A stretch of DNA of 64,000 nucleotides. It comes from Bacteroidales bacterium (GTDB lineage: Bacteria; Bacteroidota; Bacteroidia; Bacteroidales; F082). The stretch spans positions 1 through 64,000 of the forward strand of contig JAFYHS010000017.1 in NCBI GenBank assembly GCA_017539045.1, in the 5' to 3' direction. A program made the position numbers and the translations under genes. Under the pieces are notes generated by a model. It saw only the letters and a list, made by a program, of their open reading frames with translations. It had not been told where the DNA came from and did not search any database. Position 1 is the first letter of the stretch, and every line of letters starts with the position of its first letter. Positions 1 to 64,000 of this stretch are shown here, piece after piece.

Positions 1-1
1 C

Positions 2-40
2 TCCACTTACTACCACTACATTGAGCAGACGGTGGAATGA
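2..40 (+). CDS. 3' end of an upstream gene (partial)
   Basis: The first bases read in frame as STYYHYIEQTVE followed by TGA at 38-40. A strong hairpin terminator follows 40 nt later, which is what the end of a rightward gene would look like. Only about 12 residues are visible, so no family can be named and the frame itself is an inference. Confidence 0.35.
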   Translation, partial: STYYHYIEQTVE

Positions 41-80
41 GGATTAGCTGACAGAGCAGATCAATAAGAGAATACAAAAT

Positions 81-118
81 GCCGCCGCAAGGGTCTGGAC
101 CCTTGCGGCGGCTTTGTT
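81..118 (+). terminator. Rho-independent-type terminator
   Basis: A perfect 14-bp GC-rich stem (81-94 with 99-112) closes a CTGG loop and is followed by TTTGTTA. It ends the gene whose tail lies at the start of the window. Confidence 0.8.
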
Positions 119-170
119 ATAGTATTTTTATTCCTTCCTTTTCTCTTGAAAGAAAAGTAAGCGAAAAGTT

Positions 171-369
171 CAAGGCCGCCTCCATCGGACCTCCCCGCGG
201 CTGTCTAAACGCCTGACCCTCAGGTCGCGGAGTGCCTTCTCCGAAGGCAAACGACAAGCGCCGCTCCGTGAGGGTCAACCGTTTAGCCATCCCTTGCGGG
301 CGCTTCCCCGCCCGGCGGCCCTTCCTCCCCGCCCACCCCGGTCGAGGTTTGGCGAACCCGTACACGGTG
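171..369. repeat. 200-bp GC-rich dispersed repeat, copy 1
   Basis: About 200 bp nearly identical to 643-842. It contains nested palindromes: TGACCCTCA at 214-222 pairs perfectly with TGAGGGTCA at 269-277, CGGAG/CTCCG pair just inside, and TGCCTTC-TCC-GAAGGCA at 233-249 forms an inner hairpin. A third, diverged and inverted copy lies at 15952-16100. Open reading frames run across it on both strands, but conservation follows the DNA palindromes and breaks off at the repeat edges, so I treat it as non-coding. From 41 to 1121 I see no gene: this stretch holds the terminator, two repeat copies, a short palindrome at about 415-455 and the 11-bp array. Confidence 0.85.
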
Positions 370-414
370 TCCGTTGTTATTGCTTCCATTCTTAACGACA
401 CATTCACGCCCCTT

Positions 415-455
415 GGGAGTCATTGCGGACTTGATCCGCAATCTCCTAAACCGCC
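415..455. repeat. Short palindromic repeat (GCGGACTTGATCCGC type)
   Basis: Contains TCATTGCGGACTTGATCCGC and then AATCTCCT. The same unit, in either orientation, is found at 2233-2265, 15861-15909, 17338-17372, 18822-18852 and 60829-60862, always between genes. The core is a small palindrome (GCGGa/gTCAAGc/tCCGC). Confidence 0.8.
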
Positions 456-642
456 AGAGGACTACACTTCTTGTCGTCGCTTTGCGTCATTGCGAGGAGG
501 AACGACGAAGCAATCCCGACGAAGAGCGAACGGCGGCGGCCTATGGCTCTTGCCCTGGGGCAGCCGCATCATGCCGCCGATGGAAACGGAACAATAAATT
601 GCTTATCGTTCCTTTCCCCTTGATGGGAAAGGAACCAAAGGA

Positions 643-842
643 TCAAGGCCGCCTCCATCGGACCTCCCCGCGGCTGTCTAAACGCCTGACCCTCAGGTCG
701 CGGAGTACCTTCTCCGAAGGTAAACGACAAGCGCCGCTCCGTGAGGGTCAAGCGTTTAGCCATCCCTTGCGGGCGCTTCCCCGCCCGGCGGCCGGGCCTC
801 CCCGCCCACCCCGGTTGGGTTTTGGCGTTCCCGTCCACGGTG
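643..842. repeat. 200-bp GC-rich dispersed repeat, copy 2
   Basis: Direct duplicate of 171-369 with a handful of substitutions, about 472 bp downstream in the same orientation. Both copies are preceded by a short pyrimidine/purine-rich tract resembling a weak hairpin (TCCTTTCC...GGAAAGGA near 609-632). The matching palindromic arms are kept, which suggests the folded nucleic acid rather than a protein is what is conserved. Confidence 0.85.
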
Positions 843-959
843 CATTGCAAGCAGGTATGTCATACCGACCGAGGAACGAGGGAGCGAAATCACAGATTAG
901 CTTCGCTGAATGCAGAGCATTTCGACGTAGTCAATCTATGACTGCGGCTTGGCCGTGCC

Positions 960-1091
960 TTGTTTATGCCTTGTTTATGCCTTGTTTATGCCTAGTATGT
1001 GAGTAGTATGTGAGTAGTATGTGAGTAGTATGTGAGCAGTATGTGGGTAGTATGTGAGCAGTATGTGGGTAGTATGTGCCTAGGATATGCC
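960..1091. repeat. 11-bp tandem repeat array, 12 units
   Basis: Twelve consecutive 11-mers with no indels: three TTGTTTATGCC, then seven units of TAGTATGTGAG or its variant CAGTATGTGGG, then TAGTATGTGCC and TAGGATATGCC. The phase is kept throughout although the sequence drifts from one type to the other. It lies between genes, 30 bp past the end of the DUF1294 gene (which runs on the opposite strand). Confidence 0.9.
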
Positions 1092-1121
1092 TAGGGTGAT
1101 CCCCCTAAAACGCCAGGCACC

Positions 1122-1391
1122 TTACCATGCCCTTGCCAGCAGGGCCAAGGCGGCGGCCCAGAGGACCGTCCAGAGCGGCACGAGGGCCATGAAACGGTCG
1201 TGCTTTGTCTTGTGCCGAAAGAGCATCATGCCCATCCAGCAGCCCACGCCCCCGCCCTGGCGCGCCACCCACAGCAGCACCCGCTCCGGGATGCGGCGAC
1301 CCCTGCCCTTCGACTTCGCCTTGTCCAAGCCGTAGAGGACGAATCCCAAGAGGTTGATGAGGAGGAGGTATAGGAGGAGGATGGGAGGCAT
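1122..1391 (-). CDS. DUF1294 family small membrane protein
   Basis: An 89-aa protein with an N-terminal membrane segment (about residues 3-20), then the family hallmarks GLDK (about 21-24), RRIPERVLL (about 32-40), a second hydrophobic stretch with GGGVG, and FRHKTKHDRF (about 58-67), ending in a third membrane segment. These match DUF1294 proteins, small inner-membrane proteins of unknown role, at their usual length. It is more GC-rich than the defence island to its right. Function cannot be stated beyond family membership. Confidence 0.85.
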   Translation of the reverse strand: MPPILLLYLLLINLLGFVLYGLDKAKSKGRGRRIPERVLLWVARQGGGVGCWMGMMLFRHKTKHDRFMALVPLWTVLWAAALALLARAW

Positions 1392-1400
1392 GAACTCGCT

Positions 1401-1589
1401 TTACAGCTTTCTAATATCCCAATATCCAGGAAAACTGGCATCTCTTGCTTTCTTCCCGAACATACGCTCGCACACGTCTGCAATCTGTGAAGCGTCGGGG
1501 GACGAAAAATTACTAGGAACTTGAATCGTGGTGCCTTTTGGCATTCCAGCGCGTTCCTGTTTGAGTCTGCATTCAAATACTGCTGCCAT
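1401..1589 (-). CDS. Small hypothetical protein
   Basis: A 62-aa frame starting MAAVFECRLKQERAGMPKG, with an upstream in-frame ATG at 1619 as an alternative start. The proposed start follows a purine-rich AGGGATGAG. The N-terminal pattern (FECRLKQ..GMPKGTTIQV) looks like a family of short Bacteroidales proteins of unknown role, but I cannot name it. It ends 9 nt before the start of the DUF1294 gene on the same strand, so the two could be co-transcribed. Confidence 0.5.
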   Translation of the reverse strand: MAAVFECRLKQERAGMPKGTTIQVPSNFSSPDASQIADVCERMFGKKARDASFPGYWDIRKL

Positions 1590-1648
1590 AATCTCATCCC
1601 TATTATGTGTCGGGCGCAACTTTTATTGGTTGTATGAATTGGCTAAAA

Positions 1649-2110
1649 CTATAGTTGCATGTTGTATTCTTCCTTCTTTGCGGGGCATTTGTCGTAGATT
1701 ATTTCATACAAAAACGCATCTACATTGATCTTTGAAACGCCACGCTCATTGGTGTCTGGTTTCCACACCGATTGGGTTGCAAAATCAATAATGATTCCAG
1801 GGATACCTCCAACGATAAGGATATTCCCAAGCAAAGGCATCACCCTAAAACTCTTAGTATAGAAACGGGTGGTTTGTTCTTCACACCCCTCTTCTTTCAA
1901 CGTGATGGCCAGATTATCGGCTTGGCTTCGTTTCCATTGGAATGTAGCGGTGCCAACGCCTTTGGTTTCTCCATTTACAGAGATGGTAGCGTTAGGATGG
2001 TCCACCGCCACAACATGAGCAGTATAACTTGAGCCGCCAATGAGTGTGGCGCACGAATTCATTGCGCAAATGATTGCCAAAGAAACAATTAGTACTACTA
2101 GCTTTTTCAT
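1649..2110 (-). CDS. Putative lipoprotein
   Basis: A 153-aa protein with a signal peptide (MKKLVVLIVSLAIICAMNSC) whose Cys20 is the lipobox cysteine, so it is predicted to be lipid-anchored. Residues 30-80 read like a PEGA-type beta domain (HPNATISVNGETKGVGTATF), and a hydrophobic glycine-rich stretch (about 90-110, LLGNILIVGGIPGIIIDFAT) follows, as in CATLIGG-type lipoproteins. Substrate or partner unknown. Upstream, TAATATTG is a one-mismatch version of the -7 element. Confidence 0.75.
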   Translation of the reverse strand: MKKLVVLIVSLAIICAMNSCATLIGGSSYTAHVVAVDHPNATISVNGETKGVGTATFQWKRSQADNLAITLKEEGCEEQTTRFYTKSFRVMPLLGNILIVGGIPGIIIDFATQSVWKPDTNERGVSKINVDAFLYEIIYDKCPAKKEEYNMQL

Positions 2111-2232
2111 GATTGTAATCAGATATTGTTTTGCAATATTACATACTTTATTAAATATGGCAACACGTTACAAACAAAAAAAATCCCAAAAAGGCAATCA
2201 TCAACCCCATCGGCAACACACGCACCCCTTGC

Positions 2233-2265
2233 CGTCATTGCGGACTTGATCCGCAATCTCCTAAG
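2233..2265. repeat. Short palindromic repeat (GCGGACTTGATCCGC type)
   Basis: Same unit as at 415-455. It lies in the 446-nt non-coding stretch 2111-2556, which otherwise holds a promoter candidate and a possible structured leader for the 71-aa gene. Confidence 0.75.
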
Positions 2266-2419
2266 CGGCTAGGGGCTACATTCTAGTTGTCACTTCGTAT
2301 TTGAAGCCCACCGAATACATTTCATTGCATGTGCCATTATATGGATAAACAAAGCGGTGTGTTCGTGCCTTTTTTAGTTTGTTAGTATGAAAACTTCTAT
2401 CGTTTGTAAAACAAATCGT

Positions 2420-2427
2420 TATTTTTG
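2420..2427 (+). promoter_or_regulatory. -7 promoter element (TATTTTTG)
   Basis: A perfect TAnnTTTG element about 130 nt upstream of the 71-aa gene. The nearest TTTG (2403-2406) is only 13 nt away rather than the usual 19-21, so the -33 half is poor. Confidence 0.5.
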
Positions 2428-2438
2428 CAACGCTTTTG

Positions 2439-2539
2439 CAGGAGCAGTTGCGTCAGCCGTTATGGACATAGAATGCAGGAGTCGCTGACTCATGTGCGAG
2501 CAGCAAAACAATCCATTGCACGTTGAAGGCACGCTCCTG
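2439..2539 (+). other. Possible structured 5' leader
   Basis: The predicted transcript from the promoter at 2420 has a leader of over 100 nt. CAGGAGC at 2439-2445 can pair with GCTCCTG at 2533-2539, and TGCAGGAG is repeated at 2437 and 2474. This could be a regulatory leader or a small RNA; no known riboswitch signature was recognised. Confidence 0.3.
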
Positions 2540-2556
2540 TTTATAAATGGAACACA

Positions 2557-2772
2557 ATGGCACTAACCCAACAGCAACAAGATCTGATTGACTGCCTGAA
2601 AATGGCAGGATTAGAGAAAGACGACATATCGGCAATTATGCTTCCTTTAGCCAATAGTCCAGAGCAAATGGATGAAATGCTGGATTATCTCATCGATGCC
2701 CTTCAAAGCAACAAAAAGATAACACCAGACGAGGCAATGGAGAAGATGTATCGGATAGCGGGGATGTTTTAG
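2557..2772 (+). CDS. 71-aa acidic hypothetical protein
   Basis: MALTQQQQDLIDCLKMAG and what follows predicts a soluble, mostly helical, acidic protein with two helix-turn segments (about residues 5-25 and 30-65). No signal peptide or membrane segment. It converges on the eight-gene defence operon, ending about 110 bp from the last gene of that operon, so it may be the island edge or a small partner. Not assigned to a family. Confidence 0.6.
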   Translation: MALTQQQQDLIDCLKMAGLEKDDISAIMLPLANSPEQMDEMLDYLIDALQSNKKITPDEAMEKMYRIAGMF

Positions 2773-2880
2773 CCCACTCCTATTTAACAAAAAAGCTCCA
2801 TGCCCAATACTGTCAAAACACAAGACAATGGCTTTGACTGGGTTCGGAACGCAATTATTTTGAGTAGAAATCGTTAGGCT

Positions 2881-3318
2881 TTATCTTTTTCTGTCAGCGT
2901 CCCAATTTCCATGTCCTCCTCCAGTCCATTTCCCGCTGACAAGCCAAATCTCATAATAATACATCCATTGGACAGCCCAATGAACAACTGTAGTGGCTAT
3001 TGACATTGAACTTCTCCATTCCATTGATTGTGGTATAAACAGACAAAGCTGTTGCATGCCATTACTGTAATTATAGACATGAGGGAGCGTGTCGGCTCCC
3101 TCTGCTAAAGGTAAAGGTTTTGGCGAGTCTATGAATGCTTTGGGAGTGCCATCTGCATTATAAGTGATTCTCAGACGATATGTATCAGAGAGAGGGGATG
3201 GCTTGAAGTCGCTATGCCAAACTAATTTTCCACGTCGAACCGTTCCTTTAGATAAAGGAAACTCACGAATCAACATGTGATATTGTTGAATAGGTGTGTA
3301 AGAAAAACTATTCGCCAT
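2881..3318 (-). CDS. E2-like protein of short type II CBASS
   Basis: A 145-aa stand-alone domain. Residues 78-92 read LPHVYNYSNGMQQLC, matching the E2 ubiquitin-conjugating layout in which an HPN-like motif (His80) is followed by the catalytic cysteine (Cys92). Tryptophan-rich helices (about 108-126) and SGKWTGGGH (128-136) follow. In type II-short CBASS a lone E2-like protein acts on the C terminus of the CD-NTase without the E1 domain (Cap2) or the JAB protease (Cap3) of long systems, and neither is seen here. Its start overlaps the end of the CD-NTase gene by 11 nt, so the two are translationally coupled. It is the last gene of the operon. The assignment rests on motif and context. Confidence 0.75.
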   Translation of the reverse strand: MANSFSYTPIQQYHMLIREFPLSKGTVRRGKLVWHSDFKPSPLSDTYRLRITYNADGTPKAFIDSPKPLPLAEGADTLPHVYNYSNGMQQLCLFIPQSMEWRSSMSIATTVVHWAVQWMYYYEIWLVSGKWTGGGHGNWDADRKR

Positions 3319-4534
3319 AGAATGTATTCAACGTGTTTATGCGTTTTCCACTTGAACCCACTTCACCTTTGTCGCTGAGTAGTCTTGTCCCTGATGCGAA
3401 CTGCGCTTTATGACGCTCGGCAAGATTTGTCACAACCTGATTTGAGATTTCTTTTCCAAAGGATTGGCTGATGTTGTTATGTATTTGTATCTGCGAAGTG
3501 CTATTGACTATATCCTCAACGGCTTTCTTGACGGCAATTAACCATTTATAAAAGTTTTCTTTGCGTTTGGGATACTCTGGCCATTTGTCTGCAAAATTCT
3601 CCTCCGGATTAACGGGATTTGCAATGACATCTTCGCCTTTTTCGTTCTTTTTTATGTACTTTCCCATGTCATTAACAACATTTTTCAAGCCGTCAAGCAG
3701 ATTACTCTCACCATTGTAAGCTCTTGAGGCAAGGGTGGTAATGATGATGGAAATAGGCTTGCCCTCGCTATCGTTGCAGAACATCACATCACGATGTCGT
3801 TTTAGAATTTGAACAACACGCTGAAGGATGGTTTTCTCTTTATTGAATGATGCTACTGGTATTACAGATTCTGCTACGAATTTTACCGATTCTTTGGTTT
3901 TGCAACGATTTGCGAACCATAATGCATACCCATCAGGATTACTTTTCATCCAATCGTCGGTTTGTGTTGCAGTAGCGTAGTTTTCAGTTTCCTTGTCGGT
4001 TATCCGGATAGATATCTTGTCGATGGCATTTTCGGAAAACGACTCAGATAACAAACGACGCATTCGCTCTGAATAGTTGCTGTCCGCGACAGAAGGAAGG
4101 ATGTCCATGTGGTATTTCTCTTTAGGATCATCGGATTTGTCGCGATACAACAACGTCCAGCAGCGACGCCCTTCTTTCTTTTCCAGCATTGGAGAATAGC
4201 GATCACTTTGTTTTAATCGATGTCCTACTTTGTCTTTCAGCGCTTTTTGTGTCCACATGGGGTTCTTCTCTATCAGACGGAACACCAAATCAACATCCAA
4301 ATCATCTTTAGGATTGATTGGTTGAATAATGGTTCCCAATCTGAGGGATCCTTGAGGTGTAACAACGGGCTTGTACAGGCCCAGTTCGGGGTCGTTCTCT
4401 AGAAATTCACCTACTGCTTTGTAGCTAGTAGTGAGGTTGTCGTATTGGGTTTTTGTAATGTCTAACGCTTCGCCCAATGCTTCAAGAATTTCGTTGAATT
4501 CCTTTTTCTGTTCTGTGGTTAAAGATATGTACAT
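3308..4534 (-). CDS. CD-NTase (cGAS/DncV-like nucleotidyltransferase) of CBASS
   Basis: A 408-aa protein with the nucleotidyltransferase signature: QGSLRLGT at 61-68 (Gly62-Ser63), the metal-binding pair Asp80 and Asp82 (LDVDLVF), and a third acidic residue at Asp144 in YHMDILPSV. The C-terminal half is the helical lobe typical of SMODS/DncV enzymes. On phage sensing, such enzymes make cyclic di- or trinucleotides that activate a SAVED-domain effector, here the adjacent Cap5. The C terminus ends FYGE; in short type II systems the E2 partner acts at this end. It lies 6 nt after the effector gene and overlaps the E2 gene by 11 nt. The nucleotide product cannot be read from sequence. Confidence 0.9.
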   Translation of the reverse strand: MYISLTTEQKKEFNEILEALGEALDITKTQYDNLTTSYKAVGEFLENDPELGLYKPVVTPQGSLRLGTIIQPINPKDDLDVDLVFRLIEKNPMWTQKALKDKVGHRLKQSDRYSPMLEKKEGRRCWTLLYRDKSDDPKEKYHMDILPSVADSNYSERMRRLLSESFSENAIDKISIRITDKETENYATATQTDDWMKSNPDGYALWFANRCKTKESVKFVAESVIPVASFNKEKTILQRVVQILKRHRDVMFCNDSEGKPISIIITTLASRAYNGESNLLDGLKNVVNDMGKYIKKNEKGEDVIANPVNPEENFADKWPEYPKRKENFYKWLIAVKKAVEDIVNSTSQIQIHNNISQSFGKEISNQVVTNLAERHKAQFASGTRLLSDKGEVGSSGKRINTLNTFYGE

Positions 4535-4540
4535 ATTCAG

Positions 4541-5665
4541 TTATTTTATTGTAATCGTTTCAAAGTCTTCTCCTTTTTCCAAGTTGTAATCATATAGTGT
4601 CCAAAACAAATCAGCTTTTTGCATCCGAATCCTTCCAAGTTCAACAGCGCAAGCCGACGGAGCTGCCATAAAGATTTTCAATGAGGTTGCATCAGGATGA
4701 TGTGTTTTTATGTCATCCATTGCTTGCCTTGCCACTTTGCCGAACTGCTTTAATTGTTCTTTGCTTCGAAGCATGTCATCCAAAGGATTCGCACAAGTGA
4801 TGCACCAAACACTTGCCTCATCACCATAGCGCTTATTGATGCGTTCCTTAATGGCATTGGCACTTAGCGCAATCACTAAAACTGGGTCTTTGGACTTGTC
4901 TTCAGGTTCAATGACACAAATATCATTCGACTCTTCCTCGTCGAACCATTTCCATGAATCATGTGATCGGTGCTTTTGATATATGTGGATTGGATATTTG
5001 TCGTTGAGCACTGTCCCTAACTTGACCAGTAAAGGCTGAGGGCCCAAGGCAAAAAGTGATACATCTGAGACTTCATGTTCCTTGAGTGGCTTAAGGATTC
5101 TTTCTTCACATATCGACTCAATCTGTTTTATTTCAGCCGCCCAATAGTCGGAGTCTCCATCTTGCATCACGGAGTTGTTCATCTGAATTTCAACTGGTGA
5201 TGTAGCAGAAGGATATTTCTCTGGGAAGATGGTGTTGTAAAGCGTGTCTTTATTAAAATGAGGTGTGTCCGAGCCAATCTTTGGTCCATAAATAACAACA
5301 AGGCTTTTTTTGTCGGGCTGTATGCCGGTCACTCTTTCAATCCTCTCCTCATGCTCTTTTTTCATGTTGCGAAGGATTTCAACGGTAAATTTATCTTTGC
5401 CCTCTTGATCTATTAGCCTATGACACTCAGGGCATAGTAAAATCAAATTTGAGGGATCTTGGGCAAGTTTTCTAGACAATGCTTTGTCGCCTCTCGGTCC
5501 ATTCTCCGAATCTCCAATAATGTGAGCATAATTTGAGATGTTGCATTCATCCATTGTTACGCCGTGTACATAGAGGGGCTTGTTGCAACCCGTGAACTCA
5601 CATCTGCCGTGAGCGGCGAACCATAAATCTTGTTTAACCTTAAGTTTAATAGAAGTTTTACTCAT
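4541..5665 (-). CDS. cap5: CBASS effector: HNH endonuclease-SAVED fusion (Cap5-like)
   Basis: A 374-aa protein. Residues 20-110 form an HNH nuclease: zinc-binding Cys22/Cys27 and Cys78/Cys81, catalytic-region YAHI (His48), and SNLILLCPECH (72-82). Residues about 150-374 are a SAVED domain, with the typical ALGPQPLLVKLG (about 207-218) and later YQKHR...W motifs. In characterised Cap5 proteins, binding of a cyclic oligonucleotide to SAVED drives assembly that unleashes HNH DNA degradation, killing the infected cell. All key residues are present, so it looks active. It sits 23 nt downstream of the 821-aa gene, with no convincing promoter of its own; TATAGTTT in the gap lacks the final G. Confidence 0.92.
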   Translation of the reverse strand: MSKTSIKLKVKQDLWFAAHGRCEFTGCNKPLYVHGVTMDECNISNYAHIIGDSENGPRGDKALSRKLAQDPSNLILLCPECHRLIDQEGKDKFTVEILRNMKKEHEERIERVTGIQPDKKSLVVIYGPKIGSDTPHFNKDTLYNTIFPEKYPSATSPVEIQMNNSVMQDGDSDYWAAEIKQIESICEERILKPLKEHEVSDVSLFALGPQPLLVKLGTVLNDKYPIHIYQKHRSHDSWKWFDEEESNDICVIEPEDKSKDPVLVIALSANAIKERINKRYGDEASVWCITCANPLDDMLRSKEQLKQFGKVARQAMDDIKTHHPDATSLKIFMAAPSACAVELGRIRMQKADLFWTLYDYNLEKGEDFETITIK

Positions 5666-5688
5666 GGTTTGTTTTTCTGGAAACTATA

Positions 5689-8154
5689 TCATACACTAAA
5701 ACCAAAAGATAACACATAGTTCAGTAAATCGGCCATATATTGACGGCGCTTATCTGTATAGCTATCGTAATTATCACGTGAACGACGAAGCCAGGCATAC
5801 AACTCGGGTGCATCACTGTTGGTGGGAAGTGTATGATGCCGATGAATATATTCCTTGACATCTTGACACTTTATCAAGAACTCGTTCTCAGTAGAAGACT
5901 GCGGATAGCCCAGTTGGTCATACTTCATTAGAGTATCATCGAACATCTTTTTTTGCTCCTCCGTCATCGACAAGACACCATTTGTCACATTGTAATACCA
6001 ACGCATTAGTGATGCTTCCTGCTCACTCCCATTGTAACTAGGGAAACGATGGTAGGTGTCAACAAAGTCTTTGAACATCTGAAATCGGTCTTCAAAGCGA
6101 TAGCGCTGAATGGATGCCGCCACCACATATTCTGCTGGATAGTTTTTAGATGTCAATCCAAAATAGCTACCTTCAAACTCTACGAATCGCTGTAAGTTTT
6201 CATCTTCCATCGTGGCTGCCAAACTTGCTTTAGTAGTGTTTGGATAGTGCTCGGATACACCGTCATAAAGTATATCTAAATGTAGTGGAACGTCAGAAGC
6301 ACTCAACAAATCAACGAGTAAATCTCTGATACTACCAAAATAGATTCCTTCCCAAATATCTAACGCATAGCATGAAGTTTTCCCGATTGACTTAATGTGT
6401 GGATGTTTAAATAAGGACGGCTTTATTTGTAGTGCGTCTGTATACTTGTGGTCGGGGTATCTTGTCTTGAATTCTTTGAAAATATCTTCAACGTGCATGG
6501 GTTCGCCTTGCTTTTCCAAAATGTCATACAGCTCTTCAGCTATGTCAATATGGTTCTGAGGCATATAAAGCTGCTCTTCGTCGGTAATACGTACCTTGTA
6601 TATGTCTGTAGCAATATATTTGATAAGTACTTTCATTTTAGGTCTCAACGGTTCTGGGACGGTGAAAAGAATAGAGTCAATGGGAACGTATGTATCAGTC
6701 GAAAACTTGGCGTTAATGATGCTATAAAACGTGTCGAGGCAACTGCTCAGGTCTAATCCTTTAATTTTTCGATTCACAAGGAAGGTGTGGCCTTCAACCT
6801 CCTCTATCTTAAAATCAGCTATTAATCGTACCAAAGAAGCAAATGCTTCAAAATCAACCGATAAGTGTTCTTCGTCTCTCAAGCTTGCATATTCTTCTAT
6901 GTTTTCATAAATAAATGGCAGTTCGAACAATTCGTTGTAACAAACCCAATTGTCATCATCCGCAATTCTTGATTTCTGTACCTCTATCGTGCCGTTTGCA
7001 ATTTGCCGGCATCTTTCACGTGTTAAATCCATCGCGTCGGCTATTTCAGATAATGTACGCTTCTTGCCGTCGAATAACCCGTGCAACAGGCAGTATATCT
7101 TATTTGATCTATTATCTGACAAACGGATATATTTGAGTAACAAAAAGAATAAAGGAGCATGCGCGTGTTTTTTCATAAAATCAAGCACAAACTGACGTTG
7201 ATTGCTATCTAGATAGGGATATTCCCGTTTCAGGAATTCAAATTGAATCTCGTCGTCAGAGAGTCTCGAAACCCTGTCAAATTCGTGTTTGAATTTTTGA
7301 TTAAACTGAAATATTTCAGTTAGAGTTTTCATCATATACTGACCAGGACAGATGTTGCGATAGGAAGACAAAGGTTCTTCGGCATACTTGATAAGATCGG
7401 AAAAATGCGGAAGATATTTAGAAACAAAATTCTTGCTTCTTACGCTTAACTTCGACTCCACTTGTTCCTGATATATTCTTTCTATGTATTCAAAGGCTGT
7501 TGGGGAAAGGAAGTATTTTGCTATCTGTTCATGGCTAAAGCTCTCCATTTTGACAGCTAGGTCCATTCGTTTTCGCTTGTATTCCACATAGATTGCGTTT
7601 CCAGCTTCTTGGGCATCCTCCATTTTTTCCATAGCAAGATCGATAAATTGCTTGTATGAATGGCGAATCTCCAGGTTTTCATCGAGTGAATAGTCCTCGA
7701 CCACTGCCAACATATTATCTAAATCACTCATCACAAAATTATGCATGTCTATCGGCTGAGGAAAAGCAGCTTGTAAATAAGCCTTCAGTTCTGTCTCGCC
7801 TGCAGTAACCGTGACATAAGCATCTGAGATAATTTCGACAATTCTTTCTCCATATACTCGCTGTAGTTCTTCTTTTGTTTTTGGATCATTATTTCCACTC
7901 TTGTGGGCTACACTATTCAAAATGGGTTCAATCTCCGCAAATGATTTTTGGCCAAAATTGCGATAGTTCATTAAATCTATGGGCGAATTAATACTTTCCC
8001 ATATTTGGCCTAATGTTTTTAGCCCTTTGTAATACAAGCAATTGAATGTACGAGCGGAGATAATCCCATTCTCGTGTAATTCTAGGAGGGTCGTATCTAA
8101 AGTGAATTCCATGTTGGTGATTCTGCCTGCTGTTTCTCTATTTTCTTTTTTCAT
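5689..8154 (-). CDS. Multidomain DNA-binding-like protein (alpha-CTD/sigma-4/HARE-type regions)
   Basis: An 821-aa protein (alternative start Met15). Residues about 20-70 resemble the helix-hairpin-helix domain of the RNA polymerase alpha C terminus (LHENGIISARTFNCLYYKGL, then NFGQKS). Around 370-395, LSEIADAMDLTRERCRQIAN is a sigma-70 region 4-like helix-turn-helix. Near 545-600, PMHVEDIFKEF...IKSIGKTS resembles a HARE-HTH domain. The C-terminal 150 residues carry helicase-associated-type repeats (RFPSYNGSE, and later LPTNSDAPELYAWLRRSRD). No nuclease or ATPase motif was seen. It could regulate the operon, recognise DNA or recruit RNA polymerase; the role is inference. It starts 4 nt after the radical SAM gene. 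Confidence 0.6.
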   Translation of the reverse strand: MKKENRETAGRITNMEFTLDTTLLELHENGIISARTFNCLYYKGLKTLGQIWESINSPIDLMNYRNFGQKSFAEIEPILNSVAHKSGNNDPKTKEELQRVYGERIVEIISDAYVTVTAGETELKAYLQAAFPQPIDMHNFVMSDLDNMLAVVEDYSLDENLEIRHSYKQFIDLAMEKMEDAQEAGNAIYVEYKRKRMDLAVKMESFSHEQIAKYFLSPTAFEYIERIYQEQVESKLSVRSKNFVSKYLPHFSDLIKYAEEPLSSYRNICPGQYMMKTLTEIFQFNQKFKHEFDRVSRLSDDEIQFEFLKREYPYLDSNQRQFVLDFMKKHAHAPLFFLLLKYIRLSDNRSNKIYCLLHGLFDGKKRTLSEIADAMDLTRERCRQIANGTIEVQKSRIADDDNWVCYNELFELPFIYENIEEYASLRDEEHLSVDFEAFASLVRLIADFKIEEVEGHTFLVNRKIKGLDLSSCLDTFYSIINAKFSTDTYVPIDSILFTVPEPLRPKMKVLIKYIATDIYKVRITDEEQLYMPQNHIDIAEELYDILEKQGEPMHVEDIFKEFKTRYPDHKYTDALQIKPSLFKHPHIKSIGKTSCYALDIWEGIYFGSIRDLLVDLLSASDVPLHLDILYDGVSEHYPNTTKASLAATMEDENLQRFVEFEGSYFGLTSKNYPAEYVVAASIQRYRFEDRFQMFKDFVDTYHRFPSYNGSEQEASLMRWYYNVTNGVLSMTEEQKKMFDDTLMKYDQLGYPQSSTENEFLIKCQDVKEYIHRHHTLPTNSDAPELYAWLRRSRDNYDSYTDKRRQYMADLLNYVLSFGFSV

Positions 8155-8158
8155 GGTT

Positions 8159-10144
8159 TTACTTTTTACGTCTTAATTCAATCGTCGGATGAGCATCATA
8201 CTCCTGTTTCAACTCGTAGAGCCTTGTGCCAGGTGTGATAATGTCTTTTCTATAATTCGTATAGAAGTTTAGGAGTGTCAAGGCGTCTTTGGATACAACG
8301 GAATCAATTTCTTCTTGCGAGAAAATGTTCCTGTGAATAATGTCAAGCACGTTGTGCTTTTCTTCTTCTTCCAACGTCCTCATGCAATGATTCCAACATC
8401 GTCTCCAATGGTCAGTTCCCATTGAACCTTTTTCATCCAGCCATTTAAAGAAGAAGCGATAGAGAATGAATGTTTCTGGCATTTCAAGCAGCTCAAAATA
8501 CTCTTCTTCCGTTGTGCCAAAAGCTTCAAGGAAGAAAGACATTCCCTTACCAATCTTTCCCTTAGTACTGTTCAAGATTGCTTGAACCGCGCGTATATAT
8601 TTACGGTTCCAATGTTTACCAATATAGTCTCGGTTGTGTGAGTAGTCTTCATCATCGCATTTCCCCTTTCGTATTGGATGATATTTCATCGGGAATGAAT
8701 AGATATTTACATTCAGTTCATCACACAATTCCACATTGATGCGCAAACGTTTATACAAATCAACAGGTTTATCCATGAAGTTGTAAAGCAGGTAGTTGGA
8801 GAATTCTTTCATACCAACCTTTACACTCATACGTATGGCCTTGTTGTAATAGTCATAGGTCTTAATATCATCGAAAGCAATACGAAGAGGTCGTATAGCA
8901 ATTCTTGCCAACTGAGAAACAATTTCTTCCGTGAACAAACGTGCATCTACCCCCTGATTAAAGTCCACGTACCTTGCTTTTGGTACTGGATGCTGATGTT
9001 TGTCGTAAATAGGTTGTATTTCTTCATACGCGGCCATCAGCGCTTCTTTCTTTGTAGTTGACAACTTATTGATATGATAACGGCTCATAATTTTATACAA
9101 CTCATAAGACTCGTCACCCTTCAGTAGTTTCAGTTTTTGATAGAACTCCTGGATCAGTCCCTGACTCTTACGGATGTAAGCACGATCATTTATTCCGTTT
9201 TTAAGATTGCGAATAGAAATAGCGAGCATATTTGGCTGAATAAACTTTGCACCTCTGCCAAATCCAGAAGCTACAATGTCATCAATAATATCCTTCAGAT
9301 TCTCTGATGCAAGAACATTATTATCCATCAGGAGCAAATCCTTCTGATCACCATATACCTCGCGCACTTTCTCCACTCGCTCGCGCATCGGGATGTATGG
9401 GATATATTTGTTCTCAAGAGTAGGTACTGCACAGAATGCACAATGACGTATGCAACCACGAGTCATATACCCATAGAAAGCGTTTGCCATCGGATATTTG
9501 TATTCTATCTCATCAAGAATCGAGTAGTCAAGAGGGAGATTATCAATAATCTGTGTGTCGCCCTTATCCAAAATACCAGGGGCACCCAGAATGCCAACCC
9601 AGGGTTTGATACCAGTAGCGGCTTCAAGCTCCTTAGGTTGAATGGAAGCCAATACGCCGCCAACCATAAGGTCTTTCTTCTTCTTAACCAGTAGTTTTGC
9701 AAAGTTGATGGTTTCTACAGTAATATCCCAGTAGAATGTAAACAATGTGGTTACGCCAACTCTGTCCCATTCTGGTTCTTTCTTCCAAATCCCCTTCCAA
9801 TAGAAGTCTTTCCATTCTGTTAGTTTTGTCAACAGAATCAAAACCATATCAGACCGCTCAATTGCAATTTTCTCAACGGCCTCTTTCTTTCTGGTCTTTA
9901 TGTATTCTATAAACTCATCGCGTTTCAACCACCAATCGATGTTTTTATCTGTCTTTTCAAAATCTTCTATGCATCGGTCGGCAATACGCTCTATAACAAA
10001 TGTTTTTAAGTCACCTTTATAGAAAGTAACATCCCATCCACCTAAGTTTTTATAATAGGTGGAAAGCTTCATTAGGCCAATAGGGGGGTACTTATTGGCA
10101 TAATTAGGTTCTATCAAGAGTACTTTCTTTCTCTTAGATTTCAT
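8159..10144 (-). CDS. Radical SAM enzyme with B12-binding-like N-terminal domain
   Basis: A 661-aa protein. The N terminus (VLLIEPNYANKYPPIGLMKL) matches the Rossmann-like cobalamin-binding domain found before many radical SAM domains. The iron-sulfur cluster motif is intact, Cys231-x3-Cys235-x2-Cys238 (TRGCIRHCAFC). The lack of the classical DxHxxG means cobalamin binding is not assured. The region after residue 350 is a long extension I cannot place. Radical SAM enzymes of this class typically methylate or rearrange unactivated carbons; the substrate here is unknown. Its start overlaps the GHKL gene by 11 nt, so it is firmly part of this operon, an unusual setting for such an enzyme. It is not viperin-like. 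Confidence 0.85.
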   Translation of the reverse strand: MKSKRKKVLLIEPNYANKYPPIGLMKLSTYYKNLGGWDVTFYKGDLKTFVIERIADRCIEDFEKTDKNIDWWLKRDEFIEYIKTRKKEAVEKIAIERSDMVLILLTKLTEWKDFYWKGIWKKEPEWDRVGVTTLFTFYWDITVETINFAKLLVKKKKDLMVGGVLASIQPKELEAATGIKPWVGILGAPGILDKGDTQIIDNLPLDYSILDEIEYKYPMANAFYGYMTRGCIRHCAFCAVPTLENKYIPYIPMRERVEKVREVYGDQKDLLLMDNNVLASENLKDIIDDIVASGFGRGAKFIQPNMLAISIRNLKNGINDRAYIRKSQGLIQEFYQKLKLLKGDESYELYKIMSRYHINKLSTTKKEALMAAYEEIQPIYDKHQHPVPKARYVDFNQGVDARLFTEEIVSQLARIAIRPLRIAFDDIKTYDYYNKAIRMSVKVGMKEFSNYLLYNFMDKPVDLYKRLRINVELCDELNVNIYSFPMKYHPIRKGKCDDEDYSHNRDYIGKHWNRKYIRAVQAILNSTKGKIGKGMSFFLEAFGTTEEEYFELLEMPETFILYRFFFKWLDEKGSMGTDHWRRCWNHCMRTLEEEEKHNVLDIIHRNIFSQEEIDSVVSKDALTLLNFYTNYRKDIITPGTRLYELKQEYDAHPTIELRRKK

Positions 10145-11957
10145 TATTAAATTCTTTCACTATTAGCCTTTCCATTTCGGCAATTAACTTCTGGTCGTGT
10201 TCATCATCAGGGCAGAATGAGTTCAAGACCTTAAACACACGACGTAGCAACCATATTTCGCTTGGATCAAGCACGTTGTTCAGCGGTGCAATAATATCCT
10301 GCTGGCCAAGTAGCGGCGTTGATGTGGGTGTTATAATGCGTTGACCTGGAATCAGGGCTTCGTTCTGATGGGTTTCTGGTTCCTGAACAGAAACTGGCTC
10401 TGAAGGATTAACCATTGTCGTTGAAGGTTCAACTGTGTTATCATTAGCTGTTGGAAATTCAGTATTGGTTTCCGTTGGAGTGCTTTGTGCAACTGATGTC
10501 GTATGCTCTACATTGTCCGTAGGAACGTCAATAGGTGCGGGTGAGGGATTCTCTTTTTTTACACTTATGGGCTCCTGCCGGGGCGGTGCTGTAGGTCTTA
10601 ACTTTTCCTCTCCTTTTGTCTTAGCTTCAATAAACTCTGGCTGGTATAGAAGAAGCATTCGTTTGATAGCCTCAAAACCGAATGAAGTTTTCATGAGCTT
10701 TTCAAACTTTCCTATACCTCGATTATTAATCAAATCCTTCGCATTATAGTCGATAGCACCGCCGTGATCATCTATGCGTTTAATACCGTCATAGATTTTA
10801 TCGATACTCTTTTTTGCCTCATTCGCTTTGGTATAAAGGGTCTTCAGATTCTCAAAATATGTTCTCAATCCATTTTCTAAAGCTCTGGTTTCTGGAGTGG
10901 GAACTAATCCATCGCGAGCGCCATTGGGGCGGATATGGGGATGAGTGACAAAAAACTCACCATAGAAATACGAGTTACTTCTGTCTTCCTTCCAGTAGTT
11001 GGTACCCGACAAAAGGTTGGCGTCACCAATCTGAATATTATGGGCTCTGAGTCGAATACCAGCAAGTTTGTCGTCCTTTGGTATTTGAATGGTATATTTC
11101 GTTAGAGCATACCATCCCCAGCCAAGAAGACCATATTTTCTGTCTTCTATTTTATAATACTCAAGGTTGTTGATTTTGTCTTTTGTACCCTTAATAGACA
11201 AGCCATATTGCTTTTGTATCCTTGTCTCGCCAACAAGAACTTGGACTTTCTCTAACCCCTCGTGAAGTTCTTTAAATTCTGGGTTATCTGCTGTGCTTTT
11301 ATAAATAAGAGTGTTCTTGAACTCCGATTTGTATTCAACCGGAGCCACCTCTCTCAAGTAGTTTGTGATCGCTTCAGCGTCTAATAAAGAGGGCGCTGCA
11401 TCATCTTTCACGCCATTCAGTTCCACTTCGAAATAATGGTCAGTTTCCTCTGCTGGGATAGGCTCTCTCTTGGTACACTTATTTATGACTTCAGTTGCCA
11501 GGTAGTCTTCATCGTCCTTTTCAACCATCTGCCATATTTTGTCTACGTCGAAGGTAATTTGAGTCCCAATTGCCTCGCCTCTTGCTGATGTTCGGAAGAT
11601 AAGTTCGTGACAATAGCCACCACCAACCAAACGGCCAATGCCATACATGCCCGCTTGATTTACACCGTCTTTGTTTGATGGAGAAATATCGAGCAGGGTG
11701 CGTACCGCATTTACAGATTCAATGCCGGCGCCATTATCTTTAATTTTAATAATCTTGTGCTTAGCATCAATATCGATATTAACCACACCGTCTTTGGCTT
11801 GGTTTAGCACACGAGTGTCAATTGCCTTGTTGATAGAGTCAAGAGAATTCTGAACATACTCACGATAAATGGTTTTTTCATCGGAGTAAAGCTGAAACAT
11901 CAGCATGCTTAAAATCTTTTTCCTGACCTCAGAGGAATAATTCAGATTATTTTCCAT
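10134..11957 (-). CDS. GHKL (Hsp90/MORC/MutL-type) ATPase
   Basis: A 607-aa protein with an N-terminal GHKL ATPase fold: N-box REYVQNSLDSI (32-42, Glu33 and Asn37), G1 box DNGAG (74-78) and G2 box GMYGIGRL (103-110). Residues about 140-420 form a middle domain (second sandwich-like lobe), followed by a low-complexity Pro/Thr/Glu/Ser linker (about 450-550) and a short helical tail. Such ATPases clamp by ATP-driven dimerisation and are used in DNA repair, chromatin and anti-phage systems. The domain layout resembles MORC- or Hsp90-like conflict proteins more than MutL. It is placed 14 nt after herA and overlaps the radical SAM gene. Confidence 0.88.
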   Translation of the reverse strand: MENNLNYSSEVRKKILSMLMFQLYSDEKTIYREYVQNSLDSINKAIDTRVLNQAKDGVVNIDIDAKHKIIKIKDNGAGIESVNAVRTLLDISPSNKDGVNQAGMYGIGRLVGGGYCHELIFRTSARGEAIGTQITFDVDKIWQMVEKDDEDYLATEVINKCTKREPIPAEETDHYFEVELNGVKDDAAPSLLDAEAITNYLREVAPVEYKSEFKNTLIYKSTADNPEFKELHEGLEKVQVLVGETRIQKQYGLSIKGTKDKINNLEYYKIEDRKYGLLGWGWYALTKYTIQIPKDDKLAGIRLRAHNIQIGDANLLSGTNYWKEDRSNSYFYGEFFVTHPHIRPNGARDGLVPTPETRALENGLRTYFENLKTLYTKANEAKKSIDKIYDGIKRIDDHGGAIDYNAKDLINNRGIGKFEKLMKTSFGFEAIKRMLLLYQPEFIEAKTKGEEKLRPTAPPRQEPISVKKENPSPAPIDVPTDNVEHTTSVAQSTPTETNTEFPTANDNTVEPSTTMVNPSEPVSVQEPETHQNEALIPGQRIITPTSTPLLGQQDIIAPLNNVLDPSEIWLLRRVFKVLNSFCPDDEHDQKLIAEMERLIVKEFNNEI

Positions 11958-11971
11958 AATTGTGATTTGTA

Positions 11972-13627
11972 TTAGCCATTGGGGAATTGTTTGTAAGCAG
12001 GTCTTGGGAATTTCACATTCACAAGAGAACGTAGAGCAGGATTAGAAATGATGTACTCGCCTGGTGATAGTCGGGTCATCATGTTCTGATAAACTTTCGG
12101 TATGTATCTATAGTCGGGTTTAGATACTTCAATAGCATTTGTTCTGCCGTAGGCTTGGGTTGCACAGTTGCCTTTCACTCTATCGTGAATGGCGCTGCGG
12201 AATTGCTCGACAGAGAATAGTATGATGCCAAGTGAGCGGCCACGCTCTGCGATATCAAGCAGCTGCTTCAGGATAGGAGAGTTCTTGGGGACATCGCTCG
12301 AAGCATACTTGTTCAACTCGTCCACGAAGAGGATGATTTTGTCAGGGATGTCGTTTCTGTCACCATCAAGCTTTAAGTCATAGATAGCGCGGGCTACTGT
12401 ACCAAAAACGAAACTTTGAGTATTGCCGTCAAGTCTTGCAATATCAATTACCATAACATTGTTTGCCCTAAGATGATTCTGAATCTCGTTTGTTAGGTCA
12501 ACTTCGTTAACGAGACTTTTGCCGAACACGTCGTTTGAAATAGCCTTGCGAATGCATCTTTTAAACTTTCTCCAGCTGACAACCTGAATTTCTTTCTTTT
12601 CATCTGTGCTACCCCCAGCTTTGGTATATTCATCAATAGTCTCTTTCAGGGTTTCCCACTTTTCAATGTTCTTGAATTTTCCTTCTTCATTCATAATAAA
12701 GTTGGCACATGCTTCCAACGTGTTTGTGGGGTCTTCTTCATTAGCAAGCAATAGGTCGAGTTTGTCTTTGTTGTCAGCAAATGTGAACTTATATGTAAAG
12801 GCCTTTTTGTCCCTTTTCTGCTGTTCGATGTCGCTCGGTGCTGCGTATGACTGAACCTTAGCCACATCGCTCTTGCTATAGGGGTAGTAATAACGGACAT
12901 TCTCAAAGGGAGTATCTGTTAAACCAAGATCTGAATATATCTGTTTGTCTTCGCTGCTAAGACCTTGATTCGGTTCGTCAATTGCCATCAGATCACGGCC
13001 TTTCACATTGAAGAATACGAAAGCGCATGTGTCGCCGTTGTCTGTGCGGAACTTACTCTGAATGGCTCTAAGCAAGAACATTGAATAAGATGTTTTAGCT
13101 GCCAAACCGGAGATACCAGAGATATTAATATGTGCTCCATCCGGGCCAATTAGGAAATGAGAATCTAAGATGACACGAATCTTAATCTTGTCTTCGCCCT
13201 TATACATTTCAAGATAGCCGCAGACAAGAGGATTTTTCACATCATCATCGGTCAAGCCTAATGCTTTCTTCACTTCTTCTGGTTCACAAAGTGATACCTG
13301 TTGGCCGTTCAGAACAGGCGTATATATACCGGCTGTATTGCCGCTTACACGCGCACGAACATAATTCATTCCTAAGCGATTCATATTTCCAATCTTTTCA
13401 TCTGTGCTGCCGAAGTCGCTGGAAATATATCCAGTAAAATGGCTGGGGGCATCAGTGATATGATTGATTTCTTCAATCACGCCGAATGTGATTGATCCCG
13501 ACTCGTGATTCACCTTAACCACATCGAACGGACTCAGAATCTGCTTCTTATCTGTCCAGAAATAAAACTCGTCAATCGTTGACGGACAATTCTCAGTAGC
13601 TGAAACTTTTCCTATTACTTTTGCCAT
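11972..13627 (-). CDS. HerA-like hexameric DNA-translocase ATPase
   Basis: A 551-aa protein. Residues 1-60 resemble the HAS-barrel that precedes HerA motors (GKVSAT...SPFDVVKV). The P-loop region is GISGLAAKTS (171-180), a variant in which Ala replaces the usual second Gly before Lys178. Walker B is IILFVDELNKY (about residue 430), and GRTNAIE near 500 may supply an arginine finger. HerA forms a hexameric ring that works with the NurA nuclease in DNA end resection, and HerA rings paired with other effectors (for example SIR2) act in anti-phage defence. Its ATG directly follows the stop codon of the nurA-like gene (TAAATG), as expected for partners made in fixed ratio. Confidence 0.85.
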   Translation of the reverse strand: MAKVIGKVSATENCPSTIDEFYFWTDKKQILSPFDVVKVNHESGSITFGVIEEINHITDAPSHFTGYISSDFGSTDEKIGNMNRLGMNYVRARVSGNTAGIYTPVLNGQQVSLCEPEEVKKALGLTDDDVKNPLVCGYLEMYKGEDKIKIRVILDSHFLIGPDGAHINISGISGLAAKTSYSMFLLRAIQSKFRTDNGDTCAFVFFNVKGRDLMAIDEPNQGLSSEDKQIYSDLGLTDTPFENVRYYYPYSKSDVAKVQSYAAPSDIEQQKRDKKAFTYKFTFADNKDKLDLLLANEEDPTNTLEACANFIMNEEGKFKNIEKWETLKETIDEYTKAGGSTDEKKEIQVVSWRKFKRCIRKAISNDVFGKSLVNEVDLTNEIQNHLRANNVMVIDIARLDGNTQSFVFGTVARAIYDLKLDGDRNDIPDKIILFVDELNKYASSDVPKNSPILKQLLDIAERGRSLGIILFSVEQFRSAIHDRVKGNCATQAYGRTNAIEVSKPDYRYIPKVYQNMMTRLSPGEYIISNPALRSLVNVKFPRPAYKQFPNG

Positions 13628-14800
13628 TTAGAATAAATTTAATATGATGTCAGAATTATAATACTTTGATTTGCAGAATGCCTCTGTTAGGTAAACTGGA
13701 TAAAGATGATTAGCCCAACGGATATCGTTGCCGTAGCACACGGGGTAGGCCTCTTTGATAAGATTCGCACTGATGGTGTTTATCAGGTCAGTATCAATCT
13801 GTTCATCTTCGTTAATGATAACCATCTCACACTTTACCACATCGGAGAAATTGGTTTCGCGAAAATTGCTATTACGAAGACGCAGATACCAAACGGCATA
13901 TTGCACGCCGTTTGCTTCTGAAGTATATCGGTAGGCCTTAGTTCGTTCAAAGGGTTTGAGGTTTGCTATTGTCTTCGAGAGGCGATGGCCTTCATAATCG
14001 GGGAGTAGTTCTGGGTCAAAACGCTTCGAAACACCAATGACGTATCGGTAGTTCTCGCGGAGCATAGTTTTATCTGGGCGGTTGATATTCGAGAAACTGG
14101 GATTGTACTCAAGTGAACCATCTTTTATAAGGTAGTGTTCATCGTCCAGACGATTGTGAGCACAAAGGTCAGCAACCAATCTTTGCTCCTCGTCGGTCAT
14201 TTCTGCTTGAATCTTAGCCGTTCCTCTGTTCTTATAGTTGTCCTTATCGGAATTGAACTTGTCTTTCTTATCTGTTTTGTAAAGCAGAATCTTGTCAATC
14301 TTCATGCCAACCTCACCAACATAGGGGAGCTTGCTCAACTCCTCATTTATTTCATCACAATAAAGACGACAGAAATCCTCGCCTTCATCATCAACATCGA
14401 AGTCGTCAGGCAGGGAAATTACTATTTTGTGGTAAGTTTGGTAGGAACGGAATGTGTCACGGTCTTCACGTTCACAACAGCCAACGACTATCTGACCAGC
14501 AAGCACGGGGAAAATCTTCTTGCCAATAGCCATATCGTCAACTTTGTAAACATGGCGCGAACCATCAAGGAAAAAGCAGAATATAGGGCGTGAATAGTCA
14601 ATGAGCATGCGGTCTATAACTACCGTAGGCACAAGGGATAAGTCTGATTCTGCGATACGACTCTTGTTACGGGTTGAAGCAGGCTTGTCGTCGTAATCAA
14701 GTACATCTGTATCGGTGATATTTAGGCTCACCTTGTTGGTTTTATAGCATAGGTAGTTGCCCTCACCCTTCTTGACAATGTAATCTAATATTTTGCCCAT
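13628..14800 (-). CDS. NurA-like nuclease
   Basis: A 390-aa protein. Residues 73-86 (IFCFFLDGSRHVYK) match motif I of NurA, with Asp79 of DGS as the metal ligand. RYVIGVSKRF near 256 resembles the middle NurA motif, and the C terminus (HLYPVYLTEAF) resembles the last NurA motif (YP..L..A). NurA nucleases are dimers or tetramers that load under a HerA hexamer and degrade DNA as it is pumped. Being immediately upstream of herA with no gap supports the call. Sequence similarity is remote, so it could be an inactive or altered-specificity relative. First gene of the operon, about 20 nt from the predicted transcription start. Confidence 0.7.
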   Translation of the reverse strand: MGKILDYIVKKGEGNYLCYKTNKVSLNITDTDVLDYDDKPASTRNKSRIAESDLSLVPTVVIDRMLIDYSRPIFCFFLDGSRHVYKVDDMAIGKKIFPVLAGQIVVGCCEREDRDTFRSYQTYHKIVISLPDDFDVDDEGEDFCRLYCDEINEELSKLPYVGEVGMKIDKILLYKTDKKDKFNSDKDNYKNRGTAKIQAEMTDEEQRLVADLCAHNRLDDEHYLIKDGSLEYNPSFSNINRPDKTMLRENYRYVIGVSKRFDPELLPDYEGHRLSKTIANLKPFERTKAYRYTSEANGVQYAVWYLRLRNSNFRETNFSDVVKCEMVIINEDEQIDTDLINTISANLIKEAYPVCYGNDIRWANHLYPVYLTEAFCKSKYYNSDIILNLF

Positions 14801-14829
14801 ATAATATAAGTTTGAATATTATTTCGCTG

Positions 14830-14861
14830 CAAAGATAAATATAAAAATCAAACTGACCAAA
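14830..14861 (-). promoter_or_regulatory. Promoter of the eight-gene defence operon
   Basis: On the minus strand, a -33 TTTG (14858-14861), a 20-nt spacer and a perfect -7 TATCTTTG (14830-14837), which is the canonical Bacteroidota primary sigma promoter. Transcription would start near 14823, giving a leader of about 20 nt before the nurA-like ATG. No equally good promoter was seen between the eight genes. Confidence 0.85.
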
Positions 14862-15142
14862 TTTTTTTCAAACTTTTTCAATATTTTTATGATTTTTTTT
14901 AAAAGAGATATGTCTCGCTCTACACCTATAACTTCATGTAAACAGCTGAAATTAAACAATTTTCATAATGGTTGAATCAATTTTTTACGCAACAATCATT
15001 TCCACACTTTTATTACGGACGAATGCTTCACCCAGTCACGTTAACTTGGCATAGAAATCCAATTGCAGAACTTCCGGACCAAGTGGGTGTATCTGGAGGG
15101 GAGGACGCCTTACCTAAAGACGCATTGCGGCAAAGCTACATA
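14862..15142. other. Intergenic edge of the island
   Basis: About 280 bp without a gene. The left 120 bp is extremely A+T-rich with runs of T and A; composition shifts toward the core average near 15030-15140. I see no tRNA, att duplication or insertion sequence end. Confidence 0.5.
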
Positions 15143-15781
15143 TTACTTCTCAAAAATCACCGACCCGGCCTGCGTCGGATGATCATAAATGAGGATCTCC
15201 TCTGATCCTTCCTGCTTCTTATACCTCATCACCTTCCACACAATCATGAGATCCCCGCCCGCCGAGAGCGTCATGACGATGCCGATCCAGAACAACAGCC
15301 CCGAACCCAACAGGATCCCCAAAAGGGCAGGGATGATCCCAAGGACGATGCATGGCATCAAAGCGCCCCAGATGTAATGGCGCTTCGTCAGGGGCGTGGC
15401 ACAGGTGCAGTAAGGTGTCAAGTACTCCTTCATGAACCCGAAATCGATGTCTTTGAAATGATGCTCTGCAAACACGCTCCAAGTCAGTCCGTGGATAAGC
15501 TCGTGGGCCACGATGAGCACTATGAATATGACGGCGAACAGCAGACTCTCCTTGGGCGTCGGCCTCAGCAGCGCCATGGGATTCTTCCATGCGAAAAGCA
15601 ACACGCCGATGGCGGTCACCGGGATGGCGAGCAATAGGACGAAGAGGTTGGCCTTGACGATGCTGATGTTCAGGTCGTTCCTCTTGTAGCCCTGCCCGAC
15701 GAGGGCTTCGCTGGTCTTCTCAAAGACGTCCAAGCGTCGTTGCTCTCGCGCGCTTAGTTTTCTGTTCTTCTCGTCATCCAT
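15143..15781 (-). CDS. DUF3267-type membrane metalloprotease-like protein
   Basis: A 212-aa protein with four or more membrane segments. The second carries HELIHG, an HExxH zinc-binding motif within the membrane, as in DUF3267 and site-2-protease-like families. The start at 15781 is chosen over an upstream in-frame ATG at 15829 because a clean promoter (-7 at 15804-15811) lies between them; the leader is then about 15 nt. Substrate unknown. Its C terminus faces the island. Confidence 0.8.
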   Translation of the reverse strand: MDDEKNRKLSAREQRRLDVFEKTSEALVGQGYKRNDLNISIVKANLFVLLLAIPVTAIGVLLFAWKNPMALLRPTPKESLLFAVIFIVLIVAHELIHGLTWSVFAEHHFKDIDFGFMKEYLTPYCTCATPLTKRHYIWGALMPCIVLGIIPALLGILLGSGLLFWIGIVMTLSAGGDLMIVWKVMRYKKQEGSEEILIYDHPTQAGSVIFEK

Positions 15782-15803
15782 GGTCGTGTCAGATAAAACG
15801 ACG

Positions 15804-15834
15804 CAAAGATACATAATAATCAAACGCATGCAAA
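15804..15834 (-). promoter_or_regulatory. Promoter of the DUF3267 gene
   Basis: Minus-strand TTTG (15831-15834), 19-nt spacer, TATCTTTG (15804-15811). This decides the start of the downstream gene. Confidence 0.8.
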
Positions 15835-15860
15835 TAATACCGTGGTCCTTTGGCGGTTCT

Positions 15861-15909
15861 GGAGATCGCGTTCCGCCTTCGCGGAATGAGAGGCCCGCGA
15901 TGACGGTAA
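15861..15909. repeat. Short palindromic repeat, expanded variant
   Basis: GGAGATCGCG...CCGCGATGACGG encloses a second small palindrome (TTCCGCCTTCGCGGAA), so one palindrome appears inserted in the loop of the other. Related to the unit at 415-455. Confidence 0.65.
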
Positions 15910-15951
15910 AGGGTGAGGCGTTGTCCGTTGGAGTGCTGTTTTCCGACCGTA

Positions 15952-16100
15952 TACCGTGTATGGGAACGCCTACCCTTCACTGGGTTGGGCGCGCGGGGTA
16001 CGGCCGACATGGCGGGGAAGCGTCCGCTTGGTGCGTCGGGTCCGATGATGTCGGCCTTGAATTTTCGCTTCCTTTTTTTCAAGAAAAAGGAAGGAAGAAA
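15952..16100. repeat. 200-bp GC-rich dispersed repeat, diverged inverted copy 3
   Basis: Read on the minus strand it begins with a C/T-rich tract, then TCAAGGCCGACATCATCGGA, then the GCGCTTCCCCGCC-like and CCCAACCC-like blocks, and ends near a CGTATACACGGT-like block, in the same order as 150-369. The inner palindrome is largely lost. It occupies the 320-bp space before the Fic gene. Confidence 0.65.
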
Positions 16101-16125
16101 TAACCCACAATCCACCAAAATTTCG

Positions 16126-16133
16126 TATCTTTG
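16126..16133 (+). promoter_or_regulatory. -7 promoter element of the Fic gene
   Basis: A perfect TATCTTTG 24 nt upstream of the ATG at 16158. The -33 position lies in the end of repeat copy 3 and has no TTTG. Confidence 0.65.
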
Positions 16134-16157
16134 AAGCCTGATTCACGACGACACGCC

Positions 16158-17333
16158 ATGGCCAAAGAACAGCATCACATAGACTTCGATGAGTATATCC
16201 GACAAGGAGAACCCGCACAACGCGAGGCCGCCTACGCGTGGAGCACGGCCATCGGCCTGCAGGCTGTGGATGGGCTCACGACCTCCGAGTACCTCAATGA
16301 CTTGGCACGTCGCAACATCGAAGGCGAACTGACCATGGATCAGGTCGACACATTGCTCGACAGCTATTACGAAAGCAAGGCCTCGCGCGAAGCCCATGAC
16401 GACGACAAGAATGAAGCCGACAAAGCATCGAGAAACATCAAGAAGATACTCTCCGTGAAAACGGTCGACTTCACAGCCAATGGTTTTATCTCGTTGCACC
16501 GCCGCATCTTCGAAGGCGTCTTCAAACACGCCGGCCAACTGCGCGACTACGACATCACCAAGAAGGAATGGGTGCTGGAAGGCGACACGGTGAACTACCT
16601 GAACTGGGAAGACCTGCGCCGAGCGCTGGACTACGACATCAAGCAAGAACGCGAGTTCAGCTATAAAGGCCTCGCACAGGACGACCTTATCACTCATATC
16701 GCCAGCTTCGTCTCCGGACTTTGGCAAATCCACGCCTTCGGCGAAGGCAACACCCGCACCACGGCCGTGTTCACCATACAGTACCTGCGGTCGATAGGCT
16801 TTGACGTGGAGAACGACTTGTTTGCAAAACACTCTTGGTACTTCCGCAATGCCCTTGTCCGCGCCAACTACAAGAACGCCGTGAAAGGCATCGACTACTC
16901 CCCTATCTATCTCCAACGTTTCTTCCGCAACCTGCTCCTCGGCGAGCGATGGGACCTCCGCAACCGCTATCTGCATATCCACCCCACGGAAGAATGGAGT
17001 GTGCAACCTAATTTGGCTAACCAAAGCGGCACAGGACAAGTACCCGAACAAGTACCCGAACAAGTACCCGAACAAGTTCATGACTTATTCCACACAAACA
17101 ACCCCTTGGTTATTGAATTGATAAAGGTACTGGGACATGAAAAGCTGTCTATTTCGCAATTGATGGAAAAGACAGGATTAAAACACAGGCCCAACTTCAT
17201 AGAATACCATTTGAGCCCCGCCATTTCCGAAGGTTTCGTCTGTCTTTTATATCCCGACACGCCCCGCCATCCACGGCAGAAATACCTGCTGACGGCGAAA
17301 GGGGTAATGCTTTATAAGGTAATTATCGGATAA
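16158..17333 (+). CDS. Fic family protein (AMP-transferase type)
   Basis: A 391-aa protein. The Fic core (about residues 100-250) holds IHAFGEGNTRTT, the active-site motif with catalytic His and the phosphate-binding EGN, although the usual Pro after His is Ala and the usual GNGR reads GNTR. This spelling looks like that of a coherent subfamily rather than decay. A VLEGDTVNY flap region lies upstream. After the core comes a three-fold QVPE repeat, then a winged-helix-like C-terminal domain (about 310-391, LSISQLMEKTGLKHRPNFIEYHL) that probably binds DNA or the fold's own partner. Fic enzymes usually attach AMP to target proteins; the target is unknown. No antitoxin gene is adjacent. The start is set by the promoter at 16126. 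Confidence 0.85.
   Translation: MAKEQHHIDFDEYIRQGEPAQREAAYAWSTAIGLQAVDGLTTSEYLNDLARRNIEGELTMDQVDTLLDSYYESKASREAHDDDKNEADKASRNIKKILSVKTVDFTANGFISLHRRIFEGVFKHAGQLRDYDITKKEWVLEGDTVNYLNWEDLRRALDYDIKQEREFSYKGLAQDDLITHIASFVSGLWQIHAFGEGNTRTTAVFTIQYLRSIGFDVENDLFAKHSWYFRNALVRANYKNAVKGIDYSPIYLQRFFRNLLLGERWDLRNRYLHIHPTEEWSVQPNLANQSGTGQVPEQVPEQVPEQVHDLFHTNNPLVIELIKVLGHEKLSISQLMEKTGLKHRPNFIEYHLSPAISEGFVCLLYPDTPRHPRQKYLLTAKGVMLYKVIIG
17037..17077 (+). repeat. 12-bp in-frame tandem repeat in the Fic gene
   Basis: Three perfect copies of CAAGTACCCGAA and the start of a fourth encode (QVPE)3-QV in the linker between the Fic core and the winged-helix domain. Copy number is likely to vary between strains. Confidence 0.85.
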
Positions 17334-17337
17334 CTAC

Positions 17338-17437
17338 AGGAGATTCCGGATCAAGTCCGGAATGACGGTAAAGGGCGAATGTGTGTCTTTGAGGACAATT
17401 CTCAATTATCAATTATCAATTATCAATTGTCAATTAA
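17338..17437. repeat. Palindromic repeat followed by AATTATC tandem repeat
   Basis: 17338-17372 is the GGAGATTCCGGATCAAGTCC-type palindromic unit. 17393-17437 is a run of CAATTATCAATTATC/CAATTGTC units. A variant of the second element lies inside the mfd coding sequence at 53794-53838. Confidence 0.75.
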
Positions 17438-17471
17438 ATAGCTTATCTTTGCAAACAAAATTCCATTCCCT

Positions 17472-17927
17472 ATGAAACTCGCAGAAGCATTAAGCATCAG
17501 GAAAGACCTGCAGAAGCGCATCCAACAATTAGGACAGCGCATACAGAATAACGTGAAGGTACAAGAAGGCGACGCGCCTTCGGAAGAGCCTATGGAGCTG
17601 ATGAAGGAACTCGACGCCTGCCTCACGCAGCTCGAAGACCTCATCTGGCGCATCAACGCCACCAACATGAAGACCACCAACGCCCAAGGCGTCACCCTCA
17701 CCCAACTCATGGCCCGCAAGGACGTGCTGACCATGCGCGTCAGCAACCTGCGCAGCATCTTCGACACCGCCTCGGCGGGACAGGACCGCTACTCGCGCTC
17801 GGAGATCAAGACGGTGACCGTGGTCGACGTGAAAGCCATTGGCAAGAAGGTGGACGAATGCTCGGCACAGCTGCGCCAACTCGACATGGAGATACAGGCG
17901 CTCAACTTCCAGACCGAGCTGGTCTGA
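17472..17927 (+). CDS. DIP1984 family protein
   Basis: A 151-aa, mostly helical protein beginning MKLAEALSIRKDLQKRIQQL, with the family's WRINATN (about 60-66) and LTQLMARKDVL (about 76-86) motifs. It matches the DIP1984/septicolysin-like family at its usual length; the family has no settled function. A perfect -7 TATCTTTG at 17444-17451 precedes the ATG by 20 nt. From 17928 to 18119 I see no gene. Confidence 0.85.
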   Translation: MKLAEALSIRKDLQKRIQQLGQRIQNNVKVQEGDAPSEEPMELMKELDACLTQLEDLIWRINATNMKTTNAQGVTLTQLMARKDVLTMRVSNLRSIFDTASAGQDRYSRSEIKTVTVVDVKAIGKKVDECSAQLRQLDMEIQALNFQTELV

Positions 17928-18119
17928 ACCACAAGGCATCCGCATTTGTAGGGCGAACCGAACCCCCACTTTGATCGTTGCCCGGAGCCGGCAGCACCCG
18001 TTCACGATGAACCGCACGGCGCAGGCTCAGCACGTTGTCATCCGAATGTACGGCTCAGGCCGCACGGCGCACTACCGACCGGTTGACTATGAATGTCGGA
18101 TGCCTTCTTTTATTACGAT

Positions 18120-18701
18120 TCAACCTAAGTCCTTCAAAAACGCGATCAGTTTACGCGTGGCCTTGCCACGGTGGCTGATGGCGTTTTTCACTTCGTGGCC
18201 CAGCTCGGCGAAGGTCTGCTCGTAGCCGTCGGGCTGGAAGATGGGGTCGTAGCCGAAGCCGTCGGTGCCACGCTGCTCCTCGGTGATGTGTCCGTCGCAA
18301 CGGCCTTCGAAGAAATAGGATTTACCGTCGAGGTTGAGCGCGATGCAGGTGCGGAAGGCGGCCTTGCGGTTGGTCTGCCCTTTCATGGCGGCCAGCATCT
18401 TGTCGACGTTGTCCTGGTAGGTGCAATGCTCACCGGCATAACGTGCCGAATACACGCCCGGGGCGCCGCCCAAGGCCTCCACCTCGAGGCCGGAGTCGTC
18501 GGAGAAACAGTCCACATGGTACTTGTTGGTGACGAAGTCCGCCTTGATCTTGGCGTTGCCTTCGATGGTGTCGGCGTCTTCGACGATGTCCTCGTGGCAG
18601 CCGATGTCGTCGAGGCTCAGGACCTCATAGAGGCCTTCCATGATTTCGCGCATCTCGCGCAGTTTGTTACGATTATTTGTTGCGAATACGATCTGCTTCA
18701 T
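18120..18701 (-). CDS. rdgB: Non-canonical purine NTP pyrophosphatase (RdgB/HAM1)
   Basis: A 193-aa enzyme that hydrolyses ITP, dITP and XTP to monophosphates, keeping deaminated purines out of DNA and RNA. Hallmarks are FATNNRNKLREM at the N terminus, SDDSGLEVEALGGAPGVYSARYAG in the middle (here cited as SDDSGLEV and GVYSARYAG), GTDGFGYDPIF, and the C-terminal SHRGKA. The start at MKQIVFAT is preferred over an upstream in-frame start because it gives the usual family length. Confidence 0.93.
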   Translation of the reverse strand: MKQIVFATNNRNKLREMREIMEGLYEVLSLDDIGCHEDIVEDADTIEGNAKIKADFVTNKYHVDCFSDDSGLEVEALGGAPGVYSARYAGEHCTYQDNVDKMLAAMKGQTNRKAAFRTCIALNLDGKSYFFEGRCDGHITEEQRGTDGFGYDPIFQPDGYEQTFAELGHEVKNAISHRGKATRKLIAFLKDLG

Positions 18702-18821
18702 TATTGTATTGTTTATGCTTTTGCTTTTTTTCCATGGGCTTAGAAACACTACACTTACGCCACACCCTCATGGCGGAGGAACATCCGCCATCTCCTGAGC
18801 ACGAAGACGACACCCTTTTGC

Positions 18822-18852
18822 TCAGGAGATTGCGGGTCAAGCCCGCAATGAG
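18822..18852. repeat. Short palindromic repeat
   Basis: TCAGGAGATTGCGGGTCAAG followed by CCCGCAATGAGG: the same family as 415-455, between rdgB and ung. Confidence 0.75.
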
Positions 18853-18891
18853 GGTTTAAGCGGAGTGTAGTATCCCTCAGTGGAGCAACAG

Positions 18892-19572
18892 TTAAGGCAA
18901 TGACCAGTCAATCGGTTCAATACCATGCTCTATCAAATAACGGTTCGTTTGCGAGAAGTGATGGCATCCGAAGAAGCCGCGGCTGGCAGAGAGTGGCGAG
19001 GGGTGCACCGACTTCAGGATCAGGTGTTTCGTCGGGTCGATCAGGGCCTGTTTGGCGATGGCGTAGTTGCCCCAGAGGATGAAGACGAGGTGCTCACGTT
19101 GCTCCGACAGGGCGCAGATGGCGGCGTCGGTGAACTGCTCCCAGCCGTGGCGCGAGTGCGAGGCGGCCTGTCCGGCACGCACCGTCAGCGAGGCGTTGAG
19201 GAGCAGCACCCCTTCCCTAGCCCACTTCTCGAGGTTACCCGAGCGCGCCATGGGCACGCCGAGGTCGGCATTCAGCTCCTTGAAGATGTTCTGCAGGCTG
19301 GGCGGGAAGGGCACGCCGTCGGGCACCGAGAATGAGAGGCCGTGGGCCTGTCCCGGGCCGTGGTAGGGGTCCTGACCAAGGATGACGACCTTCACCTTGT
19401 CGAAAGGCGTGAGGTTGAAGGCGTTGAAGATCAAGGGACCGGGAGGATAGACGGCATACTGCCGCTTCTCGCTGACGAGGAACGACTTGAGGTCGGCGAA
19501 GTAGGGTGCCTCAAACTGCGGCCGCAGCACTTGGTACCAACTTTCGTCAATATTGGGTTTCTTTACTTCCAT
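18892..19572 (-). CDS. ung: Uracil-DNA glycosylase
   Basis: A 226-aa family 1 enzyme that excises uracil from DNA. The water-activating motif [18 protein letters not shown] (catalytic Asp and Tyr; cited from about residue 67), the LLLNASLTV strand and the HPSPLSA minor-groove loop (about residue 190) are intact. Family length is normal. It is next to rdgB, another enzyme dealing with deaminated bases, but with a gap of about 190 nt. Confidence 0.96.
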
Positions 19573-19612
19573 CTTTATCAGTTGTCAGTTGTTCAGTTGT
19601 TCAGTTAAAGCA

Positions 19613-19680
19613 GGTTGCTGAGCCTGTCGAAGCACCGTCATTCTTTTGGTCGGCCCTTCGACGGGCTCAGGGACCTTAAC
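19613..19680. repeat. TGAGCCTGTCGAAG palindromic repeat pair
   Basis: TGAGCCTGTCGAAG and, about 30 bp on, its inverse CTTCGACGGGCTCAGGGACC. The unit recurs at 19911-19937, 28959-28984 and 62823-62850, all intergenic. Together the two halves could fold into a stem at the 5' side of the ung gene. Confidence 0.75.
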
Positions 19681-19761
19681 TCATTTGTTCATAAAAATCT
19701 CTGCAAAGATGGTAATAATTCGCGAAAAAATGCGTTACTTTGCAAATCAAATTTCATAGCT

Positions 19762-19893
19762 ATGAAGAGAAAACTTGCCATCGCCCTGTTAATCGCCTTT
19801 GTTTCAGGCATCGTCATGACGTCATGCAGGTCGAACAAGACTTGCCCTGCCTACGGCGAATCGCAAAAGTACATCAAGGAAACGCGTTATTAA
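19762..19893 (+). CDS. Small lipoprotein, 43 aa
   Basis: MKRKLAIALLIAFVSGIVMTSC gives a signal peptide with lipobox Cys22, then only 21 residues (SNKTCPAYGESQKYIKETRY). Such tiny CPAY-containing lipoproteins occur widely in Bacteroidales without a known role. A near-consensus -7 (TTACTTTG, about 19732-19739) precedes it. The ATG at 19762 is chosen over upstream in-frame codons because it starts the signal peptide. Confidence 0.7.
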   Translation: MKRKLAIALLIAFVSGIVMTSCRSNKTCPAYGESQKYIKETRY

Positions 19894-19910
19894 TACAGGT
19901 GTTGGGAGCG

Positions 19911-19937
19911 CGGCCCTTCGACGGGCTCAGGGACCTG
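19911..19937. repeat. TGAGCCTGTCGAAG-type repeat
   Basis: CCCTTCGACGGGCTCAGGGACC, the inverse orientation of the unit at 19613, in the 56-nt gap between two secreted-protein genes. Confidence 0.75.
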
Positions 19938-19949
19938 TGATACTATACC

Positions 19950-20747
19950 ATGACTGCCCTCAGACAACACTTCATACGCATCCTCATGCTCACGCTTTTC
20001 GGAGCGTGTCCTTTTTTGTTGTCAGCCCAAAACATCGACATACAGAGCGACGACGACAAGCCGCTCGAAGAGAAGCTGGTCTACAACCACCAGACCACCC
20101 TCCATGTGGCCATGCACACCCGTGGCCTTGGAGCGGGCTTCAAGATCGGGCGGATCAAGAGCATCCATGTGACCCGTAACTGGGAGGCGCAAGTGGTCTC
20201 ATTGCGCTCGCTCAAGGAGCTGAAGACACTCAACATGTCGTCGTTCAACATGCGGCCTTTCGTGTATGGCAAGCTCAACTACGCCTACGTGGCCCGTTTC
20301 GGCTATGGCGAGGAGCGACGCATCTTTGGCAAGCCCTATTGGGGCGGCATCGAGACGCGCTGGACCTACGAGGCGGGGGCGTCGCTGGCCCTGCTCAAGC
20401 CTTACTATTATTATGTGAGCATCTACAAGCCGCTCGCCGACGGCACCTATTGGGAGACCTACGACGAGCAGACCTTCGACCATAAGGACGAATGGGTCGA
20501 CATACTCGGTCGTTCCGCCTTCACCAAAGGCCTCGGCGAGATCAAGGTGTCGCCCGGCGTGCATGCCTCGCTGGGGCTCAGCTTCGACTTCGCCAAGTCG
20601 CGCACCCAAGTGCAGGCCATCAACATCGACGTGAAAGCCGAGTACTTCCCCTTGGGCGTTTCCATCATGGACTCGGAACGCAACAAGAAAGTGTTCGTCA
20701 CCTTCATGCTGTCATACAACTGGGGCTCAAGGTATAATAACTACTGA
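19950..20747 (+). CDS. Secreted outer-membrane beta-barrel-like protein
   Basis: A 265-aa protein with a signal peptide ending LLSAQ. The body alternates aromatic and polar residues in strands (for example RPFVYGKLNYAYVARFG and GASLALLKPYYYYVSI) and ends in an aromatic-rich strand, as in small outer-membrane barrels. No characterised family recognised. Start could be the ATG at 19950 or 19986; both leave a usable signal sequence. Confidence 0.7.
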   Translation: MTALRQHFIRILMLTLFGACPFLLSAQNIDIQSDDDKPLEEKLVYNHQTTLHVAMHTRGLGAGFKIGRIKSIHVTRNWEAQVVSLRSLKELKTLNMSSFNMRPFVYGKLNYAYVARFGYGEERRIFGKPYWGGIETRWTYEAGASLALLKPYYYYVSIYKPLADGTYWETYDEQTFDHKDEWVDILGRSAFTKGLGEIKVSPGVHASLGLSFDFAKSRTQVQAINIDVKAEYFPLGVSIMDSERNKKVFVTFMLSYNWGSRYNNY

Positions 20748-20816
20748 TAAATAATCAGTTACGAGGGCCTCTTCGCATGGCTCGAAAAAAATCCGAAAAA
20801 AAATATCCGTTTTTAG

Positions 20817-20845
20817 TTGCAGCATTCAAAAAAAGCGTATTTTTG
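20817..20845 (+). promoter_or_regulatory. Promoter of tRNA-Gln
   Basis: TTG at 20817-20819, an 18-nt spacer and TATTTTTG at 20838-20845, 13 nt before the mature tRNA end. Confidence 0.75.
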
Positions 20846-20858
20846 CAGCCGATTTAGG

Positions 20859-20929
20859 TGTCCAATGGTGTAATGGCAGCACAACTGACTCTGGATCAGT
20901 TAGTCTAGGTTCGAATCCTGGTTGGACAA
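20859..20929 (+). tRNA. tRNA-Gln (anticodon CTG)
   Basis: Acceptor stem TGTCCAA (20859-20865) pairs with TTGGACA (20922-20928). The anticodon stem ACTGA/TCAGT holds the loop CTCTGGA with anticodon CTG, reading CAG. The T arm carries GGTTCGAATCC. The 3' CCA is not encoded. Not used here as an integration site as far as can be seen. Confidence 0.93.
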
Positions 20930-20930
20930 C

Positions 20931-20962
20931 AAAAAAGCCGAACGTCTGTTCGGCTTTTTTCG
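20931..20962. terminator. Bidirectional terminator between tRNA-Gln and udk
   Basis: AAAAAAGCCGAAC-GTCT-GTTCGGCTTTTTT: a perfect 13-bp stem with A and T runs at its ends, serving the tRNA on the plus strand and udk on the minus strand. Confidence 0.9.
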
Positions 20963-20978
20963 TTTTGTCTCTCCCCTA

Positions 20979-21587
20979 TTATTTCCCCAGATGCATCTTG
21001 ATTCGTGAGGCGAGGATGTCGACCACCACGGGACTTGAGCCGCGCGGCAGGATGATGTCGGCCGTGCGTTTGGTCGGCTCGATGAACTGCTGGTGCATGG
21101 GTTTCACGAAGGTCTGGTAGTGGCGCAACACGTCCTCCCAAGTACGGCCACGCTCGGCGATGTCGCGGCGGATGATACGCATCAGGCGCTCGTCGCCGTC
21201 GGTATCCACATACACCTTGATGTCCATGCGGTTGCGCAGCTCCTCTTGGGTCAGCACCATGATGCCTTCCACGATGATGACTTCGGTGGGATGCACATAG
21301 ATGACCTCCTGCGAACGGGCGCAGGTGACGTAGGTGTAGATAGGCATTGGGATGGTCTCACCCCGCTTCAGCCTATCGAGATGGTCGATGAGCAGGTCCC
21401 ATTCGATGGCGTCGGGGTGGTCGAAATTGATTTGCTTCTTTTCCTCAGGGGTCTTGTCGCCGTTGTCATAGTAATAGGCGTCCTGGGAAATGACTGATAC
21501 TGAGTTCTCTGGCAATTGTCTAACCAGTTCCTTTACGACGGTGGTCTTACCCGAACCCGAGCCGCCGGCAATACCAATAACTAGCAT
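20979..21587 (-). CDS. udk: Uridine kinase
   Basis: A 202-aa enzyme that phosphorylates uridine and cytidine in pyrimidine salvage. P-loop GIAGGSGSGKTT near the N terminus, FDHPDAIEWDLL (about residue 55), YTYVTCARSQE and the lid ERGRTWEDVL with RRDIAERGR are all present. The ATG giving MLVIGIAGG is preferred over an upstream non-ATG start; a -7 TATCTTTG (minus strand, about 21609-21616) lies between them. Confidence 0.95.
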   Translation of the reverse strand: MLVIGIAGGSGSGKTTVVKELVRQLPENSVSVISQDAYYYDNGDKTPEEKKQINFDHPDAIEWDLLIDHLDRLKRGETIPMPIYTYVTCARSQEVIYVHPTEVIIVEGIMVLTQEELRNRMDIKVYVDTDGDERLMRIIRRDIAERGRTWEDVLRHYQTFVKPMHQQFIEPTKRTADIILPRGSSPVVVDILASRIKMHLGK

Positions 21588-21679
21588 AATTCCATGTTTT
21601 AGAAGCCACAAAGATAAGGATTTTGTCGAATTTTTGGGTGTTTTGTGTATTTTTGCACAAAAAATAAAAAACCACAAAG

Positions 21680-22171
21680 ATGAAGACAAGACACCTTTTT
21701 GCAGGCTTGCTCATGCTGACCGCCGCCTTAGGGCTGGGCAGCTGTGGGCCCAAGCTGCCCGAACTACCCGTTGCGGAAGTCCAACCCTATTTCGCCGATG
21801 CCGCCAAGACCAAGGCCATCGACACGGCCTTCTACCAAGTGAAGGACGCCAAAGGCAACAAATTAGGCACCGTATTGTATTCCTCGCCTTATTCTGACAA
21901 CGTGCAAGGCTTCAAAGGCACCACACCTCTTTTAATAGCCTTGGATGCCGAGGGTCGCATCAAAGACGTGGTCCTGCTGGAGAACCAGGAGACGCCGCGT
22001 TTCGCACAGCGCGTCGTTGAAGGCGGCCTCTACGAAGCCTGGAAAGGCCTCACCGTCGACGAGGCCTTGAATCAGGACGTGGACGCCGTCAGTGGCGCCA
22101 CCTACACCTCTAATGGCGTGAAGAACAGCCTCGTGGCACGCCTGAAGGCCTACCAAAAACAGGTTAAATAA
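21680..22171 (+). CDS. FMN-binding domain lipoprotein
   Basis: A 163-aa protein with a lipobox (ALGLGSC, Cys22) and one FMN-binding domain (about residues 60-160). The motif SGATYTS (about 141-147) is the flavinylation site to which an ApbE-type enzyme attaches FMN through the final Thr/Ser. It resembles the flavin-carrying domain of RnfG and NqrC, but stands alone, so it may serve extracytosolic electron transfer as a carrier. A -7 TATTTTTG at 21648-21655 lies 24 nt upstream of the start. Confidence 0.85.
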   Translation: MKTRHLFAGLLMLTAALGLGSCGPKLPELPVAEVQPYFADAAKTKAIDTAFYQVKDAKGNKLGTVLYSSPYSDNVQGFKGTTPLLIALDAEGRIKDVVLLENQETPRFAQRVVEGGLYEAWKGLTVDEALNQDVDAVSGATYTSNGVKNSLVARLKAYQKQVK

Positions 22172-22177
22172 TGCATT

Positions 22178-22205
22178 GTAGAGACGTGCCATGGCGCGTC
22201 TCTAC
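22178..22205. repeat. GTAGAGACG palindromic repeat
   Basis: GTAGAGACGtgccatggcgCGTCTCTAC, a 9-bp inverted repeat, immediately after the FMN-binding gene. Followed by GGTTTTGG, so it could act as a weak terminator. The same unit occurs at 22957-22984 and, shortened, inside the T9SS protease gene at 49643-49670. Confidence 0.8.
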
Positions 22206-22258
22206 GGTTTTGGTATGGTATTTGTATTTCATAGTTCAACATCAAAATGATATTGACT

Positions 22259-22927
22259 ATGAAAAAGACCATGTTAGCCCTATGCCTCCTCTTTGTGCTG
22301 TCGATGACGGCCGAGGCACAAATGCGTCCACCTCATCATCGCTATCGCCATCCTCACAAACGGACCATCGTAAGGCCCGAGCCACGAAACACCCCTCGTG
22401 TCTACACCCCTAAGGGTGAGTTCCGAGTGCATGCCATCGCCGACTTAGGCATGTGGGATTGGGGCGCCGTGTTCATGCACGAGATCCCCTACCACTTCAG
22501 CGTTGGCGGCATGGCCGAGTACCAACTTGGGCACATCACCAGCGTCGGCCTTGGAGCCGAGTTCTATTCGAGCTACGGCCAGCATTGCCGTCTGTTAGAG
22601 AACATGCAGGAGACCTACCTCCACACCGTGCCCGTTTATGCCAGCCTGAAGTTTGCAGCGCCCTATGTCCCCGTCAGCCCCTTTATAGAAGGTCGCCTCG
22701 GATTCTCGATTCCCGTTGGCCATGTGACCTGCTACGACGCCGACGGTGAGCACCGTTACATCTCGACGGGCTTGTACACCGCCGGTGGCATAGGCCTCAA
22801 GATCTACAAGGTCTACCTCAGTTGTGGCGTCTCCGTCATCGACGTCGTCGACAGCGACTTGGGCTTCAACGAGGGACGCAAGGATGTAATCACGGATTAT
22901 TATGCGAGACTATCGTTCGCGTTCTGA
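22259..22927 (+). CDS. Outer-membrane beta-barrel-like protein
   Basis: A 222-aa protein with a signal peptide (MKKTMLALCLLFVLSMTAEAQ). The first mature residues are rich in His, Arg and Pro (about 22-55), followed by repeated amphipathic strands with glycine (FSVGGMAEYQLG, SVGLGAEFYSS, SPFIEGRLGFSIPVG) and a C-terminal YYARLSFAF, where a terminal Phe is typical of outer-membrane barrels. The start is chosen at the second ATG, which opens the signal peptide. Confidence 0.75.
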   Translation: MKKTMLALCLLFVLSMTAEAQMRPPHHRYRHPHKRTIVRPEPRNTPRVYTPKGEFRVHAIADLGMWDWGAVFMHEIPYHFSVGGMAEYQLGHITSVGLGAEFYSSYGQHCRLLENMQETYLHTVPVYASLKFAAPYVPVSPFIEGRLGFSIPVGHVTCYDADGEHRYISTGLYTAGGIGLKIYKVYLSCGVSVIDVVDSDLGFNEGRKDVITDYYARLSFAF

Positions 22928-22956
22928 TCTGAAATAAACAATATGGGATATAATAT

Positions 22957-22984
22957 GTAGAGACGCGGCACGCCACGTCTCTAC
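22957..22984. repeat. GTAGAGACG palindromic repeat
   Basis: GTAGAGACGcggcacgccaCGTCTCTAC followed by TGTTTTTA. It fills the gap between convergent genes and probably terminates both. Confidence 0.8.
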
Positions 22985-22989
22985 TGTTT

Positions 22990-23694
22990 TTATTCGTCGT
23001 CCTCAGGTAGATCTGCCGAAGGCGCTGTAGTTCCTTCGAGCACGATGACGATTTCGCCCTTGATTTCTTTTTTGGAGAAATGCTCAATCACCTCGGCCAA
23101 GGTGCCGCGGGCGTTCTCTTCGTGGATCTTGGTCAGCTCGCGTGAGACGCAGACCTTACGCTCGGGTCCACACACCTCAGCCAGCTGCTGCAAGGTCTTC
23201 AGCAGGCGGAACGGCGACTCGTAGAGAATGGTCGTGTACGGATAAGTGGCCACCGCCTGCAGCTTGGTCTGGCGGCCTTTCTTATGCGGCAGGAAGCCTT
23301 CGAAGATGAACTTCTCGGCCGGCAGCCCCGAGTTGACCAAAGCGGGCACGAAGGCCGTCGGTCCGGGCAGACACTCCACCTCGATGCCCCGCTTGACGCA
23401 CTCGCGCACCAGCAGGAAACCCGGGTCGGAGATGGCGGGTGTGCCGGCATCGGTGACCAGGGCGAGGGTCTCCCCCGCCTGTATCCTGTCGGCCATGCGT
23501 TCCACCACCTGATGCTCGTTGCGGATGTGGAAGGCCGTCATGGGCTTGCTGATGTCGAGATGCCGCAACAGGTTGCCCGAAGTGCGGGTGTCCTCGGCGA
23601 GGATACCGTCCACCTCCTTGAGGATACGGATGGCACGCAGGGTGATGTCCTCGAGGTTGCCTATGGGCGTCGGCACAAGATAGAGCTTCGACAT
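22990..23694 (-). CDS. rsmI: 16S rRNA (cytidine1402-2'-O)-methyltransferase
   Basis: A 234-aa SAM-dependent enzyme of the tetrapyrrole-methylase fold. N terminus LYLVPTPIGNLEDITLRA, then EDTR (about 35-38), TDAGTPAISDPGFLLVRE (about 80-97), LPGPTAFVPALVNSGLP and the YESPFRLLKTL motif are the family signature. It modifies C1402 in the ribosomal P site. It is the second gene of a pair, 8 nt after the 363-aa gene. Confidence 0.96.
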   Translation of the reverse strand: MSKLYLVPTPIGNLEDITLRAIRILKEVDGILAEDTRTSGNLLRHLDISKPMTAFHIRNEHQVVERMADRIQAGETLALVTDAGTPAISDPGFLLVRECVKRGIEVECLPGPTAFVPALVNSGLPAEKFIFEGFLPHKKGRQTKLQAVATYPYTTILYESPFRLLKTLQQLAEVCGPERKVCVSRELTKIHEENARGTLAEVIEHFSKKEIKGEIVIVLEGTTAPSADLPEDDE

Positions 23695-23702
23695 GGCTAG
23701 GG

Positions 23703-24794
23703 TTATTCAAACTTGTGTGAAACCAAGTCCTTGAGTTTCTGATAGGCTTCGTTGCTGCTGTTCCACTGCAACTCGATCTTCAGCTCGTTGAGATAAATCA
23801 TGGCGCCGTTCAAGGTCTTCAAGTCGTTGAGGTTCTCGATGGACTTGTTGTATTTCTCCATGCTGCCGCCAAACAGTTCGTTGACGAACAAGAACTTGTC
23901 GTTGATGCCGATGACCGACTTCAGGTCGCGGCCAGGAGTCTGCTGCAGCTTGGCGGCCAGTGAGTGGTCCTCGCCCATCATGCTCTCGCCCAACGAGAGC
24001 TCAAAGCTGGCGTCGTCTTGTCCGAAGAAGCCCGACATGCCGTCCGACGACTGGCGCTCGATCTCTTCCCTCTCGGCCATACGCTCGTCGTCCATTCGCG
24101 GCATCACCAAGGGGTTGTCGGCCACCAGGTCTTCGCCATGCACACGGTCGCGCTCGGGGATGTCCTCCTCGGGGATCTCCTCCATCACATGCACCACCTT
24201 GCCGTCTTTCTCGACCGTCTCGACCTTCACCTCTGGCTCGGGCACCTCTTCGAAGCGGAGGAACACGCCGAAATCGTCGCCCAAAGGACGTTCTTCCTCG
24301 ACGGGAGCCACTTCAGGCTCAGGCTCAGGCTGTGGAGCTGGCGCTTCAACCACCGGCGTGGGAGCCACCACGGGTTCAGGCTCAACAACGGGCTCAGGGA
24401 TAGGCTCCGGTTCTGGCTCTGGCTCGGGGATGGGTTCCGGTTCAGGTTCCGGCTCAGGGACGGGTTCAGGTTCGGGTTCAGGTTCGGGTTCCGGCTCAGG
24501 AACGGGTTCGGGTTCCGGCTCTGCCTCGGGTTGTTCCTCTTGCGTCATCCCGCCGAAGAGGCCTGCGATGTCATCGGCATCGAAAGGAAGGTCTTCGTCG
24601 TCGGCCACTGCGCCCACGTTAACGGAGCATAACATATCGTAAAGGGTGTGTGTGCGGTTCATCAACACATCCAAGTCGAGGAGTTCGAGGGGTTTCTCGT
24701 TTCTTAAGAGGTAGTTAATTTGTTGGTATAACAAGCTGATTTCCTGCTTAATAGAAACCAACTGTTCTTTTTGGCTCTCAAAATTGTCGTTCAT
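23703..24794 (-). CDS. Conserved hypothetical protein with PE-repeat linker
   Basis: A 363-aa soluble protein. Residues 1-65 are a predicted coiled-coil or helical N terminus ([17 protein letters not shown]). Residues about 90-170 are a very acidic Pro-Glu/Glu-Pro repeat, and about 290-363 form a compact C-terminal domain ([19 protein letters not shown] and the region to the end) that looks conserved in Bacteroidota. No catalytic motif. The repeat makes a stiff extended spacer between the two ends. It is co-transcribed with rsmI and divergent from tdk. Function unknown. Confidence 0.8.
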
Positions 24795-24851
24795 AAAAGA
24801 TTTATCTCTAATTTTGGGTGCTAAATTACAAATAATCTAACTACCTTCGTT

Positions 24852-25460
24852 ATGTTTCTCGAAAAAGATTCTCACAATAGGACTCAAGGTTGGATCGAGG
24901 TCATTTGCGGCTCCATGTTTTCGGGTAAGACCGAAGAGCTGATCCGCAGGTTGAAGCGTGCCAAAATCGCCAAGCTGAAGGTCGAGATCTTCAAGCCTGG
25001 CGTCGACACGCGCTACAGCGAGGAAGACGTGGTGTCGCACAACGCCACGGCCTTGCATTCCATCCCGGTGGAGAGTGCCAGTGAGATCCTTTTCTATGCC
25101 AATGACGTCGACGTGGTCGGCATCGACGAGGCCCAGTTCCTCGACGACGAGTTGCCCAACATGTGCCAGCAGCTGGCCAACCAAGGCGTGCGTGTCATCA
25201 TCGCCGGCCTTGACATGGACTTCATGGGCAAGCCCTTCGGCCCCATGCCCACCCTGATGGCCATCGCCGAAGACGTCACCAAGGTGCATGCCATCTGCGT
25301 GCGCTGCGGCAGCCCGGCGCAATACTCACACCGCACCATTGCGGGCGACAAACTAGTGGTATTGGGAGAGACGGAAAGCTACGAGCCCCTCTGCCGTGCC
25401 TGTTATCTTAAGGCCCAGCAGGAACGGGAATCACTTCCCACGTCCTTGGATAACGATTAA
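24852..25460 (+). CDS. tdk: Thymidine kinase (type II, zinc-binding)
   Basis: A 202-aa salvage enzyme making dTMP. P-loop [15 protein letters not shown] (about 18-32), DEAQF (about 96-100), and the zinc ribbon CVRCG...CRACY (about 152-189) are intact. Its last 30 nt overlap the 3' end of the convergent sugar transferase gene, a tight tail-to-tail arrangement with no room for a separate terminator. Confidence 0.95.
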
Positions 25461-26855
25461 CACCGTATAGATCAAAATCTTGATGTCGAGGGCGAGGCTG
25501 ACGTTCTCGATATAAAGCACGTCGTATTTCAGTCTTTCAATCATCTCCTCGACATTCTCGGCATAGCCATATTTCACTTCGCCCCAGCTGGTGATGCCAG
25601 GCTTCACCTTAAGCAGCAGGCGGTAATACGGGGCCGTCTCCATGATCTTGTCGATGTAATACTGACGTTCGGGGCGGTAACCCACCAGCGACATGTCGCC
25701 TTTCAGCACGGTCCAGAATTGTGGGATCTCGTCGAGGCGCACCTTACGCATGAACTTGCCGAACTTGGTGATGCGTGGGTCGTCGTCGCTCGAGAGCTGC
25801 GGCGTGCCTTCCGACTCGGCGTCGACGCGCATGCTGCGGAACTTGGCCATCTTGAAGGGCTTGCCACCCTTGCCGATGCGCTCCTGGACATAGAAAACGG
25901 GGCCTTTCGAGGTCGACTTCACGATGATGGCGCAGACCAAAAACACAGGTGAGAGGATGACCAAGGCCAAGATAGAGGCCACAATGTCGAAAGCACGCTT
26001 CACCACACGCTGCCATATGGGCATCAGCTCGGGCGTGACCTGCACTAATGGCGCCTGCCAGATGGCCGATTGCTTCACCGTGCCAAACACCAGGTCCTGC
26101 ATGGCGGGGATGATCTTCACGTTGGCGTTGGTCGTGTCGACCACCGAGAGCAGCACCTTCATCGTCTCCACCTCCGAACGCTCGATGGCGATGATGATCT
26201 CCTCCACGTTTTGGTCCTTCACCACCTGTTCGATCTCGCGGTAGGAGCCCAAGCGGGGCAGATACTCAGCCAGCTTATACTCCGTCTTGTCGTAAACATT
26301 AAGGAAGCCAATGAGGCGACGGCCTGAGGGCTTCACCTCTTCCTCGATCTCCTTGAAGATGGCGCAGGCATTGTCGTTGCTGCCCACGATGAGGGTATTG
26401 AATCCTATCTTCCTGCTTCGTATCCTCGAAATCACCGTGGTGGTGATGATGAGACGTGGGATATAGGTGATGAGGAACTGCAGGGTGAATAAGGCTATAA
26501 ACGACTGATAATAAGACTTGTAGCTAACCACTTCGTCATCCAGAATCACCACGAAGAAGAGGACGACCACACCCAGCAGGGTGATGAAGAAGGTCTGGCC
26601 CAACTCCTTCAGCCTCGATTTCTGGTAGACCTTCTCGTAGGCACCCGTCACGGCATGAAGCACAAGCCAGCAGATGGGGATGATGATGACGCCGAGCCAG
26701 AAGCTGGGCGTGACGAAAGAATGCGTGATGCGGTCCCAATAATTGATATACAGGTCCTCGTGGGCCTTGCGGAAGAGATAAAACAACGTCCACGCCACGA
26801 TGGAGGCAATCCAGTCGACGACGAAATAGAGCGTGGCCAGTCTATTCTTGTTCAT
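25431..26855 (-). CDS. Polyprenyl-phosphate sugar-1-phosphate transferase
   Basis: A 474-aa protein that starts exo- or capsular polysaccharide synthesis by moving a sugar phosphate to the lipid carrier. Four to five membrane helices (1-150), a Rossmann-like middle (CoA-binding-like, about 150-270) and the C-terminal bacterial sugar transferase domain: [18 protein letters not shown], then [20 protein letters not shown]-type loop (cited as [11 protein letters not shown] and KFRSM) and RLDEIPQFW...SLVGYRPER. Its start overlaps the stop of the lipoprotein gene by 4 nt, so the two are coupled. Confidence 0.93.
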
Positions 26856-27832
26856 AGGTTACGATACAGCAGTTTCAGGTTATCGAAATAATAATAGCGG
26901 GGTTCGCTGATGGGGTGGTACTCATGACCATAAGGCACACCTCCATAAGTCATGTAGTTGGCTGCCGTCAGGTCGGAAGTGAAATAAACCTTAAAATAGG
27001 GAGATGAAGCATAGTTGTTCATCATCGGGCCGATGTTGATGTATATTTTGTTCCAACGCTGTGGTTTGTCATGTGTTTTGTCGGTAGGTGTCACTTTAAC
27101 CAGTGGCTTGGTCTCCAACGTATAGTTTTCGTAATACTGCACGCCAACACAGAAGGTGTCGTTGCAGTTGTAGTCCATCTCCAGCAGGCAATACACGCCG
27201 TTGGTGCCTTTATAGAAGTCGAACTCGTCGGCGGTGGCCATCATGAAGTCGAGGGTGTCGGGCGGCAGCTCCACCTTACCCGACCAGAAGGAGTTGACCG
27301 AATGCCATGCCTCGTCGCCCGTGACGCGGCTGGCGCCGATGGCACTATCACCCATAGGCAGCAGGGTGTTGGCATTCTCAAAGTCCTCCATCCATGCGAT
27401 ATTCGTTCCGTTATTGATGGGATAGTAACTTACCACAGGTTGCAGGTTGACGATGCTGTCTTCGACCAGGTTCAGGTTCTCATACACCACACGCTGGTAG
27501 AAAGGATAACGGTCGCGTGCCGAGGAACGTCCGTCGACCTTGATGCCGCCATAAACCGTCACCTTGTGGGAACCTTTCTTCAAGACCGGGAAAGTGGCCG
27601 GGAGCTCATAGACGCCAATCAGCTGGTCGTCGACATGCACCCAGGCATCGGTGATCTTGCTGGTGTTGGCACCAAAGACGAAATAGTTTTCGGGGTTGGG
27701 ATCCACCTCGATGGATTCAATATGGATATAGGCAGGCACCTTTTGCGGTCCTTCAAACTTCTTGCATGATGGCAAGGCCATGAAGGAAACAAGGATAAGC
27801 AACAAGGTAAGACAGGTAAAGTTTCTTTTCAT
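26852..27832 (-). CDS. Lipoprotein, putative surface/polysaccharide-associated
   Basis: A 326-aa protein with signal peptide and lipobox (MALPSC, Cys24 region). The body has beta-sandwich-like stretches (IHIESIEVDPNPENYFVFGANTSKI, cited as IHIESIEV and PNPENYFVFG) and ends [13 protein letters not shown]. It sits between a Gfo/Idh dehydrogenase and a sugar transferase, with a 4-nt overlap with the latter. No enzyme motif seen; a role in exporting or anchoring a surface glycan is only a contextual guess. Confidence 0.8.
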   Translation of the reverse strand: MKRNFTCLTLLLILVSFMALPSCKKFEGPQKVPAYIHIESIEVDPNPENYFVFGANTSKITDAWVHVDDQLIGVYELPATFPVLKKGSHKVTVYGGIKVDGRSSARDRYPFYQRVVYENLNLVEDSIVNLQPVVSYYPINNGTNIAWMEDFENANTLLPMGDSAIGASRVTGDEAWHSVNSFWSGKVELPPDTLDFMMATADEFDFYKGTNGVYCLLEMDYNCNDTFCVGVQYYENYTLETKPLVKVTPTDKTHDKPQRWNKIYINIGPMMNNYASSPYFKVYFTSDLTAANYMTYGGVPYGHEYHPISEPRYYYFDNLKLLYRNL

Positions 27833-27893
27833 ATCATCACTAGTCTTTTATTATGGAACGAAATGTATCGGCTATTATTGTAAGGTCACCACT

Positions 27894-28880
27894 TTATTTC
27901 TGCACTTTTGCGATGGAGGCGTCGACGGCGTCGAGGATACGGTAGGCCAGCTTCAGCACACCGATGCCGTCGTCGATGGTGACGGCAGGCGTGGCGTTGT
28001 GTACGATGGCGTCGTAGAAGCTCTCCAGCTCGGTCTTGATGGCGTTGATGGGATGGACCTCGGGCCTTTGGAAGGTGATCTGTTTCTCGGTGCCGTCGCC
28101 CAAGGTGATGGTCGCCGAGAGCGGGTTGGTCTCGTCGACCGTGTCGTGGATGCGGGTGATCTCCGCCACCTTGTCGAGGAAATCGACGGTGATATAGGCG
28201 TCGCGCTGGAAGATACGGGTCTTGCGCATGTTCTTCATCGACAGGCGCGAGGACGTCAGGTTGGCCACCGTGCCGTTTTCGAACTCGATGCGGACGTTGG
28301 TGATGTCGGGGGTGGGACTCACGATGCTGAGGCCATTGGCGCTGATATGTTGCACGGGCGACTTCACGATGGTGAGCAGGATGTCGAGGTCGTGCACCAT
28401 CAGGTCGAGGACCACGGGCACGTCGGTGCCACGCGGGTTGAACAATGCCAGGCGGTGCGCCTCAACAAACAAAGGGTCTTTGATGAAAGGCTCAGCCGCG
28501 ATGAAGGCGGGGTTGAAACGCTCCACATGGCCCACCTGCACCTTCACTCCTGCCTCATCGGCCAGCTTCTTCAAGGCGTTGGCCTCCTCGGGCGTCGCCA
28601 CGATGGGCTTCTCGATGAAGACATGCTTGCGCTTCTGCAAGGCCTTCGAGGCGCACTCGAAATGACGGATGGTGGGCGTGACGATGTCGACCACGTCGAC
28701 GGCGTCGATCAAAGCGTCGATGGAGCCGAAGCTGCTGACGCCCGTTTCGGCTTCCACCTGCTTGGCGGTCTCCTCAGCCGGGTCATAAAAACCCACCAAA
28801 ACGTAATTCTCTATCTGTTTGATGCAGTTGATATGGATTTTGCCCAGATGCCCTGCACCTAAAACACCGATTTTCAGCAT
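27894..28880 (-). CDS. Gfo/Idh/MocA family oxidoreductase
   Basis: A 328-aa NAD(P)-dependent sugar dehydrogenase-like protein: Rossmann motif LGAGHLGKIHIN at 6-17, then EKPIVATPEEA (about 94-104, catalytic Lys of EKP) and the C-terminal alpha/beta dimer domain with MVHDLDILL (about 160-170, His of the active site). It probably oxidises a nucleotide-sugar or UDP-GlcNAc derivative for glycan or lipid A synthesis. A -7 TATTTTTG (minus, 28897-28904) lies 16 nt upstream. Likely first gene of the three-gene glycan operon. Confidence 0.9.
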   Translation of the reverse strand: MLKIGVLGAGHLGKIHINCIKQIENYVLVGFYDPAEETAKQVEAETGVSSFGSIDALIDAVDVVDIVTPTIRHFECASKALQKRKHVFIEKPIVATPEEANALKKLADEAGVKVQVGHVERFNPAFIAAEPFIKDPLFVEAHRLALFNPRGTDVPVVLDLMVHDLDILLTIVKSPVQHISANGLSIVSPTPDITNVRIEFENGTVANLTSSRLSMKNMRKTRIFQRDAYITVDFLDKVAEITRIHDTVDETNPLSATITLGDGTEKQITFQRPEVHPINAIKTELESFYDAIVHNATPAVTIDDGIGVLKLAYRILDAVDASIAKVQK

Positions 28881-28958
28881 ATGAAAAAATTTTCCGCAAA
28901 AATAGTTCTTTTATCGTTAGGTTTGGCGTAATTTCGCGCCGCAAAACAGAAAAACCGA

Positions 28959-28984
28959 GGTCCCTGAGCCTGTCGAAGGGCCGA
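28959..28984. repeat. TGAGCCTGTCGAAG-type repeat
   Basis: GGTCCCTGAGCCTGTCGAAG then GGCC, ending 8 nt before the pcm start codon, so it forms part of the pcm 5' leader. Confidence 0.75.
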
Positions 28985-28992
28985 AACGCAAT

Positions 28993-29658
28993 ATGAGCAC
29001 CAGTTTAGAAGACAACTACCGCCACAAGGGCTTACGCAAGCAACTCGTTGACCTGCTGCGAACAAAAGGCATCACCGACGAAGCCGTCTTGAACGCCATC
29101 AACGAAGTGCCCCGCCATGTGTTTCTCGACTCTTCCTTTGTCGAGCTCGCCTACCAGGACAAGGCCTTCCCCATCGGCTCGGGACAGACCATCTCGCAGC
29201 CCAACACGGTGGCCTTCCAGACCCAGCTGTTGAAGGTCGAAAAAGGCATGAAAGTGCTTGAGATCGGCACGGGGTCAGGTTATCAGGCCTGTGTGTTGGC
29301 CGCCTTAGGCGCCAAGGTGTTCAGCATTGAAAGGCAACGCAACCTGTTTTTCAAGACGAAAGAGATCCTCGAGCAACTGCCGTTCAAGGTCAAGACCTTC
29401 TTGGGCGACGGATATGAGGGTCTGCCCACCTACCAGCCTTTCGACCGCATCATCATCACGGCCGGGGCGCCAAGCATACCTGAGGCGCTTGTCAAACAGA
29501 TGAAGGTCGGCGGCATCATGGTTATCCCGATGGATAACGCCGAAGGCGACGGGCAGACCATGCTGAGGGTCACCAAGATGGACGACGGCTCACTGAAAAA
29601 AGAGGAGTTCGGCGACTTCAAGTTTGTGCCGATGCTGAAAGAGATTGGGAATGATTAA
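28993..29658 (+). CDS. pcm: Protein-L-isoaspartate O-methyltransferase
   Basis: A 221-aa protein-repair enzyme that methylates isoaspartyl residues. RHVFLD (about 35-40), GSGQTISQPNTVAFQ (about 59-73), the SAM-binding VLEIGTGSGYQACVLAALG (about 92-110) and IIITAGAPSIPEALVKQ (about 150-166) are intact. A repeat sits directly ahead of the start. A one-mismatch -7 (TAATTTCG, about 28928) may be its promoter. Confidence 0.95.
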   Translation: MSTSLEDNYRHKGLRKQLVDLLRTKGITDEAVLNAINEVPRHVFLDSSFVELAYQDKAFPIGSGQTISQPNTVAFQTQLLKVEKGMKVLEIGTGSGYQACVLAALGAKVFSIERQRNLFFKTKEILEQLPFKVKTFLGDGYEGLPTYQPFDRIIITAGAPSIPEALVKQMKVGGIMVIPMDNAEGDGQTMLRVTKMDDGSLKKEEFGDFKFVPMLKEIGND

Positions 29659-29659
29659 A

Positions 29660-29689
29660 AAAAAGGAAGGCGATGCCTTCCTTTTTTTC
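29660..29689. terminator. Bidirectional terminator
   Basis: A perfect stem AAAGGAAGGC-GAT-GCCTTCCTTT with A and T runs on either side, between convergent pcm and the YjgR-type gene. It overlaps the last codon of the latter. Confidence 0.9.
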
Positions 29690-31211
29690 ATCTCTTCTTG
29701 AAGATACTACCCAAAATCGACCGGACGATTTGGTTCCCCAGGTTACGCCCGATGGTAGTCGCTGTCGTGTTGATGGTCTTCTCCAGCGCCTTGCCTGCCG
29801 TCGACTTCTTCTTTCTGGTGGTCGTGCTTCTGGAGCTGGTACTCCTTGAGCGTTCCCTTTCCTTCGCTTCCTTGGCCTTGCGCTTCTCTTCCTCTTCGGC
29901 CTCTTTCTGGAGGCGTTTCTCCTCCTGTTTCTGCTGTTCCACCAAGACCTCATAGGCGCTTTCGCGGTCGAAGCTCTTGTCGTAGACGCCATAGATGCGC
30001 GACTTACGGATCAGTTCGTTGCGCTGGTCGTCGGTGATGGCGCCAATCTGACTCAGCGGGAAGAGGATCTTGGCACGTTCCACGATGCAGGGGGCGCCTT
30101 TCTCGTCGATCAACGAGACCAAGGCCTCGCCCGTTCCGAGTTCGAGGATGGCTGCCTCGGTGTTGAAGTTCGGGTTGGTACGGAAGGTCTGTGCTGCCGC
30201 CTTCACGGCTTTCTGTTCCTTAGGCGTATAGGCTCTCAGCCCATGGAGGATACGGTTGCCGAGCTGGCCTGCGATGACCTCGGGGATGTCGTCGGGGCTC
30301 TGGGTGACGAAATAGACGCCGACACCCTTGGAACGCACCAAACGGATGACCTGCTCGATCTTGTCGACCAAAGCCTTGGAGGTGTCCTTGAACAGCATGT
30401 GAGCCTCGTCGAAGAAGAAGATCAGCTTGGGCAACGGCAGGTCGCCGACCTCGGGCAGTTGGGTGTAGAGCTCGCTCAACAGCCACAGCAGGAAGGTGGA
30501 ATAGAGTTTGGGGTTGAGCATCAGCTTGTCGGCAGCCAGCACATTCATCACGCCCTTGCCTCCTTCGGTCTGGAGGAAGTCGAACACATTGAACGAAGGC
30601 TCGCCAAAGAAGAGGTCGCCACCTTCGGCTTCGAGGGCCAGCAGGGCACGCTGGATGGCGCCCACGCTCACTGAGGTGATGGTGCCGTAGGTGGTGGTGA
30701 ACTCCCTAGCGTTCTTGGCCACATAGTCGAGCATGAGGCGCAGGTCCTTCATGTCGATAAGGAGCAAGCCGCGGTCGTCGGCGATCTTGAAGACGATGTT
30801 GAGGATGCCCGTCTGGGTCTCGTTGAGGCCGAGCAGACGCGACAGCAGCTGCGGTCCCATGTCGGAGATGGTGGCTCTCAGCGGATGGCCTTGCTCGCCA
30901 TACACGTCGAAGAAACGCGTGGGACAGCCATGGAACTGCGGGTTCTCGATGCCGAACTCAGGGCAGCGTTTCTCGATGAAGCTGCTCATCTGTCCAGCCT
31001 GGCTGATGCCCGAGAGGTCGCCTTTCATGTCGGCCATGAAGCAAGGCACGCCTGCCTCGCAGAAGGATTCGGCCAGCACCTGCAGGGTCACGGTCTTACC
31101 CGTACCCGTGGCGCCCGCTATCAAGCCGTGGCGGTTGGCCATCTTACCCACCATATAGAGGGGTCCGTTGTCGCAATGCGCGATGTAGAGTTGGTTGTCT
31201 TCTGTATACAT
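29688..31211 (-). CDS. YjgR/DUF853-type HerA-like ATPase
   Basis: A 507-aa ATPase with Walker [13 protein letters not shown] (about 34-45) and Walker [13 protein letters not shown] (about 262-273), followed by [18 protein letters not shown]. This is the DUF853 branch of HerA/FtsK-like ATPases (E. coli YjgR), with no established role. The C-terminal 80 residues are a charged Lys/Glu/Arg coiled coil, then Ser/Thr/Arg-rich, then a hydrophobic patch. It closes a five-gene operon and is unrelated to the island HerA beyond the fold. Confidence 0.9.
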
Positions 31212-31221
31212 AGCAATAGTT

Positions 31222-31905
31222 TTATTTGTTGATTCTGAATCGGATATACTTTATCGTCAGGCCTTGGTCGAGCCACATCTGCTCGTAGAAGGTGCGTATG
31301 GTCTTCACCTCCAGGTTGTCGTCATTGGCATAGAGGTCGTCGGTGGCATAGAGCAGCGGCAGACCTTGTGGCTCCACCACCTCGTGGAGGGTGAACTCAT
31401 ACATGATGGGGCTGTCGGTCTTGAGGTTGAGGATGCCATCGGGGCGGACGATCTTGCGGTAACGGTCGAGGAACTCGGGGGAGGTGAGGCGATGGCGGGC
31501 GTTGCGCACACCTTCGCCGGGATGCGGGTCAGGGAAGGTGACCCAGATCTCGGACACCTCGTCTTTGGCAAAGAAATGCTCGATCTGGTCGATGCGGGCA
31601 CGCAGGAAAGCCACGTTCTTCAGGCCTTCCTCGTTGCTTTGCTTCAAGCCACGCCAGATACGCGCGCCCTTGATGTCGACACCGATATAGTTGATGTCGC
31701 GATGCGCCCGGGCCAAGCCAACGGTATATTCTCCCTTGCCGCAGCCCAGCTCAAGCACGATGGGGTTGTCGTTGTGGAAGAACTCCTCATGCCACTTCCC
31801 CTGAAGCGGAAACCCCTCCCCCATGATGCGTTCATAACTGTATTCGAACAAGTTAGGGAAGGTCTTGTTCTCGGCGAATTTCTCCAATTTGTTCTTCTTT
31901 GACAT
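31222..31905 (-). CDS. trmB: tRNA (guanine-N7-)-methyltransferase
   Basis: A 227-aa SAM-dependent enzyme that makes m7G46 in tRNA. Motif [16 protein letters not shown] (about 56-70), [10 protein letters not shown] (about 79-88) and the family hallmark [17 protein letters not shown] (about 128-148) are present. It is 9 nt from the upstream HU/SPOR gene and 10 nt from the downstream ATPase gene. Confidence 0.95.
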
Positions 31906-31914
31906 CGTCGTTCC

Positions 31915-32985
31915 TTATTTGTTTAAAATCCAGACCTCATAGTCGGAGTTAGCCCTGATATCGAGGAGTGCCGCTGTGGCCTCTTCCATCGTACGATAAC
32001 GGTCGACGGCGACAAACCACCGTTTGCCCCTAGGCTCATAGAAGGCGTTGCGATAGCCTTCCGCCTTCAAGGTCTTGACCATATTGGCCGCATACTCTTC
32101 CTGGACGAAACAGCCGGCTATGATGCGTATGTTGGCATCGGCAGGCGCAGGCGTGGCTGCAGGCTGCGTCGGCTCAGCGACAGCAGGTTCGGTAACGGTA
32201 GGCTCAGCAACGGCGGGCTCAGCAGCAGCGGGCTCAGCAACGGTATCCGTCGGCGCAGGAGCCACTTCCTTCCACTCCCAAGTCTTGACATAGGATGGAA
32301 GCGTATAGGTCTTAGGCTCATATCTGCCACGAACGACCTTCTTCCCTAGCAATCGGCCGAAGTCGACGACATGGAAATAATGCAATCCCAAGCCGACAAG
32401 AGCCAACAGGAGTAAGCCCAAGAGGATCCACAGCCATCCAAGGTGGCGTTGCGGCACCTCGTCGTCTTCGTGCACGGCTTTCTCATCCACGGTGACGGGG
32501 GTGTTCTTGTCTCTCTGCTGCTTGGCGATCTCCGCCTTGATTTCGTCCTTGGTCTTCGAGCGCAGGATAGGCTCGGGGGTGAGGTCGGTCAGGCCAAAGG
32601 CATCGCTGTTGTAGTTGACGGTTTTGTCGGGTTCAAAGGCAAGGTCTTCGGCCCAGTCGTAATAAAGCGCGCCCACATCCTTCAGCACCACCTTCTTACC
32701 GGCCTTCATGCTATTGAAACAGTCGGAGACGAACATCACCAAGAGGCGACGCGCTTCATCCATGGGGATCTCGTTTTTCTCCGACAGATAGTTGATCACC
32801 AAATCGTTATCCTCTCTCAAATTGGCGTCAAACTCGATCACGCTGGAAGGGCGGGCAAAATAATTGGCCACCGGGTTGACCTTAGCCGAGACCGGTTTCT
32901 TCACAAAGGCGCCCAAGCCGGGCACCACCACGGTGTCGCGGACATACAACAGGTCTGATATGGCTTCTGCTATGGTAATCATCAT
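31915..32985 (-). CDS. HU-domain/SPOR-domain membrane protein
   Basis: A 356-aa protein. Residues 1-125 look like the paired HU-fold domains (CCDC81-like prokaryotic type; VPGLGAFVKKPVSAKV and VVLKDVGALYYD). One membrane helix follows (about 187-205), then an Ala-Pro-Glu low-complexity spacer (EPAVAEPTVTEPAVAEPT) and a C-terminal SPOR domain (about 280-356, IIAGCFVQEEYAANMVKTL) that binds denuded peptidoglycan glycans at division sites. The layout, cytosolic DNA/protein-binding head and periplasmic SPOR tail, suggests a role in cell division or envelope. Overlaps kdsB by 4 nt. Confidence 0.88.
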   Translation of the reverse strand: MMITIAEAISDLLYVRDTVVVPGLGAFVKKPVSAKVNPVANYFARPSSVIEFDANLREDNDLVINYLSEKNEIPMDEARRLLVMFVSDCFNSMKAGKKVVLKDVGALYYDWAEDLAFEPDKTVNYNSDAFGLTDLTPEPILRSKTKDEIKAEIAKQQRDKNTPVTVDEKAVHEDDEVPQRHLGWLWILLGLLLLALVGLGLHYFHVVDFGRLLGKKVVRGRYEPKTYTLPSYVKTWEWKEVAPAPTDTVAEPAAAEPAVAEPTVTEPAVAEPTQPAATPAPADANIRIIAGCFVQEEYAANMVKTLKAEGYRNAFYEPRGKRWFVAVDRYRTMEEATAALLDIRANSDYEVWILNK

Positions 32986-33737
32986 TCAATCTCAGGTTTA
33001 GTTTGCGCATACTGCTCGGCTCTATGCAGGTCGTCGGGCGTATCGATGGAGATGTTGTCGGCATCGCTCAAGGCCATGCGTATGGCGAGACCGTTCTCGA
33101 GCCAGCGCAGCTGTTCGAGCGACTCGGCCTGTTCCAAGGCTGAGGGCTCCATGTGCGCCACTTGATGCAACACATCGGCTTTGTAGGCATAGATGCCGAT
33201 ATGCTTATAGAAACGGCCCTTGGCGAGCCACTCGTCGCGGTCGACATTACGCATGAAAGGGATGGGGTTGCGGCTGAAATACATGGCATTGCCTTCTTGG
33301 TTCACCACGACTTTCACCGCATTGGGGCTGAACAGCTCATCCTCATCGTCGATCCGCTTAGCCAAGGAGGCCAGAGGCGTGTCGTCACGCACGATCAAAT
33401 CGACCAAGAGGTCGATCTGCTTAGGGTCGATAAAAGGCTCGTCGCCTTGTATGTTGACTACGGCATCAAATTTCGTCTTCAGCAGGTCGAGCGCCTCGCA
33501 GCAACGGTCGGTGCCACTGCGGTGGTTGGGGCTCGTCATCACATACGCTCCTCCGAAGTCCATCACCGCATCGGCGATACGCACGTCGTCGGTGGCAATG
33601 ACCACGGCATCGAGCTTCGACTTCAAGGCCTGCTCGTAGACGCGTTGTATCATGGGCTTGCCTTTGATCAAAGCCAAGGGCTTGCCGGGAAAACGCGTCG
33701 AAGCGTAGCGTGCGGGTATGATGCCTACGACTTTCAT
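32982..33737 (-). CDS. kdsB: CMP-KDO synthetase (3-deoxy-manno-octulosonate cytidylyltransferase)
   Basis: A 251-aa enzyme that activates KDO with CTP for lipid A-core synthesis. IIPARYASTRFPGKPL (5-20), NIQGDEPFI (about 94-102), AKRIDD and HIGIYAYK (about 178-185) define the family. The start MKVVGIIPARY is chosen over an in-frame upstream start that lies inside the dNK gene. Placed 1 nt after that gene's stop. Confidence 0.96.
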   Translation of the reverse strand: MKVVGIIPARYASTRFPGKPLALIKGKPMIQRVYEQALKSKLDAVVIATDDVRIADAVMDFGGAYVMTSPNHRSGTDRCCEALDLLKTKFDAVVNIQGDEPFIDPKQIDLLVDLIVRDDTPLASLAKRIDDEDELFSPNAVKVVVNQEGNAMYFSRNPIPFMRNVDRDEWLAKGRFYKHIGIYAYKADVLHQVAHMEPSALEQAESLEQLRWLENGLAIRMALSDADNISIDTPDDLHRAEQYAQTKPEIE

Positions 33738-33738
33738 T

Positions 33739-34350
33739 TTAGAACAATCCGTTGAGTGAGGCTTCGATACGGTCAACCACGGTACTCAAGTCCTCGGGGT
33801 TCTCCAGTTCGATGTTATCCGTGTCGATGATAAGCAGTTTGCCGTCGTGGTAGTTCTTAATCCATTCCTCGTAACGTTCATTGAGGTTGGTCAGGTAGCT
33901 GATGCTGATGGACTGTTCGAACTCGCGGTTACGTTTGGCGATATGACGAATCAGCGTCGGCACCGAAGCGCGGAGATAGATCAGCAGATCGGGCGGTTGG
34001 AGGAACTTCGTCATCAGCTCGAACAGCGACTTGTAGTTCTCGAAGTCACGGGTTTCCATCAGTCCCATGGAATAGAGGTTGGCCGCAAAGATATGGGCAT
34101 CCTCATAGATGGTACGGTCCTGGATGACGTCTTCGCCGCTGTTGCGGATGTCCATCACCTGGCGGAAACGGCTGTTGAGGAAGAAGATCTGGATGTTGAA
34201 CGACCACCGCTGCATGTCCTCATAAAAGCTGTCGAGATAGGGGTTGTGTTCCACTTCCTCATAATGAGGCTTCCAGTTGAAGTGCTTGGCGAGGAGGCCC
34301 GTGAGGGTCGTCTTGCCCGAACCGATATTGCCTGCTACTGCGATATGCAT
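33739..34350 (-). CDS. Deoxynucleoside kinase
   Basis: A 203-aa kinase. P-loop AGNIGSGKTTL (6-16), DRTIYEDAHIFA (about 78-89) and LIYLRASVPTLIRHIAKRNRE (cited as LIYLRASVPTL and KRNRE) match the dAK/dGK deoxynucleoside kinase family of Bacteroidota and Firmicutes, with the usual length. Substrate preference (dA, dG or dC) cannot be decided by eye. First gene of the five-gene operon with kdsB, HU/SPOR, trmB and the YjgR-type ATPase. Confidence 0.92.
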   Translation of the reverse strand: MHIAVAGNIGSGKTTLTGLLAKHFNWKPHYEEVEHNPYLDSFYEDMQRWSFNIQIFFLNSRFRQVMDIRNSGEDVIQDRTIYEDAHIFAANLYSMGLMETRDFENYKSLFELMTKFLQPPDLLIYLRASVPTLIRHIAKRNREFEQSISISYLTNLNERYEEWIKNYHDGKLLIIDTDNIELENPEDLSTVVDRIEASLNGLF

Positions 34351-34452
34351 AATGCTATTGTTTTAGTGTGAAAAGAAGTTGCTAAAATAAAGAAAAGTCA
34401 GCAAAAAAAGCCCATTTTTTTTCAGAAAAATAACAAGCCACTGATTTTCAGT

Positions 34453-35532
34453 TTATTTTGGTGCCTTTATCAGCAAGTATATTCCCAGTATGCAGAAGAT
34501 GATGTTGGGGAACCAGGCTGCGAGGGCCGGCGACAGCCCACCCGATATGGCGAACGACTTGGAGATCTGCAAAAACAGGATATACGCAAAGGCGATGCCG
34601 ATGCCGATGCCAAGATGCATACCGATGCCGCCTCTCACCTTACGGCTCGACAAAGCAGCGCCGATCAGCGTCAGGATGATGACTGCCGCGGGCGAAGCCA
34701 TGCGTTGGTGCATCTCCACCTGATATACCTTCACCCCTTCCGAGCCCTTCTCCTTCATGCTGTTGATATGCTCCTGGAGCTCAAAGTAATTCATCTCGTC
34801 GAAGTCCTCCTTGATCTTGTAGAGGTCGGTAGGATAAAGGTTGATGATGGTGTCGTAGTTTCGGCCTTTGATGATGGACTCCTTCTCGCCGTCAATGGTT
34901 CGGATGGCATACGGGTCGAAATACCAGCTGTTGGGCGCTATGGTATCATGATAGAGCACGTCAGCCATAGCCTTGTATTTCAATTCATTGCCATCGTATT
35001 TCTCCCACGAGAACTTATAGCCGTATTGTTTGGCGATGTTGAAACTCTCCACATACACGAACTCGTCTTTTCCGACCTGCACGTGCACATTGCGTCCCGC
35101 GCTCTGGCTCAGCTTCTCCATATACTCGTCCTTGAATTCCCTACGGATCTCGTTAGTCTTCGGAATCAGGAAGTTACCAAAATAGAGCGACATCATCGCG
35201 ATGGCGAAGGCGGCCAGCATATATGGATAAAGGAAGCGCCAGAAACTGATGCCACTGCTCAGGATGGCCACAATCTCGGTGCGGGCAGCCATCTTCGAGG
35301 TGAAAAACACCACGGCGATGAAGGCGAACAAGTGGATGAAGAGGTTGATATAATAGGGAATAGACATGATATAATAGTCCACCACCACCCGCTGCCATGG
35401 GGCATGATGCCTCAGGAAGCTGTCGATGTTCTCGGACAGGTCAAAGATGATGACCACCAAGATCAGCATGGAGATGGCGAAGAAAAAAGTCCCGATGTAC
35501 TTTTTGAAGATATATGCGTCTATTTTTTTCAT
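34453..35532 (-). CDS. LptF/LptG family LPS-transport permease
   Basis: A 359-aa protein with three N-terminal membrane helices (about 10-125), a periplasmic beta-jellyroll domain (about 140-260) and three C-terminal helices (about 275-355), the YjgP/YjgQ pattern. With the LptB ATPase, two such permeases pull LPS from the inner membrane. Only one is coded here. It begins right after the tgt stop codon, so it is co-transcribed. F or G cannot be told apart by eye. Confidence 0.92.
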   Translation of the reverse strand: MKKIDAYIFKKYIGTFFFAISMLILVVIIFDLSENIDSFLRHHAPWQRVVVDYYIMSIPYYINLFIHLFAFIAVVFFTSKMAARTEIVAILSSGISFWRFLYPYMLAAFAIAMMSLYFGNFLIPKTNEIRREFKDEYMEKLSQSAGRNVHVQVGKDEFVYVESFNIAKQYGYKFSWEKYDGNELKYKAMADVLYHDTIAPNSWYFDPYAIRTIDGEKESIIKGRNYDTIINLYPTDLYKIKEDFDEMNYFELQEHINSMKEKGSEGVKVYQVEMHQRMASPAAVIILTLIGAALSSRKVRGGIGMHLGIGIGIAFAYILFLQISKSFAISGGLSPALAAWFPNIIFCILGIYLLIKAPK

Positions 35533-36663
35533 TTACAGTCTAGTGGTAACTTTTTTCAGCATCATGTCGCGCCATTCGGCGAAGTCGCCAGCGATGATGT
35601 GTTTGCGTGACTCACGCACCAGCCAGAGATAGAAGCCTATGTTGTGAAGGCTGGCAATCATGGGGCCTAGGATCTCGCCTGCGACGAAGAGATGACGCAG
35701 ATAAGCCCTGGTATATTGTGCATCGACGAAAGTTTCGCCGTTGGGGTCGACGGGCGAGAAGTCGTATTTCCACTTTTCGTTCTTCAGGTTGATGATGCCT
35801 TCGGAGGTGAAAATCATGCCGTTACGGCCGTTGCGTGTGGGCATCACGCAGTCGAACATGTCGACACCGCGCGAGATGCTCTCCAGGATATTGGCCGGTG
35901 TGCCGACGCCCATCAGGTAACGCGGACGGTCTTGGGGCAGGATGGCATTGACCAATTCAATCATCTCGTACATCACCTCGGTGGGTTCACCCACGGCCAG
36001 TCCGCCGATGGCGTTGCCGGCAGCGTTCTTGGAGGCGATGTATTCGGCCGACTGCTCGCGCAGGTCGCGGTAGACGCAGCCCTGCACGATGGGGAACAAG
36101 GCCTGCTCGTAGCCGTATTTCGGTTGGGTGGCATTAAAACGCTCGATGCAGCGGTCGAGCCAGCGGTGAGTGCGTTCCATCGAAGGCTTGGCATAATGGT
36201 AGTCGGCCGTCCCAGGCGTGCATTCGTCGAAGGCCATCATGATGTCGGCACCAATGCTGCGTTGGATGTCCATCACGTTTTCGGGGGTAAAGAGATGCCG
36301 CGACCCGTCGATATGCGACTGGAAGGTGACGCCCTCCTCTTTCATCTTGCGGATGCCCGTCAGCGAGAACACCTGGAAGCCACCGCTATCGGTCAGTATG
36401 GGGCGGTCCCATCCGTTGAATTTGTGAAGACCGCCAGCGGCCTCGAGCACATCCAATCCCGGACGGAGATAGAGATGGTAGGTGTTGCCCAAGATGATCT
36501 GTGCCTTCACCTCGTCGCGCACATCGCGCAAATGACAGGCCTTCACCGTACCCGCCGTACCGACAGGCATGAAAATCGGGGTCTCGATAGGGCCGTGGTC
36601 AGTGCTCAGCACACCTGCTCGGGCGTGGCTTTTCGGGTCGTTTGCTGCAATAGTGAAATTCAT
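35533..36663 (-). CDS. tgt: Queuine/preQ1 tRNA-ribosyltransferase
   Basis: A 376-aa enzyme that exchanges G34 for preQ1 in tRNAs with GUN anticodons. TPIFMPVGTAGTVKA, DSGGFQVFSL (nucleophile region, catalytic Asp), MAFDECTPGTADYHYA, GGLAVGEP and MPTRNGRNG are all family motifs. The C-terminal zinc ligands usual in Tgt (CxCxxC...H) are not obvious; the corresponding region reads FSPVDPNGETFVDAQYTRAYLRH-like (cited as VDPNGETFV and YTRAYLRHL), so one or more Cys appear replaced. The start MNFTIAAND is chosen over upstream in-frame codons. A -7 TACTTTTG on the minus strand lies 16 nt ahead. Confidence 0.94.
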   Translation of the reverse strand: MNFTIAANDPKSHARAGVLSTDHGPIETPIFMPVGTAGTVKACHLRDVRDEVKAQIILGNTYHLYLRPGLDVLEAAGGLHKFNGWDRPILTDSGGFQVFSLTGIRKMKEEGVTFQSHIDGSRHLFTPENVMDIQRSIGADIMMAFDECTPGTADYHYAKPSMERTHRWLDRCIERFNATQPKYGYEQALFPIVQGCVYRDLREQSAEYIASKNAAGNAIGGLAVGEPTEVMYEMIELVNAILPQDRPRYLMGVGTPANILESISRGVDMFDCVMPTRNGRNGMIFTSEGIINLKNEKWKYDFSPVDPNGETFVDAQYTRAYLRHLFVAGEILGPMIASLHNIGFYLWLVRESRKHIIAGDFAEWRDMMLKKVTTRL

Positions 36664-36710
36664 CCTTGTAATTTTGTGCAAAAGTACGACTTTTTTTGCA
36701 ACATTTTTCA

Positions 36711-36718
36711 TATCTTTG
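36711..36718 (+). promoter_or_regulatory. -7 promoter element of the glycosyltransferase gene
   Basis: TATCTTTG 22 nt upstream of the GTG at 36741; it supports this GTG as the start. Confidence 0.65.
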
Positions 36719-36740
36719 CATTCAATAAAAATCATCGACC

Positions 36741-37910
36741 GTGCAGTTCAGTTTTCACTTTAACAGCTTAAGTTTCATACTTTTAATCATTTTTGGCGTC
36801 AGCCTCGTCATCCAATTGATCTACCATTGGGGCCTGTTTTCGAAAGTGGCCTTCTATAAAAGGAATGCGCGCCCGAAACTCGACGAGGAGCTGGAGCCCG
36901 TCTCCATCGTGCTTTGTGCCCGCGACGCCTACGAGTACCTCACCGAATTGATCCCTGCCCTACTCAAGCAGGATTATCCTGATTTTGAAATTGTTGTAGT
37001 GAACGACTGCTCTGATGATGAGACCGAGGAATACCTGAAAGACTTGGAACGCAAGGAGACAAGGGTGAAACCCGTGCAGTTGAAGCAACACCTTAACTTC
37101 TTCAACGGCAAGAAGTTCCCGCTTTCGATGGGCATCAAGTCGGCACAAAACGACCTCATCGTCTTCACAGAATGCAACTGCATGCCCGTCAACGACCAAT
37201 GGCTGCGTAGCGTGGTGAACCGTTACAACAGCCGCACGGAGATCGTCATCGGCTACAGCCCCTACGTGCAGAAGAAAAGCAGCCTGAATCGCATCATCCG
37301 CTTCGACGCCCTGCAGAACGGCCTGCTCTACCTCTCCGCCGCCCTGAGTCGTCATCCCTATATGGGCATCGGCAAGAACTTGTCATATCGTAAAGAGCTG
37401 TTCTACAGGAACCAAGGCTTCATCTCGCATTACACCACCTCGGTGGGCGACGACGACTTGTTTATCAACCAAACCGCCAACAAGAAAAACACGGAGGTCC
37501 TGATCGACGCCGAGGACGCCATCCTTGCCACCCCCACCAACAATTTCAAACTTTGGATGCGTCAGAAGAGCAGCCGCTACTCCACCATCCCGAAGTATGG
37601 CACCAGAGCCCGTTTGATGCTCAGCTTGTTCTACGTATCCCAGTTCTTGTTCTACGCCTCATTCATCGCGCTGCTGGCCCTCTGTGCAAGACCCGCCTTC
37701 ACCATCGCCAACAATGCGGTCTTCTATATCCCCATCTTGGTGTTTTTCTTCCTGCTGCGCTTTGGCACACAGCTGTTTATCTACCACAAAGCCTCCAAGC
37801 GCTTGGGTGAAAAAGGCCTGCTCCCAGGATTGATCGCCTACGATTTCCTGTTTGCTTTCCTCTCCCCCTGGCAAAGACTGATGGGAAGAATGAATGTGGG
37901 AGTAGAATGA
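36741..37910 (+). CDS. Membrane glycosyltransferase family 2
   Basis: A 389-aa GT-A enzyme with an N-terminal membrane helix (about 10-28), the GT2 core (PVSIVLCARDAYEYL, then IVVVNDCSDDETEEYL with the DxD-like region, FTECNCMP) and a QKSSRYSTIPKYG acceptor motif (cited in the QXXRW-like place), followed by two or three membrane helices. It probably adds a sugar to a lipid-linked or surface glycan. The start is GTG. It has no polysaccharide genes next to it. Confidence 0.88.
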   Translation: MQFSFHFNSLSFILLIIFGVSLVIQLIYHWGLFSKVAFYKRNARPKLDEELEPVSIVLCARDAYEYLTELIPALLKQDYPDFEIVVVNDCSDDETEEYLKDLERKETRVKPVQLKQHLNFFNGKKFPLSMGIKSAQNDLIVFTECNCMPVNDQWLRSVVNRYNSRTEIVIGYSPYVQKKSSLNRIIRFDALQNGLLYLSAALSRHPYMGIGKNLSYRKELFYRNQGFISHYTTSVGDDDLFINQTANKKNTEVLIDAEDAILATPTNNFKLWMRQKSSRYSTIPKYGTRARLMLSLFYVSQFLFYASFIALLALCARPAFTIANNAVFYIPILVFFFLLRFGTQLFIYHKASKRLGEKGLLPGLIAYDFLFAFLSPWQRLMGRMNVGVE

Positions 37911-37976
37911 CAACAGAGACTCTGCAGGAAATAATGGGGCATAGAAAGATGTGCAAGGATAAGTGTTAGCCAATTC

Positions 37977-39653
37977 TCACTTCGTCACTACCACCCTCTT
38001 CACACAAACGCCATTTCCCACATACACTCGTGCCAAGTAGATGCCCGCAGCAAGGCCGCTAGTGTCAATCATGGCATTGATGCCATTGTAGGAAGGAACG
38101 GTGGCCACTTTTTGGCCAAGCAGGTCATAAAGGTATAATTGCTTCAGCCCCTTGCCCGTTACGCTAAGCAAGCCTCGTGTTGGATTGGGATAAATACTAA
38201 CACTTGTTGCCTCAACCATCCCTTCTTCCACACTGTTATAGTCGAAGATGTCGGTGATTTGGAGGGCCCAATAAGATTCATACCCACATAGACGATTGTC
38301 CCAATTGGTGCAGCTGAAATCGCCCTCATAGCCCTCCTCTGGCATTTCGGCGGTGGCAAGGATGGTGTATACAGTGTCGCTAAGCATCATGACATCATTT
38401 AGTATGATTTCACTATATTTCGTCCCTATCACCCTCTCCCAAAGCAAGTTGCCATCAACATCGGTGCGAAACACCCACAACCGCGAATGATGATGGTAAT
38501 CCTCTGGAATCTGCAGGTTTTGTGCACTTTGCACATCTCCATCATTTGAGTTAGTATTACCGAAAACCGTGAACCCGCCATCCTCGTTCTGAAAGGCTTT
38601 GATGGGGAAATCGGAGCCAGAACCACCATAGCAGCGACTCCAGACGATATTACCGTCAAAATCGGTGCGAACGAGCCAGGTATCGGGAGTTTGGCTTGTC
38701 TCGCTGTATCCGAGATGATATCCTGCACCTTCGGCATCTCTGTCATCTGATTGTGTGTCGCAAACCAAGAGGAAACCATCTTCAAGTTCTATTACATGGT
38801 CAACGATATCAAGCTTAGACCCACCGAAGCAATGAAACCAAAGCAACTGGCCAGCATTGTTCAGTTTGGCGAAAAGAACATCACTTGCATCCGTTGAAGG
38901 CACTTGGCAAACTGGTATAGATCCCACATAGCCAGGGTTGCCGACCATTGCCACATAATAACCTCCGCCAGAAACATTGATAAGGCATTGCGGCCACTCC
39001 CAATTCTCCGTGCCCAAGTTGGTTTCCCATTCAAGGTGACCAAGGCTGTCGATTTTCACCACCCAAACATCATCCAACCCATAATGGTTAGTAATGTCGC
39101 CCCCTGCCCATCGGATGGTTGTAGAAGCAATCACCCCCCCGTCCGGAGTAGAAGCGCCATACACACTGTTCGCCAAAGCCTCGTTCGCGCACCCCACCAT
39201 GGTCTCCCAAACCACTCCTATGTTAGCATCCAATTTCTTTATTCCTAACTGTTCCTTTCCTAATTCATTTTGCGGATGTCCTATCGCATAGATAGAGCCT
39301 TGGTTTATTCCTACAAATAGATCTTCATCTATTCGGGCGTAAGGCCCCAAACTGAATTCATTATCGAGGACGCCAGTTTCATCAATTCCAATGACCCACG
39401 AGCGATTTGACAAAGGAATTGTCACCATGCCACTTTGTTCAGTAACACGTCCTGCTATCCAATAACCATTGGGCTTTTTTACTATGCGGGTAGCCCTGTC
39501 ATTACCCATACTCCCATAGCATTGTTGCCAATCTATGCGGATTTGCGAATAGGCACATACTGAAGCTAATGCCATCGCTAAAGAAATTATCAAGAAAACG
39601 ATTTTATGTAAAATGTTCGGCGTCTGTGGCGACATGTGCGCATTGTTCGTCAT
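37977..39653 (-). CDS. T9SS-secreted repeat protein
   Basis: A 558-aa secreted protein. The signal-like N terminus (IVFLIISLAMALASVCAYSQ) precedes several blades of the same pattern, WQQCYGSMGNDRATRIVK / YGGSGSDFPIKAFQNEDGGFTVFGNTNSNDGDV-type (cited as CYGGSGSD and GGFTVFGNTNSNDGD), consistent with a beta-propeller. The C-terminal 75 residues (VSIYPNPTRGLLSVTGKG to the end) are a T9SS type A sorting domain that sends it through the type IX secretion system to the surface. Ligand or role unknown. Confidence 0.85.
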   Translation of the reverse strand: MTNNAHMSPQTPNILHKIVFLIISLAMALASVCAYSQIRIDWQQCYGSMGNDRATRIVKKPNGYWIAGRVTEQSGMVTIPLSNRSWVIGIDETGVLDNEFSLGPYARIDEDLFVGINQGSIYAIGHPQNELGKEQLGIKKLDANIGVVWETMVGCANEALANSVYGASTPDGGVIASTTIRWAGGDITNHYGLDDVWVVKIDSLGHLEWETNLGTENWEWPQCLINVSGGGYYVAMVGNPGYVGSIPVCQVPSTDASDVLFAKLNNAGQLLWFHCFGGSKLDIVDHVIELEDGFLLVCDTQSDDRDAEGAGYHLGYSETSQTPDTWLVRTDFDGNIVWSRCYGGSGSDFPIKAFQNEDGGFTVFGNTNSNDGDVQSAQNLQIPEDYHHHSRLWVFRTDVDGNLLWERVIGTKYSEIILNDVMMLSDTVYTILATAEMPEEGYEGDFSCTNWDNRLCGYESYWALQITDIFDYNSVEEGMVEATSVSIYPNPTRGLLSVTGKGLKQLYLYDLLGQKVATVPSYNGINAMIDTSGLAAGIYLARVYVGNGVCVKRVVVTK

Positions 39654-39812
39654 GGCATCTTAATTTTTTGACACCGCAAATATACAACGCGAAAAAGCAA
39701 AAGTCAAGAATAAAGTGTTTTTTGAAGTTACCCATGAGATTATCAACTCAAATCAGGGGAATCAACATTCGAACAGACATAAGAACATGGCCGGCAATCC
39801 ATGCCACAAAAA

Positions 39813-40568
39813 CTACCCCTTAATCTGAATCATGAGCCCCTCGTCAATCAAAGGCTGCACCAAGCGGCGCATCTCCTCGACGGTGAATTTCTGTAAGCCT
39901 TCCTCTGGCGTAGGACGGTCGATAGTGTACACCATGATTTCGCGAGGCTTCAGAATCCGCACGATGTCCATCCAGCCGTTCAACACTTCGGCGCTCGACG
40001 AGTCGAAGTCCTTGCTTTTCAAGAACATGGTCTGCAGAATAAAGTCACCGTTGAACTGTTTCAGGGCCTCCACTACCCTATTCACATCATAACCTGGGAC
40101 GGGATGGTTGATTTTCTCAACGAGTTCATTGGTTGGGGCATCGATTTTCATCGTCGGGTTATCAACCTTGCGTAAGGCATTAAATATCTCCGGTTTGTGC
40201 ACCATCGTAGCATTCGACAGCACGGTGATCTTTGAATTGGGATAATACTGGTTACGAAGTTTTATTGTGTCGTCGATGATCTGCGGGAATTCAGGATTGA
40301 TGGTGGGCTCGCCGTCGCCGCTGAAGGTGATGGAGTCGATGGTGACGCCATCCGCTTGGCATTGCTGCAACTTGGCTTCCAAGGCATTGCGCACCTTTTC
40401 GGCCGAGGGCAATTGGGTGTCATTACGCCCGTCCTTGTTCCAGCCGCATTCGCAATAGATGCAGTCGAACGTACATATCTTACCCTTTTCAGGCAACAGA
40501 TTGATTCCCAACGAGCTACCAAGACGACGGCTATGGATGGGACCGAAAACGACTTCTTCTCTGATCAT
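39813..40568 (-). CDS. Radical SAM protein (COG0731-like)
   Basis: A 251-aa enzyme with FGPIHSRRLGSSLGINLLP at the N terminus and the cluster motif CTFDCIYCECGW (CxxxCxxC, about 33-40). ITFSGDGEPTINPEF (about 78-92) and VGEP-like sites follow. This matches short radical SAM proteins related to Fe-S oxidoreductases of COG0731, common in Bacteroidota and unassigned. It is distinct from the island enzyme, which has a B12-type domain. Confidence 0.88.
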   Translation of the reverse strand: MIREEVVFGPIHSRRLGSSLGINLLPEKGKICTFDCIYCECGWNKDGRNDTQLPSAEKVRNALEAKLQQCQADGVTIDSITFSGDGEPTINPEFPQIIDDTIKLRNQYYPNSKITVLSNATMVHKPEIFNALRKVDNPTMKIDAPTNELVEKINHPVPGYDVNRVVEALKQFNGDFILQTMFLKSKDFDSSSAEVLNGWMDIVRILKPREIMVYTIDRPTPEEGLQKFTVEEMRRLVQPLIDEGLMIQIKG

Positions 40569-40661
40569 GTGTTTGTTTTTGCTTATGGCTGATAGCTAAT
40601 GGCCTATGGCCTGCCCCGATATAGAGGCAAGCCATAGGCCATAGGCTATGAGCCATTGTAT

Positions 40662-42230
40662 TTACTTAGCGTACTGGACGGCTCTCGTCTCGCGGATGAC
40701 CGTGATTTTGATCTGACCCGGATAGGTCATCTCGGTCTGGATCTGCTTCGAGAGGTCGTAGGCGATGCGGTCGGCTTCTTGGTCGCTCACCTTGTCGGCA
40801 CCCACGATGACGCGGAGCTCACGGCCAGCTTGGATGGCATAGGTCTTCACCACGCCCGGATAGCTCATGGCCATCTCCTCCAGCTTGTTGAGGCGCTGGA
40901 TATAGGCCTCGACCACCTCGCGGCGGGCACCGGGACGGGCACCAGAGATGGCGTCGCACACTTGGACGATGGGCGAGATGAGGTTGTCCATCTCGATTTC
41001 GTCGTGGTGGGCACCGATGGCGTTGCAGATGTCGGGTTTCTCCTTCATGCGCTCGGCCACCTTCATACCCAGGATGGCATGCGGCAGCTCTTCCTCGTTC
41101 TCAGCCACTTTACCGATGTCGTGGAGCAGACCAGCACGTTTGGCGGCTTTCACGTTGAGGCCCAACTCGGCAGCCATGGTGGCGCAGAGCTTGGCCGTCT
41201 CCACAGAGTGCTGCAGCAGGTTCTGTCCGTATGAGGAACGGTATTTCATGCGACCCACCATCTTGATGAGCTCGGGATTCAGGTTGTGAATGCCGAGGTC
41301 GATGGAGGTGCGCTTACCCGTCTCGATGATTTCTTGTTCCACCTGTTTCTCCACCTTGTGGACCACCTCTTCGATACGGGCGGGGTGGATGCGGCCGTCG
41401 ACGACGAGCTTCTGCAGGGAGAGGCGGGCGATTTCGCGGCGGATGGGATCGAAACCGGAGATGAGGATGGCATCGGGGCTGTCGTCGATAATGATCTCGA
41501 CGCCCGTGAGCGACTCGAGGGTGCGGATGTTACGACCCTCACGGCCGATGATGCGGCCCTTGATCTCGTCGTTCTCGATGTTGAACACGCTGACGGTGTT
41601 CTCGATAGCTGTCTCGGCAGCCGTACGCTGGATGGTCTCGATGACGATCTTCTTGGCCATCTGGTTGGCGCTCATCTTGGCGTCTTCGGTGGCTTCCTTC
41701 ACGTAGACCATAGCCTCGGCCTGGGCGTCTTCCTTGATCAACTCGATCAGTTGATCCTTGGCTTCTTTGACCGAGAGACCGGAGATGGACTCCAGTTTTT
41801 TCGACTCCTCGCTGTAGATACGGTCGAGGTCGGCCTTTTTCTTGTTGAAGCTTTCCATCTGAGAGTCAAGACGTTGCTGTGCAGCTTGCAGCTCTTTGCC
41901 TTTACGCTGCACCTCTTCCATCTTTTGGTTGGCCTCCTGCTTGAGTTGGCTGACCTTCTGTTCGGTCTTCTGCAGCTCGCGTTTGCGGTCGTTGCAGGCC
42001 TTCTCGTGCTCGTCTTTCATCTGGAGGAACTTCTCCTTGGCTTGCAGGATGCGTTCTTTCTTGATGACTTCGGCTTTTTCCTTGGCCTCTTCGAGCAAGG
42101 CGGTCTCTTCTTTGGTGACGGCTTTCTTCAGTATGGTGGACGTGATGAGGTAACCAACCGCAAGGCCCACGACCAAAGCTGCTGCGGCGATGATAATCCA
42201 AGTAGTGTTTGTGATAGTGAGTAATAACAT
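40662..42230 (-). CDS. rny: Ribonuclease Y
   Basis: A 522-aa membrane-anchored endoribonuclease that starts mRNA decay. One N-terminal helix (about 8-30), a long coiled coil (about 35-200), a KH domain (about 212-270, [15 protein letters not shown]), and an HD domain (about 335-430, LLHDIGKV with the metal-binding His-Asp). Family length is normal. It is downstream of zapA and the 6S-like RNA on the same strand, with the RNA in the intervening 260 nt. Confidence 0.95.
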
Positions 42231-42264
42231 TTTAAAACTCTGTTTTTACTCGAAAAATGAGGAG

Positions 42265-42460
42265 GAAAAAAAGAAACTGCCTGCTCTTGGGATATGCGTA
42301 AACCCCATAAGATACGCTTGTGGCCACCGCGTTGCGCAAACGTCCACCGGCACCGAAGTGCTTCCCAAAGGAATGAGGCCTGTTTTTACAGAGCGCGAGT
42401 AGACCGATTGATGTGTGTTTTGTGTTGAGTTTACCAAATGCGCTGAACAGGCAGTTCCAG
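42265..42460 (-). ncRNA. ssrS: 6S RNA candidate
   Basis: A 196-nt non-coding stretch between zapA and rny. On the minus strand GGAACTGCCTGTTC (plus 42445-42458) pairs with GAGCAGGCAGTTTC (42274-42286), closing an arm of about 185 nt; inside, GGTAAAC pairs with GTTTAC, then a large loop, then a GC-rich terminal stem (GGCC..GGTGGCC). After the closing stem comes TTTCTTTTTTT. The length, long rod with a central bulge, terminal T-run and position beside zapA, where ssrS lies in other bacteria, all fit 6S RNA. No strong own promoter is visible (GTTCTTTG only), so it may be processed from the zapA transcript. Confidence 0.7.
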
Positions 42461-42494
42461 ATCTTCAAAGAACCCACCCACGTCTTCACGTGGA

Positions 42495-42779
42495 TTATGA
42501 TTGTTCGCTCAATAAGTCGTTCAGATCTTGCAGCTTACGCTCCAGATTCTGATTCCTGTAAGACAATTCAGCATCCATCTTGACTACCGAGGTGGCAAAT
42601 TGCAAGGCCGTCATCGAAAGCAAGTCCTGCACATCCTTGTAGGCGTAATGCTTCGTGTAATACTTCACCCTCTCGTTGATGAGGGCGCCGGCCTTCCTGA
42701 CCTTTTCCTCGTCAGCACGAGCCACCGAAAGGCGATAGGGCCTGTCCAGTAACGTGATATTGATGGTTATTTCGTCCAT
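42495..42779 (-). CDS. zapA: Cell division protein ZapA
   Basis: A 94-aa FtsZ-ring associated protein. MDEITINITLLDRPYRLSV, then EEKVRKAGALINERVKYYTKHY and a C-terminal coiled coil (about 55-90) match ZapA in length and layout. It bundles FtsZ filaments. The start with MDEITI is chosen over an upstream ATG as it begins the conserved strand. The next gene upstream on the same strand is a ZapB-like coiled coil. Confidence 0.9.
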   Translation of the reverse strand: MDEITINITLLDRPYRLSVARADEEKVRKAGALINERVKYYTKHYAYKDVQDLLSMTALQFATSVVKMDAELSYRNQNLERKLQDLNDLLSEQS

Positions 42780-42803
42780 TGTGCTGACTTTCAAGTATCT
42801 GAA

Positions 42804-43097
42804 TTATTCCTTACTGTTCAAAATCGAAACGCATCTGTCAATTTCCCTCACCAACTCTTGAATGAGCTTTCTTCCTTCTTCTAATTCTCCCTCGTTGTCG
42901 AGTGCGTTAACAATTGTACTTTTATTTATTTTATCTTGCAACTCCCCTGCCGAACGGCGCAGCGCCAGATTCTCCTCATCCAACGCCTTGTTCGCTTCGG
43001 CGAGCCGCTTGTTTTCCACCGCCAACTGATTTTTCTCATCAATCAATTTCCTCAATTTCAATTCAATCTCGGATACTATGATGCTCAAATCGGCCAT
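42804..43097 (-). CDS. ZapB-like coiled-coil protein
   Basis: A 97-aa protein that is almost entirely heptad-repeat coiled coil (IVSEIELKLRKLIDEKNQL to about residue 60), with a short C-terminal helix. It lies 24 nt upstream of zapA on the same strand. Size, coiled coil and neighbour match ZapB, which bridges ZapA to the nucleoid in other bacteria, but the sequence is too simple to prove orthology. The start MADLS at 43097 is chosen because the longer frame reads through the neighbouring promoter region with no sensible protein. Confidence 0.7.
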   Translation of the reverse strand: MADLSIIVSEIELKLRKLIDEKNQLAVENKRLAEANKALDEENLALRRSAGELQDKINKSTIVNALDNEGELEEGRKLIQELVREIDRCVSILNSKE

Positions 43098-43237
43098 GGA
43101 ACAATCGGTTCTTGGAATTGTGCCACAAAAATACGGAATTAAACAATACTTCGCCCGTTTTTCGAAAAAAAAATTCCACGATATGCCCATAATAGCAGGA
43201 AAAACCCTACTTTTATCGCTCCAAAACCAACAACAGC

Positions 43238-44800
43238 ATGAGAAAAATCGCATTTATGATCGCCCTAATCACCGTTTTGGCTTCTTGTTCCACGAAAGAA
43301 ACCACCTTAACCATCATCGAAACCACTGATACTCACGGCCGTTACGATGAGTTTGCCAACGATGCCTACACCCTCAAGAAGATGAAAGCCGAGCTAGGCG
43401 ACCGGCTTATCCTGTTGGACAACGGCGACGACATGCAAGGCACGCCGTTCCAATATTGCTCCAACCAAGACGCCGAGCACCCCAACCTGGTCTCCGAAGT
43501 GTTGAATTATTTCCCCTACGACGCCGCTTGCGTGGGCAACCACGACGTTGAGGCGGGCCGCAAGGTGTTCGACCGCGTGTATGCCGAGACCAAGGTGCCC
43601 GTACTGGCCGCAAACGTCATCGATGAGACCACGGGCGAGCCCTATTTCACACCTTATATAACCCTCAAGCGCGATGGCTATAAGATCGCTGTGCTCGGTC
43701 TGTTGACACCCTACGTAGTCACCTGGGTACCAGACAGATTACGTCCAGGTCTGCGTTTCGATCAACTCGAGGCCGCTGCCGACAAATGGGTTAAACTTAT
43801 CAGAGAGAAAGAGCATCCCGACCTGATGATAGGCTTGTTCCACTCGGGCTGGGAACCCATGGCACAGAACCTGCCCGAAGACCATCCGCTTGGACGCGAG
43901 AATGCCGTAAAATGGGTGGCCGAGAACGTCCCTGGCTTCGACCTCATCTACTACGGCCATGACCACCGCGCTCGTGCCGAGAAGCTGACGAACCCCAACG
44001 GCGAGCCTGTGTATGTGCTCAACTCGGGCCATCGCGGCCAAGGCCTGGCCAAAGCCGAAGTGACGCTGAAGAAAGGAAAGAAGCCCCAGATCAGCATCGA
44101 ACTCATGCCCACCGACGGCGAAGTGAAAGACGAAGCCTTCCTCGCCATGCTCCAGCCCTACCTTGACCGTGCAGAGGCATACCAAAACAAAGAGGTGGCT
44201 GAGCTGCCCGTCAGCATCAGCAGCGACGATGCCTTCAACGGACCTTGTCTCTGGGTCGACGAGATCCACCGCTGCCAGATGGAGACCGTCGAAGCCGAAG
44301 GCATCCATGCCGACATCTCGATGGCGGCTCCGCTCAGCGGCGGCAAGACCATCGAAGCAGGGATGCTGAAAGTCAAGGACTTCTTCACCTGGTATCCCTT
44401 CGAGAACTCCCTGGCCGTCATGGCCTTGACAGGCAAGGAAGTGAAAGACTTCCTCGAATACGCCTACGAGATGAAGAACCCTATCTACAACTTCGATTGC
44501 GCCGCAGGCATCCGCTACGAGGTGACCGAAAAGAACCCCATGGGCGAGCGCATCAACATCGTCGGCATGGCCGATGGAACGCCCTTCGACATGGAGAAGA
44601 CCTACAACGTGGTGATGAATTCCTACCGCTCGATGGGTGGCGGCAACCACCTCATCAACGGCATCGGCTGGGCGCAGGAAGAGATCAAGGACCACGTCGT
44701 GTGGCAGAGCGACCGCGACCTCCGCTCCCTCTTCATCGACTGGGCAACAAAGAAAGGTGTTCTTGACAAGGAACCATTGAACTGCTGGAAAATTAAATGA
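43238..44800 (+). CDS. 5'-nucleotidase/2',3'-cyclic phosphodiesterase lipoprotein
   Basis: A 520-aa two-domain protein anchored through lipobox Cys17 (LASC). The metallophosphoesterase domain shows TTDTHGRYDE (30-39), DNGDDMQGTP (about 61-70), GNHDVE (about 101-106), HSGW and GHDHRA (about 247-252), all metal ligands. The 5'-nucleotidase C-terminal domain spans about 310-500 (SMGGGNHL). It probably releases phosphate and nucleosides outside the cytosol. It overlaps DUF2851 by 4 nt. Confidence 0.93.
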   Translation: MRKIAFMIALITVLASCSTKETTLTIIETTDTHGRYDEFANDAYTLKKMKAELGDRLILLDNGDDMQGTPFQYCSNQDAEHPNLVSEVLNYFPYDAACVGNHDVEAGRKVFDRVYAETKVPVLAANVIDETTGEPYFTPYITLKRDGYKIAVLGLLTPYVVTWVPDRLRPGLRFDQLEAAADKWVKLIREKEHPDLMIGLFHSGWEPMAQNLPEDHPLGRENAVKWVAENVPGFDLIYYGHDHRARAEKLTNPNGEPVYVLNSGHRGQGLAKAEVTLKKGKKPQISIELMPTDGEVKDEAFLAMLQPYLDRAEAYQNKEVAELPVSISSDDAFNGPCLWVDEIHRCQMETVEAEGIHADISMAAPLSGGKTIEAGMLKVKDFFTWYPFENSLAVMALTGKEVKDFLEYAYEMKNPIYNFDCAAGIRYEVTEKNPMGERINIVGMADGTPFDMEKTYNVVMNSYRSMGGGNHLINGIGWAQEEIKDHVVWQSDRDLRSLFIDWATKKGVLDKEPLNCWKIK

Positions 44801-46086
44801 GAGAAGAATTCCTATACTACATTTGGGAGAACCGCTTGACCGACAAGGACTTGAAGACCACGGAAGGCGAAGCGGTAGAGGTGGTGGCGACGGGCTACCG
44901 CAACACCGACTCGGGTCCTGACTTCCTTGAAGCCAAGATCCAAATCGGCGACAAACTCTGGGCCGGACATGTGGAAATCCACGTGAAAGCCTCCGACTGG
45001 AACCGCCATGGCCACCAGAACGACAAAGCCTACAAGAACGTCATCCTGCATGTGGTATACGAAGACGACCTACAAGTCAACGACATCCCTACGATGGAGC
45101 TGAAAGGGCATTTCGACGAACGTCTATTTACACAATACCAGAAACTTATTGCCTCTAAGACTTGGATCCCTTGCGAGAAAAGCATCAGCAAAGTGCCTGT
45201 CTTCACCAGACTTTCGTGGCTCGACCGTATGGCCGTGGAGCGCTTGGAGAGCAAGTCGGGCGCCGTCACCAAGATACTGGAAGCCAACCAATTCGACTGG
45301 GAGGACGCGCTTTACAAGCTGCTCATGCGCTATTTCGGCCTGAAAGTCAACAACGAGGCCTTTGAGTATTTGGCCAACATCTTGCCTTTCAAGACCTTGC
45401 TGAAACATGCCGACAACCTTCTTCAGGTCGAAGCCATGCTCATGGGTTGCGCGGGGTTCCTCGAAGACGAGTTCACAGACGATTATCCCCTACTGCTCAA
45501 GCGTGAGTACAGTGTGATGAAGGCCAAGTTCAACCTGCTGACCATGCCTGCCGAGAGGTGGAAGTTCATGCGCATGCGACCCTCAAATTTCCCTACTATC
45601 CGTTTGGCACAGATGGCACAGCTCATCCATAAAAACGGACCCCTGTTCTCCAAGATCAAGGCGGCGAAAGACACTGCCGAAGCCAAGGCTTTGTTTGACG
45701 TTGCGGCATCGGAGTATTGGGAGACGCATTGGCGGTTTGAGACGCGGCTGCCGAATCCCCCTGTCCCCCTTAAAAGGGGGAACCATGACAGCCGCAAACC
45801 GAAACATCTGGGCGACACTACAGCCGATGTATTGATCATCAATGCCGTGGCACCTTTGCTATTCTGCTATGGCAAGCTCCACAAAGACGAATCGGTGTGC
45901 GAGACCGCGTTGCAATTCCTGGAAGACACTGAGGCCGAGGACAATGCCGTCATCCGCCATTACGTCTCATGCGGCATCACGGCGGAAAATGCCATGCAGA
46001 CACAGGCTTTGTTGCACCTTTATTCCTATTTTTGCAAGCGCAAACGCTGTCTGGACTGTCGCATCGGGAACGTACTGTTGAAGTAA
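44797..46086 (+). CDS. DUF2851 family protein
   Basis: A 429-aa soluble protein beginning MREEFLYYIWENRLTD, with GPDFLEAKIQIGDKLWAGHVEIH (cited as GPDFLEAKIQIG and WAGHVEIH), typical of DUF2851. Its C terminus (CGITAENAMQTQALLHLYSYFCKRKRCLDCRIG) holds the family's Cys cluster (cited as YFCKRKRCLDC). Function unknown. Residues about 318-330 (NPPVPLKRGNHDSR) come from an in-frame palindromic repeat at 45757-45784, and the surrounding sequence continues the family pattern on both sides. Confidence 0.9.
   Translation: MREEFLYYIWENRLTDKDLKTTEGEAVEVVATGYRNTDSGPDFLEAKIQIGDKLWAGHVEIHVKASDWNRHGHQNDKAYKNVILHVVYEDDLQVNDIPTMELKGHFDERLFTQYQKLIASKTWIPCEKSISKVPVFTRLSWLDRMAVERLESKSGAVTKILEANQFDWEDALYKLLMRYFGLKVNNEAFEYLANILPFKTLLKHADNLLQVEAMLMGCAGFLEDEFTDDYPLLLKREYSVMKAKFNLLTMPAERWKFMRMRPSNFPTIRLAQMAQLIHKNGPLFSKIKAAKDTAEAKALFDVAASEYWETHWRFETRLPNPPVPLKRGNHDSRKPKHLGDTTADVLIINAVAPLLFCYGKLHKDESVCETALQFLEDTEAEDNAVIRHYVSCGITAENAMQTQALLHLYSYFCKRKRCLDCRIGNVLLK
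45757..45784. repeat. CCCCCTTAAAAGGGGG palindrome inside DUF2851 gene
   Basis: CCCCCTGT then CCCCCTTAAAAGGGGG (about 45765-45780) and GAACCA. In frame with the gene; encodes NPPVPLKRGNH. This is the sort of unit more often found between genes. Confidence 0.8.
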
Positions 46087-46099
46087 GCAACCAAAACCC

Positions 46100-47203
46100 A
46101 TGAAGAACTTTTGGAGCATCGATATTGATCGGAAACGAGTCTTTGGATTGGACTTTTTGAGGGCTTTCGCCATTTTTTGCGTGGTGCAAGGCCACGCCGA
46201 GCGAATCCTGTTCGACACGCCCCTCGACCGTTTCACCGACATGCCCGTGCCCCATGGCGTCGACATCTTCTTCGTCATCACAGGATTCCTCATCGGGAAG
46301 TCGTTCATCACCCACCTCGAAAACCACGACAACCACATCGGCCGTACCAAGACCCTCTCTTTTTATGTTCGGACTGCGTTGCGCATCTTGCCCAACTACC
46401 TCTTCATCCTGTTCGTCAACTATCTTTTGGTTCAGCTCAATGTCATCGAAGGCGACGTCCACACCTTCCCGATGTGGCGTTTCGCGACCTTCACCCAAAA
46501 CCTGTTCACGCCTTTCTGGGGGTTCTATTGGGAGTCGTATTCCCTGCCCGTACAATGGTGGTTCTATATCTTCTTCCCGCTCCTTCTGATACTCCTTTCG
46601 CTCTTCGCGAAACCGAAAAAATTCATCCCGTGGCTGTGCCTTCTTTTCATTGCCGCATCCATCGCCTTCCGTCTCTCCGTGGCCGACCAGATCCACGACC
46701 GCTTCGGCTGGGACATCTGGATCCGCAAGACCGTGGCTTCACGTACCGACAACATCTACTTGGGCGTGCTTGCCGCATGGATGATGTGCTATCATCCGAA
46801 GCAATGGGAGCGTCACGCGGTGGCCTGTTTCATCATAGGCGTGGCCTTGTTTGTCGCCACACGCATCATTCCCCGCACACCAGGCACCTTCTATTATGAC
46901 GCCTTATATCTGACAATCTCGGCCCTTGCCATCACGCTGTGGTTCCCCCTCCTGTCAAAATGGAAATCTTACAAAACACGTTTGGGGGACATCATTTCGG
47001 GCATCAGCATACTTTCCTACGCCATGTTCCTCACCAACCTGCTGCTACTCCAAGTCCTCGAGCACAGCTTCCCACAATTCGTGAGCCATTACGCCATTGC
47101 CTATCCCGTTTATTGGATATTGGTCTTCATAGCAGCCTATGTCCTGTATGTCTTTGTCGAAAAGCCCTTCGTGAGGATAAGGGATAAGATCTCTTTTTCG
47201 TAA
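46100..47203 (+). CDS. Acyltransferase family 3 membrane protein
   Basis: A 367-aa protein with ten or so membrane helices. GLDFLRAFAIFCVVQGH (about 14-30) with the catalytic-region His, HGVDIFFVITGFLIGK (about 51-66) and later W..F..PLLLI, SYAMFLTNLLLLQVLEH are the acyltransferase-3 (OafA/YrhL) hallmarks. It likely acetylates a surface glycan or lipid. Its start is 14 nt after the DUF2851 stop. Confidence 0.92.
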   Translation: MKNFWSIDIDRKRVFGLDFLRAFAIFCVVQGHAERILFDTPLDRFTDMPVPHGVDIFFVITGFLIGKSFITHLENHDNHIGRTKTLSFYVRTALRILPNYLFILFVNYLLVQLNVIEGDVHTFPMWRFATFTQNLFTPFWGFYWESYSLPVQWWFYIFFPLLLILLSLFAKPKKFIPWLCLLFIAASIAFRLSVADQIHDRFGWDIWIRKTVASRTDNIYLGVLAAWMMCYHPKQWERHAVACFIIGVALFVATRIIPRTPGTFYYDALYLTISALAITLWFPLLSKWKSYKTRLGDIISGISILSYAMFLTNLLLLQVLEHSFPQFVSHYAIAYPVYWILVFIAAYVLYVFVEKPFVRIRDKISFS

Positions 47204-47227
47204 ACAATACTTAATTAACCAAATACC

Positions 47228-49843
47228 ATGAAAAAATCCGTTTTTACCCTCCTCTTGGCCCTTTGCTTCGGTGCATTGTTTGGCCAATCCAACCATCTTC
47301 AACACGTCATCGTGATGATGGCCGAGCGTTACGACGACAGCCAACTGTCGCAAAAGACCGCTTTGATGACCAAGGAGCAACGCCGCGACTTCGTCATCGC
47401 CGAACGGAAAGCATTCTGTCAAGCCTCGCAAGCCCAAGTGCTTGATTTCCTTGAAGGTTACAAGAGCGAAAACTTGGTCAGTGACCTGAAAACCTTCTGG
47501 TCATTCAACGGCTTCAGCTGCTCAGCTAGCGACGAGGTCATCGCTCAACTCGCTCAGCGCAAGGACATTGCCATCATTATCCCTGACGAGATGCGCCAGA
47601 TGATTCCACTAAATGAGAAAACCAGCCCCACCGCTACGAGAGCCAATGCCTGGCATGTCGACAAGATCAACGCGCCGGCAGTTTGGAACTACAACGGCAC
47701 GGGCTATACGGGCAACGGCGTCATCATCGGTCTCATCGACACGGGCGTCAACTACAACCATATCGACATCGCCAACAGCATGTGGGATGGCGGCAGTGAG
47801 TTCCCGCACCACGGCTATGACGTTTTCTATCAAGACCTTGACCCCATGGACGACCAAGGTCACGGCACTCATACCGCTGGCATCCTTGCGGGACAAGGCA
47901 CGGCAGGCACACAGACGGGCATCGCTCCAGGTGCCAAGATTATGGCCATCAAGATTTTGAGCGAGGAAGGACAAGGTGAGGCCACCCATCTCATTGAAGG
48001 CGTTGAGTTCGCCTTGGACCATGGTGCCGACATCCTCAGCCTCTCGCTCAGCGACGTAGGCGCTGGTCCCTGCTACTACTACCGCGACGTCTTTGCCACC
48101 TGCCTCGACGCAGGCGTGGCGGCTGCCGTGGCATGCGGCAATGAAGGCCAGACGCAATACACCTACCCTGTCCCCTTCAACATCAGCGCCCCAGGCAACT
48201 GTCCTCCGGCATGGCTCCACCCCGACCAAAAGAACCTCATCGAAGGCGGCCTGACTTCCGTCATCAGCGTGGGCGCCACCGACTCGAACGACGAGCACTG
48301 TGGCTTCTCCTCTGTTGGCCCCACCACATGGGCAGCTGGTCCCAATGTCGGCAACTATAACGACTACCCCTACGAAAACGGTGACGTCAACCAACCCGGC
48401 TTGATCCGTCCCGACATCTCAGCCCCTGGTGCCAACATCACCTCGTTGAACTACCAGACCACCAACAACTACATCGAGATGGACGGCACCTCCATGGCTA
48501 CGCCCTGCGTGGCAGGCGTGTTGGCCATGCTTTTAGAAGCCAATCCCGACTTGAGTCCCGCCGAATTGGACTCCATCATCGAGCTTACCTCAGTACATGT
48601 CGGCAACACCATGAAAAGCAACCGTGTAGGCTCGGGCCGCATCGACGCCTTGGCTGCCATGAATGCCTTGTTCCACCACGGTCCGACCAACCTCACCGCC
48701 GACTTCGACGGCGAGCAGGTCGTCCTCAACTGGACCGCTGCTCCCGAAGGCATCTCCTACGACGTCTATCGCGACGGCATGCGCATCGCCAACAGCCTGA
48801 CGGCGACTACCTATACCGACCACATCAATTATGCGGGCTCCTATACCTATTATATTGTCGCCCATCTGGAAAACGACATGACCTCGCTCCCCTCCAATTA
48901 CGTCACCTTGACGAAGGCGGTCGAGATTGAGGCCGAAGTCATCAACAATATGCGTGTGTCGTTGTCATGGAACCTGCCTGCGGGCATTTACGACGGCTTC
49001 GAGTCGGGCGACTTCTACCAAAACATGTGGATCAACGACGCCACCAGCCCTTGGGTCGTCACCACCACGCAACCCAACACAGGCACATACTGCGCCAAGT
49101 CGACCAACACGGGCATGTTCTCCAACAGCAAGATCTCGTTGGCGGTCAACCTGCCCACCTCATGTGTGGTAAGTTACTATGCCAGAGTTAGTTGCTTCCC
49201 GCTCAATGGCTGCGGCTTCTTCATCGACAATGTGCAGTATGGCGAGACCTTGAAGGACGAAGTGCCGTGGACACGCTACACCGTGGCCATCGGCCCCGGC
49301 AACCACATCCTGGAATGGAAATACGCTAACCAACTCGCTGAGGGCGAATACGATAACGCCTTCTATATCGACGACATCACCGTGGGCAACACCTACAACA
49401 TCTACCGCGCCAACTGCGATGGAAGCAATGCTGAGCTGATTGCTTCAAACGTCGCTGACGCCCAATATGTGGATTACGGTTGGGATGCCCTGCCCATTGG
49501 GCAATACAAATACGGCATCAGCACCGATGGAGGAAGCACCATTGCCTGGTCGGATTGTTTGGATAAGGATGTGATGGTCGTTGATGAGAATAAAGCGATG
49601 GAAATCAAGGTTTATCCTAATCCTACGAATGGCATCTTGTTTGTACAGACGTTGCGCGCAACGTCTCTACAGGCAGAAACCGAGTATTTCATCACCAATG
49701 TGACAGGCCAAACGCTGCTTTCAGGCCACATTACCGAAGAAACCCAACAGATTGATGTATCTGGTTTGACCGATGGAATGTATTTCGTTAGGATTCAGAG
49801 CGATAGAGGAATCGTTATTAAGAAATTCTGTATTGTAAAATAA
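47228..49843 (+). CDS. T9SS-secreted subtilisin-like serine protease
   Basis: An 871-aa precursor: signal peptide (to about 20), propeptide-like region (20-130), S8 catalytic domain with Asp171 (LIDTG), His212 (GHGTHTAG) and Ser422 (GTSMATP), an Fn3-like module (about 490-570), a cleaved-adhesin-like jellyroll (about 600-720), and a T9SS C-terminal sorting domain (VYPNPTNGILF to the end). Probably a surface or secreted peptidase. Within the sorting domain, VQTLRATSLQA comes from an in-frame palindrome (49643-49670), so the domain is longer than usual at that point. Catalytic residues are intact. Confidence 0.93.
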   Translation: MKKSVFTLLLALCFGALFGQSNHLQHVIVMMAERYDDSQLSQKTALMTKEQRRDFVIAERKAFCQASQAQVLDFLEGYKSENLVSDLKTFWSFNGFSCSASDEVIAQLAQRKDIAIIIPDEMRQMIPLNEKTSPTATRANAWHVDKINAPAVWNYNGTGYTGNGVIIGLIDTGVNYNHIDIANSMWDGGSEFPHHGYDVFYQDLDPMDDQGHGTHTAGILAGQGTAGTQTGIAPGAKIMAIKILSEEGQGEATHLIEGVEFALDHGADILSLSLSDVGAGPCYYYRDVFATCLDAGVAAAVACGNEGQTQYTYPVPFNISAPGNCPPAWLHPDQKNLIEGGLTSVISVGATDSNDEHCGFSSVGPTTWAAGPNVGNYNDYPYENGDVNQPGLIRPDISAPGANITSLNYQTTNNYIEMDGTSMATPCVAGVLAMLLEANPDLSPAELDSIIELTSVHVGNTMKSNRVGSGRIDALAAMNALFHHGPTNLTADFDGEQVVLNWTAAPEGISYDVYRDGMRIANSLTATTYTDHINYAGSYTYYIVAHLENDMTSLPSNYVTLTKAVEIEAEVINNMRVSLSWNLPAGIYDGFESGDFYQNMWINDATSPWVVTTTQPNTGTYCAKSTNTGMFSNSKISLAVNLPTSCVVSYYARVSCFPLNGCGFFIDNVQYGETLKDEVPWTRYTVAIGPGNHILEWKYANQLAEGEYDNAFYIDDITVGNTYNIYRANCDGSNAELIASNVADAQYVDYGWDALPIGQYKYGISTDGGSTIAWSDCLDKDVMVVDENKAMEIKVYPNPTNGILFVQTLRATSLQAETEYFITNVTGQTLLSGHITEETQQIDVSGLTDGMYFVRIQSDRGIVIKKFCIVK
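49643..49670. repeat. AGACGTTGCGCGCAACGTCT palindrome inside the protease gene
   Basis: A perfect 20-bp palindrome at 49647-49666 followed by CTAC. It is the coding-region version of the GTAGAGACG...CGTCTCTAC units at 22178 and 22957. It encodes QTLRATSL in the sorting domain. Confidence 0.85.
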
Positions 49844-49853
49844 TCCCACTATT

Positions 49854-49980
49854 GAGATTCCCTACGGGAATGGAAAACCATTATTTGTAAACTGCGGCGG
49901 CTTGAAACGCTACCATTGGGTAACTCGTTCTTGCCGCCGCTGTATACGATAACAAACACTCCATTCCCGAAGGGAATCTC
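49854..49980. repeat. 127-bp element with 21-bp inverted termini
   Basis: GAGATTCCCTACGGGAATGGA (49854-49874, first 20 shown) is matched, with one mismatch, by its reverse complement at 49960-49980. Each arm is itself a hairpin (ATTCCC-TAC-GGGAAT and ATTCCC-GAA-GGGAAT), and inside lies GCGGCGG/CCGCCGC, so three nested hairpins are possible. It fills the convergent gap between the protease gene and the XRE gene and may also end transcription. Confidence 0.8.
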
Positions 49981-49985
49981 TTCCA

Positions 49986-50186
49986 TCAATCCTCCTCTTC
50001 CAAGAAGAAAATCTCCTCCACGGGTTTCCCAAACACTTGCGCCATCTTCAAGGCCAAGACCGTGGAAGGTACATAACGCCCTGATTCTATGGCGTTAATT
50101 GATTGCCGACTCACACCAATAAGCTTGGCCAAATCCTCTTGCGTGAGGTCTTTTTCGGCTCGCGCCACTTTTAAACGGTTCTTCAT
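49986..50186 (-). CDS. XRE-family transcription regulator, 66 aa
   Basis: One helix-turn-helix domain: DLTQEDLAKLIGVSRQSINAIESGRYVPST (cited as LTQEDLAKLIGVSRQSIN and AIESGRYVP), then VFGKPVEEIFFLEEED. This is the short YgzD/YgaJ-like kind common with a small membrane partner. It overlaps the membrane gene by 4 nt and presumably represses the shared promoter. Confidence 0.92.
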   Translation of the reverse strand: MKNRLKVARAEKDLTQEDLAKLIGVSRQSINAIESGRYVPSTVLALKMAQVFGKPVEEIFFLEEED

Positions 50187-50638
50187 TGCGCGCCTCCTTT
50201 GTTGAAACGGTGCACCTCCATTCTGAACTTAATGATGAACAAGATGAGGAAGATGTAAAACACCAAATACGGCACATAGATATAGGTGATTCCATAAATA
50301 AGCAAAGTCGCTACGATAAACAGTGCCGCAGTGACGTAAGTCGCCCAAATGAGGCTTTGAGCACGAAGATAATGCACAAACTCGTCCTCAACCTTTTCTT
50401 TTGAGAAGCCGATAAATAGCAATCCGATCGTCAGTAAAACCATGGCGATGGAAAGGCTGTTCGTTCTTGCCATACGGAAGAATCCACCTTCATTTTCATC
50501 GTCAAAAAAGGTATCGAAATACAACGAAGGCATCTTGAAATGGAATTCTGGAAGCCAAAGATACCCTACCACCGCTACGATGGCCAACACCCATCCGACT
50601 ATTCTGAACTGATGGGGAAACAAATAGTTTTTATTCAT
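50183..50638 (-). CDS. Small four-helix membrane protein, partner of XRE regulator
   Basis: A 151-aa protein with four hydrophobic segments (about 15-30, 60-80, 95-115, 118-138). No enzyme motif. Paired with a 66-aa XRE regulator in a two-gene operon; such pairs are widespread in Firmicutes and Bacteroidota, and the membrane protein may sense or export a signal, but that is a guess. Confidence 0.8.
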   Translation of the reverse strand: MNKNYLFPHQFRIVGWVLAIVAVVGYLWLPEFHFKMPSLYFDTFFDDENEGGFFRMARTNSLSIAMVLLTIGLLFIGFSKEKVEDEFVHYLRAQSLIWATYVTAALFIVATLLIYGITYIYVPYLVFYIFLILFIIKFRMEVHRFNKGGAQ

Positions 50639-50666
50639 AGTGCTTAGTTTTTAAAGTTTGACACCG

Positions 50667-50708
50667 CAAAAGTAAAGTAAACTTTCCATTTAGACAAATT
50701 AATTTGTC
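50667..50708 (-). promoter_or_regulatory. Promoter and palindromic operator candidate for the XRE operon
   Basis: Minus-strand TTTG (50695-50698), 20-nt spacer, TACTTTTG (50667-50674). The -33 region is embedded in a perfect 16-bp palindrome GACAAATTAATTTGTC (50693-50708). A dimeric XRE regulator bound there would block the promoter, which fits autoregulation. Confidence 0.75.
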
Positions 50709-50791
50709 ATTATTTTTCAATTTTCTTGATTTTCCTTCTTTTCATCCGACAAAATCCCTAATATTGCAATCAAATTTGAAAAGTGAACCTT

Positions 50792-52798
50792 ATGGAAAAC
50801 GACCAATTCAAACTGCCCGAGAACGCGCAACGCGAACTGAAACCGGGCGAAGAGTATGAACCCATACTCTCGAAAAACAAGAAGTACCAGGAAGTTACGG
50901 TATGGTCGGTGTGCATCGGACTGCTGATGACCATCCTGTTTTCGGCTGCCGCTGCCTACCTCGGCCTGAAGGTCGGACAGGTGTTTGAGGCCGCCATCCC
51001 GATTGCCATTATCGCCATCGGCCTCACGGGACTGATGCGCAAGAACGATGCGCTATCGCAAAATGTCATCATCCAATCGATTGGTGGATGCTCGGGCGGT
51101 GTGGTGGCAGGTGCCATCTTCACCCTGCCTGCCCTTTACATCCTGCAAGGTAAGGGCTACCAAATCGAAATCAACTTCTGGCAGGTGTTCATCGCCTCGT
51201 TGCTCGGCGGCATCTTGGGCATCTTGTTCCTCATCCCCTTCCGCAAATACTTCGTCAAGGAGCAACACGGTAAGTTCCCCTTCCCCGAAGCCACTGCCAC
51301 CACACAGGTGTTGGTCAGCGGACAGAAGAAAGGTAAGGACTCCTTATTGTTGGTTATCAGCGGCTTGATAGGCGGTTTGTATGATTTCATCGTCTCCACC
51401 TTCGGCTGGTGGTCGGAGACCCTCACCACCCGCATGATGGGTTGGGGTGCCGCCCTGGCCGACAAAGCCAAGCTGATGTTCAAGGTGAACACGGGCGCAG
51501 CTGTGCTCGGTTTGGGTTACATCATCGGCCTGAAATACGCTTTCATCATCTGCTGCGGCTCCATGCTGGTGTGGTTCATCATCATCCCGGGCATGAACCT
51601 CATCTGGGGAGACCAAATCGTTGACCTGATGAATGCTGGCATCACCGCCACCATCGGTTCCATGGCACCCGAAGAGATCTTCAAGAACTATGCACGCCAC
51701 ATCGGCATTGGTGGTATCGCCATGGCGGGTGTCATCAGCATCATCAAGTCGTGGGGCGTGATTAAGTCTTCAGTCGGTCTCGCCGCCAACGAGTTCAAGG
51801 GCAAAAAAGCCTCGGTGGAAACTGTCGAACGCACACAACAAGACATCCCCATGAAGACCATCGTCATTGGCATCGTGGCCGTGCTCATCGTCACCTTCCT
51901 GTTCTTCTGGTTCGGCGTGGTGCACAACGTATGGCATGCCTTGATAGGTATCTTGGTCGTGGCAGTCATCGCCTTCCTATTTACTACGGTGGCCGCCAAT
52001 GCCATCGCCATCGTGGGCAGCAACCCCGTGAGCGGCATGACGCTGATGACCTTGATTTTAGCCTCCTTGGTGATGGTCGCCGCCGGACTGAGTGGTCCCA
52101 GCGGCATGACCGCCACCTTGATTATCGGCGGCGTGGTCTGCACGGCATTGGCCGTGGCAGGCGCCTTCATCACCGACCTGAAAGTAGGTTATTGGATTGG
52201 CACAACACCCAAGAAACAAGAGATATGGAAGTTCGTCGGCGTGGCCGTGGCTGCTGCCACCGTCGCTGGTGTCATCATGATCCTGAACAAGGCCTACGGT
52301 TTCGTGGGTGATGGTGCCTTGGTCGCACCGCAGGCCAACGCCATGAGTGCCGTCATCGAGCCCATGATGTCGGGTGGTAGCGCCCCCTGGCTGCTCTACG
52401 GCATCGGTGCCGCCATCGCCTTGATCCTCAACTTCTGCAAAATCCCTGCCCTGCCTTTCGCCTTGGGTATGTTCATCCCCATCGACCTTAACATCCCGCT
52501 GCTCATCGGTGGCGCCATCTCATGGTTCGTGAGCACCCGTAGCAAAGACCAGAAACTCAACGACGCCCGTTACAACCGTGGCACCCTCATCGCCTCAGGT
52601 TTCATCGCCGGTGGCGCCTTGATGGGTGTGGTGAGCGCCATCCTCAAGTTCTGCAATGTGGATGCCGTGGCACGTACCGCCGACGGTGGCTTCTTCAACG
52701 AAACCCCATGGGCTGGCCTCATCGCCTTGGTGATGTACATCGCCATCATCGTCTACATGATTTGGGACTCGAAGCGAGCGAAGGTAGAAGAAGAATAA
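50792..52798 (+). CDS. OPT family oligopeptide transporter
   Basis: A 668-aa polytopic inner-membrane protein with about 15 membrane helices. Marks include LKVGQVFEAAIPIAIIAIGL (cited as LKVGQVFEAAIP), IQSIGGCSGGVVAGAIFTLPAL (cited as SIGGCSGGVVAGA), GSNPVSGMTLMTLI and GKFPFPEATATTQVL. These match the OPT family that imports small peptides or metal chelates. The ATG at 50792 (MENDQFKLP) is preferred over an upstream ATG at 50783. Confidence 0.93.
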   Translation: MENDQFKLPENAQRELKPGEEYEPILSKNKKYQEVTVWSVCIGLLMTILFSAAAAYLGLKVGQVFEAAIPIAIIAIGLTGLMRKNDALSQNVIIQSIGGCSGGVVAGAIFTLPALYILQGKGYQIEINFWQVFIASLLGGILGILFLIPFRKYFVKEQHGKFPFPEATATTQVLVSGQKKGKDSLLLVISGLIGGLYDFIVSTFGWWSETLTTRMMGWGAALADKAKLMFKVNTGAAVLGLGYIIGLKYAFIICCGSMLVWFIIIPGMNLIWGDQIVDLMNAGITATIGSMAPEEIFKNYARHIGIGGIAMAGVISIIKSWGVIKSSVGLAANEFKGKKASVETVERTQQDIPMKTIVIGIVAVLIVTFLFFWFGVVHNVWHALIGILVVAVIAFLFTTVAANAIAIVGSNPVSGMTLMTLILASLVMVAAGLSGPSGMTATLIIGGVVCTALAVAGAFITDLKVGYWIGTTPKKQEIWKFVGVAVAAATVAGVIMILNKAYGFVGDGALVAPQANAMSAVIEPMMSGGSAPWLLYGIGAAIALILNFCKIPALPFALGMFIPIDLNIPLLIGGAISWFVSTRSKDQKLNDARYNRGTLIASGFIAGGALMGVVSAILKFCNVDAVARTADGGFFNETPWAGLIALVMYIAIIVYMIWDSKRAKVEEE

Positions 52799-52832
52799 AA
52801 TTCGTATCTTTGCGCCACAATTTCTGAACACT

Positions 52833-55800
52833 GTGGCAAGCATAAAGTACCAACCTTATAAAGCTGATGCCCACATCGACGCGATAGTCAAGGCTTTGCG
52901 CGATGGAGGGCATTTGCTTTGTTCCAACCTGGCGGCCTCGTCAAAGGCCTTTGTCGTGGAAGAAACCTTTCGACAAATAGGCGGCCAGCACCTTATCGTC
53001 TGCGCCGACAAGGAAGACGCAGCCTATTTTTACAATGACCTCGAAAGCCTCCTCGGCGAGCGTGGCATGGACTACAGCAAGAAGCAGGTGCTCTTCTACC
53101 CCACCTCTTATAAGCGTCCCTACGAGCCCGAGAAACCCGACAACACCTATATCCTCTCACGCACAGAGGTGCTGCAACGCGTCTCAACCTCCGAGCGCAA
53201 GACTTTGATTATCAGTTATCCAGAAGCACTAAGCGAAAAGGTCTTCACCCGTAAGCTCTTGGCTAAAAACACCTTCAAAATCAAGGTGGGCGACAAAATC
53301 AACCTCGATTTCCTCACCGATTTGCTCTACGACTACGAATTCGAGAACGTCGATTTCGTGGTGGAGCCGGGACAGTTTGCCATCCGTGGCGGTCTGGTCG
53401 ACGTATTTTCGTTTGCCAACGACTACCCCTACCGTATCGAGTTCTTCGGCGACGAGGTCGACAGCATCCGTAGCTTCAACATCGCCGACCAGCTCTCCAT
53501 CGAGCAGCTGAAACAGATCGTGCTGCTGCCCAACATGCAGGAACGCGCCTTCATCGAGGAGCGCGAGGCCATCTTGCAGTACCTGCCCGACACCACCACC
53601 GTGTGGCTCACCGACATGGCCTTCTTTGCCACACAAGTCGACAAGGAATACGACCGCGCCGTGGAGGCCTTCGAGAAGATGCAAGAGCAGGACGAGGAAG
53701 TGAAGGCTTTGAAACCTGGACAGCTGTTCAGCAAGTCGGATGAGTTGCTTTCTAACCTTATTAAGCACCCTACCGTCGAATTTGGCACCACCAGCAAATT
53801 GTCAATTGTCAATTCCCAATTATCAATTGTCAATTTCCATACGAAGCCACAACCTATCTTCAGCAAAAACTTCAACTTGCTCATCGACGACATTGCCGAA
53901 CATAAGGAAGAAGGCTACCGCGTCATCGTGTTCTCCGAAAGCAGTAAACAGCTCTCTCGTATCCAGGCGATTCTGAACGACATCAACCATAACGAGGAGA
54001 GCCATCGCGACTTCGAGACCGAGACCATCGCCATCCACGGCGGTTTCATCGACGAAGACCTGAAGGTGTGTTGCTACACCGACCACCAGATCTTCGAGCG
54101 TTACCACCGCTTCCACCTGCGCGACAACTTCTCGACCAAGCAGGCCATCACACTGAAAGACCTCTATGAGCTGAAGCCTGGCGACTATGTCACCCACATC
54201 GACCACGGCATCGGACGTTTCGACGGCCTGGAGACCATTGATAACAACGGCAAACAACAGGAGGCCATCCGCCTGATATACAACAACGGCGACCTGCTTT
54301 ATGTGAGCATCCACTCGCTGCACCGCATTGCCAAATACAGCAGCAAGGACGGCACTGAGCCCAAACTCAGCACCCTCGGCAGCGGCGCATGGAACCGCTT
54401 GAAAAACAAGACCAAGAGCAAGGTCAAGGACATTGCCCGCGAACTGATTAAGCTCTATGCCGAGCGCAAACGCACGCCTGGCTTTAAGTTCTCGCCCGAC
54501 AATTACCTGCAAAACGAATTGGAGGCCTCGTTCATCTACGAGGACACCCCCGACCAGCTGAAAGCCACCAACGACGTGAAGCGCGACATGGAGAGTGAGA
54601 ACCCCATGGACCGCCTCGTGTGCGGCGACGTCGGCTTCGGCAAGACCGAGGTGGCCATGCGTGCCGCCTTCAAGGCCTGCTGCGACTCCAAACAAGTGGC
54701 CGTCCTTGTGCCGACCACCGTGCTCGCTTTGCAGCATTACCATACCTTCACCGAGCGCTTCGACGGCTTCCCCGTCACCATAGAATACCTCAACCGCTTC
54801 AAGACCACCAAGCAACAGACCGAAATCCTTAAAAAACTCGAGAAAGGTGAAATCGACATTATCATAGGGACACATCGTCTCACTGGAAAAGACGTGAAAT
54901 TCAAGGACTTGGGCTTGCTTGTCATCGACGAGGAGCAGAAATTCGGCGTGGCCGTGAAGGAGAAGCTGAAAGAGATGAAGGCCAACGTCGACACGCTGAC
55001 CTTGACCGCCACGCCTATCCCGAGAACCCTGCAGTTCTCTATGATGGGCGCAAGGGATTTGAGTGTCATCACCACCCCACCGCCCAACCGCTATCCTGTG
55101 CAGACGGAGTTGCGTGGCTTCGACGGTGAGCTCATCCGCGACGCCATCCAGTTTGAGCTGGCCCGCAACGGACAGGTCTTCTTCATCCACAACCGCATCC
55201 AGAACATCATGGACGTGCACGACTTCATCCTGAAGTATGTGCCAGGTGTGCGCATCGCCGTGGCCCACGGCCAGATGGAAGGCTCGAAGCTTGAGGACAT
55301 CATGCTTGGCTTCATCAACGGCGACTACGACGTGCTGCTCTGCACCACCATCGTCGAGTCAGGGTTGGACATCCCGAATGCCAACACCATCATCATCAAC
55401 GACGCACACCGTTATGGCCTCAGCGACCTGCATCAGCTGCGTGGCCGCGTAGGCCGTTCCAACAAGAAGGCTTTCTGCTACCTGCTGACGCCTCCGCTCA
55501 ACACCTTGACCCAAGAGGCCCAAAAACGTCTCCGCGCCTTGGAGGAGTTCTCCGACCTCGGCGAAGGCATCAACATCGCCATGCGCGACTTGGACATCCG
55601 TGGTGCAGGCAACATCCTCGGCGCCGAACAGAGCGGCTTCATCAACGACATCGGCTTTGAGACCTATCACAAGATCCTCGACGAGGCCATCCTCGAGCTG
55701 AAAGAAACCGAATTTCAGGATATCTTTGAAAAGGAAGAAGAGAAGTCGTATGTCGCTGACTGCACCATCGAGACCGACATGGAGGTGCGCTTCCCCGCCG

Positions 55801-56210
55801 ACTACATCAACTCGACGCAGGAGCGCGTCAGCCTTTACAGCGAGCTCGACCGCACCAAGACCGAGGAGAGCCTGATGAAGTTTACCGACCAGCTCATCGA
55901 CCGCTTCGGGCCTATCCCAAAACAAGTCAACGACCTATTGAATACAGTACGTCTACGCTGGATCGCCAAGGACCTTGGCTTCGAAAAGATCTTGTTGCGT
56001 CACCACAACATGACGGCCTATTTCGTCAGCAACCAGGCCTCGAAATACTACGAAAGCAGCACTTACATGCAAATCATGCAGTACATCATGAACCATCCGA
56101 AGCGCACTGCACTCAAGGAGGTCAACGACAAGCTGCAACTCACCGTCAAGGAGGTGGAAACGGTGACGCAGGCGCTGGAATTGTTGAGAGAGATACAAAA
56201 CGTCAATTGA
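52833..56210 (+). CDS. mfd: Transcription-repair coupling factor
   Basis: A 1125-aa DNA translocase that frees stalled RNA polymerase and recruits UvrA. UvrB-like N-terminal domains (about 1-340), RNA polymerase-interacting CarD-like domain (about 440-520, GDYVTHIDHGIGRFDGL), helicase motors with GDVGFGKTEVAMRAAF (Walker A), VIDEEQKFGV (DEEQ box) and RGRVGRSNKKAFCYLL, and the C-terminal TRCF domain (about 1010-1100). The start is GTG at 52833, with TATCTTTG at 52805-52812 upstream. Residues about 319-335 (SKLSIVNSQLSIVNF) come from an in-frame repeat. Confidence 0.96.
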   Translation: MASIKYQPYKADAHIDAIVKALRDGGHLLCSNLAASSKAFVVEETFRQIGGQHLIVCADKEDAAYFYNDLESLLGERGMDYSKKQVLFYPTSYKRPYEPEKPDNTYILSRTEVLQRVSTSERKTLIISYPEALSEKVFTRKLLAKNTFKIKVGDKINLDFLTDLLYDYEFENVDFVVEPGQFAIRGGLVDVFSFANDYPYRIEFFGDEVDSIRSFNIADQLSIEQLKQIVLLPNMQERAFIEEREAILQYLPDTTTVWLTDMAFFATQVDKEYDRAVEAFEKMQEQDEEVKALKPGQLFSKSDELLSNLIKHPTVEFGTTSKLSIVNSQLSIVNFHTKPQPIFSKNFNLLIDDIAEHKEEGYRVIVFSESSKQLSRIQAILNDINHNEESHRDFETETIAIHGGFIDEDLKVCCYTDHQIFERYHRFHLRDNFSTKQAITLKDLYELKPGDYVTHIDHGIGRFDGLETIDNNGKQQEAIRLIYNNGDLLYVSIHSLHRIAKYSSKDGTEPKLSTLGSGAWNRLKNKTKSKVKDIARELIKLYAERKRTPGFKFSPDNYLQNELEASFIYEDTPDQLKATNDVKRDMESENPMDRLVCGDVGFGKTEVAMRAAFKACCDSKQVAVLVPTTVLALQHYHTFTERFDGFPVTIEYLNRFKTTKQQTEILKKLEKGEIDIIIGTHRLTGKDVKFKDLGLLVIDEEQKFGVAVKEKLKEMKANVDTLTLTATPIPRTLQFSMMGARDLSVITTPPPNRYPVQTELRGFDGELIRDAIQFELARNGQVFFIHNRIQNIMDVHDFILKYVPGVRIAVAHGQMEGSKLEDIMLGFINGDYDVLLCTTIVESGLDIPNANTIIINDAHRYGLSDLHQLRGRVGRSNKKAFCYLLTPPLNTLTQEAQKRLRALEEFSDLGEGINIAMRDLDIRGAGNILGAEQSGFINDIGFETYHKILDEAILELKETEFQDIFEKEEEKSYVADCTIETDMEVRFPADYINSTQERVSLYSELDRTKTEESLMKFTDQLIDRFGPIPKQVNDLLNTVRLRWIAKDLGFEKILLRHHNMTAYFVSNQASKYYESSTYMQIMQYIMNHPKRTALKEVNDKLQLTVKEVETVTQALELLREIQNVN
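53794..53838. repeat. CAATTGTCAATT repeat inserted in frame in mfd
   Basis: Five CAATT units (CAATTGTC, CAATTGTCAATTCC, CAATTATC, CAATTGTC) like the intergenic run at 17393-17437. It encodes LSIVNSQLSIVNF in a loop between mfd domains 1 and 2, preserving the reading frame. Confidence 0.85.
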
Positions 56211-56213
56211 AAA

Positions 56214-56253
56214 AACAATTTGCCCGGCCTCCATCACTAGAAGGTCGGGCAAA
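56214..56253 (-). terminator. Terminator of the 56.3-kb lipoprotein gene
   Basis: TTTGCCCGgCCT pairs with AaGGtCGGGCAAA across a short loop (56219-56253). On the minus strand it is followed by TTGTTTTTTC. It lies just past the stop of mfd on the plus strand, so it serves the leftward lipoprotein gene. Confidence 0.8.
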
Positions 56254-56277
56254 TAACATGGAAACTCCTTATTGGAT

Positions 56278-56760
56278 TTATTCGATAGTCATGCTATTGC
56301 TGAATTCCAACTTGTCAGGACGGGCAGTAATATATTCAATGAATTTTTCTTTGGAGCCCGTGAAACCAGTGGTTATCCCATCGTTATTGATTAAGGCAGG
56401 CCTACCATAATACACAGTCTCGGGAAGTTCGGCTTCATTGTAAGTAACCTTGCCTTCAATTTTTGCCTCAAAAGGAGCCTTTACGCTAATCTCCTTGGTC
56501 CAAGGCAAAGTGGGATCATTCACTTCAACCATCGTCCCATTGGTATCCTTATAGGAAAAGTTGTAATGGAAGCAAGGCGAAATCTGGTAGCCGACCATGA
56601 CAATATAAACAGTGTTATCCAACTTGTAAACCACTTTCCTCGTCGTTGGAGTCGATGGTGTGTCAGGAGTTGGAGGTGTTGAGGGCGTGTCTTTTTTGCA
56701 GCCCGTGAACATCATGCCACCGATAAGCAGGGTGGCGAGCAAAAACATCACTTTTTTCAT
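56278..56760 (-). CDS. Small lipoprotein A (160 aa)
   Basis: MKKVMFLLATLLIGGMMFTGC carries a lipobox (Cys21) followed by KKDTPSTPPTPD, a Thr/Pro-rich tether. The rest (about 40-155) reads as a beta-sandwich domain (VVYKLDNTVYIVMVGYQIS, FKEKF). It is a paralogue of the 57273 gene: same signal peptide, same ...LPxTV/DPVxxG pattern and same ...SxTIE end. No function known. Confidence 0.8.
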   Translation of the reverse strand: MKKVMFLLATLLIGGMMFTGCKKDTPSTPPTPDTPSTPTTRKVVYKLDNTVYIVMVGYQISPCFHYNFSYKDTNGTMVEVNDPTLPWTKEISVKAPFEAKIEGKVTYNEAELPETVYYGRPALINNDGITTGFTGSKEKFIEYITARPDKLEFSNSMTIE

Positions 56761-56839
56761 TTTGTATAAATTAAATAAAGAGTTGATGAAATGCGATACA
56801 AAAAATAACCAATTTGATTATTTAGATACCTATTGGGCA

Positions 56840-57211
56840 TTATTTGTTTTCGCTATTCCAGGTCTTTTCACCAATGGTCTCTACTATGACATAAGCATCA
56901 TCTTTCGCTTCCTTACGGACAAATTTGACAGTGTAGTAATGATCAGTTCCAGTAATGCTTACATTAACATTTTGAACAGATTGAAGGAACGAATTCCATT
57001 CAGCATGAGCTTCATCATTGGTAAGATTATAAAACCCATGTTGCAACTTCGGCCTAAGAATATCATTCAATGCCGAAACATCATCGAGAGAAGCTTGGAC
57101 ATGTGAGTCGGTGGTGTACTCATAAAGGCCTTGGGTGTTGGTTTTTGTACAACTCGTAAACAACAAGCCAGCCACAAAAAAGGCGGCGAGTAAAAACATT
57201 ACTTTTTTCAT
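56840..57211 (-). CDS. Small lipoprotein B (123 aa)
   Basis: MKKVMFLLAAFFVAGLLFTSC then TKTNTQGLYEYTTDSHV. The signal peptide nearly matches those of the two flanking lipoproteins, but the mature part (helical, about 40-110, ...NDILRPKLQHGFYNLTNDEAHAEWN, cited as RPKLQHGFYNLT) differs. It lies 80 nt upstream of A. Confidence 0.8.
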   Translation of the reverse strand: MKKVMFLLAAFFVAGLLFTSCTKTNTQGLYEYTTDSHVQASLDDVSALNDILRPKLQHGFYNLTNDEAHAEWNSFLQSVQNVNVSITGTDHYYTVKFVRKEAKDDAYVIVETIGEKTWNSENK

Positions 57212-57272
57212 AATTACTTAGATTTAAATGTTATTGTGGGTAATAAAACTTTACAAACAATCTGTTTCAGTA

Positions 57273-57755
57273 TCATTCGATGGTCTTCGAGTAGCTGAAC
57301 TTCAGCATATCAGGATTATCAGCTATATATGGCATAAAAGCATCTCTCTCAGTAGTCATAAGTCCTCCCTCGACTTGGAATTCATCTCCATTTACATAGA
57401 GGTAATAGAGCTGGCCGAAAATGACTGGGTCGGGAAGATCTGCTTCGTTGAATGTGGCTTGTCCTTCGATTTTGGCAGTGAAAGGAAGGGGGACGGTGAG
57501 TTCAGGGGAAGTCCAAGGCAGGGTAATATCGTTAACCGCGACCATTTCTCCGTCCGCTCCTACATAAGAAAACGTGTACTTGAAGCAATCCGAAACTGTT
57601 TGCACCATAGTGGAGTTGCCAAGTTTGTACACCACTTTGGCGGTTTTCGACTCTGGCTCGGGTGTAGGTGTGGGTTGTGGGTCATCTTTCTTGCAGCCTG
57701 TGAACATCATGCCACCGATAAGCAGGGCGGCGAGGAAAAATGTTACTTTTTTCAT
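57273..57755 (-). CDS. Small lipoprotein C (160 aa), paralogue of A
   Basis: MKKVTFFLAALLIGGMMFTGC with lipobox, then KKDDPQPTPTPEPES. The mature domain matches lipoprotein A in length and layout (VVYKLGNSTMVQTVSDCFKYTFS; LPWTSPELTVPLPFTAKIEG cited as TLPWTSPEL; DLPDPVIFGQLYY) and both end SxTIE. First of the three in transcription order. Confidence 0.8.
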   Translation of the reverse strand: MKKVTFFLAALLIGGMMFTGCKKDDPQPTPTPEPESKTAKVVYKLGNSTMVQTVSDCFKYTFSYVGADGEMVAVNDITLPWTSPELTVPLPFTAKIEGQATFNEADLPDPVIFGQLYYLYVNGDEFQVEGGLMTTERDAFMPYIADNPDMLKFSYSKTIE

Positions 57756-57849
57756 TTTATTTAAATTTGGTTAATAGATTTGGTTGGATAATTGTATTCT
57801 TTTGTGCAAAAATAAACAATTTGACAATATGGATAGCATTTATAGCTAT

Positions 57850-59292
57850 TTATTTATTCTCCCAAAAATCTGCGCCCATTGCGCCGATCTCCTTCGGGTC
57901 GAAGACGGGTTCCTTGCCTTCTTTCTTTTGGCGTTCATACGACTTTAGTGCCTTGAACGCCTTGGGCGAGAGCAATAGGATGACGATGATATTCACCCAA
58001 GCCATGGTGCCTACGCCGATATCGCCGAGGTCCCACATGGCCTTAGCCTCATAGAGTGAGCCGAAGAACACCATGCCCACCACGCCAAGACGCAGCACCC
58101 ATATCAAGATATGCTCTTTTTTGCCCTTGCCGAAGAGATAGACGAGATTTGTCTCGGCATAGTAATAGTAGGCCATAATCGTTGTGAAGGCAAAGAAAAA
58201 CAAAGCCACGGAGACGATGATGCCGCCCCAGTTGGCGCCCAAGAAGGTACCTAAGGCTGCCGAGGTGTAATTAACGCCTGGTGCACCCAGATCCACGCCT
58301 TCGGCAGCAATGAGGATATTGCCTGCGCCATCGAAGACGTTGTAGGTCTTACAGGCCAAGATCATCACGGCGGTAGCCGTGCATACCAATAAGGTATCGA
58401 TATACACCGAGAAGGCCTGCACCAGTCCCTGTTTGACGGGATGCGACACCTTGGCTGCGCCCGCCACAATGGCGCCCGTGCCTTGTCCCGCCTCGTTGCT
58501 ATAGATGCCACGCTTCACGCCCCAGGCTATGGTACTGCCCAAGATGCCACCCAAGGCCTCCTTCATGCCGAAAGCGCTGTGAATCATATCCATAAAGGCG
58601 TGAGGCACCTCGGTGATATGGAAAGCCAGCACCACGATGGACAGCAACACATAAAGGACAGCCATAAACGGTGCTACAATCTGTGCCACGTTGGCGATGC
58701 GTTTCACACCACCCATCACCACCAAGCCAATCAGCAAGGCGACGACGGCACCGACCCAGGCCGGGTCGACATGCAGCGTGTTGGAGAATGATATGGCGAT
58801 GCCGTTGGACTGCACCGGAGGCAGGAACCAGCCGCAAGCCAAGACCGAAATGACAGCGAAGAAAACCGCCAACCACTTGCACTTCAAGCCTTTCTCGATG
58901 TAATAGGCCGGACCGCCACGGAATTGCCCTTTGTGTTCTTCCTTATAAATCTGCGCCAAGGTAGCCTCGGAGAAGGCCGAGCCTGCACCCAGGAAGGCGA
59001 TAATCCACATCCAGACGATGGCACCCGGACCGCCATAGCCGATAGCGGTGGCCACACCCACGATGTTGCCCGTGCCCACGCGTCCCGACAAGGCCATGGA
59101 GAATGCCTGAAACGAGGTGATGCCCGTCTTTTGTGACTTATCAGTAGAAAAGAGCAGCCGTGCCATCTCGCCGAAGCGGCGCACCTGCACGAAGCGTGTG
59201 CCGATGGAGAAATAGAGTCCCGCCAAGAGGCAGATGGCCACCAAGGCCGGGCTCCACACCCATCCGCTGATTGTTTGTATGATTTGTTCCAT
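57850..59292 (-). CDS. Alanine/glycine:sodium symporter (AGCS family)
   Basis: A 480-aa protein with about ten membrane helices. SGRVGTGNIVGVATAIGYGGPGAIVWMW (cited as GRVGTGNIVGVATAIG and GPGAIVWMW), GGVKRIANVAQIVAPFMA (cited as VKRIANVAQIVAPFM) and YSNEAGQGTGAI are the family's motifs. It takes up alanine or glycine with sodium. A TATCTTTG -7 (minus strand, 59315-59322) precedes the ATG. Confidence 0.93.
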   Translation of the reverse strand: MEQIIQTISGWVWSPALVAICLLAGLYFSIGTRFVQVRRFGEMARLLFSTDKSQKTGITSFQAFSMALSGRVGTGNIVGVATAIGYGGPGAIVWMWIIAFLGAGSAFSEATLAQIYKEEHKGQFRGGPAYYIEKGLKCKWLAVFFAVISVLACGWFLPPVQSNGIAISFSNTLHVDPAWVGAVVALLIGLVVMGGVKRIANVAQIVAPFMAVLYVLLSIVVLAFHITEVPHAFMDMIHSAFGMKEALGGILGSTIAWGVKRGIYSNEAGQGTGAIVAGAAKVSHPVKQGLVQAFSVYIDTLLVCTATAVMILACKTYNVFDGAGNILIAAEGVDLGAPGVNYTSAALGTFLGANWGGIIVSVALFFFAFTTIMAYYYYAETNLVYLFGKGKKEHILIWVLRLGVVGMVFFGSLYEAKAMWDLGDIGVGTMAWVNIIVILLLSPKAFKALKSYERQKKEGKEPVFDPKEIGAMGADFWENK

Positions 59293-59389
59293 TGAATTTG
59301 CCGTTTTGAAGGGTCAAAGATAGAGAATTATTGTAAACAACAGCCCCTTCTGATTCAAAAAACACTATCTTTGCATCGTTGGTAAAACG

Positions 59390-60082
59390 ATGACGAAAAT
59401 GAAAAAATGCGAAGATCAACAAGGATATGTTTACATTCTTACAAATCCTAGCTTCAGAGAAGATTGGGTAAAGATTGGCAAAAGTTCCAGACCCGTTGAT
59501 GTGAGATCAAAAGAACTTGACAATACTGCCGTTCCATTACCATTCGAAATCTATGCCACCTTGCAAACTTCAAAATACGATATCGTAGAAAAGAAAATAC
59601 ACAAGCAAATCGACCGGTTAACAGATCTTCGCATCCGACAAAACCGAGAGTTTTTCAATATCCAGCCCGAGCTTGCTTTTGAAATACTTAAAGATGAGGC
59701 TTCTTTGTTAGATGATGCTATAGTTACTAGATACCAAAACAACATGCCCGTTAAAGAAGACGAGTTTATAGAGTACGATGACGAAAACAAAGTTCCCCAC
59801 AAGAAGCCAAAGCCCAATTTTAAGTTCAGCATGGTTAACATACCTATTGGGGCGACGTTAGTTTTTATCCCGACAGGCATCACCGTAAAGGTTGCAAGTG
59901 ATAATCAAATTGAGTATGAAGGAAGGATATATAAATTATCTCCTTTTGTAGGGACATTTATGCCTGCTGAAAAGCGAAATACCTCTGGAGCATATCAAGG
60001 CCCGAAGTATTTTACCTATAATGGGAAAATCCTTTCAGACTTACGCCAAGAAGTTGAAAGCCAAGAAACAGAGGAAGAGTAG
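59390..60082 (+). CDS. GIY-YIG (T5orf172/Mug113-like) nuclease domain protein
   Basis: A 230-aa protein. Residues about 12-75 contain GYVYILTNPSFREDWVKIGKSSRPVDVRSKELDNTAVPLPF-type core (cited as YVYILTNPS, VKIGKSSRPVDVR and NTAVPLPF), followed by VEKKIHKQIDRL and REFFN, the T5orf172-type GIY-YIG pattern of phage and conflict proteins. A long acidic linker and a beta-rich C-terminal domain (about 150-225) that looks like a small nucleic acid-binding or restriction-associated domain follow. It stands alone; no methylase or toxin partner is next to it. A TATCTTTG -7 lies at 59366-59373. Confidence 0.85.
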   Translation: MTKMKKCEDQQGYVYILTNPSFREDWVKIGKSSRPVDVRSKELDNTAVPLPFEIYATLQTSKYDIVEKKIHKQIDRLTDLRIRQNREFFNIQPELAFEILKDEASLLDDAIVTRYQNNMPVKEDEFIEYDDENKVPHKKPKPNFKFSMVNIPIGATLVFIPTGITVKVASDNQIEYEGRIYKLSPFVGTFMPAEKRNTSGAYQGPKYFTYNGKILSDLRQEVESQETEEE

Positions 60083-60138
60083 ACCTTTTTCTAAATCTTG
60101 CAACGACCCAAAAAAGATTGTTTTTTAGCCAATCCCTC

Positions 60139-60168
60139 TTGCGGGTTCATGGAAAAGTTGTAATTTTG
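60139..60168 (+). promoter_or_regulatory. Promoter of the small RNA candidate
   Basis: TTG (60139-60141), 19-nt spacer, TAATTTTG (60161-60168), the canonical architecture; a transcript would start near 60175. Confidence 0.8.
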
Positions 60169-60174
60169 CACTGT

Positions 60175-60267
60175 CGTTCTGAGGGGGAGTATCTCTCAGG
60201 TAAAATCGACAATGAGTGCAGTCCTGCCGATTTACGAAAGAATAGCCCAGTTCATCTGGGCTTTTTT
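60175..60267 (+). ncRNA. Novel small RNA candidate, about 92 nt
   Basis: From the promoter start to a perfect terminator (AGCCCAG-TTCAT-CTGGGCT, then TTTTTT). Before it lie two more hairpins: CTGAG...CTCAG with a GGGGGAGTATCT loop, and AAATCG...CGATTT around GAGTGCAGTCCTGC. No open frame of note. The three-stem plan and independent promoter make an independent RNA gene likely. I do not recognise it as a known RNA class (not SRP, tmRNA, RNase P or 6S). Confidence 0.65.
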
Positions 60268-60674
60268 CTTAAGTCAAAGGCAGAAAGAAGAAATGTCTTG
60301 TCCTTACCATTCCATTTCTTTTGGATAATGACTCTAAACATTTGGCTTTCCAAAGTGATTTTCTTGTCATCAGATTTCTTCTCTTTCAACTCTCCAAATT
60401 GAACAACGATAGGCACAAAATCCTCCACTTCAAAACCAAGTTGCTTTATTTCTGCCTCATGTTTGTCAATGATATGAGATAATCCAAATCCTTTATGTTT
60501 TATTGGATCTGTCACTTCTCCCCAAACAATATCAATGTCACCAATGTCATCACGGTGTAAAGATGCGATGCACTCACCTTGTTCCTGCTGCCTTAAGTAT
60601 TTAATAGCCTCTTTTGGTTTGCCCCTAAATTGTGTGAAGATAGGGCCAAATTCTCCTAGTTGTAATTCTTCCAT
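60252..60674 (-). CDS. PBECR-like nuclease/toxin candidate
   Basis: A 140-aa protein starting MEELQLGEFGPIF. GDIDIVWGEV (about 47-56) and KGFGLSHIIDKHE (about 62-74) are the pattern of the barnase-EndoU-ColicinE5/D-RelE-like (PBECR) fold, RNA- or DNA-cutting domains common in phage and polymorphic toxin proteins; the His-Ile-Ile-x-x-His region would hold the active site. No obvious antitoxin follows. The stop codon lies within the loop of the small RNA terminator at 60244-60267. An upstream in-frame ATG at 60722 is possible, but the start at 60674 follows a purine-rich AAGAGCAAAG. Confidence 0.6.
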   Translation of the reverse strand: MEELQLGEFGPIFTQFRGKPKEAIKYLRQQEQGECIASLHRDDIGDIDIVWGEVTDPIKHKGFGLSHIIDKHEAEIKQLGFEVEDFVPIVVQFGELKEKKSDDKKITLESQMFRVIIQKKWNGKDKTFLLSAFDLRKKPR

Positions 60675-60828
60675 TTTCTTTGCTCTTATATGATTTTGAC
60701 GCAAAGAAACGCCATTCGTCAAGATCTACCCGTTGATTAAACGTTTGTAGTCGACAACAGTCGTTTGTTGTCGTTTGTTGTCGGGTATACTGTTGAAAAT
60801 GAGCAAGAAGAGGAATTACGCTTCCCGT

Positions 60829-60862
60829 GCAGGAGATCGCGGATCGAGTCCGCGATGACGGC
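60829..60862. repeat. Short palindromic repeat
   Basis: GGAGATCGCGGATCGAGTCC then GCGATGACGGCAAGGG, the same family as 415-455. Confidence 0.75.
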
Positions 60863-60934
60863 AAGGGCGTAAATGTAGTATGAGTCGCAAAGCGACGCAA
60901 GAGGCAAAGTCCTGAAGGGACGACCCGAGCACAC

Positions 60935-60958
60935 CCCGATACGCAGTGTCGGGTTTTT
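60935..60958 (+). terminator. Terminator-like hairpin
   Basis: Eight-bp stem with one G-T pair and a three-base loop, then five T. No rightward gene directly ends here, so it may serve an unseen RNA. Confidence 0.55.
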
Positions 60959-61058
60959 ATAAATATGAATAGGACGGCTTCGGCAGCCATAGATTCCATG
61001 CCATCCCACAAAGCCACCGCAGGAATGACATGCCTGCCGAAGCCTGTTCTCAACTTGT

Positions 61059-62315
61059 TTACCTCGTCAAACAAGCATCCAGATCCTTCACCAAGGCTTC
61101 TTTGTCAAGGTGCTGGCCGATGAAGACGAGCTTCTGCATGCGGTCGCCATAGGTGTCGTCCCAGTCGCGGCGAAGGGTGGGCTCACGGTCCATCATCATG
61201 GCCAACTCGTTGGCGGGCATGGTAGCAAACCACAGACCGGCGTCGCGCAGCTGCACCTGCTTACCCGCTTGCTCGAAGATATAGCAGTTGTCCATCTCGT
61301 TCTTGAAGTAGCAAATGCCCTTCACGCGGATGACGTTCTTCGGCATCTTGCGCGCCACAAACTCATCGAAACGAGCCATATTGAACGGCTCACGACGGTA
61401 GTACACAAAGGTGCCGATACCGTATTCCTCCACCTCACCGCCTTCGTGGTCGTGGTGATGATGGTGGTGATGGCCATGCTCCTCTTCCTCGTCGTCATCA
61501 TCGTCATGGTCATGATGATGGTGATGATGTTCGTGTTCGTCCTCGTCATCATCGTCGTCGTGATGGTGATGTTCTTCCTCCTCCACAGCGCCTTCCACTT
61601 CCTTGATCCAAGTGGCTGAAGTGGCCACCTTGTCGAAGTCGAACATATGGGTGTTCAGAATCTTGTCGAAGTCGACGTCGCCATAGTCGCAGGTGATGAT
61701 CTCGGCGGTGGGCTGCAGGGCGCGGATGATGCTCTTCACACGGCCCAACTCCTCGGGCGTGACCTCTGAGGCCTTGTTGAGCAGGATGATGTTGCAGAAC
61801 TCAATCTGCTGGATGACAAGACTTTCCAAGTCGTCCTCGGCCAGGTTCTTCTTCATCAGGTCGTCGCCACAGCCGAACTCGCTCTGCATACGCAGGGCAT
61901 CGACCACGGTCACGATGCAGTCCAGAATCGGGATACCGTCCTTGGTGAGTTGCCAAGCCATGTCGGGGAAGGAACAGATAGTCTGGGCGATAGGCTCCGG
62001 CTCGCAGATGCCGCTGGCCTCGATGACGATGTAGTCGAAACGTTGCATGACGATGATCTCATGCAGCTGTTGGATGAGGTCCATCTTCAAGGTGCAGCAG
62101 ATGCAGCCGTTCTGCAAGGCGACCAGGCTGTCGTCCTTCTGCCCCACCACACCACCTTTCTCAATCAGGTCGGCATCGATGTTCACCTCGCCTATGTCGT
62201 TGACAATCACGGCAAATTTAATACCCTTACGGTTGTTCAATATCTTGTTGACCACAGTGGTCTTGCCGCTACCGAGGTAACCGGTGAGCAGCAATACGGG
62301 AATATCTTTCTTCAT
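61059..62315 (-). CDS. COG0523 (CobW-like) metal-chaperone GTPase with His-Asp loop
   Basis: A 418-aa G3E GTPase. Walker A GYLGSGKTT (11-19), the family metal site GCICCTLK (about 73-80), Walker B-like VIEASGICEPEP and a C-terminal CobW_C domain (about 320-400) are intact. Between them (about 240-300) is a stretch very rich in His, Asp and Glu, such as HHHHHHDHDDDDDEEEEH, which would bind zinc or a similar metal. COG0523 proteins deliver or manage metals, often under zinc limitation. Divergent from the methionine sulfoxide reductase gene. Confidence 0.93.
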   Translation of the reverse strand: MKKDIPVLLLTGYLGSGKTTVVNKILNNRKGIKFAVIVNDIGEVNIDADLIEKGGVVGQKDDSLVALQNGCICCTLKMDLIQQLHEIIVMQRFDYIVIEASGICEPEPIAQTICSFPDMAWQLTKDGIPILDCIVTVVDALRMQSEFGCGDDLMKKNLAEDDLESLVIQQIEFCNIILLNKASEVTPEELGRVKSIIRALQPTAEIITCDYGDVDFDKILNTHMFDFDKVATSATWIKEVEGAVEEEEHHHHDDDDDEDEHEHHHHHHDHDDDDDEEEEHGHHHHHHHDHEGGEVEEYGIGTFVYYRREPFNMARFDEFVARKMPKNVIRVKGICYFKNEMDNCYIFEQAGKQVQLRDAGLWFATMPANELAMMMDREPTLRRDWDDTYGDRMQKLVFIGQHLDKEALVKDLDACLTR

Positions 62316-62322
62316 TTTTTTG

Positions 62323-62349
62323 TACTTTTGCAAACGGATTGCAAAAATA
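62323..62349. promoter_or_regulatory. Overlapping divergent promoters with an inverted repeat
   Basis: Plus-strand TACTTTTG (62323-62330) serves the GAF gene; minus-strand TATTTTTG (62342-62349) serves the GTPase gene. They create a perfect inverted repeat TTTTGCAA-ACGGA-TTGCAAAA (62326-62346), which could also be an operator. Confidence 0.7.
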
Positions 62350-62355
62350 CAAAAA

Positions 62356-62808
62356 ATGAGCAAACAAGAAGACTATAAACTCCTCCTTTCGCAAGTAAAA
62401 GCAATGGTGAAGGACGAGACTGACGCCGTCGCCAATATGGCCAATGTGGCCGCACTGATCCAAGAGGCCTTCCACTTCTGGTGGACGGGCTTCTACCGTG
62501 TCATCGGCGAGCAGCTGGTGCTCGGTCCCTTCCAAGGCCCCGTGGCCTGCACCCGCATCGGCTTCGGCAAAGGTGTGTGCGGCACTTCATGGAAAGAACG
62601 TAAGACATACGTCGTGGAAGACGTGGAGCAATTCCCTGGCCATATCGCCTGCAGCTCGGAATCGCGTAGCGAGATCGTGGTGCCTCTGTTTAAAGGTGAT
62701 GAAGTCATCGGTGTGTTGGACATCGACAGCGAGAAGCTGGCCACTTTCGATGCCGTCGACAAGGAATGGCTGGAACAGATTGCCGAAGTTGTTTCAGCTG
62801 CAATATAG
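62356..62808 (+). CDS. Free methionine-R-sulfoxide reductase (GAF domain)
   Basis: A 150-aa single GAF-domain protein. CTRIGFGKGVCGTSW (about 70-84) carries two of the catalytic cysteines, with VPLFKGDEVIGVLDIDSE (about 112-130) closing the pocket. This is the fRMsr family (E. coli MsrC), which repairs free methionine R-sulfoxide with thioredoxin. The ATG at 62356 (MSKQEDYK) is chosen because the longer frame would start upstream of the promoter. Confidence 0.93.
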   Translation: MSKQEDYKLLLSQVKAMVKDETDAVANMANVAALIQEAFHFWWTGFYRVIGEQLVLGPFQGPVACTRIGFGKGVCGTSWKERKTYVVEDVEQFPGHIACSSESRSEIVVPLFKGDEVIGVLDIDSEKLATFDAVDKEWLEQIAEVVSAAI

Positions 62809-62822
62809 TTTTGATGCTAAAC

Positions 62823-62850
62823 ACGGGCCCTTCGACAGGCTCAGGGACCC
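62823..62850. repeat. TGAGCCTGTCGAAG-type repeat
   Basis: GGGCCCTTCGACAGGCTCAG then GGACCC, a longer palindrome than in the other copies; between the fRMsr and LysR genes (convergent). Confidence 0.75.
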
Positions 62851-62856
62851 GCAATA

Positions 62857-63783
62857 TTATAGTCTCAGATAATCCGTCCGAATCACGCCGTCGAGGAACT
62901 CCGACGGCACCATCGTCTTGATGGCCTTGACGACGATGTTCATCATGCGTTCGTGTACATAGTCCTTCCTAAACACCAAGCCTATCGTTCGTTGAGGCTC
63001 GGGGTTGACAATCGGCCTGATACGGTCTTTTACAGTCTCAGGCAACAAATGCAAATGTGATTCGGGCACGATGGTAATGCCCCCATTTTCATCCGTAATC
63101 TGAATCAAGATGCCTACCCTGCCACCTTCATACAACTTATCGTATTTGATCTCCTCCTCCGATCGCACTTGCGAGCGGTCGAACAACCTCACACCATTTT
63201 TCATCGTCCACACCTTGTATTTCGACATTTGAGTGCGTTCAATGCTGTCCTCTTTATACAGATCATCTTTGGGTGAGACATATGCAAAAAACCGCTCGTG
63301 ATATAAGGGTATCTCCAACAAATCAGGGTCATTGACAGGATAAGTCAAAACGCCCATGTCGATTTCGGCTTTCTTCACCTTTTCGAGGATTGTGGCCGTA
63401 ATCATTTCCTCCACCCGCAGATTTATCGATGGATATTTGGTCCTCATATAATGAAAAAGCCCAGGCATAATCACCGGAGCCACTGTGGTCGTCAAAGCGA
63501 TGCTGAGGTCGCCCGACGCTTGTTCCTTTTCCGTACGGGTTAGCTCCACCAACTGTTTGGTGTGATAGATGGCCATCTTCGCCTCTTCAATGACTTTTCG
63601 ACCCATTTCGGTGACCGTGACAGGATGCGTGTCGCGGTTGAAGATCTTGACATCCAACTCTTCCTCTAGCTTCTTAATCATCAGACTCAGTGTTGATTGC
63701 GTCACACCGCAGGCCTCAGCTGCATTGACGAAATAGCCGTGCTGCTCCACAGCGATGATGTATTCCAATTGTTGCAAAGTCAT
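62857..63783 (-). CDS. LysR-family transcription regulator
   Basis: A 308-aa protein with the N-terminal winged helix (QLEYIIAVEQHGYFVNAAEACGVTQSTLSLMIKKLEEEL, cited as VNAAEACGVTQSTLS) and a C-terminal effector-binding domain (about 90-300). The size and layout match OxyR-like regulators of Bacteroidota. Only one cysteine (in the helix-turn-helix) is present, so the peroxide-sensing cysteines of OxyR are absent and it must sense something else. The start at 63783 lies after a TATCTTTG -7 (63806-63813), which rules out the longer in-frame ATG at 63834. Divergent from the next gene. Confidence 0.9.
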   Translation of the reverse strand: MTLQQLEYIIAVEQHGYFVNAAEACGVTQSTLSLMIKKLEEELDVKIFNRDTHPVTVTEMGRKVIEEAKMAIYHTKQLVELTRTEKEQASGDLSIALTTTVAPVIMPGLFHYMRTKYPSINLRVEEMITATILEKVKKAEIDMGVLTYPVNDPDLLEIPLYHERFFAYVSPKDDLYKEDSIERTQMSKYKVWTMKNGVRLFDRSQVRSEEEIKYDKLYEGGRVGILIQITDENGGITIVPESHLHLLPETVKDRIRPIVNPEPQRTIGLVFRKDYVHERMMNIVVKAIKTMVPSEFLDGVIRTDYLRL

Positions 63784-63884
63784 CTCTTTATTGATTTTAT
63801 CAATGCAAAGATAAACATTATTGTATTGACTCATAAAAAACGACGAAATAATTTTGCTTCTGTTTTTTTCAAAACCAACGATAA

Positions 63885-64000
63885 ATGAAGAAATGGAATA
63901 CCACCATACGATATGCAGGCTTCTCCCTAATAGGTGTTGCCTTACTTATGTTTATATCAGCGTTCATTGCCTTCAGAAACGACATGGACGATAGCTTCGA
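63885..64000 (+). CDS. Membrane protein, 5' end (partial)
   Basis: ATG at 63885 opens MKKWNTTIRYAGFSLIGVAL then a hydrophobic stretch and FRNDMDDSF to the window edge. One N-terminal membrane segment is visible. Too short to name. Divergent from the LysR gene. Confidence 0.55.
   Translation, partial: MKKWNTTIRYAGFSLIGVALLMFISAFIAFRNDMDDSF

Follow-up and report, generated by a model that had tools for sequence, protein, structure and literature searches.

A gut bacterium carries, in the 64-kb stretch of DNA analyzed here (the window), a run of eight minus-strand ORFs at positions 2881 to 14800, every one with an ATG start, and we see about an even chance that they represent two systems stacked in one hotspot: an ordinary short type II CBASS and an unnamed mobile system directed against invaders, with a four-gene core and an optional fifth gene. 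The core encodes a NurA-like nuclease, a HerA-type DNA translocase, a GHKL ATPase, and a radical SAM (rSAM) enzyme. The sequences show conservation of the gene set, its order, and its motifs, a patchy spread with signs of transfer, a hotspot location, and an exchange of nuclease modules; a defense role of the core set is supported by context.

Counted from the head of the run, the gaps between the genes are 0, 14, -11, 4, 23, 6, and -11 nt. A Bacteroidota-type promoter (TTTG-N20-TATCTTTG; 14830 to 14861, minus strand) is an exact match to TTTG-N19-21-TAnnTTTG, which we take to be the Bacteroidota promoter consensus. This pattern occurs four times in 64 kb, versus 0.43 expected, and no second minus-strand copy was found inside the island; in a generic sigma-70 scan, matches were no more numerous than in shuffled sequence (31 versus 32.3). 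The G+C content is 40.9% over 2881 to 14861, versus 53.5% (1 to 2000) and 55.0% (15077 to 34000) in the flanks; that of the whole window, which has other A+T-rich patches, is 50.2%. The initial annotation had described eight same-strand genes with these gaps, one clear promoter at their head, and an island A+T-richer than its flanks, all of which was reproduced.

The island occupies a variable chromosomal slot (1392 to 15076), delimited by homology to relatives. Homology to three close relatives begins at 15077, the right junction; the left edge is less certain, with left-flank homology found only in genome G109, at 82% and partly in repeats, and stopping at 1391. Starting from that junction, these three relatives carry SspC/SspD/PbeA, AbiLi/AbiLii with a DdmD-like protein, or PDC-M33A with a type I REase (ten slot ORFs scanned across the three genomes). 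The slot is a defense hotspot.

Three genes at the distal end of the run are, as predicted from the genes, an ordinary short type II CBASS. They encode an HNH-SAVED effector of 374 amino acids (4541 to 5665, minus strand; PADLOC Effector, 9.9e-136; SAVED, 2.8e-39), a CD-NTase of 408 amino acids (3308 to 4534, minus strand; PADLOC Cyclase, 3.3e-124), and an E2-like protein of 145 amino acids (2881 to 3318, minus strand; PADLOC E2, 3.2e-45). PADLOC found no separate E1 or JAB gene among the eight ORFs. All three genes match short type II CBASS with HNH-SAVED strongly, and no difference was seen apart from their placement behind another system. That all eight genes form one integrated system, with CBASS as a built-in abortive back-up, was a reading of the initial annotation suggested by the common strand, the 23-nt junction between CBASS and the sigma-like gene (5666 to 5688), and the single recognizable promoter. 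It is already disfavored and now seems very improbable: the CBASS proteins of the window match in none of 63 other HerA loci at 1e-5 (a divergent CBASS would escape, and many of the loci are short), and among 173 genomes of the family, the window's own included, HerA was found in 8 and HNH-SAVED in 3, both together only in the window's genome. Moreover, no core genes were found near the CBASS relatives L101 and L102 (stretches of 8 to 10 kb), and elsewhere genes other than CBASS come after the sigma-like gene. The other reading offered, of separate systems of five and three genes under a shared promoter, is better than that of one system, but the near-constant core has four genes.

The first core gene (13628 to 14800, minus strand) encodes the NurA-like nuclease (390 amino acids), in which D79 and G80 are invariant and S81 and D227 are conserved in at least 90% of 52 sequences. 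It has no match to Pfam NurA (PF09376), and its sole PDB profile match, Deinococcus radiodurans NurA, is not significant (E, 0.33); its profile matches a Marinitoga virus gene annotated as a Rad50/Mre11-associated exonuclease at 7.3e-27. The putative NurA identity rests on context, together with the motif and this viral homologue. The second gene (11972 to 13627, minus strand) encodes the HerA-type DNA translocase (551 amino acids), which has a variant Walker A motif, GISGLAAKTS. Its profile matches D. radiodurans HerA (7f6d) at 2.9e-49, and K178, T179, S180, D436, and E437 are invariant in 51 sequences. The HerA half of the previously proposed HerA-NurA pair is thus confirmed, while the NurA half lacks a significant direct match.

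With their HerA homology, nurA-herA adjacency, and NurA-like motifs, these genes resemble the NurA-HerA of D. radiodurans and archaea, which is studied as end resection and not as defense and does not share the variant Walker A motif of the window HerA. According to the part of PMC9960219 drawn on here, the bacterial relatives are studied as DNA end resection enzymes, and their role is controversial, deletion giving modest or even improved DNA damage resistance; that part does not refer to any rSAM or GHKL partner. We consider it unlikely that the set is a mobile DNA repair or recombination module, in which NurA-HerA would resect ends, the GHKL ATPase would act in a MutL- or Hsp90-like manner, and the rSAM enzyme would repair a lesion. 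Such a module would agree with the profile match to D. radiodurans HerA, part of an end-resection complex (PMC9960219, same part), with distant plasmid relatives of HerA that form HerA-SbcD-SbcC operons, adjoined by ImmA/IrrE in two of four, and with the Marinitoga virus, where NurA-HerA occurs along with a short rSAM and a LexA gene precedes NurA by about 3 kb. The patchy spread, the use of the slot by defense systems of relatives, and the association of the alphaproteobacterial plasmid rSAM-GHKL with PIN_8 and DGQHR proteins argue against it.

The GHKL ATPase (607 amino acids; 10134 to 11957, minus strand) has an Hsp90-like N domain. Its match to Pfam HATPase_c_3 (2.1e-8) is above the cutoff, in agreement with the initial call, its profile matches the HtpG N domain at 1.8e-15, and E33, N37, D74, and G78 are invariant in 45 sequences. 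Membership in Hsp90/HtpG, with its N, middle, and C domains, was rejected: the best stretches cover the N-terminal ATPase region only, and the HtpG model gives 34.6 of 371 bits.

The rSAM enzyme (661 amino acids; 8159 to 10144, minus strand) was recognized by its CxxxCxxC cluster motif, whose cysteines C231, C235, and C238 are invariant in 19 divergent sequences, and by a match to PHROG 9298 (radical SAM) at 1.2e-38; the Pfam Radical_SAM match (8.6e-5; 23.2 of 29.5 bits) is below the cutoff. Run as a profile against the PDB, the first rSAM alignment found nothing at 0.1, and a broader one gave weak matches (RimO, 4e-4). In MiaB and RimO methylthiotransferases, three cysteines near the N terminus belong to a second 4Fe-4S cluster. 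Assignment to this group was rejected, because only C231, C235, and C238 are invariant and TIGR00089 and TIGR01125 are far below the cutoff. The earlier label "B12-type" for this enzyme is not established: no B12-binding Pfam match was found at E≤1, B12/rSAM NCBIfam matches were only subthreshold, and 49 homologues lack a DxHxxG motif in their first 260 residues.

All four core genes were detected, in the same order and on the same strand, in 52 of the 63 other HerA loci, some genes being partial; the count leaves out L001 and the window, and L105 and L106 appear to duplicate L020 and L056. Ten of the 11 incomplete loci (L016, L035, L039, L049, and L058 to L064) are cut by a contig end; the uncut one, L064, is without GHKL, and none was found anywhere in its genome. 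The core set spans several phyla, as judged partly from organism titles, and many loci are metagenome-assembled genomes that may be misbinned. Pairwise protein distances of the core genes agree (Spearman coefficients of 0.65 to 0.94 over 33 loci; none of 500 permutations as high), as is also expected from common descent alone. The spread is patchy, with HerA in the 8 of 173 family genomes given above, own genome counted, and, own or center genome counted, rSAM in 5 of 345 genomes of the phylum and, within a different phylum, GHKL in 3 of 297 genomes; HerA is 98% identical in Phocaeicola barnesiae. No GHKL copy outside the core was found in ten core-bearing genomes searched, and hence there is no second GHKL-nuclease module in them.

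The predicted co-occurrence of the five-gene block across genomes is borne out, with four genes near-constant and the fifth optional, present in 21 of the 63 related loci. This fifth gene (5689 to 8154, minus strand) encodes a protein of 821 amino acids, described from Pfam and PDB profile matches as combining alphaCTD and sigma region 4. The alphaCTD part of this earlier description is borne out by a Pfam match above the cutoff (1.8e-10), but the sigma region 4 match (1.8e-4) falls below it. There are also weak HARE and HA matches, and the start common to homologues in the alignment is Met15.

The co-traveling set of four or five genes is apparently undescribed. As the initial annotation had supposed, no named system in PADLOC-DB 2023 covers the five-gene block: the rSAM, GHKL, NurA-like, and sigma-like proteins are unmatched at E≤1, save for one CARF match at E 0.019, the rSAM protein having none. 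Nor was a system of rSAM, GHKL, and HerA/NurA found in the open-license PMC literature, preprints excluded, among the titles and abstract openings listed. HerA-DUF4297 and HerA-Sir2, which we take to be HerA-nuclease defense pairs, likewise have a HerA translocase adjoining an effector enzyme in a defense context, but the window has a NurA-like nuclease and additional GHKL and rSAM genes, and its PADLOC HerA matches are weak. Of 51 HerA members, 50 match the mad8 profile of MADS (mad1 to mad8), the best at 7.7e-11; this system was rejected, since the block matched none of the other mad genes and the similarity is that of a HerA-type mad8 only. MZA contains a MutL-like GHKL and, in MzaA, a sigma-like protein, and thus resembles the block in having a sigma region 4 protein within a multigene defense operon; it was rejected with an MzaA score of 17.1 bits of the 800 needed at equivalog level.

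The same rSAM and GHKL families occur on alphaproteobacterial plasmids in DGQHR-rSAM-GHKL operons, where DGQHR denotes a DndB/DpdB-like protein, along with PIN_8-GHKL pairs; pNL1 of Novosphingobium aromaticivorans carries both. A PIN_8 protein is present on 12 of 12 such plasmid records with rSAM, of which at most nine are independent (NC_002033/NC_009426, NZ_CP033363/NZ_CP051294, and NZ_CP072175/NZ_CP067074 are duplicates), the PIN_8 query having been taken from one of these plasmids. DGQHR-rSAM-GHKL was present in all seven plasmids examined of the 12 records; in six, the PIN_8-GHKL pair lies no more than 3 kb from it, and in the seventh the distance is about 88 kb. On two Bacteroides plasmids, a short piece of rSAM was detected but no match to PIN_8. 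The pairing of plasmid rSAM-GHKL with PIN_8-GHKL indicates that NurA-HerA is replaced there by another nuclease. Among the loci examined, DGQHR adjoins the NurA-HerA form in one lineage only (L051/L124), and PIN_8 was found beside it in no lineage. In Desulfogranum, the gene after rSAM matches DpdB at 2e-36. Phages encode short relatives of the rSAM as well, and in five of seven phages examined of 16 records a DNA methyltransferase is annotated in the surrounding stretch, which may equal the base rate.

These neighborhoods recall Dnd/Ssp and Dpd, in that rSAM has a DndB/DpdB-like DGQHR protein as its neighbor both in Desulfobacterota and on the alphaproteobacterial plasmids, the division into two modules is like that of restriction-modification, and Ssp/Pbe genes occupy the slot of one relative. 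In contrast to those systems, modification would fall to a radical SAM protein, and the window is without DGQHR. Both were rejected as identities of the block: no match was found in it to Dpd (DpdA transglycosylase and DpdB), DpdB-like proteins occurring only in relatives, or to Dnd/Ssp phosphorothioation (the PAPS-reductase-like enzyme DndC/SspD and partners).

It is plausible that the rSAM enzyme modifies self or the invader, which the DGQHR/DpdB-like neighbors and the phage relatives near DNA methyltransferases fit. A more far-reaching proposal, possible and offered tentatively, is that rSAM-GHKL writes an undescribed DNA modification and that the mark is read by nuclease modules able to replace one another (NurA-HerA with GHKL, or PIN_8-GHKL). 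This would constitute a radical-SAM-based class of restriction-modification present in Bacteroidota, Desulfobacterota, alphaproteobacterial plasmids, and phages, in which the short phage rSAMs would be the matching viral modification enzymes. Radical SAM enzymes in prokaryotic defense include the viperins. By similar logic, the rSAM enzyme could make an antiviral small molecule or signal, with the nuclease module as a second arm; the viperin precedent and the hotspot location speak for this, but nucleic acid is indicated by the close coupling to a DNA translocase or nuclease module and, in some lineages, to proteins of the DndB/DpdB-like kind, and with the rSAM protein unmatched in PADLOC as well, we regard it as improbable. 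We attach similarly little weight to a selfish module of plasmid or phage competition, a weapon of mobile elements against other elements rather than a host defense. The core or its rSAM-GHKL half does occur on plasmids, several of them conjugative, and on contigs filed as viral, but here it lies in a chromosomal slot common to host defense genes of relatives. In mechanism, competition and the reading of two stacked systems overlap.

If the core is a counter-invader system stacked with CBASS, HerA would pump DNA into NurA for degradation from the ends, as reported for relatives. The GHKL ATPase may be an ATP-driven clamp or switch common to the modules, because its partner is either rSAM or a PIN_8 nuclease, or its gene lies between those of HerA and rSAM. 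Together with GHKL, and elsewhere with a DndB/DpdB-like protein, rSAM would modify a nucleic-acid target, most likely DNA. The modification could spare self or license the invader for destruction, making the whole restriction-modification-like, and the alphaCTD/sigma-like protein may bring the complex to promoters or polymerase.

Should this be a defense system, it would combine a NurA-HerA resection machine, until now studied mainly as repair, with an Hsp90-like ATPase and an rSAM enzyme, and it would be a specific lead in the search for a novel nucleic-acid modification. Because the nucleases change while the rSAM-GHKL pair stays the same, the division of labor can be tested genetically in cultivable plasmid hosts. 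The gene set may also bear on the role of bacterial NurA-HerA, described as controversial in the part of PMC9960219 cited above.

The island (2881 to 14861) carries eight ORFs whose common minus strand and seven intergenic gaps, as described in the initial annotation, were borne out by ORF reading and translation. At 40.9% G+C (2881 to 14861) versus 53.5% (1 to 2000) and 55.0% (15077 to 34000), it is indeed A+T-richer than its flanks; further A+T-rich patches, possibly other acquired genes, lie at 50001 to 51000, 56001 to 58000, 59001 to 61000, and 63001 to 64000. The single clear promoter proposed at the island's head was also recovered: the minus-strand site at 14830 to 14861 matches exactly what we take to be the Bacteroidota promoter consensus, and no further minus-strand copy of this type occurs within the island. 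A generic sigma-70 scan gave 31 matches versus 32.3 ± 6.5 in shuffled sequences, which is no excess. The lone promoter would be compatible with a single transcript, which it does not prove.

The last three genes encode a short type II CBASS by Pfam and PADLOC, namely, HNH-SAVED (4541 to 5665), CD-NTase (3308 to 4534), and E2 (2881 to 3318). For the first five genes, PADLOC returned no match beyond a weak HerA/mad8 match (translocase) and a CARF match (GHKL protein; E value, 0.019). Profiles built from 20 to 52 homologues per protein identified the translocase (11972 to 13627) as HerA (Deinococcus radiodurans HerA; E value, 2.9e-49), the GHKL ATPase (10134 to 11957) by its Hsp90-type N domain (E value, 1.8e-15), and the fifth, core-adjacent protein (5689 to 8154) as an αCTD/sigma-region-4 (sigma-like) protein. 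The radical SAM protein (rSAM; 8159 to 10144) retains CxxxCxxC across 19 divergent members. The assignment of the first gene (13628 to 14800) as NurA-like is weaker, its basis being an invariant D79-G80, its place ahead of HerA, and the Rad50/Mre11-associated exonuclease annotation of a homologue in a Marinitoga virus; Pfam NurA matched none of 52 family members, and the sole PDB match, D. radiodurans NurA, was nonsignificant (E value, 0.33).

A HerA-seeded genome scan yielded 63 loci, many from metagenome-assembled genomes and mostly from Bacteroidota, with others, by their titles, from Desulfobacterota, Acidobacteriota, Victivallales, Bacillota, and Gastranaerophilales. The initial annotation had envisaged five co-occurring proteins; four of them, NurA-like, HerA, GHKL, and rSAM, form a complete core of constant order and strand in 52 loci (some counted genes being partial), whereas the sigma-like gene is present in only 21, mostly directly behind rSAM. 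Of the 11 incomplete cores, 10 are truncated at the end of a contig; the remaining one, in L064, lacks GHKL. Pairwise protein distances were concordant among the four core genes (Spearman, 0.65 to 0.94; 33 loci; 0 of 500 permutations as high), which fits genes travelling together, although common descent predicts the same. With rSAM as the seed, 5 of 345 Bacteroidota genomes were positive, our own included; three of the other four have GHKL and HerA alongside, and one has a fragment. A GHKL-seeded search of the Desulfogranum phylum found 3 positives among 297 genomes, two with the core and a third with rSAM-GHKL-DGQHR on a contig that stops just past rSAM. Recent transfer is suggested by the 98% identity of the Phocaeicola barnesiae HerA to that of the window.

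Several loci carry additional genes. In L002, rSAM and the sigma-like gene are separated by a 70-amino-acid gene (15475 to 15687), which begins after the same 4-nucleotide gap that follows rSAM in the window; L003 and L029 have related small genes. The start of the L002 gene, MRKENRDTAG, resembles that of the window's sigma-like ORF, MKKENRETAG, and most of this small gene seems to have been deleted from the window. An AlbA_2/Schlafen-like gene occupies the same position in L029 (15534 to 16976, by Pfam) and L004 (12248 to 13918, by eye). Inserted ORFs split rSAM in L009 and the NurA-like gene in L053.

The genes behind the sigma-like gene vary between loci, and the window's CBASS trio matched none of the 63 other loci (tblastn, 1e-5), a search to which divergent CBASS would be invisible and in which many loci were short. 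Within the family, HerA occurs in 8 and HNH-SAVED in 3 of 173 genomes, both together only in our own, and two CBASS relatives (L101 and L102) have no core gene within the 8 to 10 kb available. The single eight-gene system first proposed is thus not upheld; judged by its distribution, the CBASS is a separate passenger and not part of the core system.

In three close relatives, homology to the right flank starts at 15077 and runs in blocks of 88 to 97% DNA identity. The left flank was found in G109 only (82%, partly repeats, ending at 1391), where a gene has the same sequence start as the window ORF at 1122 to 1391; the stretches of the other two relatives stop short of it. The repeats at 126 to 1391 recur in G109. 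Ten ORFs were scanned in total in the relatives' equivalents of the slot (1392 to 15076): SspC, SspD, PbeA, and an NsnA-like protein in G047 (L151); AbiLi/AbiLii, a DdmD-like helicase, and one ORF without a match in G109 (L150); and PDC-M33A and a type I restriction endonuclease in G061 (L149). The slot is a defence hotspot, and no other single observation speaks as strongly for a role in defence. An ORF adjoining the slot (16131 to 17333) has, by eye, a Fic-like HxFxxGNxR motif.

The core may instead serve repair, because NurA-HerA is classically a DNA repair pair and because four plasmids (L065 to L068) carry distant HerA relatives followed by SbcD-SbcC. In three of the four, this HerA is preceded by a gene similar in size to that of NurA, but the NurA profile has no match in L065 to L068; ImmA/IrrE peptidase genes lie nearby in L066 and L068.

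Core genes also occur on viral and putatively viral sequences. All four are present on three IMG/VR contigs (L081 to L083) and an unverified phage-collection record (MT836743; L069), and L084 has NurA-HerA only. In Marinitoga camini virus 1, NurA-HerA is accompanied by a 360-amino-acid rSAM of the same family in divergent orientation, without GHKL; this rSAM matches PHROG 9298 and 16 phage records. Among seven of these phages read, an annotated DNA methyltransferase was found in the fetched stretch of five (BI-TP1, BKO1-TP3, NatCom_21982, LoVEphage, and Dulem 39; not vir215 or vir335), a frequency that may be no more than the base rate and is not fully independent, BI-TP1 and LoVEphage resembling each other.

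A plasmid search with rSAM gave 14 matching records. Twelve are alphaproteobacterial (at most nine independent), and all 12 are among the 15 of 72,556 plasmid records that have a PIN_8 match. In all seven plasmids read, rSAM lies within a DGQHR-rSAM-GHKL operon; this GHKL matches the window-family profile (1.5e-97 to 2.6e-84 in six, the seventh also being found), and next to PIN_8 is another GHKL from this family (8e-88 to 2e-73 in five). The PIN_8-GHKL pair lies within 3 kb of the rSAM operon in six plasmids; in the Roseomonas plasmid, the two are separated by about 88 kb. The DGQHR proteins are matched by both the DndB model of Pfam and the DpdB model of PADLOC; in Desulfogranum, where the NurA-HerA-GHKL-rSAM core is complete, the gene after rSAM encodes such a protein. 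Six loci (L038, L041, L054, L057, L097, and L098) each possess two GHKL genes, of which one is close to HerA and the other closer to rSAM. Together with the plasmid arrangement, these loci suggest two halves, GHKL-rSAM and GHKL-nuclease. Against this division stand the lack of a GHKL copy outside the core in ten core-bearing genomes searched and the absence of PIN_8 from all NurA-HerA loci examined. In L038 (13214 to 15437) and L054, the two GHKL genes are separated by genes for an AAA_15 ATPase (by scan of the L038 protein, NsnB/HEC-03B/PDC-M55A-like) and for a second protein of some 280 amino acids. Two plasmids encode a long second DGQHR protein (L086, 12174 to 14483; L087, 5490 to 7850), that of L086 with a weak C-terminal Swt1-like HEPN match below the cutoff.

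We observed a conserved gene set, conserved motifs, patchy spread, a hotspot, and exchange of nucleases. HerA-NurA relatives are described as translocating along and resecting DNA (PMC9960219). GHKL could act as a clamp or switch and rSAM as a nucleic acid modifier, which would make the whole set restriction-modification-like. No named system of this makeup was found in PADLOC-DB 2023 or among the open-license PMC papers listed by full-text searches, and the core set may be described elsewhere. We assign the core as a variant of the HerA-nuclease systems that act against invaders; it would be categorically new only if an rSAM-made mark were demonstrated.
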